Shown here in pieces: positions 1 through 37,167 of a stretch of 37,167 nt of DNA. The notes beneath the pieces were generated by a model. The model was not told the DNA's origin. It saw nothing but the letters and a program-made list of their open reading frames with translations, and searched no databases. This DNA is from a virus: positions 22,483-59,649 of IMG/VR virus record IMGVR_UViG_3300003892_000002; one strand, given 5' to 3'. A program made the position numbers and the translations under genes. Each line of letters starts with the position of its first letter. Position 1 is the stretch's first letter.

Positions 1-123
1 CCTCACCAAGAGGAGTTCGTTAAGTGGGTGTATGATACAATACCTCATAACGATAATTGGAGAGTATGGCTCACCCGTCACTACAAAAATAAACCAGAAG
101 ATTTTACGCCAGAAATTAAATCT
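1..123 (+). repeat. Direct repeat A, copy 1 (coding)
   Basis: About 123 bp that recur 1530 bp later in the same gene. The core encodes NDNWRVWLTRHYKNKPEDF, identical in both copies. A companion module B (589-633, KSEKLTVNKYL) also recurs at 1663-1707 (KSEKMTINRYL). The A-B pair is contiguous at the C-terminus but split at the front by the MGHC and LRV segments. Confidence 0.85.
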
Positions 124-1719
124 ACCATTCAGCACTATGCTGATATGGCAAGAGGAGCTCCAGAGGTTGAAAAGGTACGTTTTGACAAAACTCATGACTT
201 ACATACAGGACTTTCAATGCTTGAGAATGCCGAAAAAGAGTACCAGCAAAAACGATTAGATAAAGAAAGAAAGGTAGTACCTACAGATAAAACTAAAATG
301 TTTAATCCTGCTGCCACTCCAAATAGAGCATGGTTTCACTTAGGAGCTCGTTTTGATGCAGGTGAAAAAAGGGCAATGGGACATTGTGCAAAATGTTCAA
401 ATGATGAAAATGTGGATATTCGCTATCAAATCGCCAAATACCCAGACTTATTCACCAAATTTCCTAATCTAGTTGAAAAATTATTAAATGATGAAAATTT
501 GAATGTACGTCGTAAATTGCAGCAAAATGCTAAAGAACAAGGCATAGACTTAACACAATTTCTACAAAACTTAAAATCCCAAACTCAAAAATCTGAAAAA
601 CTAACCGTCAACAAGTATTTACTACTTAAAAAGGCAGAATACCAATTTTCTAAATTAAGTAAAAATTCTGAAAGTAAAGAGATTGTATATGTTGCCACTG
701 ATGGTGATAACATTGGTGCGTCAGTAGAACGTGCGGCAATGTCAAACGATTTAAGTGCAATTAAAGAAAACGACCGTATTATTAGAATGGGCAATGATAT
801 AATAGTAAATTGGGCTAAAATGCATGAGGGTGTGGTTTACATAAATGGCGGAGATGATGTTAGTTTTTATATGCCTAAAAAATACATAAAAGATTTATTT
901 AAGTTAAAAGATGAATATACTAAAGCGACAAAATTTACCTTAACTATAGGTGTTGGTGATACTATTTCCAATGCGTTACGGGCATTAGTATATGGCAAGT
1001 TAAATGGCAAAAATCAAATTAACATTTATTCACCTGCCATCAAAGAGGCGATAGAAAAATTAAAATCTAAAAAAGACCTATCTCCACAAGAAAAATTACA
1101 ACAAGAAGGGTTATTAAAAGCTTATACTAAGATTTTTAAAACTTATAAAGCTCTACAAGTTGTATCTAATAATTCCACAAATTTAAGAAAAGATTTAATT
1201 AGTTCAATTCCTATATATGCTCCAGTAAAAGAATTGATTACATTAAATGATGCTAATAAATTTTTAAGACCTATAGTAAGCAAAAAACCTATTAACGCTT
1301 CTGATATGCAGTTTGAGACTTATCAATTTGTAGATAGTAAGGGTATTCCTTATTATGTTTTAGTTGTAAAAGGATTAAATGGGTTTATAGGTGATGTATT
1401 TAAATCTGAAGTTAAAACTCAAAATTATATTTTCATTTTAAATGAAAAATTGTTTAATTTATTTAGACCATTTATATTAAAAAAAACCACGAACATTAGA
1501 GAAATGCTCGCAGGTAAAAACCCTCTGCAACCTCACCAAGAGGAATTTGTTAAGTGGGTATATGATACAGTTCCAAACAATGATAATTGGAGAGTATGGC
1601 TCACCCGTCACTACAAAAATAAACCAGAGGATTTCACCCCAGAAATTAAATCCAAAATAAAAAAATCTGAAAAAATGACTATAAATAGGTACTTACGTTT
1701 ATTAAAATACAAATTTTAA
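1..1719 (+). CDS. mCpol-like nucleotidyl polymerase domain fused to LRV cassette (5'-partial)
   Basis: The reading frame is open from base 1, so the true start lies upstream; 572 codons are visible. Order by visible codon: module A at 1-41 (PHQEEFVKWV...), a MGHC motif near 126-129, an LRV-like cassette at about 133-190 (YPDLFTKFPNLVEKLLNDEN) ending in a cap NAKEQGIDLTQFL, then module B. A GGDEF-superfamily palm domain follows at about 229-345. It shows ATDGDNIG (DGD at 234-236), GGDD (283-286), TLTIGVG and a GKN helix motif. This set matches the minimal CRISPR polymerase (mCpol) group, enzymes linked to cyclic (oligo)nucleotide synthesis. An unrecognised domain at about 350-490 and second copies of modules A and B close the protein. 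Both acidic motifs are intact, so catalysis is plausible. The product, and whether this serves attack, counter-defence or the virion, are unknown. The next gene, 20 bp downstream, is a baseplate gene. Confidence 0.7.
   Translation, partial: PHQEEFVKWVYDTIPHNDNWRVWLTRHYKNKPEDFTPEIKSTIQHYADMARGAPEVEKVRFDKTHDLHTGLSMLENAEKEYQQKRLDKERKVVPTDKTKMFNPAATPNRAWFHLGARFDAGEKRAMGHCAKCSNDENVDIRYQIAKYPDLFTKFPNLVEKLLNDENLNVRRKLQQNAKEQGIDLTQFLQNLKSQTQKSEKLTVNKYLLLKKAEYQFSKLSKNSESKEIVYVATDGDNIGASVERAAMSNDLSAIKENDRIIRMGNDIIVNWAKMHEGVVYINGGDDVSFYMPKKYIKDLFKLKDEYTKATKFTLTIGVGDTISNALRALVYGKLNGKNQINIYSPAIKEAIEKLKSKKDLSPQEKLQQEGLLKAYTKIFKTYKALQVVSNNSTNLRKDLISSIPIYAPVKELITLNDANKFLRPIVSKKPINASDMQFETYQFVDSKGIPYYVLVVKGLNGFIGDVFKSEVKTQNYIFILNEKLFNLFRPFILKKTTNIREMLAGKNPLQPHQEEFVKWVYDTVPNNDNWRVWLTRHYKNKPEDFTPEIKSKIKKSEKMTINRYLRLLKYKF
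1531..1653 (+). repeat. Direct repeat A, copy 2 (coding)
   Basis: Second copy of the module at 1-123. The stretch from ATAATTGGAGAGTATGGC to ACAAAAATAAACCAGA is the same in both copies. Most differences are third-position changes, so both copies have been kept under protein-level selection or diverged recently. Confidence 0.85.
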
Positions 1720-1721
1720 AG

Positions 1722-1734
1722 CCCTAATCTTATA
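1722..1734 (+). promoter_or_regulatory. Late-gene motif CCCTAATCTTATA
   Basis: CCCTAATCTTATA ends only five bases before the ATG at 1740, and no Shine-Dalgarno is visible. The same motif precedes the virion genes at 23875, 26863 and, in a weaker form, 36703. It may be a late promoter element or an RNA-level signal. If transcription began just after it, the message would be almost leaderless. Confidence 0.5.
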
Positions 1735-1739
1735 GATAT

Positions 1740-4700
1740 ATGGCTGATATTCCAAAATTAAGAAGTCGTGAACAAATTATAGGTGATATTGTAGATAGTA
1801 TTTTAGCAAGAGTACCTGAATTAAATGACTTAAATCAGACTTCTGTTTTAAGGCAGTTTATTGAGGCTGTTGCTCAATCACAATTTAAGGCTTATGCTGA
1901 TATTATAAATATGATTGATGCTAACTCAATTGATAGAGCAATTGGGGATGCACTACAAAGAAAAGCAAGAGACGCTAATGTACCAATTTTGCAAGCTTTA
2001 CCTGCAATAAGTAAAGTTAATATAAATGATAAATCTTTTGAAAAAATTTCATCATTTGTCTATTCAGGACAACCTGCACCTGTAGCTGGTTCTCTTACTA
2101 TATACATAGTTGATGGCTCTAAATTTAACCCAACAGGCGGTAAAATTTATATTGGTAGAAATACTCCAAATTTTGAAGGCCCGCTTGATTATATTTCAGT
2201 AACTCCAGAAGCTGGTGGAGCATATTACAAAATCACACTTGCACCTACTTCACCTACTACCAAGTTCCATAACATTGGGGAGTCGGTAGTGCTTGCTCAA
2301 GGTGGCAATAGACTTATCCCAGCAGGTACTCAATTACAAACTGCGCAAGGAGCATCGCTTGCTCCCATTACTTTTAGTACTACTGCAAATGCTACTATAC
2401 CAGATGGAGAAACTACCGTTGAAAACATACCAGTCGTCTGTGAGCAAGTTGGTACTATAGGTAACGTACCAAAAGGTGCTATTAAAGTAGCTATAGGTTT
2501 ACCATTCCCAGCTGATGTTACAAATCCAATACCTGCAAGTTTTGGTCGTGAAGCTGATACTGATGAAGATATTAGAAATCGTATCAAGGCTTATGAGCAA
2601 GCAAAAGCCAAAGGTACTGAATTAGCTATTAAAGTTGCCGCAATAGATGTAATGGCAAGTGATGAAAATAAAAAAGTTCAATCAGCAAATATCTCGCGCT
2701 ATACTGATGGTACTACTGCATTGGTATTTGATGACGGAACAGGCTATGAGGCAAAGTTTGTCGGTGCTCCTTTTGAAACTATTATAGATAAAGCAGTAGG
2801 TGGAGAAAAAGAAATCCAATTAAGAAATTTCCCACTAGCTCAAGCAAGACTAAAATGTGTAAATGTAGGGCCTTACAATTTATCGCAAATAGCTTATTTA
2901 TCAGTAGAAATAAATAATGAAACTACTACCCATCAATTTAATCCTAGTGATTTTAAAGTAGCTTCATCTGCATTGCCATTTGAGGTTATAGCTTCTATTA
3001 ACGCTAATCCAAACATTAACTTTTTAGCTGCAACTGCCGATAACGGTACTAGAATAGTTCTTTTCCCTAAAGATAGATTTGCAAATAGTATTAAGATTAA
3101 AGTACCAACACTAGGTTATGATGCTAATGAAATTTTTGGTTTCCCACAAAATACCGAAACTACCTTAAGACTTTATGTTAATGATAAACCTTTATTACAA
3201 GATGGTAAAGTAGCTAAAGTAACTACTTTATCTAAAGCATTATGGTCTAATACTATTACAAGTGGCGATACACTAAAATATAAAGTAGATGGTACACCAG
3301 AAATTACAGTTACTTTTACCAATGCTGACTTCCAAGTTTTTGATAGCGGTGCGGTAGTAAGTAGCACTCAATCATTAGAGCTTTGGTCTAAAGTATTTGA
3401 ATTTAAAATGTCTGGAGTAAAAGCTAATATAAATGGTGATGTAATTGAGTTTACTTCTACTCGCGGTGCATCAAATCAAGCTTCAATAGAAATAACAGGT
3501 GGTACATTAGTACCTAAGATTTTTGCGGCAAATGCAGTATTATTTAGTCAAGGTATTACAGCTGACTATACTTTAAATAAACAAACAGGCCAATTAGCAT
3601 TAACAAAACCTCTTTCACCAAATGATAAGTTAACAGCAGGAACTCCATTTACTCGTGCTAATATATTAACAGAATCTATACCTTCAGGTATATCTACAAA
3701 TGGTCGGGTATGGATGATTGTAGATGGAGATGTAAAACCTGTACCAAATGGTTTAAAAACAAATACTCAAGTAAAATTTACTAAAACAGGTACTAAACTT
3801 ACTATCACTGCTAATTCTCCATCACTAATACCAGAAGGTTTTGAAGAAGCAAAAGAAGGTGATTGGGTATTAGTATGGGCAGACCCAACAGACCCAGCAC
3901 CTCTAATTTCAAATCAGGGTTATTGGAAGATTGAGTCTGTTCAGCAAGGACAGATTATAGTAGATGACGGCAATACTACTCGTTCTAATTTAAATATCAC
4001 TTTCACACCACTTACTGACCGCATACAAATAGTCAGGTCTAATGCACCTATTCAATTATGGGATTTTAATGCTGGCTCATTAACTTATCTTGTAAATGAT
4101 ATACAAAGTAAAATCTTAGGTATTGATGCTGATATTGTAGGCTCTAAAATTAGAATTACAACTCAAACTTACGATGAATATGGTGAACTTTATATTATAG
4201 CAGCAGATAAAGGTGCAGCAGCCCTTCAGTTACCTATTGGTCAGGTATTTAAAAATGTTTCATCGCATTTTGGTTTTCAGTTAACAGCTGATACGGAAGC
4301 TAATTTCCCAAGCTTTACTCATTCTAGTTTTGGTACAGCTATTAGTGATAGCGTATTTAATGTTCCAGATTATTTAGCTATTGGTGGCAATGAAAGTGAT
4401 TGGATTGAGATTTTAGATAAATACACCACTTCACCTTTAAAAATTTTAAAAGACTCTAATAAAGAAAGACGGGTTTTTGTTAAAGAATTTAATCCTACAA
4501 CTAATGAATTAACATTACTACCACCACGCTATATGAAAGCTGGTGCATCAGTTATTCAAGCAAATGATAGATATTTCTTAAGGTCTTCATTTCAGTTTGA
4601 CCCAAGAGATATTGTATCAATCATAGTGGACTCTGATACTACTACTAAGAATTTTAATGTACCTATTTCACGTAAACTTAAAGTAAATACTCACAGTGCT

Positions 4701-7700
4701 CCAACCAATCAAGATTTTTCAGCTGATGATGCAGAGTCTTCATTGGCACTTAATGACCCAGCTTCATTTAATGGTTTTGATTTTAATAACTTTAAGGTTT
4801 TAAGACAAGCTAGAACAACTCTAACTAATGGCACTTATTCAATTCAATTTAAATCTTACGATTTTGGTAAAAATGGCGAAAAATATAGAGTAGGATTTGT
4901 TTATCCCGATGATATAAACCAAACCACTTTATCACATAGATTTAATGTTAGTGATATAATTGATTTACAACTTATATTGCCAGTAACTAATAGTAGAACT
5001 CCAAATTGGGACCACACTACTTCGTTTACTACCCAAGTTACTACAACACAAGGTAAAGATACTGTTACATTTACTTATAGAGTAGGTACTCAACCTGACT
5101 TTTCAAACACTGGTGCAAATGTCCAAGTAGGTGATATTGTTATAATTAGTAATGGCGCAAACTTTTTACCTAATAATAAAAACATTAGAGGTAAAGTAGT
5201 TGCAGTTACTCCAACATCATTTACCATAGAAATTCCAACTGGCACCGCTATTTCTGATAACATTAGTTTTAGTGATATGATTAACCAAAATGGTACTATT
5301 ACAATTACTACTCCTACTCCTCATAATATAATCAACGGTCAGTTAATTGGTATATGGAATACTTCAAGTCCAGATGGTTTAGTTTATCCATTTAATACTA
5401 TTTATGTCGCAAATGTAATTAGCCCAACTCAATTTAGCGTACAAATGCCTAGTTCTGTACCACATGGCAATATACTTACTGCTACGCATTCTTCAAACAT
5501 TATTACTATTAACACATCTACACCGCACAATTTACAAGCAGAAAATATCATTTTAATTAGTGGTGTAGGTACAGGCTCTTATGATGGTCTTGCACCAGTT
5601 TATAAAGTTATTACTCCTACACAATTCCAAATAATTAAAAATGGCGTATCAGCTCCAATTTCTAATATAGGTAGATTTGATTATCAATCTTTTGGTCCTT
5701 CAACCGTTTCTAATATATCAACTATAACTAAAACAGGTAATTTAGTTACAGTTGTTACTACCACAAACCATAATTTAAGTGCTGGCAATATAATCAAAAT
5801 AGCTAATGTTACTTTAAACGCTTGGAATAATGCCACTACTTACAATCCCGGTGATTTAGTAAGATATAATGGTCAAAATTATATTTCTTTAACTATCAAT
5901 ACTAACTCTCAACCAGATATTAACCCTACTGATTGGTCTGTAACTACTTTAGATTTAGGTGGAATGTTTATTGTAGATAGTGTTATTAACTCAACTACAT
6001 TTACTTACTACTATCAAGAAAGTGGTAACGCAAGTGGTACAGGTGGTACAACCACATTATACAAACCTCAAGGTAGTTTAGCTAGAAGTTTAGCAAATAC
6101 CGCTAACCTTGCATTTGGTTCAGTACAAACTACTGCACAAGAAGTTGTAGATTATGTTACAAACAATCTAAATGATAAATTTATAGCAAAAATTACAAAC
6201 GGCAATACTTCTGCACCAATAACTCAATCTACTGAAGATGAAGGTTTAAGTACGAATTACTTAAGCGGTAACATTTTAGGTTATCAAACTTTTATCAGTA
6301 AACGTTTAATCAAACTTATTTCTGATACTAATGTACCAATAGGTTCTACTATTTATGTCAATGGATTTACTGGTAGTAATAGTGTGTATAATGGTTATTA
6401 TGTAGTACTAGAAAATGAAATAAATGCACCAAATTATTTATTAACTGTTTATTCTAGCAAGCTTGCTAGCCAAACTTCTAATGTAGTTGCATCTGCTACA
6501 TTTACAGGTTCTACTCCTTATCGTAAACTTTACGATGGAGCAAATTCTATTAAAATTACTAACTTAGGTAGCTTAATTGGTTCACCGCAATTTACACTTA
6601 AAAAACCATTTAATGATTCACTGGAAGTTGATGAAAAATTATATTTATTAGCATTAAATTCTGACCAAATAGTAAGATTTTGGAATAGACTAGTAGTTAC
6701 AGGTCTTTCAAATGTTTCTAGGATTACTAATTCTCAATACGGAAGACAAATTCAAATCACTACTAATACTTTTGGAAATGCTGGTTCTATCCAAGTAGCA
6801 GGTGGTACAGCTAATAAATTAAACTTAGCAGTAGTAGGTTCTGCCTTTGAAAAACAAAATAAAATGGGTATTATTAAAGTACCATACGAGTTAAGAAAAG
6901 GTTTAGTAGAAGGTCAATGGCTTAAAGTACAAAATCAATTAAGACAAAATAAACAATTAGGTTTTGACGCTACAACTAGCTTACAAGTTTATAGCGATGG
7001 TATAGGAATTAACGGCGGTTCAGGTACTTTCCAAACCATCAGACCTACTACTCAAGATGCTACTACTCAAATTAAAGTTGAAAGACAAGGTGATTTTGTA
7101 GCCATTATATCCATTGGAGGTAGTTCGTTTAATTTAAGTACCGCACAAGTGCAAGAAGGTGATTGGGTACGAATTAAAAATGTTAAAGAACCAGATTGGC
7201 AAAGCACTGTTACTTATAGCATAGGTGCTAGAGTCCATTTTAATGGGTTAAATTATACATCACTTATAAATGGTAACTTAAATAATCAGCCAGATATTTC
7301 CCCAACTGCTTGGGAAGTACAAGAATTTAATCAAGCAAATCAAGGCATATATCAAGTAGTAAGAGTTTTTGGTGAGGATACCTTTTACATTAAATCAGAC
7401 AATGCAGTAGAAGAGATATTTACATTAGGTAACGGCAATTCTATTAAGTTTTACTCTTATGACTCTGTAATGCCTAATGATACTTTAGTTATTTCAACCA
7501 ATATACTTGGCACTCAAAATGTTGGTCGTTATAAAGTAGTTGATGAATCTTTTGGTACGGGTTATTTCTTCCCAACCGCTACTCGCATTTGGACTACTCC
7601 AATACCTAACCCTCCAGCTTTACCTGTTACACTAGGCGCAGAATACACTCAAGTGAATATAGAAGAAAAAGACCCATTAGTAGTTTATAAGAGAATTTTT

Positions 7701-8267
7701 GCTTTAGGTGCGGCAGATAATGTAACTCAAACTATTATTGTTGATTCGCCAAACTTAGTAAATAGAATTAGCTCATCAGTTGGTTCGTTTATAGAAGCTT
7801 TCGGTAAATTTAATTTTGACACTCAAATTCATTTTGGAGTGGATGCTTATAAGTATTATACAGGACTAACTAGAGAATTAAATAGAGTTATCTATGGCGA
7901 TGCTTCTGATATAATTAACTATCCCGGTGTGCGTGCAGCAGGAACCACCATTGATATTAAACCAGCAATCATAAAACGAATTAAATTAAGCTTAGTCGTA
8001 AGACTTAAAACAGGTCTTCCATTTTCGGAAATACGAGAAAGAGTGAAAGCTTCAGTAGCAGGTTATATCAATAGTTTAGGTGTTGGAGAAAATGTTTCAT
8101 TATCTAAGTGTATTGCAGCTGCAAATTCCATTCCCGGCGTTATAGCTGTAGCTATTACTTACCCACAATTTGATGCAGCAAATGATTTAATTACAGTTTC
8201 TCCAGATGAAAGACCTTTAGTCTTAGACCCAACTACTGATATTACAGTATCGGTTTCTACGAGCTAA
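1740..8267 (+). CDS. Giant baseplate J-like tail protein
   Basis: This 2175-residue protein carries baseplate J hallmarks at both ends. The N-terminus (SREQIIGDIVDSILARVPEL) and FGREADTDEDIRNRIKAYE near residue 270 match the P2 gpJ / T4 gp6-like wedge family. The last 110 residues (IDIKPAIIKRIKLSLVVRL onward, with IPGVIAVAITYP) match the family's C-terminus. Family members are usually a few hundred residues, so the roughly 1700-residue middle is a large insertion. It holds repeated beta modules of the type TPTPHNII...SPTQF (about residues 1180-1360) and two carbohydrate-binding-like modules (about 1359-1403 and 1817-1862). Role: baseplate wedge, possibly with surface-exposed binding decorations. 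It overlaps the convergent dut gene by 11 bp. No Shine-Dalgarno precedes the start. Confidence 0.85.
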   Translation: MADIPKLRSREQIIGDIVDSILARVPELNDLNQTSVLRQFIEAVAQSQFKAYADIINMIDANSIDRAIGDALQRKARDANVPILQALPAISKVNINDKSFEKISSFVYSGQPAPVAGSLTIYIVDGSKFNPTGGKIYIGRNTPNFEGPLDYISVTPEAGGAYYKITLAPTSPTTKFHNIGESVVLAQGGNRLIPAGTQLQTAQGASLAPITFSTTANATIPDGETTVENIPVVCEQVGTIGNVPKGAIKVAIGLPFPADVTNPIPASFGREADTDEDIRNRIKAYEQAKAKGTELAIKVAAIDVMASDENKKVQSANISRYTDGTTALVFDDGTGYEAKFVGAPFETIIDKAVGGEKEIQLRNFPLAQARLKCVNVGPYNLSQIAYLSVEINNETTTHQFNPSDFKVASSALPFEVIASINANPNINFLAATADNGTRIVLFPKDRFANSIKIKVPTLGYDANEIFGFPQNTETTLRLYVNDKPLLQDGKVAKVTTLSKALWSNTITSGDTLKYKVDGTPEITVTFTNADFQVFDSGAVVSSTQSLELWSKVFEFKMSGVKANINGDVIEFTSTRGASNQASIEITGGTLVPKIFAANAVLFSQGITADYTLNKQTGQLALTKPLSPNDKLTAGTPFTRANILTESIPSGISTNGRVWMIVDGDVKPVPNGLKTNTQVKFTKTGTKLTITANSPSLIPEGFEEAKEGDWVLVWADPTDPAPLISNQGYWKIESVQQGQIIVDDGNTTRSNLNITFTPLTDRIQIVRSNAPIQLWDFNAGSLTYLVNDIQSKILGIDADIVGSKIRITTQTYDEYGELYIIAADKGAAALQLPIGQVFKNVSSHFGFQLTADTEANFPSFTHSSFGTAISDSVFNVPDYLAIGGNESDWIEILDKYTTSPLKILKDSNKERRVFVKEFNPTTNELTLLPPRYMKAGASVIQANDRYFLRSSFQFDPRDIVSIIVDSDTTTKNFNVPISRKLKVNTHSAPTNQDFSADDAESSLALNDPASFNGFDFNNFKVLRQARTTLTNGTYSIQFKSYDFGKNGEKYRVGFVYPDDINQTTLSHRFNVSDIIDLQLILPVTNSRTPNWDHTTSFTTQVTTTQGKDTVTFTYRVGTQPDFSNTGANVQVGDIVIISNGANFLPNNKNIRGKVVAVTPTSFTIEIPTGTAISDNISFSDMINQNGTITITTPTPHNIINGQLIGIWNTSSPDGLVYPFNTIYVANVISPTQFSVQMPSSVPHGNILTATHSSNIITINTSTPHNLQAENIILISGVGTGSYDGLAPVYKVITPTQFQIIKNGVSAPISNIGRFDYQSFGPSTVSNISTITKTGNLVTVVTTTNHNLSAGNIIKIANVTLNAWNNATTYNPGDLVRYNGQNYISLTINTNSQPDINPTDWSVTTLDLGGMFIVDSVINSTTFTYYYQESGNASGTGGTTTLYKPQGSLARSLANTANLAFGSVQTTAQEVVDYVTNNLNDKFIAKITNGNTSAPITQSTEDEGLSTNYLSGNILGYQTFISKRLIKLISDTNVPIGSTIYVNGFTGSNSVYNGYYVVLENEINAPNYLLTVYSSKLASQTSNVVASATFTGSTPYRKLYDGANSIKITNLGSLIGSPQFTLKKPFNDSLEVDEKLYLLALNSDQIVRFWNRLVVTGLSNVSRITNSQYGRQIQITTNTFGNAGSIQVAGGTANKLNLAVVGSAFEKQNKMGIIKVPYELRKGLVEGQWLKVQNQLRQNKQLGFDATTSLQVYSDGIGINGGSGTFQTIRPTTQDATTQIKVERQGDFVAIISIGGSSFNLSTAQVQEGDWVRIKNVKEPDWQSTVTYSIGARVHFNGLNYTSLINGNLNNQPDISPTAWEVQEFNQANQGIYQVVRVFGEDTFYIKSDNAVEEIFTLGNGNSIKFYSYDSVMPNDTLVISTNILGTQNVGRYKVVDESFGTGYFFPTATRIWTTPIPNPPALPVTLGAEYTQVNIEEKDPLVVYKRIFALGAADNVTQTIIVDSPNLVNRISSSVGSFIEAFGKFNFDTQIHFGVDAYKYYTGLTRELNRVIYGDASDIINYPGVRAAGTTIDIKPAIIKRIKLSLVVRLKTGLPFSEIRERVKASVAGYINSLGVGENVSLSKCIAAANSIPGVIAVAITYPQFDAANDLITVSPDERPLVLDPTTDITVSVSTS

Positions 8268-8757
8268 ATATATCATCAAAAATACGTTTAATATATGAGG
8301 TTTCTTCTTGAGTTTCTTCTTGGGTATTAGCTTTAGGTATATCAGTGCTACCAAAACCTTTATCACCTCTTTGGGAGTCGCTTAATAAATCTACTTTAAC
8401 TATAGGTGATAATAATATTGGCATTATTAGCATTTGGGCAATTTTGGTTTTAGCTGTTAAAGTAATAGGCTGAGATGTAACATTAGTAAGGATTGTCGCA
8501 ATTTCACCTCTGTAACCTGCATCAATAATACCGCCTAAGGTTTTTACACCTTTTAATGCCATAGAGCTTCTATCGCAAATCATGCCAACAAAACCAATGG
8601 GTATCTCAATTGCAATACCAAGAGGTATTTTAACTACTTGGTTTGGGGGGAGAATTACATCTATCGGTGTATAAATGTCTAAACCTGCGTCATCGGGATG
8701 CGCTCTTGTTGGTATAGTAGCGTTTTCACATAATTGCTTTACTTTTATTTGAGTCAT
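8257..8757 (-). CDS. dut: dUTP diphosphatase
   Basis: Hydrolyses dUTP to dUMP and pyrophosphate, supplying dTTP precursor and limiting uracil in new DNA. All five trimeric dUTPase motifs are present in order: DAGLDIYT (motif 1), DRSSMALKG (2), GGIIDAGYRGEI (3), KIAQMLIMP (4) and RGDKGFGSTD (5, C-terminal arm). Its 166 residues fit the family, with an extra glutamate-rich tail of about 25 residues after motif 5. The start at 8757 has a strong AGGAGG site 4-9 bases upstream, inside the preceding minus-strand gene, and the two genes overlap by 32 bp. This points to co-transcription with the DprA/SLOG-like gene. Confidence 0.95.
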   Translation of the reverse strand: MTQIKVKQLCENATIPTRAHPDDAGLDIYTPIDVILPPNQVVKIPLGIAIEIPIGFVGMICDRSSMALKGVKTLGGIIDAGYRGEIATILTNVTSQPITLTAKTKIAQMLIMPILLSPIVKVDLLSDSQRGDKGFGSTDIPKANTQEETQEETSYIKRIFDDIFSS

Positions 8758-9238
8758 ATCTCCTCCTGTCTTTACTTGGTTGACGAATAATTGTATAGTC
8801 TTTTTTGGATTCCTTTAATAAGTTTTCTAATGCTTTATCATTCTTTAAACATCCTACTACGATTTTATCAGCTAAGTCAACTACTAATTTATTTTTTATT
8901 TGTACATTTTCAGGCGTAACATCTTCGACCTTTTTATCGAAAGGGCTAATAACTAAAACCCTACCTCCTTTTACACAATCCTGTAATGATATTTGGTTAT
9001 CAGCTTCATAACCTTTACTTAAGACAACAATTACAGGCTGATTACCTCTAGCAAGTAGAAAATATAGTACGTCTTTTTCAAGAGGATTTTCATTGCCGAT
9101 AATAACACAATTACCTTGATTTCTTTGTTCTATAGCCCAATCATAACATTTTAAAACAGCCGAAGCCATAATTTCTTTACTACAAAGAAACCCAATTTTT
9201 GGTAACTTTAATAAGTCTTTATTTCCTATATATTCCAT
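8726..9238 (-). CDS. DprA/SLOG-like nucleotide-binding protein
   Basis: This 170-residue protein resembles the short DprA-like or SLOG Rossmann proteins of bacteria and phages. It shows PKIGFLCSKE, then YDWAIEQRNQGNCVIIGNE followed by NPLEKDVLYFLLARG and QPVIVVLSKGYE, matching that family's nucleotide-binding fold. The long C-terminal DNA-processing extension of true DprA is absent. The function is unknown: single-strand DNA handling or nucleotide binding are possible. The ATG at 9238 is preceded by AGGAGGG and a candidate promoter at 9251-9287. It is the first gene of a two-gene unit with dut. Confidence 0.6.
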   Translation of the reverse strand: MEYIGNKDLLKLPKIGFLCSKEIMASAVLKCYDWAIEQRNQGNCVIIGNENPLEKDVLYFLLARGNQPVIVVLSKGYEADNQISLQDCVKGGRVLVISPFDKKVEDVTPENVQIKNKLVVDLADKIVVGCLKNDKALENLLKESKKDYTIIRQPSKDRRRYDSNKSKAIM

Positions 9239-9250
9239 AACTTACCCTCC

Positions 9251-9287
9251 TATTTATAAACATATCATATTTTAAAAGTGATAACAA
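9251..9287 (-). promoter_or_regulatory. Candidate accessory promoter P3
   Basis: On the minus strand TTGTTA (9287-9282), 12 bases, TATGATA (9269-9263), three bases, then TTATAAATA. The layout matches P1 (34666) and P2 (16285). It lies just upstream of the ribosome binding site of the DprA/SLOG-like gene. The match is weaker than P1 and P2: two changes in the first box and one in the second. Confidence 0.4.
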
Positions 9288-9324
9288 TAGAAAAATAGTA
9301 TTATAATTAAAAAGGGAGGGTTTA

Positions 9325-10110
9325 ATGGATAAATCTACAAAATTACGTAAAAAATTATATTCTTTAGTTAGGAATAAAGACGATACAGTAAGAGTATTAG
9401 CTGCGGTAAATCCGCTATTATTTAAGGTTGCACCAGAATTGGCAGAGAAATTAGCACAAGATGAATCGTTTTTTGTAAGAAAAAACCTTGCCTCTAATAT
9501 ATCTTTGTTTTTAGATGCACCGCATATTGCAAAAGAATTGACAAAAGATAAAGATGTCTATATTAGACTAGTGTTAATTCAGCATCCTCATTTATTTTCA
9601 GCTTTAGAAGTTGTAGAACTTTTAGCTAAAGACCCAGATGAGCTAGTTCGCATCAAAGTAGCTTCACACCCTTCATTGTTTTTAGCTAAAAAGGTTTTTT
9701 ATATGCTTGCAGATGATGAAAATTGGGCTGTACGATGTGCTATTGCAATTCGTGAGGATTTGTATGCTTTAGACACTAATTTAATTAAAAAATTTGCAAC
9801 AGACAAAAATGAAAATGTAAGAGGTAAAATTGCGCTAAGATATAACTTATTTCATACTTATCCTGAGATTTTGAGAAAACTAGCCAAAGATAAATCTCCA
9901 GAGGTCAGAAGTGTAGTAGCTTCTCGTAATGATATTTTTAAGTATTGTCCTGATTTAGTTCAAAAATTTTTAAAAGATAAAAATTTACATGTAAGATTTA
10001 GTCTCACAACTAATGAAAATTTACCTAAAAAAATAGCTTTAAAGCTCCAAGCTGATAAAAACAAGTACATTAGAGCTGCGGCTATAAATGCAATTGAACG
10101 TCAACAATAA
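9325..10110 (+). CDS. LRV/HEAT-like helical repeat protein A
   Basis: This 261-residue protein is almost entirely built of repeats of about 28 residues. The pattern is VR-x3-A-x-(H/N)P-x-LF-x(3-4)-P-x-L-x-EKLA-x-D, for example APELAEKLAQDESFFVRKNL. It resembles the leucine-rich-repeat-variant (LRV) or HEAT-like alpha solenoids, which usually bind proteins or nucleic acids. No catalytic motif is visible. The start has a GGGAGGG site, and a TATAAT box lies at 9302-9307. It is divergent from the DprA/SLOG-like gene and 22 bp upstream of the next LRV start, so the two LRV genes probably form one unit. The function is not known. Confidence 0.75.
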   Translation: MDKSTKLRKKLYSLVRNKDDTVRVLAAVNPLLFKVAPELAEKLAQDESFFVRKNLASNISLFLDAPHIAKELTKDKDVYIRLVLIQHPHLFSALEVVELLAKDPDELVRIKVASHPSLFLAKKVFYMLADDENWAVRCAIAIREDLYALDTNLIKKFATDKNENVRGKIALRYNLFHTYPEILRKLAKDKSPEVRSVVASRNDIFKYCPDLVQKFLKDKNLHVRFSLTTNENLPKKIALKLQADKNKYIRAAAINAIERQQ

Positions 10111-10132
10111 AATATAACTAAGGAAAAGTCTT

Positions 10133-11401
10133 ATGAGAAAAGATATAGAGCAATTAGCAAATAGTTCAAATTTAGAAGATAAAATACAAGCTGCAAAACA
10201 CTCAGCTCTTTTTATTGTAGCATCAGATATTGCTGAAAAATTAGTAGATGATGAAAATATTCTATTTGATTGGAAAGAATTTTTAGATAACAAACTAAAA
10301 GTCGTAGTTATATCTGTACCTGATGATATTGATGCTTTTACAATTTTTGAAACATTAAACGATAGAGGTTTAGCATTGGCTCAAATAGATTTACTAAAAA
10401 ATTATCTTTACAGCAAATCTGGACTAAGATTAAATGAGATACAAAATTCATGGATTGAATTAAATTCTAAGTTAGAATCATTTCAAGAAGATATTTTACT
10501 GATATATATAAAACACTGGTGGTTTGCACATAAAGGTTTTGCAAGAGAGAAAAATAATGAATTGTATAAAAAAATTAAAGAAGAAATACAAAATACAACA
10601 GAGGTAGCAAATTTTGTTCTTAATCTTAAAAACGATGTTGAACTATACACAGCCATATTAAACCATAATTTACTGTTTTGGAATGATTATAATAATAAGT
10701 GCAGAAAGTACGTTGAAACTCTTAATTATTTCAATTTGGAACAATATAGACCTTTAGCTCTTTCTATTCTTAAAAAATTTGAAAAAAATGATGTTGAAAA
10801 ATCCTTAAAACTTATTGTCTCGTGGCTAATAAGAAATTTAATTGTAGGAGCAATGGGAGGTGGGACATTGGAACAATTATATGCTAATACAGCTATTGAA
10901 ATTACAAATAATAAGATATGTAATGCACACCAACTTAAAGAATTTTTAAAGAATAATATACCTACTGATGATGAATTTAAAGAAAAATTTAAAACAGCAA
11001 CTGTCAGTAAAGCAAAATATGCAAGGTATTATTTAGCAGAAATAGAAAATTTCCATCGGGGTAAAAACAATCCGGAATTATTAGTAAATCTAAATCCAGA
11101 TTCTGTTAATCTAGAACACATACTCCCTGAAAATCCTTTAAATAATTATCCTAATTTTTCTGATGAGGATCATGCTATGTACTTCAAAAGAATCGGGAAT
11201 CTCACCTTAATAAAAACAAAAGAAAACAATGATTTTAAAAGCTCAAAATTTTCTGATAAAAAAGTTAAATATAAAGAATCTGAATTCTGGTTGACAAAAA
11301 CATTGGCAAATATAGATGAATGGGATATTGATGCAATAAATCAGAGACAATCCGATTTGGCTGAATTAGCAGTTGAAACATGGAGTTTAAAATTTGAATA
11401 A
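10133..11401 (+). pseudogene. Chimera: LRV protein start joined to DUF262/DUF1524 C-terminal half
   Basis: The 422-residue frame is open but is composed of two genes. Residues 1-43 are the start of a phage LRV protein (AEKLVDDENI) with a phage ribosome site AAGGA. From residue 44 it is the C-terminal half of a DUF262-DUF1524 (GmrSD-type) protein. Landmarks are AFTIFETLNDRG near 68-79 and the His-Me-finger-like DUF1524 region: NLEHILPENP with H329, IGNLTLI at 354-360, then N365/N366. The N-terminal half of DUF262 (the DGQQR motif) is missing and lies at 17401-17916 on the other strand. The join falls exactly in a 14-bp inverted repeat. The product probably lacks nucleotide-dependent restriction activity. 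MTase 11405 follows three bases later. Confidence 0.85.
10248..10261. repeat. Inverted repeat, left copy (inversion junction)
   Basis: ATGATGAAAATATT, present in inverse orientation at 17401-17414. In both genes it encodes the same in-phase codons (D-E-N-I). Exchange between the copies would invert 10262-17400 and convert two chimeric genes into two complete ones. Confidence 0.9.
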
Positions 11402-11404
11402 GAT

Positions 11405-12409
11405 ATGATCGAAAAATACACAAATAGAATAATACAGGGAGATTGTTTGGATCTTTTTAAAAAAATTCCTGATAATTCAGTTGACGTAACTTTTGCAGAC
11501 CCCCCTTTTAATTTGAAAAAGAATTATTCGAGTTATAATGATAGATTGGAGTTTCAGGAATACCTTGATTGGTGTGAAAAGTGGATCTCAGAAATGGTTA
11601 GGGTAACAAAACCAACCGGTTCAATTTTTTTACATAATATTCCAAAATGGTTAACGTATTATGCAACTTATTTAAACAAGTTAGCATACTTTAAACATTG
11701 GATATCCTGGGATGCACCAACTGCACCAATGGGGAAATCTCTGCAACCTGCCCACTATGGAATACTTTTCTACACAAAAGAAGCTAAGGGTGCAAAAATT
11801 TATGAATTACGCCATCCTCACAGACGCGATAGACATGGGTATCTTTTAAAAGATTATGGTGGTAAAAAAGATAGTTTACACCCTTTCGGTCCTCTGGTTT
11901 CCGATGTGTGGACAGATATTCACAGAATAAAACATAATAAAAAAAGAGATCCACACCCCTGTCAGTTACCTGTACATTTAATGGATAGGTTAATTCTAAT
12001 GACTACAGATGAAAATGATATTATTCTTGACCCATTTTCTGGAACAGGTACAACTGCTATTTCTGCAAAACGTTTAGGCAGAAGATATATTGGTTTTGAA
12101 ATAGATGAAAAATATATTGAAATCTCTCAAAAAAAACTTGAAAAAATTTTGCCTAATTTTAAATTAGGTGAATCCTGGGTGAGTTTTTATTTGAATGATA
12201 TTGTTACAATCAGAGATAAAGATTGGAATAAGATTGCAAATTATTTCTACATTCCTAATCCAATAAGGTATATTGATTTTGAAAAGACAAAATTAATTGA
12301 TAAAAACTTAATTCCCGATGAATCCCTTTTTGAAATGCATATTGAGTATGATACCAAACAAAAAATAAAAGAAAGAAAATTAAAGTTAAATAAAAATATA
12401 TCATTGTAA
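11405..12409 (+). CDS. DNA amino-methyltransferase (N6-A/N4-C, beta-type order)
   Basis: 334 residues. Catalytic motif IV is ADPPFNL (residues about 31-37) and the S-adenosylmethionine motif I is DPFSGTGTT (about 217-225). Motif IV precedes motif I, the order of beta-class N6-adenine/N4-cytosine enzymes. KPTGSIFLHN and the HPCQLP-x-LMDRLI segment are typical of the family. It transfers a methyl group to an exocyclic amine in a restriction site, which cannot be read from the sequence. It starts three bases after the DUF262/DUF1524 chimera without a Shine-Dalgarno, so translational coupling is likely. In the un-inverted order it ends the operon 18893-20131 MTase, REase, DUF262, this gene. Its 3' end overlaps the convergent REase by 155 bp. 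Confidence 0.9.
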   Translation: MIEKYTNRIIQGDCLDLFKKIPDNSVDVTFADPPFNLKKNYSSYNDRLEFQEYLDWCEKWISEMVRVTKPTGSIFLHNIPKWLTYYATYLNKLAYFKHWISWDAPTAPMGKSLQPAHYGILFYTKEAKGAKIYELRHPHRRDRHGYLLKDYGGKKDSLHPFGPLVSDVWTDIHRIKHNKKRDPHPCQLPVHLMDRLILMTTDENDIILDPFSGTGTTAISAKRLGRRYIGFEIDEKYIEISQKKLEKILPNFKLGESWVSFYLNDIVTIRDKDWNKIANYFYIPNPIRYIDFEKTKLIDKNLIPDESLFEMHIEYDTKQKIKERKLKLNKNISL

Positions 12410-13616
12410 ACTTAGTAGATGAAAAATAATTTTTCAGCAAATCAATCACTTCGCCTTTACTGTTCCCTAACAATTTACGCCTGTCCCAAATAAGTTTTAT
12501 TCCGTTGTAATTGAGATACATTCCGTCTAATAAAAACGCAATAGTAGCAACAACTTTGTTTTCTGAAATTTTACTTTTATATTTTTCCCAAACTGATTGA
12601 AAGTTAATTGTCTCGTTTAGCGTTTTTGCACTTTTCGCAGCTTTAATTAACTCGTCTGCTAACCAACTTGGAACACCTCCGTGATCTTTTTCAATCGCTT
12701 CTTTTAATTTGCTTTGCAGTGTTGTCAAGCTATCCAAATCCTTTTTCAATATTTCATTTCCCCTCGGACGAACCAAAGCGTAAATTCCGAAAATTTTATG
12801 CGTCTTTGAAAACACAAACGAAATGAAGTTTAAAATTCCTCTGTCAGGGTCCATTGCGTGGCTGAAACGATTGATTTTAGCACCAATCCAATCTTTGTTT
12901 ACGAAGAAACGCAATTTGTTTAAGTTCGTTGCTCTACGAGCTTTCCATGTTGCTAATAATTCTTTTGCACCAGTTGCGTTATCAACTTTTTTCCGATAAC
13001 TTTTGTAAGATGATGTTTGCTTTAAATCTTTGATTGAATTTTCAAACCAATTTTTCTCTGACTTCAAAAACGATTTTACAATTGCTTGAATTGTGTTTTT
13101 TAAAATTGGAATTTCGGGAGGACAAGATGGGAAATTTTGATTTCGTTGTAAAGTAAATTTATTGTCTGTTTCTGTTCCCCACTCTGCAATAATGTAGCCC
13201 TCGTAACCAAACTGTTCAATCAAAATTTTAGGAGTTGAATACGGATTGTATTCTGCACCGCCAAAAATCTTTTCACTTTCTTTATATCCTGAAATTTTGA
13301 TGTAAAAAGTGTCGGAAAGATATGCTGCTAACGCACCGTATGTGCGTTGTAATTCGTGGTCTTCTGTTTTTACTGCTTCGGTAAATTCGATAATTGCTAA
13401 TGGATATTCAATGCCGTTTTTTATTCCTGTAATTAAAGCATCTGGAGTAGTGAAAGACATTATCGAAAACAATGCCCCATTTGGAAATTGGTTTGCTTTC
13501 TTTGGTCTTTTCACAAGTTTGATATTTATTCCCTTTGGAGTAACTTCACTTATCATCGGCAGCAAATAATCACTGCCTTGTTCTAAACTCTCATAATAAA
13601 GCCTTATTTCCTGCAT
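12255..13616 (-). CDS. Putative restriction endonuclease, C-terminus probably lost
   Basis: 453 residues as an open frame, with the start codon overlapping the stop of the upstream methyltransferase by one base. Near residues 72-96 it has YPLAIIEFTEAVKTEDHELQR, which resembles a PD-(D/E)xK-like nuclease core. The position behind two methyltransferases supports a restriction enzyme role; I do not recognise the specificity. From about residue 403 onward the frame runs antisense through the 3' end of the convergent methyltransferase. The apparent membrane helix there (LTLIFFLLFFVWY) is therefore most likely an artefact of antisense reading. The native C-terminus was probably replaced at about position 12410, by deletion or recombination. 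Activity is uncertain. Confidence 0.6.
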   Translation of the reverse strand: MQEIRLYYESLEQGSDYLLPMISEVTPKGINIKLVKRPKKANQFPNGALFSIMSFTTPDALITGIKNGIEYPLAIIEFTEAVKTEDHELQRTYGALAAYLSDTFYIKISGYKESEKIFGGAEYNPYSTPKILIEQFGYEGYIIAEWGTETDNKFTLQRNQNFPSCPPEIPILKNTIQAIVKSFLKSEKNWFENSIKDLKQTSSYKSYRKKVDNATGAKELLATWKARRATNLNKLRFFVNKDWIGAKINRFSHAMDPDRGILNFISFVFSKTHKIFGIYALVRPRGNEILKKDLDSLTTLQSKLKEAIEKDHGGVPSWLADELIKAAKSAKTLNETINFQSVWEKYKSKISENKVVATIAFLLDGMYLNYNGIKLIWDRRKLLGNSKGEVIDLLKNYFSSTKFTMIYFYLTLIFFLLFFVWYHTQYAFQKGIHRELSFYQLILSFQNQYTLLD

Positions 13617-14752
13617 TATAATTTTTCTAAAATAATTAAATGTTCTTTCTTACCCTTTTGAGCATAAGAAGGATTGAAAATTTTTGAATGTTTTGATAAA
13701 TCAGAAGACAAAATTTCGTTCACCTTTAATCCGAGTATCGGTGCAAATTCGGATATTTCCTTTTCAATTTTTATCAATTCCTTTTTTATTACGCTGTCGC
13801 CAATTACGATGAATGCAAAATGATTTGGTTTCAAAACTCTTTGCATTTCAGCGAAACACTTAATCAAATCTTCGTTCCATTTTTCTTTTTTTTCTTTCAA
13901 ACTGGAATATTCACGTCTTGAACCAATTTCATTGTATTGAGCAAATTTAACGTCAATATCAAGCCAAAGCATGCGGAATTTGTGATACAAATAATAATCA
14001 TAAGTGTTTGCGTAAGGTGGGGATGTAATAATAATGTCAATGGAATTGTCAGGAATAAAATCTAAATTCCTGCTATCAGCATTGTATATTTGTAATTCTG
14101 TAGTGTTGTGGATATGTTTTGAAAATTCTGCCATTCGGGAATTATACTCTCTTGCTTTTTTGCAAAATGCTTCAAGTGTGTAACCGTTGATAATGTTTTT
14201 CTTAATGGCAGCAAATCGCGTATCGCTTTCTTGATTTGAAACTCTAACTATAATAGATGATAAAACTATTTTTAAAAAATCCCGAATATCATTGTCTTTT
14301 TGTTTTAAGATTTCGTTGAGTAAATAAGTTATTTCTTCAGAAACATTATTTTGGAACCAATGTTCTTGTCCCTCAATTTTTTTAATTATTATTTTTGGTC
14401 TTTTCTCAGATTTCCATTTTGGAATTTCGCTTTCAATGTTGGAAATAAAATTTTCTATAATTGAAAACTGTTGTTCAGTTAGAGGTGTAGATTTTACTTT
14501 TGAAAGCAAAACAGAAAGTCCGTTTACATCAACTCCAATCGCGTTTACCCCAAAAATTCTTGCTTCTACTAATGTGGTCCCCGAACCACAAAAAGGGTCA
14601 AGAACAGTTTGACCTTTAACTGCATAAATTTCTAAAATTTTCTTTGGTAGTTGAGGAGGAAACTTTGCTGGATATGGATGCAAAGAATGAGTTAAATAAG
14701 AAGTATCCTCTCCACTAAAACTAAATTGCATTTCGCTTTTTTGAGTAATCAT
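13616..14752 (-). CDS. DNA methyltransferase (N4-C/N6-A) of RM operon
   Basis: 378 residues. SLHPYPAKFPPQLPKKILE precedes motif I, DPFCGSGTTLVEA (about residues 52-64). Motif IV is TSPPYANTYDYYLYHKFRML (about residues 244-263). SPPY is common in N4-cytosine enzymes, but N6-adenine is also possible. VLKPNHFAFIVIGDS is a usual late motif. The start overlaps the previous gene's stop by four bases (ATGA) and the stop abuts the REase start, so the three minus-strand genes form a tight RM operon. Two methyltransferases next to one endonuclease suggest an asymmetric recognition site with one enzyme per strand; this is inference. Confidence 0.88.
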   Translation of the reverse strand: MITQKSEMQFSFSGEDTSYLTHSLHPYPAKFPPQLPKKILEIYAVKGQTVLDPFCGSGTTLVEARIFGVNAIGVDVNGLSVLLSKVKSTPLTEQQFSIIENFISNIESEIPKWKSEKRPKIIIKKIEGQEHWFQNNVSEEITYLLNEILKQKDNDIRDFLKIVLSSIIVRVSNQESDTRFAAIKKNIINGYTLEAFCKKAREYNSRMAEFSKHIHNTTELQIYNADSRNLDFIPDNSIDIIITSPPYANTYDYYLYHKFRMLWLDIDVKFAQYNEIGSRREYSSLKEKKEKWNEDLIKCFAEMQRVLKPNHFAFIVIGDSVIKKELIKIEKEISEFAPILGLKVNEILSSDLSKHSKIFNPSYAQKGKKEHLIILEKL

Positions 14753-15939
14753 TTTGATTTTGGCTTTCTAAATACAACAATAAATGAACAATTTTGATTC
14801 ACATAAAAAACACTCGGATAACCAAGTAAAAATAATCTACGTTGACCAGTTTGATCCCAAATAATTAAATCATGATATAACCAACCTGCTTCCTGTCCTA
14901 CAGCAGCAAGGTCAGAATGAAAAGGAATGTATGGAATATTATTTTTTGTATCACGATAATCTTTTACCACCCAACAAGAATAACCTCCTGGTTTTGTAAT
15001 TTCAAAATTATCTTTTAGAACAGATTTTATTTCCTTCAAAAAATCTTTGTAAGGCAAATTGCCAAAGTCATTTTCATGTTCACTATATTGTTTAACCGTA
15101 CTGTTGTTTTCGTACTTAATAATAGAAGTTTTATGAACTGTTTCACGGTCTTTCAAAGATTTCTGAATAAAGTCAGCATAAGGTGGTGATGTGACAGTTA
15201 ATTGTATTGTGTCTTTATGGATATGTTTAAGCATATTTCGACAGTCATCATTGATGACTTTGTAATGATAGTTGTTTGCAAACAAGCCTTGTACATCATT
15301 AAGCCACAGTTGTGCAATGTTTGCAAATTTTGTATTAAGTTCGATTCCAATGGCATGTCTGTTTAGTCCATGTGCAGCAATAATTGTAGAACCAATTCCT
15401 AAGAACGGGTCAAATACCGTATCACCTTCGGCAGAATACATCTTAATAAGGCGCTCCACGAGTTTTACAGGATAAACAGCTCCGTGTTCAAGTTGATATT
15501 TGTTACGAGGTGAAGATAAATCGTTCCAAACAGGATTTAATATATCGTCCTCATTTATTACATTTTTTGAAAGCAAAGCCCATTCAGTAGGTGTCAAGTT
15601 GTTGAACCCAAGTTTTGATTTCTTTTCTTCTTTTTCAATTTCACGTTTTACTAAATAAGAACTTTCTGCTTCAGAAACGATATTTGATTTATGTTCTTCT
15701 TTTATTTTTTCAAAGAAACTGTCCCACACATCGTTTTTAATAATTCGTCTTACACCACCAATTTTAACTGATGGTATAACTTCTTTTGAAATGTATCGTT
15801 TAACTGTAACTTCCGAAACTTTAAGTAATTCTGCTGCTTCTTTTATTGTTAAAAACTCTTCTTTGTGTTCTGCAATTTTTGCCCGTATAAACCAATCTTT
15901 GAATTTTTGTTTAAGTGTTTGTACGATTTTAATAAACAT
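14749..15939 (-). CDS. HTH-fused DNA methyltransferase
   Basis: 396 residues. At residues about 29-68 there is an excisionase/MerR-type helix-turn-helix (LTIKEAAELLKVSEVTVKRY, then a wing RRIIKND). A methyltransferase domain follows, with motif I DPFLGIGSTIIAAH (about 177-190) and motif IV TSPPYADFIQ (about 239-248). G-I-G-S-T is a mild variant of the usual G-S-G-T-T. The fusion suggests the enzyme may also bind a promoter and regulate its own operon, as controller proteins do in some RM systems; this is inference. The ATG at 15939 has a strong AAAGGAGG site. First gene of the three-gene operon ending with the REase. Confidence 0.85.
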   Translation of the reverse strand: MFIKIVQTLKQKFKDWFIRAKIAEHKEEFLTIKEAAELLKVSEVTVKRYISKEVIPSVKIGGVRRIIKNDVWDSFFEKIKEEHKSNIVSEAESSYLVKREIEKEEKKSKLGFNNLTPTEWALLSKNVINEDDILNPVWNDLSSPRNKYQLEHGAVYPVKLVERLIKMYSAEGDTVFDPFLGIGSTIIAAHGLNRHAIGIELNTKFANIAQLWLNDVQGLFANNYHYKVINDDCRNMLKHIHKDTIQLTVTSPPYADFIQKSLKDRETVHKTSIIKYENNSTVKQYSEHENDFGNLPYKDFLKEIKSVLKDNFEITKPGGYSCWVVKDYRDTKNNIPYIPFHSDLAAVGQEAGWLYHDLIIWDQTGQRRLFLLGYPSVFYVNQNCSFIVVFRKPKSK

Positions 15940-16010
15940 AATATCCTCCTTTCTTATTTTTGTTTATTATAATTTTATATTAACACATTTACTAAATAAT
16001 ACAACATTTT

Positions 16011-16235
16011 TTAAGCGTACATTATAAGCATTGGCTTACCTAATGCACGCATCAATCGTTTAAATTGAATTGTATTATATCCAAAACCCGTTTCTAACTC
16101 TTGTTCCTCTTCCTCATCAGGTAATACACATTGATATTTGCACTTAGGTTGGTCAACAGAGGTCTCTTTACGAATAATAACATCTTGAATATCAATTTGA
16201 TGACTAGCTAATAAAATTAACATTATTCTAAACAT
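16011..16235 (-). CDS. Small phage protein, unknown
   Basis: 74 residues, with an acidic patch (PDEEEEQELE) in the middle and no recognised family. It has a good ribosome site (AAAGGAG) and the promoter-like element P2 upstream. It follows the LRV array on the same strand and precedes the HTH-methyltransferase. It is probably the last phage gene before the RM island begins, placing that boundary between about 15940 and 16010. Confidence 0.6.
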   Translation of the reverse strand: MFRIMLILLASHQIDIQDVIIRKETSVDQPKCKYQCVLPDEEEEQELETGFGYNTIQFKRLMRALGKPMLIMYA

Positions 16236-16252
16236 AAACTACTCCTTTCTTT

Positions 16253-16285
16253 TTATATCATCTCATAATCTAAATATATTGTCAA
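16253..16285 (-). promoter_or_regulatory. Candidate accessory promoter P2
   Basis: On the minus strand TTGACA (16285-16280), 12 bases, TATGAGA (16267-16261), three bases, TATAA (16257-16253). The layout is the same as P1 at 34666. It overlaps the end of the LRV array and reads towards the 74-residue gene and, beyond it, the RM operon. Confidence 0.55.
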
Positions 16286-17400
16286 GAAGTTTTAAAGTAT
16301 TGGGTTAAAAATTCTTTTAAATCGATACCTTGCTTATGGGCATTTTTTTCTAATGCCTTACAAACAAATGAATTTTTGTCATTAGCTAATTTTTCTACAA
16401 GATGTGGGGCTTGGGTAAATAAATCTGGATGCAAGGCGATTTGTAAACGAACACCCCAATATTCATCATTAGCAAATTTTTCTACGAGATGTGGAAATTT
16501 CGTGAACAGCTCTGAATATTCTGCTATTTTAGCACGAGCATAGATGTTTTCATCATTCGCTAATTTTTCAACTAAGTGAGGGAATTGAGTGAATAAAGCT
16601 GGATGTGCAACAATTTGTTCATGAACAAGCCAATCTTCATCACTTGCTAATTTTTCTACAAGATGAGGAGCTTTATTGAATAAATCTGGATGTGCAGCGA
16701 CTAAAGCTCGAATATCTCTATCTTCATCATCGGCTAATTTTTCTGCAATATAAAGAAAATGAAATAAATCTGGATGTTTAGCGATTAAAGCTCGAACATC
16801 TCTATCTTCATCATTTGCTAATTTTTCAACAATCTGAGGAAGATGAAATAAGTCTGGATGTTTAGCGATTTTTCTACGAATGTACTTACTTTTATCATTT
16901 GCTAGTTTTTCTGCAAGATACGGAGCTTCGGTAAATAAATGTGGATGTTTGGCAATGTCAGAACGAATAAGCCAATCTTCATCATCGGCTAATTTTTCTG
17001 CAATATAAAGAAAATGAAATAAATCTGGATGTTTGGCAATGTCAGAACGAATAAGCCAATCTTCATCATTTGCTAATTTTTCAACAATCTGAGGAAGATG
17101 AAATAAGTCTGGATGTTTAGCGATTTTTTCCTTAAAGAAACTAGAACGATTTATAAGTTTTTCTATAAAAATCGATGGCAATTTGGTAATTAAATCTGGG
17201 TGAGTTAACAATGCCTCGAGCGTTTCGTAGTCATAACTCTCAGCTAACTTTTCAGCAAAATACAAAGTATGGTTAAATAAATCTGGACGTTCTGCAAGTG
17301 TTTTATGTATAAAATCTTCATCACGATTTAATAATTTTTCTACAATATGTGGTGCTTGTGCAAATAAATCTGGATGAGTGGCTATTGCAAAACGAACACT
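16282..17400 (-). repeat. Tandem LRV-encoding repeat array
   Basis: About thirteen coding repeats of around 28 codons (IAKHPDLF...EKLANDED..-.R). A three-unit block of 255 bp (85 codons) is duplicated nearly unchanged: the copy of ATCATCGGCTAATTTTTCTG at 16726 returns at 16981, with long identical stretches after each. Such near-identity at DNA level means recent duplication or gene conversion, so the repeat number may vary between relatives. Confidence 0.85.
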
Positions 17401-17414
17401 AATATTTTCATCAT
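17401..17414. repeat. Inverted repeat, right copy (inversion junction)
   Basis: AATATTTTCATCAT, the exact reverse complement of 10248-10261. Minus-strand reading passes from DUF262 (KLKSYNNDENI) into LRV repeat (SVRFAIATHPDLF) at this site. Confidence 0.9.
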
Positions 17415-18892
17415 TATTATATGATTTTAATTTATTTTCCAAATAGCATTTTATACTATCATATGCTTGTATTATTTTCTTGTTTGAAATTGTTTTAGGT
17501 TCTGAACTTGCATTTCGATTAATAACTGTTTCTCTAAAAAAAACATTGTCTTGTTCATTTAATTCTAACTTAGGAATATTTTCTTTATTTCTAAAATCAT
17601 AAGAACTCAGATACATATCTTGAATTTTGTTAGCTTCATCGGATCTTTTAAGTAAATCTCTTATTGCAGATATTATTAAAAAAACTGTAGTAATTCTTTG
17701 TTGACCATCAACAATTTCATTAAAACCTGTTTTTTCAGTAAGAACAATTGTGCCTAAAAAATATTCACTTTCATTAAAATTTGATTGAATGTCATCCAGC
17801 AAATCATTCACATGTTGTTCTTCCCATGAATATGCTCTTTGGTAAGTAGGTACTTTTAATTTTTTATTTTTAATTAATTCACCAATTCCTATAAATTCAT
17901 ATTTTATTCTACTCATAATTTTAAATTTTAATTTCAATAAGCTTTCAAACCTTCTTAATTCATCTTTATGAAAAGTAAAAACATCATCATAAGCAACTAC
18001 CATTCTTTTTAAATCACCTTTTCTTACATACCAACCTATACCGTCAACGAATCCGATGAATACAGCATTGGGGTAGTGCTCACGAATTAATGCATTGATA
18101 GAAATTTCTGTTTTAGATTTATCGCCTTGTCCCGAAGAAGTTGTTGCCAGAAACGAGCATTCAGCAATGATTAATGGAGTTTGTTTGTTGGGGATAATAA
18201 AATCCATTGTACGTTTGTTGTCAGGGGCATTAGTAATAAGTTCACTTAAATCGCCTTTTTCAAAAGGAATACCAAATTTATCAAGTATTTCAGCAATTAC
18301 TGTTTCCGGATTGTTTTCTTTCATACCGGAATAACTGCCTTTTTCCTTATACCGGACAAGCGTATCAATTAATTCGGGTATCTCGAACTTCAATTTAGAA
18401 ATACTAAGTTTTTTTAACTCAAATAGTGGAATTGTATTAGCTAAAAAAGGTATTGATGCCCCTTCAAAAAAAATATTTACAAGACCTTTTCTGAAATATT
18501 CATTATTTCGAATAAGCTTTAATATTGTACTATCAGACCACTCCTGAATGTTATCAGGATTTCTATCACTGCACCATTTTTCTTTGTAGGTAAGTTTATT
18601 AAGTTCGGAGTCGTCAACAATACGAATTATTGTTATTAATCTTTTTAAATATTCATTTGAGAATCCGGTTAAAGCCAATAATGCTCTTAGTCCGTTCTCC
18701 TTTTCAGTAAGCAGCCATTCGAAGATTTCTTTCTTTAAACCTTCTGTTTCGATTCTATTTTTAACGATTAAAAGAGTTTCTTTAAGTGAATTGATATATC
18801 CTTCATAGTTTTCTTCAAACTTTGAGTTGAAGAAATAAAATGTGTTTTTCTGAATTACAGTTAAAAATTTTTCGTCAATGCTTTTTGTCATA

Positions 18893-20131
18893 TTATTGTT
18901 TCTCAAAAATCAGTATGTATTCTTCTTTCATTGTATTTCTCATGCCTTTAATGGGTTTCAAAATACTTTTAACTAACGGCATACCATGTTTCTTAGCAGA
19001 ATTTATTATTTTTTCTTCCAACCTGATTCCTCCGGTCTGATTAGTATTTGAACCAATAATCAAAACAAAATATTTCCCTTTTTTCAAAACCTTAGAAACC
19101 TGCATACAAAAAATATCCATATCGGCAAAATAATTTTCGAGTTTTTGATTTTTTGTTTTCCCTTTTAATCCAATAAGTTTGTTTTTCAATTCTGTTGTAT
19201 CATACCCTAAAAATTCTAATTGGTCTTTGTCATTTTCAATATAATCAATTGCAAATGAATATGGAGGAGATGTTATAACACAATCAACCGAATTTTCATC
19301 TAACATAATGTTTAAAGCATCGGCATCAGATAAAATTTTCATCTTTCCGATTTTCGTTTGGTCAAAATACGGATTGGATAAAAATAATTTTACACTTTCA
19401 AAATATCTTGTTAAAACCTTTTTAAAAAGTTCCTCATGATTCGATTTTACAACTCTTTTAGAATAGCCCAACGCATCTAAAAATGCCAAAAATGCAAGGT
19501 GATAAATTTTAATTAGATGAAGATCCTTCATTTTACTTACCCTTTTCAAAACATTTCCGTGTTTAAAAAATTCAAAAAATTTTTTGTAATCAATCTCTGT
19601 ATTTTCTAACAATTGCCTATTTATGGTTAGGGATTCATATTTTGTTTTAATCATAAATTGACAAAATGGACTAATGTCAATGGCTATGGAGTCAATTCCC
19701 ATTAAAGCCGCTTCGATGTTTGTTGTGCCACTTCCTGCCATTGGATCTAAAATAATTTCTCCCCTTTGAACGTTTAAAATGTTTATTATACCTTTAATTA
19801 ACTGAGGATGAAATTTACCGCGATACGGAAATAGTCCATGAGTGGCATATCCAGTAGAAAATTGTCCTTCCTTAAAATAAGCTTTAGTTACAGAAGACCT
19901 GTCCGCATGAACATGTTCAAAATCTTTAGAGTATAACAGATAATGTTTTGAAAAATTTTTATTTATTGACTTTATATATGCTGATCTTTCTAAAAGTTCT
20001 TCGCACGGCAAACTCTTATATTCCAGATATGCTAATTCTAATTCAAAAATCTCATTTACACTATGAAAAAGTTCAATCTGTTGACCAAATAATTCGTTAA
20101 TAAGAGATTTGGAATTTAGAAAATATGCCAT
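18893..20131 (-). CDS. DNA methyltransferase (N4-C/N6-A)
   Basis: 412 residues. THGLFPYRGKFHPQLIKGII leads into motif I, DPMAGSGTTNIEA (about 129-141). Motif IV is TSPPYSFAIDYIENDK (about 288-303), and VLKKGKYFVLIIGSN follows late in the protein. It overlaps the following restriction-enzyme gene by 14 bp, or abuts it if M6 is the true start, a typical MTase-REase pair. It methylates the site cut by that partner. No Shine-Dalgarno precedes the ATG at 20131. A TATTTTTG box (minus strand 20152-20145) fits the Bacteroidota -7 consensus TAnnTTTG, but no -33 box is seen. This supports a bacterial rather than phage origin. Confidence 0.88.
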   Translation of the reverse strand: MAYFLNSKSLINELFGQQIELFHSVNEIFELELAYLEYKSLPCEELLERSAYIKSINKNFSKHYLLYSKDFEHVHADRSSVTKAYFKEGQFSTGYATHGLFPYRGKFHPQLIKGIINILNVQRGEIILDPMAGSGTTNIEAALMGIDSIAIDISPFCQFMIKTKYESLTINRQLLENTEIDYKKFFEFFKHGNVLKRVSKMKDLHLIKIYHLAFLAFLDALGYSKRVVKSNHEELFKKVLTRYFESVKLFLSNPYFDQTKIGKMKILSDADALNIMLDENSVDCVITSPPYSFAIDYIENDKDQLEFLGYDTTELKNKLIGLKGKTKNQKLENYFADMDIFCMQVSKVLKKGKYFVLIIGSNTNQTGGIRLEEKIINSAKKHGMPLVKSILKPIKGMRNTMKEEYILIFEKQ

Positions 20132-20357
20132 GTTTACAGCAAAAATATTTAAAAAAAGTGTTTTAAAAAAGATATACCTAAAATCCGCAAGTAAAATAAA
20201 AAAAAATTATTAGAGCATAAAAGTTCCGTTTTAAAATATTTTTGATGAGAAAACAAGGATTTTGTGTCATTTTTTGGCATTTTAAGACACACTGCCCCTT
20301 ACCCCACTTTCCTTTGGGCTATTGTGGGGAGAGCCCATAAACCCATAAATCCATCTC

Positions 20358-21638
20358 TTAACAAGAATTGTATATCATAGGGAAAATATTCCCCGTAGTA
20401 AATAATTTGACTACTTGTCTGCGACCGCTTCGTATCACTTTGCCAACATTACAAACCAAGCCAAAAATGAATTTTTTTAAACGATAAACGGGTTTAAGAA
20501 AATCACAACACTTGCTGAAAACTACTATGAGCCATTGATAAAGAACATGACAGATAGCCATTATGATTAGATAAACCGTATTTTGTTCCAGAAAACTAAA
20601 TGGCATTCGCTTCCAGTTGAAATCGTTATTTTGAATGTCAAACAAACGCTCAGCATTCCCCCTTTGATTGTAAAATTCAATGATGGTCTTTTCGTCTTTT
20701 TCCTTATCGTTGGTTAAAAGGAATAAATACTGATATGCATCTCCGCTAAGAATGTTCATTTGCCGGCTTTCATTCAGCCAACGATACGCCACTACACGAA
20801 ACGTGTTTTCTCCAAAACTATGTTCCATGCTACATGCCTCATAACTATTCACTCCTATTTCAATATTCTTCCAATTCCGGTTCAACGAGGCGTTGTAAAG
20901 TAAATGATGGCTCTGTTCGGCCCGAATGTAAAAAGTAATCTTTTCCTGTTCTAAATACTGGCATACCTCTTTCATATATGAACCACAATCCATCCGTGCG
21001 TAAGCTGGCTTTATCCCATGACTTGCCAACAACGAAATAACACGCCTGAGGGTATCTAATTGCTGAAATTTTACACTACAATTCCCATTGCGGTTCTCAA
21101 TATAAACAGGCGTATTGTTAATAGATGCTACCGCCGGAAAATAGCCCCGCTTATGCTTATAACTGTATTCACTGTCGTACTTTTCATTGGGAATAAATTG
21201 GTGGTCAAAATCCAGGCAGTAATCCTTTATGTCCGCCCTAAGTACTTCCAAATGCGTGGCTATTTTCACAAGTAAGTCATTGAGCCGGTCATTGATATTG
21301 ATTTTGTGGGTTACCCCCCTTTCTGAAACCATCTCTTTACACTCCGTACTCAACTCTTTTTGTATAGCCAGCAGCGTATCTGACGATGGTGTTTTTAATC
21401 CTTTCAGGTGCTTTAATGTATCTTTCACATGCCATACGTCTTCAGCACACTCACCGCCACAAAAAACAATGTACGCTAAATTTAAAATCAGGTCTGAATA
21501 ACTATACTTGGAATTGGGAGAGCGACTTCCCAAGGTAGTGTTAATTACCTGTGGAATATTTTTTGCAAGAATTTGCTGATGAATTAGGTGAATTCCGCCA
21601 AAGGGTGTAAATTTGGTATTATTTATTATTTTTATCAT
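20358..21638 (-). CDS. IS1380-family transposase
   Basis: 426 residues. The DDE triad is readable: D in CLDFDHQFIP (about residue 144), D in YARMDCGSYM (about 217) and E in the YNQRGNAERLFD signature (about 325), the Y-R-E block shared with IS4-like enzymes. Length and motifs match Bacteroidota members of the family. The start codon sits directly behind a short perfect hairpin (CACCTA/TAGGTG, 21640-21653) and has no Shine-Dalgarno, which may restrain translation from outside transcripts. The gene appears intact. Confidence 0.9.
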   Translation of the reverse strand: MIKIINNTKFTPFGGIHLIHQQILAKNIPQVINTTLGSRSPNSKYSYSDLILNLAYIVFCGGECAEDVWHVKDTLKHLKGLKTPSSDTLLAIQKELSTECKEMVSERGVTHKININDRLNDLLVKIATHLEVLRADIKDYCLDFDHQFIPNEKYDSEYSYKHKRGYFPAVASINNTPVYIENRNGNCSVKFQQLDTLRRVISLLASHGIKPAYARMDCGSYMKEVCQYLEQEKITFYIRAEQSHHLLYNASLNRNWKNIEIGVNSYEACSMEHSFGENTFRVVAYRWLNESRQMNILSGDAYQYLFLLTNDKEKDEKTIIEFYNQRGNAERLFDIQNNDFNWKRMPFSFLEQNTVYLIIMAICHVLYQWLIVVFSKCCDFLKPVYRLKKFIFGLVCNVGKVIRSGRRQVVKLFTTGNIFPMIYNSC

Positions 21639-21665
21639 GCACCTAAATAGGTGAAAAAAAATAAA

Positions 21666-21694
21666 CCCTCCAATCTTTCGGAGGGCTTTTTTTT
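21666..21694 (+). terminator. Bidirectional intrinsic terminator in the IS1380 end
   Basis: Stem CCCTCC (21666-21671) with GGAGGG (21680-21685), an 8-base loop, then CTTTTTTTT on the plus strand. The minus strand also has a T-rich run after the stem. It lies between the right terminal repeat and the transposase start, where it would limit read-through into the transposase. Confidence 0.75.
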
Positions 21695-21736
21695 AACTGT
21701 GTTTTCAACAATCTAATTTAATTCCACTTGCGGATT

Positions 21737-22933
21737 TTAGGTTTCATTTAATTTAAATGAAAGTGTTTTAATTTTTTTCAGTTTTTCATCTTTTTCAATA
21801 AATATTGTTAGTTTCTCTGTTTTTAATTTCCATTCTGCCATCACAAAGTAGTTTAGATAGGTTTTAGGTAGTGGTATTTTTTCATTAGCAACTTCTATAA
21901 ATGCCTTTTCTTTCTCATCTTCCCGAACTTGTCTCAAATAAAATATTTTAGGTATAAATTTCTTTTTATTTTTAATGGAATTAGAAGATGGTTTATATTG
22001 ATAGTATTGCAAAGATGCTTTGTTGAATAATTTTAATTTCTTTTTTATTTCTGTTGTATTTCTAAACTCAAAGCGGTTCCAGAATTTACGTCCGAAGACA
22101 GAATTATTGCCTTCAATAGATGCCTGACTAAATGGTTTACGTGGAACGGCGTACATTGGAATGACTTGTTGTTGTAGAAGCCACAAAGGTAATTTACTTA
22201 ACACACGTGGTTGTGGTGCTGTTCCGCTCATAGCAAATCCGTTGTCCATCTTTACCACATCCGGTTTTTCAAATTTCACAAAAACTGTCCTAAGAAATTT
22301 CATAAGGCAATCTGCCGATTCACTTTCTACGATTTCATAATATCTTAATTTAGGTTCATACTTGAAGGATGCCGCAGCAAAATGAATAGGGGCAGTTTGT
22401 CCTTTAATAAACTTCTTACCGATAAAATCTACTTCCAATACTCGCTTACCTGCATAATGATGGATACTATGCTCCGGATAACACAAATACCGGGCGGCTC
22501 CTTTATTTGTCTTCTCCTTCAATGCACCAGATAATCCTAATTCCTTCAACATCCATCCTATTGTCCTTAACGGTGGCGATTCCGTCTTATACTTTTTTAT
22601 CCACGCTTGCTGTATAGCCGTTGCTCCACAGAAAAAACTATCTTTATTCTTACTTAATTGTCTATGAATTTCTGAAATTCTTCTTAAATCATTCTTCGTC
22701 CATTTTCTCCCTTTTCCATTTTTCCATCCTCTATTGTCTATGCTAAAATCCATCTCCCTTTCTTTTGTCCATTTAAGCACAAAGTTAAGAGATACCTTTA
22801 ATCGTTCGCTAATAGACCGCTTACTTAACTTATGAACATAATACAAATCATGAACTTGTTCCCGTAATCGAATCCATTTTTTTTGTGATTCATAACTTAA
22901 ATTTTTTAGACAAAATTTATTTCTTTTTTTCAT
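21737..22933 (-). CDS. rve-type (DDE) transposase, 3' end truncated by IS1380
   Basis: 398 residues with an N-terminal helix-turn-helix (YYVHKLSKRSISERLKVSLN) and an rve integrase-like core. The triad is D in LEVDFIGKKF (about 174), D in VVKMDNGFAM (about 232) and E in QASIEGNNSVF (about 277). It is closest in style to IS481/IS3-like integrase cores, though I cannot name the family firmly. Its stop codon (21737-21739) lies inside the IS1380 terminal repeat, so the last residues and the stop come from that insertion and some native C-terminus may be missing. The catalytic core is complete. Confidence 0.8.
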   Translation of the reverse strand: MKKRNKFCLKNLSYESQKKWIRLREQVHDLYYVHKLSKRSISERLKVSLNFVLKWTKEREMDFSIDNRGWKNGKGRKWTKNDLRRISEIHRQLSKNKDSFFCGATAIQQAWIKKYKTESPPLRTIGWMLKELGLSGALKEKTNKGAARYLCYPEHSIHHYAGKRVLEVDFIGKKFIKGQTAPIHFAAASFKYEPKLRYYEIVESESADCLMKFLRTVFVKFEKPDVVKMDNGFAMSGTAPQPRVLSKLPLWLLQQQVIPMYAVPRKPFSQASIEGNNSVFGRKFWNRFEFRNTTEIKKKLKLFNKASLQYYQYKPSSNSIKNKKKFIPKIFYLRQVREDEKEKAFIEVANEKIPLPKTYLNYFVMAEWKLKTEKLTIFIEKDEKLKKIKTLSFKLNET

Positions 22934-22937
22934 TTTT

Positions 22938-22957
22938 GAGTCACTTTTCAGTGACTC
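22938..22957. other. Hairpin just before the rve transposase start
   Basis: GAGTCAC (22938-22944), a six-base loop, GTGACTC (22951-22957). On the minus-strand message it stands four bases upstream of the ATG at 22933. No ribosome site is visible. It may limit translation from read-through RNA, or be an end of the element. Confidence 0.5.
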
Positions 22958-23399
22958 ACTTTTATTTTGCCATCAACCGATAGATTATAACAGAGAGGAA
23001 AAATAAGAGAGGGGGGAGTGCTTTTTCAAGCCCTTAAAATCAAAGATAAAAAGCATTGAAAATTATTAGTTTTTTATTCTTTTAGCATTAATTTTGGACA
23101 ATAGTGATTTTTATCTTTTTTTCTATCCCCAAATTTCGTAATTGCTTTTTTTATATTTTTGTTTTAACTGTGAATTTTATCCGCTATAAAGTGAGTTTTT
23201 TACACAGTCTGCCTTTAGCGGTCATTGTAAAAAGATAAAACATACGACAGAATAACAATGATATTTTTACTACATAAAGACAAAAAATATAACCCACTGC
23301 AGATAAGGCATTATAAAGTATGTTGAAAAAAAATAAAAATACTTGCTTCAATTCGTATTATTGTATTATATTTGTGATACAATTTGATACTTTTAAATT
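22958..23399. other. Non-coding boundary segment between island and phage
   Basis: About 440 bases without a supported gene. They contain a 12-bp perfect inverted repeat (TTTTATCTTTTT at 23109-23120 and its complement at 23229-23240) enclosing nested shorter pairs (ACTGTG/CACAGT, and CCGCTA with a diverged partner). The segment could be the missing end of the rve element or a small non-autonomous element. The end (23344-23380) holds TTGCTT-N17-TTATAT, and TATATTTG fitting the Bacteroidota -7 box, as possible promoters towards 23400. The low-complexity sequence makes all of these tentative. Confidence 0.35.
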
Positions 23400-23525
23400 A
23401 TGGCAAATAAAAAAAAAATTGCAGAACACCCAGAGTTATTAGATAAAGCGCCACAAATTGCTGAGAAATTAACCCAAGATGAAGATGAATTTGTCCGTTT
23501 TTTAATAACAAAACGTACTAAATAA
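23400..23525 (+). CDS. LRV remnant, 41 residues
   Basis: Encodes MANKKK, then one LRV unit (IAEHPELLDKAPQIAEKLTQ), then a terminal VRFLITKRTK. It has no ribosome site, although the following gene has an excellent one. It is best read as the 3' end of a longer phage LRV gene cut off by the insertion, with an accidental ATG in front. If so, the right boundary of the island lies very near 23400. It could also be expressed from a promoter in the boundary segment. Confidence 0.5.
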   Translation: MANKKKIAEHPELLDKAPQIAEKLTQDEDEFVRFLITKRTK

Positions 23526-23536
23526 AGGAGGTAAGT

Positions 23537-23806
23537 ATGTCGCAAGTAAAAGAGTATTTCACAGAACAAGAGGAGTTATTAAATACCTTTGCTAAGTTTA
23601 TCGACGAATTAGAAGAGACGGATTTCCCAGAGCCTACTACAGAAGTAATAGAGTCAATACCTACAACTATACAAGACCAAATCAAGAAACAAATAGAAGA
23701 AGGTAAAAAACCAAACCCAATTGATGACATTTTTGGGCAATGTACTGACGATATGACAGATGAAGAGTTTGAAAAAATGATGGAAGATTTAAAAAACGAT
23801 AAATAA
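23537..23806 (+). CDS. Small acidic phage protein, unknown
   Basis: 89 residues, strongly acidic at both ends (DELEETDFPEPTTEV; DDMTDEEFEKMMEDLKNDK), predicted mostly helical, no recognised family. It has a strong site AAAGGAGG seven bases before the ATG. It is the first clear phage gene after the island and precedes the virion gene at 23875 by 68 bases. A structural chaperone or assembly role is only a guess from position. Confidence 0.65.
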   Translation: MSQVKEYFTEQEELLNTFAKFIDELEETDFPEPTTEVIESIPTTIQDQIKKQIEEGKKPNPIDDIFGQCTDDMTDEEFEKMMEDLKNDK

Positions 23807-23855
23807 AAAGTTAATTAAATTAGCAACTTAGCTACTATAAAAGGAGTTTATAAAA

Positions 23856-23870
23856 CCCCTAATCTTATAT
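23856..23870 (+). promoter_or_regulatory. Late-gene motif CCCCTAATCTTATAT
   Basis: Same core as 1722-1734. It ends four bases before the ATG at 23875. An AAGGAG stands at 23841-23846, too far (28 bases) for ordinary use, so the motif sits between a plausible ribosome site and the start. Confidence 0.5.
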
Positions 23871-23874
23871 TTAA

Positions 23875-26109
23875 ATGAAACCAAAGGATTTTTTAGCTCA
23901 ATTTATTTCTCCTTTTATATTAGCATCTGGCAATAAAAATGCTTATGCACTACTTGAAGCCTTAGCAGAAGAGCACGCTAAGTTGCAAGAATTGTCTATA
24001 ACTGTAAATAATCAGTTATCTATTTCTACAGCCTCAGGGCAATACATTGACAAACTACTTTCCGATAAAGGTATTACTCGTCCAGCAGAACTTGGAATGG
24101 ACGATTTGGCATTTAAAAGAATGGGTATTCAATTAAATGCCGCAAAACAAATTACTGAGTCTATCCATGCAATTTTATCTACTTTTTATGGCGATGAAAC
24201 TACTCGTGCAGTTGTAACCTCTCAACAAGAAGCGCCATACGACCTAGAAGATGGTGATGACTTAATTTTTGCACTAGAAAAAGGTGAACCTTTAACTCTT
24301 ACCGTTAATCCTAGCATGTTTGAAAATATAAATAATGTTAGTGCAGAAGAGTTAGCTGATGTTATTACTAGATTTATTCGCACATTTAATAATGATGGAT
24401 ATGCTCAAGTTTACTTAGATACTGATACTGGTAAAAAATACATTAGTATTTATGGGAGCGCAAAAGGCCCTTATAGTTTTGTGCAAATTTTAGGTGGCAG
24501 ACTCCAAAATAAATTAGAATTTCCAACTATTCGTAATACCAAATTAGCTTTAAATACAACGGTTTGGGAGATTACAAGGACTGTAGGAGATATACATAGG
24601 TTTCGTTGGGCTTCAGGCCCACAACCATTACTTGACCAAGTGTTTGTTGATGATTATGTAATGATTTATGGTAACCAATTTGCTTCAGTTGGGATAGAAG
24701 GTACTTTTGAGGTTAAAAAGGTAAGACCGCCACAATCTATCCCATCTTATGATAGTGGTTATTTTGAGATTTCTCTACCTAATTTTAATGAGCTTAAAGC
24801 ATCTACTCCTGATGCACCGCCACCACCAAATACTCCTACTGCTAAATACTCTATCACACTTACACAATCTTTTTTTGATGACTTAAAATTTTTCTTACCA
24901 CAAAAAAACACTTCATACACTAAAACTAGGTTTGCATTAGCTTGGGAAGCAGCAGAAAATAAACTTAAAATTTATATGCCAGCTTCTACTAAAGTAGTAA
25001 AAAGAGACCTCATAGGCTCTGCTCATGTTCATTTACTATATAAGAGCGATGATTTTAATGGTTCATTTGGTTCAACCACTAATAATGAATATAAAGTAAT
25101 AGTAGTAAATGACCGTACTATTCGTTATAGACAAAATGGTTATGATAACTTAGGATATGGCGGCACACTACAATATGGCATGACAACTATTCCTATTGAT
25201 TATGTTAGTCGTTCTAATGGTTACACTACTGTAGTTTGTAAGATTCCGCATGGTATTACAGGTACATTAGACCAATGGGGGCGTATTCTATCTAATACTA
25301 TTGTCAATATAAATGTCGCAAATGTAGCTCAAGATGACCCTAACCATTCGTTTTTAGGGGCATACATGGTTGACCCTGAGGCAAGTTATACTTTAACAAG
25401 TTATGTAGTTACAACTCGTGAAAAAATCATAGCAAGCGAAAGTAAAAATTCTCTTATTGTTTCTGGTTTGTTACCTGCTAAAGAAGGTTTATTGCTTTTT
25501 GGCTTAAATAAAAATGAGCAAGAAGGTCCAATTAAATACTTTACCTCACAAGTGGCAGGTGGTGCAGCACCAATAAATATACTAACCATTTCTCAGGTAG
25601 GTAGTAAAGTTACCGTTACAACTCAAGGTTCTCATGGTGCTATCCCAAATCAACAAGTAATCATTAGTGGCACAACAAACTTTAATGGTACTTGGGTAGT
25701 AGATAGTGTACCAGCTTCTAATACTTTTACTTTTACTAAAAATCCTCCAGCCACAATTTTTGAAAATAATGGGCAAGTTTTATTATTACTAGATACTGAA
25801 ATTTCAACTATTATTTTAGATTCATCTTATACTTTTAAGCACTCGCATGATATAGGTGAAGATGTTACTTTACTTAGCGACCAAAAAGCTTACGAGCCTA
25901 CTCCTATTGGGACTGATTATGGTTTTTATATTACAGGAACATCTGATGGTAGAGTATTTGCTGAAAAAATCATTAAAGAAATAACAGCCTTAGGTATAAA
26001 TTTAGAAATTATAATCGTTTATCCATCAGATATAGGTTTAGGAAATGAAGGTGGTTCTAGTGGAGATACTAAACCTATAAGTGATAAAGTAGTAGTATGG
26101 GGTATATAA
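23875..26109 (+). CDS. Large tail/baseplate structural protein
   Basis: 744 residues. The helical N-terminus (about 1-90) discusses no known catalytic motif; the rest is beta-rich and Thr/Asn-rich like tail fibres and baseplate parts. At about residues 568-624 it carries the same beta module found in the giant J-like protein (VTVTTQGSHGAIPNQQVIIS ... FNGTWVVDSV). It starts a cluster of four tightly packed plus-strand virion genes. I infer a tail or baseplate protein; the exact counterpart is not recognised. There is no usable Shine-Dalgarno next to the ATG. Confidence 0.65.
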   Translation: MKPKDFLAQFISPFILASGNKNAYALLEALAEEHAKLQELSITVNNQLSISTASGQYIDKLLSDKGITRPAELGMDDLAFKRMGIQLNAAKQITESIHAILSTFYGDETTRAVVTSQQEAPYDLEDGDDLIFALEKGEPLTLTVNPSMFENINNVSAEELADVITRFIRTFNNDGYAQVYLDTDTGKKYISIYGSAKGPYSFVQILGGRLQNKLEFPTIRNTKLALNTTVWEITRTVGDIHRFRWASGPQPLLDQVFVDDYVMIYGNQFASVGIEGTFEVKKVRPPQSIPSYDSGYFEISLPNFNELKASTPDAPPPPNTPTAKYSITLTQSFFDDLKFFLPQKNTSYTKTRFALAWEAAENKLKIYMPASTKVVKRDLIGSAHVHLLYKSDDFNGSFGSTTNNEYKVIVVNDRTIRYRQNGYDNLGYGGTLQYGMTTIPIDYVSRSNGYTTVVCKIPHGITGTLDQWGRILSNTIVNINVANVAQDDPNHSFLGAYMVDPEASYTLTSYVVTTREKIIASESKNSLIVSGLLPAKEGLLLFGLNKNEQEGPIKYFTSQVAGGAAPINILTISQVGSKVTVTTQGSHGAIPNQQVIISGTTNFNGTWVVDSVPASNTFTFTKNPPATIFENNGQVLLLLDTEISTIILDSSYTFKHSHDIGEDVTLLSDQKAYEPTPIGTDYGFYITGTSDGRVFAEKIIKEITALGINLEIIIVYPSDIGLGNEGGSSGDTKPISDKVVVWGI

Positions 26110-26360
26110 GAATAAAAATGAGCACCAATGATGATAGCTTAGATAGAATTTATGTACAAGTAATAATGCAAAGGCTTTATGATGCTATGGCCGAAAAGTA
26201 TTTTGTAATAGAAAAAGTAAACACTAGCTTTATTCGTAAAACCGATGCAAATATCAATGGTATATTTGCTTCGCTTTTACTTTTAAATCATCAACGTAAA
26301 AAAAATGGTAAAAAACCTCTTAAATTTTCTTACCCACTTAATCAAATTGGGGAGGCATAG
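26097..26360 (+). CDS. Small virion-cluster protein, unknown
   Basis: 87 residues from 26097, overlapping the preceding gene by 13 bases. A second start at 26118 (MSTNDDSLDRIYVQ) lies eight bases after the upstream stop and gives 80 residues. Neither has a strong ribosome site; I slightly prefer 26118. The protein is basic near its C-terminus (NHQRKKNGKKPLKF). No family is recognised. Position suggests a small structural or assembly protein. Confidence 0.6.
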   Translation: MGYIRIKMSTNDDSLDRIYVQVIMQRLYDAMAEKYFVIEKVNTSFIRKTDANINGIFASLLLLNHQRKKNGKKPLKFSYPLNQIGEA

Positions 26361-26365
26361 TACAA

Positions 26366-26830
26366 ATGAAAGCTATTACAGCTAAAGGTTTTGATTATAT
26401 TGTTAAGATTAAAATTGAAGGTACTAATGAAGAACGTACAATTGGTATAGCTAATAAACTTACCTATACAGTCGTTAATGGGCAAAAATCTATTTTTGTA
26501 GTGGATTCACCTTTTCCTGCCGAAATTGCACATGCTGCTGCACCTTCATTTGTGCGGGGCACTATAAATGTATGGATGCCAAGAGGATTAACATTAGAAA
26601 GTTTAAACCTTTCACCATTTAGGCATGATGAACAAGGTTATGCAGTGGGACCTTATGCGAAATACTTTTCTTTAAGAGTTTACGATAGGCTAAGTCGTGG
26701 TATAGTATTATCATTGGACTGGTGTAAGATTGCTCAATATACGGTTGATATTACAGCCAATTCCTTAGTACAAGCAAGTATTAGCTTTGAAGGTATGCTT
26801 GCTTCACAAGGAAACGCTTATTTAGGTTAA
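26366..26830 (+). CDS. Virion-cluster protein, unknown (possibly tail tube/sheath-associated)
   Basis: 154 residues, beta-rich with no signal peptide or membrane segment (WMPRGLTLESLNLSPFRHDE; LSLDWCKIAQYTVDITANSL). GGGGAGG precedes the ATG by 11 bases, and the gene starts five bases after the previous stop. Size and strand composition would suit a tail tube or connector protein, but no motif proves it. It lies between two large tail proteins in one apparent operon. Confidence 0.6.
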   Translation: MKAITAKGFDYIVKIKIEGTNEERTIGIANKLTYTVVNGQKSIFVVDSPFPAEIAHAAAPSFVRGTINVWMPRGLTLESLNLSPFRHDEQGYAVGPYAKYFSLRVYDRLSRGIVLSLDWCKIAQYTVDITANSLVQASISFEGMLASQGNAYLG

Positions 26831-26835
26831 AAAAA

Positions 26836-26847
26836 CCTAATCTTATG
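26836..26847 (+). promoter_or_regulatory. Late-gene motif CCTAATCTTATG
   Basis: Third copy of the motif before a virion gene. Here a ribosome site (GAGGGGG) follows it and the ATG at 26863 is 16 bases downstream, so the motif is separate from the ribosome site. Confidence 0.5.
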
Positions 26848-26862
26848 TTTTGAGGGGGTTAA

Positions 26863-29800
26863 ATGGCAGTTAAACGTAAATTACTAGGTTATAGTGGAAT
26901 GAGGTTAGATTGGCCTCATATTCGTTCAATTGAGTCTGCTGTTTCTAATGATTTTGACGCATTACTTAGAGGTTTAATTACTGGGCTTACTAAACCTTAT
27001 GTTATTCGTGGATTTAAAATTAAAATACCCAATGCAGCTATCAACGCTTCGTCTTTACAAATTGAAGTAGCAGATTCTGCAATCCTCCATCCAAATGCTA
27101 GTGAGTCTGGTACTATTCTAACAGTACCAGCTGGAACTCCAGATGAAATTTTAAGTCCAAATAACCCTAAAGTTATAGGTTCATTCCAATCAGGTGTTGC
27201 AAACTATGTTTCATTAGATTATAGAAGAGTAACTGATACTTCTACAATTGACCAAACAGCTGGTTGGTCTCCATCGCAACAAATTGAGTTCCAAAGAGCA
27301 GTACCGATTGGACAAATCTTAGAATACCGTTTTATCATTACAACTAATGGTTTTTCTACCAATTTACCCCTATATATTGTAGGTACAGATAACGTCGGAG
27401 CAGTAACTTATATTACTAAAGCTACACCAAATCTATTTAGACTTGGTAGTGGCGGAGCAAATCCAAATCCATTTAGTAATTATGACTTTAATGGTTTAAA
27501 TAACCCACAAACTGGAAATAGAAGAGAATGGGCAAATACTAACACTGCTATTACAACTAACCCTATATCAATAATACCGGGCGACCCTGCTAATGCTTTT
27601 GATTTTGGTGATTTTGGTATTAAAAACTTGAAAGATTGGATGGACGCTGTGATGACCAGATTTAAGGAAATCACAGGTTCACCATATTGGTACATTTCTG
27701 CTAATTTATTAGAATCACCTTTAACTTTAGAAAATGTTTGGTGGGATTCAATAGGTTCAGTACTAACAGGTGCAGGTTCTCTATCTTACAATTTAATTTT
27801 AGAAACATTAGTACCCACAACTGGTAGGTTCCAATCTAGCGCTACCGACTCTAGTATTTTAGTTGGAGACTCATACGTTGAAGGAGCTACTTCAGGCACT
27901 AAAGCTACTTTAAGTGCATTTAATAACACTCAACTTTTAATAAATAGTTTAACGAATGCTGCTTTTACTTATGGCGAAAAATTATATAATAGACGAATTT
28001 TTAGACCAAATCCTGCTAAATATACTTTAATAGATTATTCATTTGCGCCAACTCGTTGGGGTATCTTAAAACGCACACCTACTTCTACTTTAGCTTTAAA
28101 TGCTATTTCAAGTTGGTCTTATCAGAATGTTAGTTCAAGTGATACTGCGGCGTTTTGGTCTATAATTACAATTACTACTAGTGCTCCGCATAACTTAAAT
28201 TCTGGAGATATAATTGAAATTAAGGGATTACAAGCATCTATTTCTCAAGCACCAAATGGTGTTGCTGTTGTAAAAGACGTTATTAGCCCAACTCAGTTTA
28301 CTTACTATCACCCATCAATTCAAGCAGGTGTAACATCTGTTTTACCTGTAAATGGTTTTAGAGCTGAAGACCCATCTATAGTGCCATTTACTCCTAGATT
28401 TCATATTAGTTCTTGGAGTTATAGTGGAACAAACATTTCTCTTATTGTACCTTATCATAATTTCCACGCACCAATTATTCAAAATGGTGATGTTACAAAT
28501 GGTAGTAAGATTATTTCTAACTTAACTGACACTTCATCTATTAGAGTAGGTGATTTAGTTACTAACACTAATTTCCCAGCTAATACCTATGTAACTAAAA
28601 TTATTTCTAATACTAGCGTTGAAGTAAGCAATAATGCTACCGCAACACAAAACGGTACAGTTATTACTTTTAGACAGCTTATACATGTAACAGGTTTAGT
28701 AAGTGGTACAAATGCACCAAACGGAGTTTTTGTAGTCGATTCACTTGGTCCTGCTCAAGACCAAGTAAATTTCACCGCTAGTCTTGCTCCAACAGGTACA
28801 GCAAGCGTTACTCCGCAATCAATTGTTAGACCTAATATCTATACCTTACCAGCAATCAAAGTTTTAGATGCAGTACCAAATGAATTTAACATAAACGATA
28901 CTATTGGTTATGCTATTAGTGATGTTCATACTCAATTTGTCATAGGCTCAGATGCTCTACCAACTTTAGGCAATGCTGTTGGTTCTTTTAAAGTAGATGG
29001 AGTAATTGCAGAATCTATTGTAATTGACCCAGTTAGAGTTGCAAGTATTAGTAACCCTCTTGCTAATGTAATTGAAATTACAACCACAGTACCACATGGT
29101 CTTACTACAACCGCTGGCCCTCTAACATTTACTATTTATGGAGATTCAACCAATAGTGATTATATTAGGACTTACTATAATGTTTCAATAGTTTATGTCT
29201 CACCTACTGTATTTAGATTAACTGGTAGTGGTGTCCCATTTGTAGGTGCTCCAACTTATACTAATCCGGGCACTCATAATACTTTTATCAAATTTGCTGA
29301 TAACCCTTATGCTGGCCCAATTATGTGGGATAGCGATATTGTAATTAAGGGTATCATAGGTGATAAATACTTTAGGATACCAAAAACTGCTATTGCTTAT
29401 ACTACTTCAGAATACCCAGATGTTTCACCAATTGCAAATAAATTTAATATCAATGGCCAAACTGGTACATTATATTTACAAAATGGCGAAGTTGCTTATA
29501 TCATTTTAGAAAGAAATAAACCAGTAAGTCTTGGTGCTATATGGACTACAGCAGGTGGTAGTGCTGCTATTAGTTCATCTACTCCACCATTAGATGTTAA
29601 TGGCAACCCACTAGTTGCAGGTGATTTCGTTAAATTTGAAGATGAAGACGAAAGTAAATGGGCTAGAATTGCAGGTCCAATTGGAACACCAATTACAGGC
29701 AATAGCTTTACATTAGTCAATGATAGCGGTCAGCCAGTTGATATTAAGCAAAGACCTGCTAAAACTGGTAAGTTAGTTTACACTAAAGCTACATATTCTA

Positions 29801-31641
29801 AAGTTTATGTTAAGAAACATTATTTAGTAAATTCTAGTGGGGATGTATATTGGATTGCAGTTCGTCGTGATAACCAATCACAAAAATCTAAAGTTTATTT
29901 TAGAGGCTTAGAAGTAGAAGCAGGCGAAGTCCGTCAGTTAAATGATAACCAAACTTCAAACGTATTACAATATATTGGCTCACCAAATGAAGGTGCTATC
30001 AATCCAAATTATTCAGTAATTGATACTAGCGGAGATTATCAATATCAAGCTCTAGTTACAGTTGAAGCTATTGATGTACTAACTAGAATGATTACTTTTG
30101 TTGGTTCTCCTCAAAGAGGTTTCCAAATTGGTGATAGATTAAAGAAAATTTCAGGACCTAATACTTACTACTTCACAGTAAAACAACCGCTTTCTTCTCG
30201 TACAGTAGTAGTTGCAGAAGATGTTACTCCACTTTTAGTTTCTGATACTTTAACTCTATATCGTGAAAACAAAAACATTGAAGACCAAGATAACCTTACT
30301 CTTGCTTTAAGAAAAGAGGATAGAGAGTTAGGTGCAGTACAAACTGCATTAAAACGACCTGTATATGATGAGTCAGTTTATATTCAACAAATTAACTTAT
30401 CAGGTGCTGGTACTATTAGGTCTGGTAGTTATATTTATAAAGGCCCACAAAATAATCCTACCGCACTTGCTTGGGTATTACATGGTAACGCACCAGTTGT
30501 TGAAACCATTGAAACTGCACCAATTACGATGCCCGGTGGCCACAGTACAGTTGGTCCTAATGCTATCTTAGTACATATTTTATTTGGTAACTTTTTAGAC
30601 GGAGATGGTATTTATCAAAATGGAGTATTAACTGGTAGAACTGTAAACAATCCGGGCAATAACCCATTCCCATCACCATCTCTTTATGGTGATACATCTA
30701 GTGGTGGTTTAGAGATTGTTTTACCTCCAAATAAACGTACTCAAGTCGTTGGCACTGAATACATTGTATTCCCAACTCACTCAATTTATAAAGCATCAAC
30801 CGACCCAAATCTAACAGGTGAGGATTTACTTGTAATTGTAAATGACCAAATAAAACAAGCTGTAATAGATTATGAAGAAACTTTTGGTGGACCAAAAGCT
30901 AAAATTAGACTTAGAAAAACACTACCACCAAATAGCCGTTTAAGGTTTAGGACTTTAGCTGCGTTTGGTTCAGTACTTGCTGCTAAAGCTGGTGATACTA
31001 CTTTACAAGTTGCATACAATGGCGGTGCAACTATCCAAACTATACCAAATAGACCAGTTGAAATTACTTCTGATGATGTACCTAACGGTACCGCAGGACT
31101 TATCACTCGTGGTTCTATTTTGATAAATGGTGGAGTAAATCAAAAAGGCGGAATATTTAATGAATTACTTGACCAATCATTTGTGATTGGTAACGAACAA
31201 AATAAACCAAAAGAAACTTGGACTGGTATTAATGCTGTCAAAACACATCAGACACATCCAAATTCTGGTTGGATTAGAAAAACTGCCGCACAAATTGTAA
31301 CTGGTGCAAGTGGTACTATTATTACAGGTTCTGCAATTACACTAGATAATGAAACTGCTTATAGGATTAGAATTTCAGCAGTTGCTCGTCGTTCAGATGG
31401 TACTTTTGGCGTTGCTTCGTTTTCAATGGAAGGAACATTCTATCGCACAGGCGGTGGTAGTGCACAAGCAGCTGGTAGCCCAATTAGCGTTATAAATGGT
31501 GCTGATGGTGATGGCATAAATTACGCTATTGCGTTTGGATTACTTGGCAATGACGTAGTAGCAGTTGTTTATGGTACTACTGGTTCTACTATTCAATGGG
31601 CATTGAGTATTGAATATCAAGCTGTTGGTGCTCCAATTTAA
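26863..31641 (+). CDS. Giant tail protein, 1592 residues
   Basis: Has a clear GAGGGGG ribosome site. Compositionally a beta-rich tail fibre or baseplate protein, full of Thr, Asn, Gly and Pro. At about residues 432-485 it carries the TTSAPHNLNSGDIIEI ... SPTQFTYY module shared with the J-like and 744-residue proteins; other variants occur further on (TTVPHGLTTTAG). The last 100 residues form a compact repeat-free end (AYRIRISAVARRSDGTFGVA ... STIQWALSIEYQ), typical of a receptor-facing or trimerising tip. No enzymatic motif is seen. It ends the virion cluster and is followed by a hairpin terminator. Confidence 0.7.
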   Translation: MAVKRKLLGYSGMRLDWPHIRSIESAVSNDFDALLRGLITGLTKPYVIRGFKIKIPNAAINASSLQIEVADSAILHPNASESGTILTVPAGTPDEILSPNNPKVIGSFQSGVANYVSLDYRRVTDTSTIDQTAGWSPSQQIEFQRAVPIGQILEYRFIITTNGFSTNLPLYIVGTDNVGAVTYITKATPNLFRLGSGGANPNPFSNYDFNGLNNPQTGNRREWANTNTAITTNPISIIPGDPANAFDFGDFGIKNLKDWMDAVMTRFKEITGSPYWYISANLLESPLTLENVWWDSIGSVLTGAGSLSYNLILETLVPTTGRFQSSATDSSILVGDSYVEGATSGTKATLSAFNNTQLLINSLTNAAFTYGEKLYNRRIFRPNPAKYTLIDYSFAPTRWGILKRTPTSTLALNAISSWSYQNVSSSDTAAFWSIITITTSAPHNLNSGDIIEIKGLQASISQAPNGVAVVKDVISPTQFTYYHPSIQAGVTSVLPVNGFRAEDPSIVPFTPRFHISSWSYSGTNISLIVPYHNFHAPIIQNGDVTNGSKIISNLTDTSSIRVGDLVTNTNFPANTYVTKIISNTSVEVSNNATATQNGTVITFRQLIHVTGLVSGTNAPNGVFVVDSLGPAQDQVNFTASLAPTGTASVTPQSIVRPNIYTLPAIKVLDAVPNEFNINDTIGYAISDVHTQFVIGSDALPTLGNAVGSFKVDGVIAESIVIDPVRVASISNPLANVIEITTTVPHGLTTTAGPLTFTIYGDSTNSDYIRTYYNVSIVYVSPTVFRLTGSGVPFVGAPTYTNPGTHNTFIKFADNPYAGPIMWDSDIVIKGIIGDKYFRIPKTAIAYTTSEYPDVSPIANKFNINGQTGTLYLQNGEVAYIILERNKPVSLGAIWTTAGGSAAISSSTPPLDVNGNPLVAGDFVKFEDEDESKWARIAGPIGTPITGNSFTLVNDSGQPVDIKQRPAKTGKLVYTKATYSKVYVKKHYLVNSSGDVYWIAVRRDNQSQKSKVYFRGLEVEAGEVRQLNDNQTSNVLQYIGSPNEGAINPNYSVIDTSGDYQYQALVTVEAIDVLTRMITFVGSPQRGFQIGDRLKKISGPNTYYFTVKQPLSSRTVVVAEDVTPLLVSDTLTLYRENKNIEDQDNLTLALRKEDRELGAVQTALKRPVYDESVYIQQINLSGAGTIRSGSYIYKGPQNNPTALAWVLHGNAPVVETIETAPITMPGGHSTVGPNAILVHILFGNFLDGDGIYQNGVLTGRTVNNPGNNPFPSPSLYGDTSSGGLEIVLPPNKRTQVVGTEYIVFPTHSIYKASTDPNLTGEDLLVIVNDQIKQAVIDYEETFGGPKAKIRLRKTLPPNSRLRFRTLAAFGSVLAAKAGDTTLQVAYNGGATIQTIPNRPVEITSDDVPNGTAGLITRGSILINGGVNQKGGIFNELLDQSFVIGNEQNKPKETWTGINAVKTHQTHPNSGWIRKTAAQIVTGASGTIITGSAITLDNETAYRIRISAVARRSDGTFGVASFSMEGTFYRTGGGSAQAAGSPISVINGADGDGINYAIAFGLLGNDVVAVVYGTTGSTIQWALSIEYQAVGAPI

Positions 31642-31708
31642 TTTCGGCTGTAAACCCTAATTCGGCTATAAATACGAATTTTTAGCATTTCGGCTATAAA
31701 GCCGAAAT
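31641..31708. terminator. TTCGGCT repeat region with terminator hairpin
   Basis: Three copies of TTCGGCT(A/G)TAAA at about 31643, 31661 and 31689. The last forms a perfect nine-pair hairpin (ATTTCGGCT 31687-31695, AGCCGAAAT 31700-31708) with a four-base loop. It lies between convergent genes, so it probably ends transcription from both sides. The T-run after the stem is short, so efficiency is uncertain. Confidence 0.6.
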
Positions 31709-31760
31709 TTAGTAAAATGGAGTCTATTCTAATTTACTCATGAATAAATTGGACTTTAGT

Positions 31761-32396
31761 CTATTTTTCGCTTCTTAAATAACAAATATTAAGAGGTAGT
31801 GTAGATAAAGCGTACCCAACAATATGCGGGTGTTTTTGGTAGAATTTAGTGAGTTTTTTATGTATTGTTACTAAATTATCTTTTGGATATTTATTCGTAT
31901 GCCAAAGAATATAAGCTGCGGCATCTAATTCTAATACATTATGAATTAAAGTTTCCAAAACCCATTCTACGAAGCGAGGTATTTTTTTAATTTGTTCATC
32001 TTCTATCTCTTTAAAAAACTTCTTAATTGAATTGTATTTTTTACCAATTACTCCGTAAGGTTCATATACTTTAGATTTTTTCTTAATAAAAGAAATAGTT
32101 TTTGGTTTACCAATATAAAAGTATTGTTCAGGTATTTTTTGTAAAAAAAGATAATACTTCATTACTATAAACACCATCTTCTGTCAATTTAAACTGAAAA
32201 TTAAATAATTTAGAGGTAAAAGCACTGTATTGTAATATCGCAGCAACTTTACTTATTACAAATGGCGATAAATCATAACCATTTCTTTGTAAGACCAATA
32301 ATGCATATAATAAAATTGCTTCATCAACAAATAAATGCCTTGTATTTAATATTTTTTTAAACGAGACAGCTCTTTTTTAAAATCTACCTTCATCAT
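31761..32396 (-). pseudogene. Broken phage gene, two homopolymer frameshifts
   Basis: Three consecutive minus-strand frames make one continuous protein if two single-base changes are undone: one A added to the A7 run (plus-strand 32352-32358) and one T removed from the T7 run (plus-strand 32143-32149). The region is exactly 636 bp, 212 codons. Reading: MMKVDFKKELSRLKK, then NTRHLFVDEAILLYALLVLQ ... GVYSNEVLSF, then KIPEQYFYIGKPKT to the stop. The ATG at 32396 overlaps the preceding gene's end by 20 bases and has a weak GGTGG site. The family is unknown; the middle is hydrophobic and helical. Either a decaying gene or two read errors. Confidence 0.65.
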
Positions 32397-33945
32397 ATTT
32401 TTGCCACCTTTCCTTATAAATTTGGTATAGTTTAATATATTTTTTAATTTCTTCTTCTACTTCTTTCTTTGGATGTGTAAATTGACTAAGTATTTCGTAA
32501 ACCTTTTCTGGTACTTTTTTATATCCGCACACTAATTGATATGCAAACCATGCTCCGTCATTTTTACTATAAGGAGATTTTGGAGAAACTATTTTTTTTG
32601 CTATTTCTATAGCTAAATCTTCGCTTAATTTTTGGTTGCCTAATAAATATTCAGCTTTTTTGGTTTCATTTATTTTAGTTTTATATATGAGCATTTGAAT
32701 TTCTTTGTTTGGATTTGTTCTAGCTAAAAATTCAATTTGATTTAAGTCTTTAGTTTTAATGATTTTCTTAGCTAATTCTGGGTCTATACTTGGATTACAA
32801 CACAAAAAAGTTCTATATTTCGGAAAATTCTCATACAAAATATGCTGATGATAATAAATTAAGTTTTCATTAGTCATCAAATAAGCAACATATTTTTTTA
32901 ATTCCTTTTTAGGAAGTTTTATGAATTTATTTTGTTTAAACATATCTAAATTTGGGTTCATTGCAAGAGAATTTCTTATAGAGCCACCCATATCAAAGAG
33001 TTTATCTATTACATACGGATTAAGTCTCGGATTTAGAGCTAGCGATTCTAGTAACTTTTTATTTTTAGATTTTAAAACTTTATCAATTATCTTACCATCT
33101 AAAAATTTATACTCTAATAAATATGGTCTAATAATATCAATTTTAAATAATTTTTTTTGTATAGAATAAGGCAGTCGTCTATGTTTTAGTAATTCAAAAA
33201 GTGCAGTAAATCGTTTCTTCTTTAAAATGTACTTTGTCGTTTCTACTGCGTCAAAATCTTTATGTTTAAATAATTGTTCAATTACTGGTTCAGAGCAAAT
33301 ATCAACAATTTCTTTTTGTATTTTTAGTGGGATTTTTTCTGGGGCATTAACATTAGGACTTGTAAGATGACTGTAAGTACTTAAATAAATACTATAAACA
33401 TAATTGTATAAATTTTTAAAATAATGCTTGGGAATAGATAAATCAATATATTTTTCAACATTTTCAGAAGTTGGGTGGTATAATAAATGTGGATTATGAC
33501 GGTAAATTTCTTCTCGTTGCCTTTCCGTGCTCAAAATAATGCCATTTGGTGTCTCTAAATAATCATAAAAAGTATTTGGCTTTGTCAAAAAATTAGAATT
33601 ATAACAATCTAAAAAATTAAAATGCGGCAAAACTGCCAAGATACTACAATCTTTTAATAAATCTAAAATATAAGTGTATATTACGTTATAATCAATAACA
33701 TCTTCTTTATTATGAATGTTTATACTACTTACTAATATAAATTGCTTATTAGTACGATATACGACTTCCCCATCTTCATTCGTTATTACATATTCTTGCG
33801 CATAAGCTGGAATGCTTAATAAGATTTTATTATTATCTCTATAATTATAAACTAAATTTATAGAATATAGTTTTTTATTTTTTGGGATTGCTTCCCAATA
33901 AAATTGTTTATCAGCAGTTAGTCCAAGTATAACTTTGTGGGACAT
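32377..33945 (-). CDS. Phage protein with LRV-like C-terminal repeats, unknown
   Basis: 522 residues. The first 160 form a mixed domain of unknown type (LPHFNFLDCYNSNFL; ILSTERQREEIYRHNPHLLY). The second half has spaced repeats of the LRV kind (LALNPRLNPYVIDKLF; LAMNPNLD; LCCNPSIDPELAKKI; LARTNPNKEIQMLI). No catalytic motif is recognised. GAGGT lies about ten bases before the ATG, and the stop of the preceding 36-residue gene is nine bases before it. It appears to belong to one minus-strand unit running from 34440 down to 31761. Confidence 0.65.
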   Translation of the reverse strand: MSHKVILGLTADKQFYWEAIPKNKKLYSINLVYNYRDNNKILLSIPAYAQEYVITNEDGEVVYRTNKQFILVSSINIHNKEDVIDYNVIYTYILDLLKDCSILAVLPHFNFLDCYNSNFLTKPNTFYDYLETPNGIILSTERQREEIYRHNPHLLYHPTSENVEKYIDLSIPKHYFKNLYNYVYSIYLSTYSHLTSPNVNAPEKIPLKIQKEIVDICSEPVIEQLFKHKDFDAVETTKYILKKKRFTALFELLKHRRLPYSIQKKLFKIDIIRPYLLEYKFLDGKIIDKVLKSKNKKLLESLALNPRLNPYVIDKLFDMGGSIRNSLAMNPNLDMFKQNKFIKLPKKELKKYVAYLMTNENLIYYHQHILYENFPKYRTFLCCNPSIDPELAKKIIKTKDLNQIEFLARTNPNKEIQMLIYKTKINETKKAEYLLGNQKLSEDLAIEIAKKIVSPKSPYSKNDGAWFAYQLVCGYKKVPEKVYEILSQFTHPKKEVEEEIKKYIKLYQIYKERWQKYDEGRF

Positions 33946-33953
33946 TTGCTATT

Positions 33954-34064
33954 TTACCTCATAAGTTTAAATAATAAATAAATTATACTTGCATCTATAA
34001 TTAACGACAGTAATAGTAGTAGCCTTCCCTGTGTTGTTCTAAATAAGAATTTAAGTCCTTCCAT
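33954..34064 (-). CDS. Small single-pass membrane protein (36 residues)
   Basis: MEGLKFLFRTTQGR followed by one hydrophobic segment (LLLLLSLIIDASIIYLLF) and a basic end KLMR. The ATG has a near-ideal AAAGGAGG site seven bases upstream, which makes it a real gene despite its size. Function unknown; small phage membrane proteins can act in lysis, superinfection exclusion or membrane remodelling. It lies in line with the 45-residue membrane protein. Confidence 0.65.
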   Translation of the reverse strand: MEGLKFLFRTTQGRLLLLLSLIIDASIIYLLFKLMR

Positions 34065-34089
34065 AATTGCCTCCTTTATATCTATAATA

Positions 34090-34227
34090 CTACAAAGACC
34101 TCATAACATTATCATCGTCAGAAAAAAACAATTTATATAATAACCATATTGAACTTATTAAAAGAAATAAAGCCAATATTCCATCATCTGTTGTAAATAA
34201 CCATTTCATTTTCTCTATGATTGTCAT
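34090..34227 (-). CDS. Small single-pass membrane protein (45 residues)
   Basis: MTIIEKMKWLFTTDDG, then a membrane segment (ILALFLLISSIWLLYKLFF), then an acidic tail SDDDNVMRSL. AAGAGGT precedes the ATG. The stop of the upstream 67-residue gene lies nine bases before the start, so translation is probably coupled. Function unknown. Confidence 0.6.
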   Translation of the reverse strand: MTIIEKMKWLFTTDDGILALFLLISSIWLLYKLFFSDDDNVMRSL

Positions 34228-34236
34228 AAATACCTC

Positions 34237-34440
34237 TTAGCTAGCTTTTTTGGTTTCTAAAAGCTGTTCTAGCTGCTCTTTTTTTTCTAAATCTTTTTCG
34301 TAAGATTGCATAATATAGTTTAGCAGTAAGTCCATAGATAATGCATGTTCTTGACTTTCTAATAAGCTGTCAGTTTCTTGCATTTTCTTAGATAAAACTG
34401 CCATTGTTTCTTTTATCATTCTAAATTCATATAGCTTCAT
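34237..34440 (-). CDS. Small coiled-coil protein (67 residues)
   Basis: I place the start at 34440 (MKLYEFRMIKETMAVLSKKM), where AAGGAGG stands nine bases upstream, rather than at 34482, which has no site. The protein is charged and helical with heptad-like spacing (SKKMQETDSLLESQEHALSM; YEKDLEKKEQLEQLLETKK), so a coiled coil is likely. No family is recognised. It is the first gene of the minus-strand accessory unit. Confidence 0.65.
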   Translation of the reverse strand: MKLYEFRMIKETMAVLSKKMQETDSLLESQEHALSMDLLLNYIMQSYEKDLEKKEQLEQLLETKKAS

Positions 34441-34737
34441 AATACGTACCTCCTTATTTGCTGCACCCTTTCGCATTCTCATTTGCTGTTCTAATTATAG
34501 AATACCTTAATTTCATTAAATATATAAGTAGTTTTTTATCTTAAGAAAAATTATAATTAAATTAGTAACTTATATTACTTATTGGCATGATTTTTTACGT
34601 TTTTATTTTTTGTCAATAAAAAATTAAAGTTTTTACCCCTACTTTTAAAAAATAAAAAAAAGGCGTTGACATTTAGGTTAAAGTATGAGAGTCTATAATT
34701 AGAGGGCAATAATAACTATCCAATAAAGGAGGTAAAT
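34441..34737. promoter_or_regulatory. Divergent intergenic region with P1
   Basis: Non-coding, very AT-rich, between divergent small-gene units. Both sides carry TCTATAATTAGA (plus strand from 34692; minus strand from about 34502), probably -10 regions. On the plus strand P1 reads TTGACA (34666-34671), 12 bases, TATGAGA (34684-34690), three bases, TATAAT (34694-34699). The TTGACA to TATAAT gap of 22 bases is too long for a standard sigma70 promoter, but the layout repeats at P2 and P3. Confidence 0.6.
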
Positions 34738-34944
34738 ATGGAAACACAAAATAATCATAGATACATAATTAGAAGTACTTATATCCTAGAAGCAACAATT
34801 ACAACTACAAAGACACTAGAAGAGGCTAAACAAATAGTAAAACAATATATAGAAGACGATAAATATGTAGGGGTTTTTGAGCCTGTTTTTTACCAAATTT
34901 ATGATACTGAACTAAAAACAGTCATAAATGATACTGAAATTTAA
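34738..34944 (+). CDS. Small phage paralogue 1 (68 residues)
   Basis: First of three tandem related small genes. Pattern: a short basic start, RYIIRSTYIL, then LEEAKQIVKQYIED (helix) and an end YQIYDTELKTVI. It has the best ribosome site of the window (AAAGGAGG) and lies right after P1. Function unknown; small early host-interacting proteins are often arranged this way, which is an inference. Confidence 0.7.
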   Translation: METQNNHRYIIRSTYILEATITTTKTLEEAKQIVKQYIEDDKYVGVFEPVFYQIYDTELKTVINDTEI

Positions 34945-34980
34945 ATCAACTTATATTATAATGAAATATAAGGAGGTTAC

Positions 34981-35179
34981 ATGAAAAAGTCTAAAAAAAA
35001 CATATTACATTAAAAGATATATACTTAGAAGTAAATATGTGCCAGAGGTGGCTATACAATCTTTTGATATATTAAAAGAGGCGAAAGAGTATTTTAAAAA
35101 GCAAGATAGGAATTGCTCAAATGTAGATAACGAATATGAAATTTATGATTTACAATTGAAGAAAGTTATATTAACATAA
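34981..35179 (+). pseudogene. Small phage paralogue 2, frameshifted in an A8 run
   Basis: The ATG at 34981 has an AAGGAGG site but the frame stops after ten codons. Removing one A from the A8 run (34993-35000) restores a 65-residue protein: KRYILRSKYVPEVAIQSFD, then LKEAKEYFKKQD and EIYDLQLKKVIL. This aligns with paralogue 1 (RYIIRSTYIL ... LEEAKQIVKQ ... QIYDTELKTVI). Ribosome site, length and similarity all support a real gene with a one-base insertion, either mutation, slippage-controlled expression or read error. Confidence 0.75.
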
Positions 35180-35198
35180 TAAAAAAAAGGAGGGTAAT

Positions 35199-35402
35199 AT
35201 GAGAAAGCAAAACCAAAATAGATATAAAGTCATTAAAAAAGAACTAGTAAATGGTGAGGTAAAGTTATCAATCCAAATGGCTAATAGTATTCATAAAGCG
35301 GTTAATATGATATGCAATTTAATGATGGCTTCTACCAATAACAATGAGTCGTACGCAATTTACGATATGTTAACTGAAGATATAGTACAAATTGAATGTT
35401 AG
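35199..35402 (+). CDS. Small phage paralogue 3 (67 residues)
   Basis: MRKQNQNRYKVIKKELVNGE, a helical middle (IHKAVNMICNLM) and an end SYAIYDMLTEDIVQIEC. Same size and order of elements as paralogues 1 and 2, though more diverged. It has an AAAAGGAGGG site. Function unknown. Confidence 0.65.
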   Translation: MRKQNQNRYKVIKKELVNGEVKLSIQMANSIHKAVNMICNLMMASTNNNESYAIYDMLTEDIVQIEC

Positions 35403-35410
35403 GAGGTTTT

Positions 35411-36178
35411 ATGGATAAAGAGTTGATAGATATATTGCTAAGAAAACCTAGTATTGCACCAGATTTATTAGGGAATCCTTATATTCCAAAATCTGTAAAA
35501 GAAGAAATTAGTAAAAAGACAGATATTTATATACCTACCAATTCTATTTACTATAAACCACCTATTGTTACACCTCAACTTAAGGTGATACCAGAAGCGG
35601 TTATCAATTCTTTTGTCGTTAGACGTTATTATAGTGATAGCTCAAAAGATAAAGCTCAAATCTCGCTTTACCTTTCGGATTATGTTTTACCAGAAAAAGC
35701 TCAAGAATACTTACTTCAAAACTATGAGTGGCAAGCAAAACTAGCAGCTAACCCAAGCATTAGTACCAAGACTCAAAAGTTACTAGCACAACTAAATGAT
35801 GAGTTAGTATCAAGAAACCTTGCACAAAACCCTTCACTTGCGCCAAGTATTGCATATAAAATGCTTTCCAATCCTAAAACAAGTAAAGTAGTCAAAGACC
35901 TGCTACTTCAGCGTGCTAATTTAAAGAAATTATTTAAGAATTATATATCGCATAGCTCAGCTGCGGTTAGAGCTATGGTCGCAGTTAACCCTAACTTACC
36001 TCTTAAAATGCAATGGACCTTATCAAGCGACCTCGATATTTTGGTTAGACTAAGACTTGCAGCAAATCCGAATATTTCCTACGATGTCGCTAAATCTTTA
36101 GCTTTACTTGATACTGATTCAATACTTTGTACATTAGCTTGGAATACTAGCCTTTGGTATAGATTATTTAAGAGGTAG
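35411..36178 (+). CDS. LRV-like repeat protein, phage
   Basis: 255 residues from the ATG at 35411, which follows AGGAGG; an in-frame ATG at 35396 inside the previous gene has no site. The C-terminal 150 residues contain classic LRV-type units: KLAANPSISTKTQKLLAQL, NLAQNPSLAPSIAYKML, VAVNPNLPLKMQWTL and LAANPNISYDVAKSLAL. The N-terminal 90 residues are different and unrecognised. It is closer to standard LRV than the HPDLF-type repeats at 9325 and 16282. Role unknown. It is followed one base later by the 135-residue gene. Confidence 0.7.
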   Translation: MDKELIDILLRKPSIAPDLLGNPYIPKSVKEEISKKTDIYIPTNSIYYKPPIVTPQLKVIPEAVINSFVVRRYYSDSSKDKAQISLYLSDYVLPEKAQEYLLQNYEWQAKLAANPSISTKTQKLLAQLNDELVSRNLAQNPSLAPSIAYKMLSNPKTSKVVKDLLLQRANLKKLFKNYISHSSAAVRAMVAVNPNLPLKMQWTLSSDLDILVRLRLAANPNISYDVAKSLALLDTDSILCTLAWNTSLWYRLFKR

Positions 36179-36179
36179 T

Positions 36180-36587
36180 ATGTCAAATAATTTTTATAAA
36201 AAATTTAATAATATCAAGTCTTTATACTCTTTTAAAAGCAGTGAAAAAGAGATAAGAGAGTTTTTAATTGATAATGCGGATTTGGTAGATATATTATTAA
36301 AAGCTCCTAAAACAATTAAAAGAATAGTTAATTTTAAAAAGCTTGGATTAAAATTAGTGTATAATGAATTATACCTGCAAATTTATGTAATTAAGCCGCC
36401 GTTAGTTGCTAATCCAATTATACCTATAAATGCCAATTTAGAACCACAACCTATGCCAATTGAGGCAGATATATCAATGAAATTATTTGACGAATGGTTT
36501 TGCCATATTCTTTTTAATGTACATTCTAGGTTAGATTTTGCGGTTATATTTCTCTCTTACGACCCTTATTCTAAACTAATACTATAA
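36180..36587 (+). CDS. Phage protein, unknown (135 residues)
   Basis: Starts one base after the previous stop, with AAGAGGT overlapping that stop, so it is translationally coupled to the LRV-like gene. The N-terminus is helical (SSEKEIREFLIDNADLVDIL), followed by a proline-rich stretch (KPPLVANPIIPINANLEPQP) and a compact C-terminus. No family is recognised. Confidence 0.6.
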   Translation: MSNNFYKKFNNIKSLYSFKSSEKEIREFLIDNADLVDILLKAPKTIKRIVNFKKLGLKLVYNELYLQIYVIKPPLVANPIIPINANLEPQPMPIEADISMKLFDEWFCHILFNVHSRLDFAVIFLSYDPYSKLIL

Positions 36588-36590
36588 TAC

Positions 36591-36689
36591 CCTAATCTAT
36601 TACATAGTTACTAATAAACCCCTGCGGTCAAGGTGTTATGTGATACTTTGCCCGTTCGGGTTGTGGGCGCAAAAAGATTTGCTCTCACA
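36591..36689 (+). promoter_or_regulatory. Late-gene motif and structured leader
   Basis: Begins with CCTAATCTAT, a variant of the late-gene motif. A GC-richer patch follows: outer stem TGTGA (36639-36643) with TCACA (36685-36689), inner stem TTTGC (36647-36651) with GCAAA (36669-36673), and an apical CCC-GTTC-GGG. A ribosome site AGGAGG comes right after. It may be a structured 5' leader controlling the following virion gene. I recognise no known riboswitch. Confidence 0.45.
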
Positions 36690-36702
36690 GCTAGGAGGTA
36701 AA

Positions 36703-37167
36703 ATGGCTTTACAAAAAATTGATGTTTTAGCTTTAGGTCGTGGCAGTCTAACTGATAACTCTCAAGCCACAATCATTTTCACAGCGAATAATACAGTTTC
36801 TACTTACGATAATTCCGCTACTTATTCCCAATATAATGTCGTTGAATATAACAATAAAGTTTATCGTTCTAAAATTAACGGCAATCTAGGCAATCAACCA
36901 GATATTTCGCCAAACCAATGGGAAACTCTTTATAATAATGTTAAAGATGGTGATATGGCTCTTGTAGTCAATGGCGCACTTTCAATGGTTTTGCAAAGAG
37001 TAAATGGTATATGGACATCAATTACTGGTTTACAAATAACAATCAACTTAAATGATGGTCAAGCAGTACCTGCCGATGCTATAGTTTTTTTAGGTAGCTC
37101 TAAAACTTGGGCTAAACTTGAATATACTATTAAACGAGGTGTAGGTGAAGGTCGTAAGCGTAAGGGA
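36703..37167 (+). CDS. Virion protein with carbohydrate-binding-like module (3'-partial)
   Basis: An open frame from the ATG at 36703, preceded by AGGAGG, to the end of the window (155 codons). Residues about 33-73 (STYDNSATYSQYNVVEYNN ... NQPDISPNQWE) match the CBM5/12-like modules in the J-like protein. Residues about 80-110 (DMALVVNGALSMVLQRVNGI) look beta-rich. Probably a tail fibre or decoration protein. The end is missing, so its length is unknown. Confidence 0.6.
   Translation, partial: MALQKIDVLALGRGSLTDNSQATIIFTANNTVSTYDNSATYSQYNVVEYNNKVYRSKINGNLGNQPDISPNQWETLYNNVKDGDMALVVNGALSMVLQRVNGIWTSITGLQITINLNDGQAVPADAIVFLGSSKTWAKLEYTIKRGVGEGRKRKG

Follow-up and report, generated by a model that had tools for sequence, protein, structure and literature searches.

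A phage-encoded OptS-type mCpol palm domain in a virion-gene cluster, with relatives in a fixed slot beside the tail genes

The closest described relative of the domain reported here is OptS of the Panoptes system, in which a stand-alone OptS gene of ~125 aa forms a two-gene operon with OptE. The product of OptS silences OptE, and phage sponges that remove this product trigger membrane disruption (PMC12657218, PMC12657230). In KpOptS the metals are bound by Asp6 and Asp57, and complete activity depends critically on both residues (PMC12657218). Outside the present case, mCpol domains are known from defence (PMC12657218, PMC12657230), and no report of a phage-encoded mCpol was found in the open-access PMC literature.

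A study by Iyer et al. 2017 (PMC5512222) described GGDEF cyclases and 2H domains in polyvalent proteins encoded near virion genes. The authors inferred delivery of these proteins with the DNA and proposed that the GGDEF domains interfere with nucleotide signals of the host. The term ‘mCpol’ is absent from the main text of that study. Phage GGDEF proteins, such as those of Bacillus phage SP-15 and phage G (Gp350), obtained as BFVD matches, belong to the same palm superfamily as the domain studied here. Their annotation is GGDEF cyclase, a family distinct from the OptS-type mCpol, and no virion-slot series is shown for them here.

The window, the whole stretch of 37,167 nucleotides that was analysed, corresponds to G000:C1:22483-59649 of a 61,666-base virus record (IMGVR_UViG_3300003892_000002). 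It opens within the mCpol gene, and the features of this gene and of its downstream neighbour are as follows.

1..1719, + strand: 3′ portion of the mCpol gene (572 codons), an open, 5′-truncated ORF.
1..129, + strand: 5′ copy of a module (PHQEEFVKWVYDTIP...), part of a flanking duplication.
430..546, + strand: about one HEAT/LRV-like repeat (IAKYPDLFTKFPNLVEKL...), from repeat analysis.
688..1029, + strand: mCpol palm domain, residues 230-343, from Pfam PF18182, NCBIfam NF033576, PDB, AF2 and Foldseek.
700..717, + strand: DGDNIG motif, residues 234-239; D234 lines up with Asp6, a catalytic residue of KpOptS.
847..858, + strand: GGDD motif, residues 283-286; D285 aligns with catalytic Asp57 of KpOptS.
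1066..1503, + strand: C-terminal domain without an assigned type, modelled at low confidence, 29% identity with lineage L029.
1531..1659, + strand: 3′ copy of the PHQEEFVKWVYDTIP... module, identical to the 5′ copy at 40 of 43 residues.
1740..8267, + strand: giant baseplate J-like protein, directly downstream (Pfam Baseplate_J 4.3e-10, phrog_6 4.3e-28).

The domain at residues 230-343 is a true mCpol palm of the OptS type. This identity had been proposed by the initial annotation from the motifs, and Pfam, NCBIfam, the PDB sequence search, AlphaFold and Foldseek agree on it. Pfam PF18182 matches with E=2.3e-15 and 57.4 bits (cut-off 26.4), and NCBIfam NF033576 with 40.2 bits against a cut-off of 40. 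OptS is the sole credible PDB sequence match of the window domain, and the OptS structures are the only PDB hits when the whole phage family is used as a profile (E=2.4e-15). The AF2 model of the palm has a pLDDT of 91-98 across most of the core. Its best Foldseek match is Panoptes OptS 9mnr_A (target TM 0.87, rmsd 1.7 Å), which confirms the expected palm fold. GGDEF, GTP cyclohydrolase III and Csm1 are among the further matches, with GGDEF ranked below OptS.

Both acidic motifs are intact, as had been noted. TLTIGVG, then NGKN, follow downstream of DGDNIG and GGDD in the order expected. The window palm and OptS (KpOptS, PDB 9mnr, 9nwn and 9pd0; PMC12657218, PMC12657230) have in common the domain family, the fold, both catalytic Asp residues and a DGDxxG ... 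GVG ... GKN layout. The mCpol domain probably retains nucleotide-cyclising activity. The base-recognition residues S30 and N34 of OptS are replaced by D258 and R262 at the matching window positions, and the window product may therefore differ from the OptS product or not form.

Other assignments of the domain were rejected. A chance motif is excluded by the E-values. A GGDEF diguanylate cyclase was set aside, as no GGDEF occurs among the Pfam matches up to E=1 and the OptS structures rank higher. For Cas10/Csm1, the Cas10-Cmr2 palm2 profile reached 20.6 against 27 bits, and no cas genes were recognised among the neighbours.

The true start of the gene lies upstream of the window, because the window begins at a 2-N scaffold gap, where ORF 1-1719 also begins. 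Upstream of the gap, reading of the letters gives MQKNKVFTIYHYLRKYAWSL...NIREMLAG. The same start is present in a twin record, IMGVR_UViG_3300002920_000015 (L024), which is 99.85% identical over 8.6 kb and supplies the whole gene.

L024:6336-8861: complete, ungapped mCpol gene of the twin record, 841 aa.

The complete gene starts with MQKNKVFTIYHYL and is placed as in the window, between the baseplate protein and the giant J-like protein. Its longer N-terminal region has a relative in Salicola phage SCTP-2 gp31; a PcfJ-like identity of this region, considered at first, was dropped as it has no Pfam support. The flanking modules had been described as duplicated, and the duplication itself is real. 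However, the twin ORF terminates ahead of the 3′ copy, where one extra base at window position ~1486 puts the copy out of frame. Because this insertion ends the ORF earlier, the 3′ copy does not belong stably to the protein. In the AlphaFold model of the window protein the palm alone is confident and the C-terminal domain is not.

The protein had also been credited with an LRV cassette. A HEAT/LRV-like repeat is present, but only about one clear repeat lies in the window ORF, compared with five in the twin and 11 in a paralogous gene at the start of the record (L021:1-2172). In view of the scaffold gap, the window version of this stretch may result from the way repeats were assembled. Among the mCpol proteins scanned from other phages, none had HEAT/LRV repeats that Pfam recognised. 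The LRV part is left out of the mechanism considered below because the repeat number varies between the near-identical twins and none was recognised in these other proteins. Its proposed role as a sensor or docking arm is weakened on the same grounds, and by the presence of repeats on unrelated proteins. Further HEAT/LRV-like repeats were seen at window 9325-10110, 10133-10260 and 16282-17500, and at L021:1-2172 and L021:4459-5931. They recur on several unrelated proteins of the window phage, in numbers that differ between the twins, and are apparently shuffling cassettes.

The neighbours of the window gene encode gp25-like and baseplate J proteins, and the baseplate context first noted is upheld. 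The J-like protein (1740-8267) has 2175 aa and two CBM_5_12 carbohydrate-binding stretches. Unlike OptS, the window palm is phage-encoded, lies in a virion-gene cluster, is fused in a larger protein (572+ to 841 aa) and has no OptE-like neighbour. No 2TM-beta, CARF, SAVED or HEPN-like neighbour was recognised near the gene. A Panoptes locus carried on the phage was rejected, as no effector partner was recognised. The bacterial mCpols compared are ~125-aa genes with a small neighbour, and no such partner adjoins the window gene. Two plasmid mCpol genes (L065:4995-5977 and L066:3992-5181) are each followed by an overlapping hypothetical gene. The mCpol of a Sulfitobacter plasmid lies near genes for a DncV-like CD-NTase and for ThiF-family proteins, in agreement with the link between Panoptes and CBASS described in the literature.

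Further along the window, an island at 10262-23413 contains, by eye, several DNA methyltransferases and two transposases; a transposase examined for this purpose gave no hint of the host. Halves of a DUF262/GmrSD-like gene lie on opposite strands at 10133-11401 and 16282-18906. The island is mostly missing from the near-identical twin, where a 100-aa HEAT gene stands instead (L077:17822-18124). A piece matching 15865-16482 and an 83-base LRV piece are left in the twin in the other orientation. Either the island was gained recently and inverted by way of HEAT/LRV repeats, or it reflects mis-assembly.

Phage relatives were sought by scanning IMG/VR repeatedly with growing alignments, and near-identical contigs were merged into lineages. 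Phage homologues do exist: about 20 lineages with the palm were recovered, with one profile-recognisable palm per record searched. Most of the relatives’ contigs are fragments, so gene absence cannot be called. In searches of annotated phages, Myxococcus phage Mx1 was the sole credible relative. Scans of bacterial and archaeal genomes gave no relatives, although these relied on short peptide patterns and are no proof of absence, and a plasmid search provided two bacterial mCpols for comparison. The tree separates the phage palms from the bacterial mCpols with modest support (90/83), and its three bacterial rows are too few to read an origin of the phage palms from it. In the contigs examined, the palm genes lie among virion genes.

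In most of the relatives the palm gene stands in one fixed slot beside the tail genes: in L027, L030, L031, L032, L034, L036, L054, L056, L058, L059, L061, L076 and Mx1, and also in the partial contigs L040, L060 and L064. The slot palm gene is the nearest upstream neighbour of a neck gene of the phrog_16819 family, small ORFs aside. After the neck gene come a tail-terminator-like gene (name assigned here), other small genes and the tail sheath. A phrog_1004-type head protein is encoded a few genes upstream of the palm where contigs extend that far. The slot of the window phage itself is out of view, as both records end inside the repeat-rich gene adjoining the neck gene. The window phage belongs to a phage family, apparently undescribed, with a palm in one such slot, and no description of the slot series or of a dead/intact pairing in one phage was found in the literature compared.

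The slot palms differ in their catalytic residues. DGD and GGDE are kept in L027 and L076, whereas the slot palms of 11 lineages have NGD and [SA]GDE, a change of D6 to N, and still have GDxxG. The Mx1 slot palm (WNM70340.1) scores below the Pfam cut-off and, unlike the intact palms, has lost both catalytic motifs; it is annotated merely as a hypothetical protein. Its slot neighbours are the same (phrog_1004-type head gene, neck gene and sheath), and it has the common C-terminal helix region. Mx1 is a cultured isolate, so its slot gene can be tested now. Two further slot genes are degenerate.

L044:1634-2887: degenerate slot palm, no catalytic motif.
L070:1501-2781: degenerate slot palm, the L045 ortholog, no catalytic motif.

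In a profile comparison, the L044/L045 slot genes matched the palm family over the N-terminal 100 residues (E=8.4e-8, probability 94%), and they have a C-terminal stretch in common with the Mx1 palm gene. The palm fold can persist without the known catalytic residues, because slot relatives carry D6N or have lost both motifs. The initial annotation had regarded homologues lacking both acidic motifs as counter-evidence. Such homologues occur among the degenerate slot members, but not in the clade of the window gene.

The window gene, L044, L045 and L041 form one clade (clade I; tree support 99/99), to which the partial L029 probably belongs. DGDNIGASVER, an invariant block of 11 residues, and GGDD are present in all members covering the motifs (n=4), with both catalytic Asp residues invariant. 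None of the genes of this clade occupies the slot: the window gene is in the baseplate region, and those of L044, L045, L041 and L029 stand between neck or terminator-like genes and the sheath. L044 and L045 each carry a degenerate slot palm plus an intact palm elsewhere. The dN/dS of the intact domain between L044 and L045 is 0.046, an approximate value as dS is 1.48 and near saturation; that of the sheath is 0.096. The intact clade is under strong purifying selection. Retention of the catalytic residues under such constraint, beside relatives without them, argues that the window’s clade was kept for its chemistry.

The intact palms are found in varied fusions. The L045 protein has GNAT fused in two stretches, the L044 protein a weak SAM-lyase-like match, and the L041 mCpol is part of a long multi-domain protein. 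A separate DGD line is represented by one ORF.

L075:6747-9506: 919-aa ORF with NUDIX, mCpol (DGDNIG, GGDE) and a weak SAM-lyase-like domain.

Polyvalent proteins likewise fuse unrelated domains, enzymes included (PMC5512222), as the palm family does with GNAT, NUDIX and, in the twin, HEAT repeats. They are also encoded among late virion genes. The virion cluster and the fusion to other enzyme domains are the grounds for matching the window protein to this class.

Homology, fold, catalytic residues, selection and context are shown. The reading favoured here is that of a polyvalent protein, made late and probably carried in the virion, with an mCpol that would make a cyclic dinucleotide interfering with nucleotide-signalled defence of the host. 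This reading is put forward tentatively, as quite possible but short of probable. The protein would be made with the virion and probably packaged into the particle. On entry, the mCpol would make an OptS-like cyclic dinucleotide from host NTPs, and this product could occupy the host receptors of nucleotide-signalled defence. Panoptes would be the clearest case, with the phage-made substitute keeping OptE silent after sponges have removed the OptS product. As the OptS product silences OptE and its removal triggers disruption, a delivered mCpol could protect the phage from such guards. Against this stands the timing: without packaging, a protein expressed from a late cluster would arrive after the point at which defence can be blocked. 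Of the roles first suggested, a decoy or competing signal may apply. Use of the domain in the particle is strengthened by the fixed place of the slot among virion genes and by the degenerate slot members, with packaging itself a putative step. A more specific version is considered rather unlikely. Here, an OptS of the phage's own would travel in or with the particle, and during infection a substitute cyclic dinucleotide would hold Panoptes-type guards off or occupy CBASS-type receptors. The ancestral state in the slot would be a delivered cyclase, reduced to a structural part on repeated occasions, with intact copies moved into other fusions.

Chief among the rivals is a palm with a role in structure or assembly, which would make protein contacts in the head-neck-tail region with catalysis incidental, as in the slot members. 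The fixed slot between the phrog_1004 head protein and the phrog_16819 neck gene and sheath, in about a dozen lineages and Mx1, speaks for such a role, as do slot genes that are kept in spite of D6N in most members and loss of the motifs in Mx1, L044 and L045. The account is credible for the slot members and less so for the window’s clade, which lies outside the slot and has the catalytic blocks as its most invariant part. The intact palms of L044 and L045 are also not needed in this role, as both phages have a separate slot palm. For the window gene it is unlikely, though a serious contender. A palm that binds NTPs or cyclic dinucleotides, to sequester or sense them without turnover, would suit the slot members that have GDxxG and [SA]GDE but no D6. 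It leaves unexplained the full retention of both catalytic Asp residues under low dN/dS in clade I, and is improbable.

A different palm chemistry, such as nucleic-acid end synthesis, NTP hydrolysis or protein nucleotidylation, would fit the base-recognition positions unlike those of OptS and a chemically diverse superfamily. In structure, OptS is nevertheless the nearest match, and the family profile hits no other PDB sequence, which makes a reaction other than cyclic dinucleotide synthesis quite improbable. Phage-borne defence against other phages is very improbable. In this form of superinfection immunity, the mCpol product would control a phage effector as in Panoptes, in keeping with the other known mCpol domains (PMC12657218, PMC12657230) and with the nearby island, where DNA methyltransferases and a DUF262-like gene were seen by eye. 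The neighbourhood lacks a recognised effector of the types listed above, the gene sits within a virion cluster, and the twin without the island still has the mCpol gene.

The known means by which phages counter nucleotide-signalled immunity act by removing or absorbing its signal, which is exactly what Panoptes punishes. If the delivered-cyclase reading is true, a phage-made mCpol product would be the opposite strategy, provided by an anti-guard enzyme instead of a sponge or phosphodiesterase, and would complete the logic of the arms race. The natural series from intact through D6N to fully degenerate palms offers a setting for asking how such an enzyme turns from signalling to a place in the virion.

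Weak, below-cut-off similarity to the S-AdoMet lyase family recurs in virion clusters (L044:7521-7991 and L025:11635-13314) and is once fused to mCpol. In L029:2-715, the end of the mCpol is joined to a domain that contains HHISL and LPHVTV, motifs that resemble 2H phosphoesterase by eye. This domain has no Pfam or PDB match and a poor fold model, and HHISL and LPHVTV are absent in the window copy. If it is a 2H phosphoesterase, a cyclase and a cyclic-nucleotide hydrolase would be combined in one phage protein.
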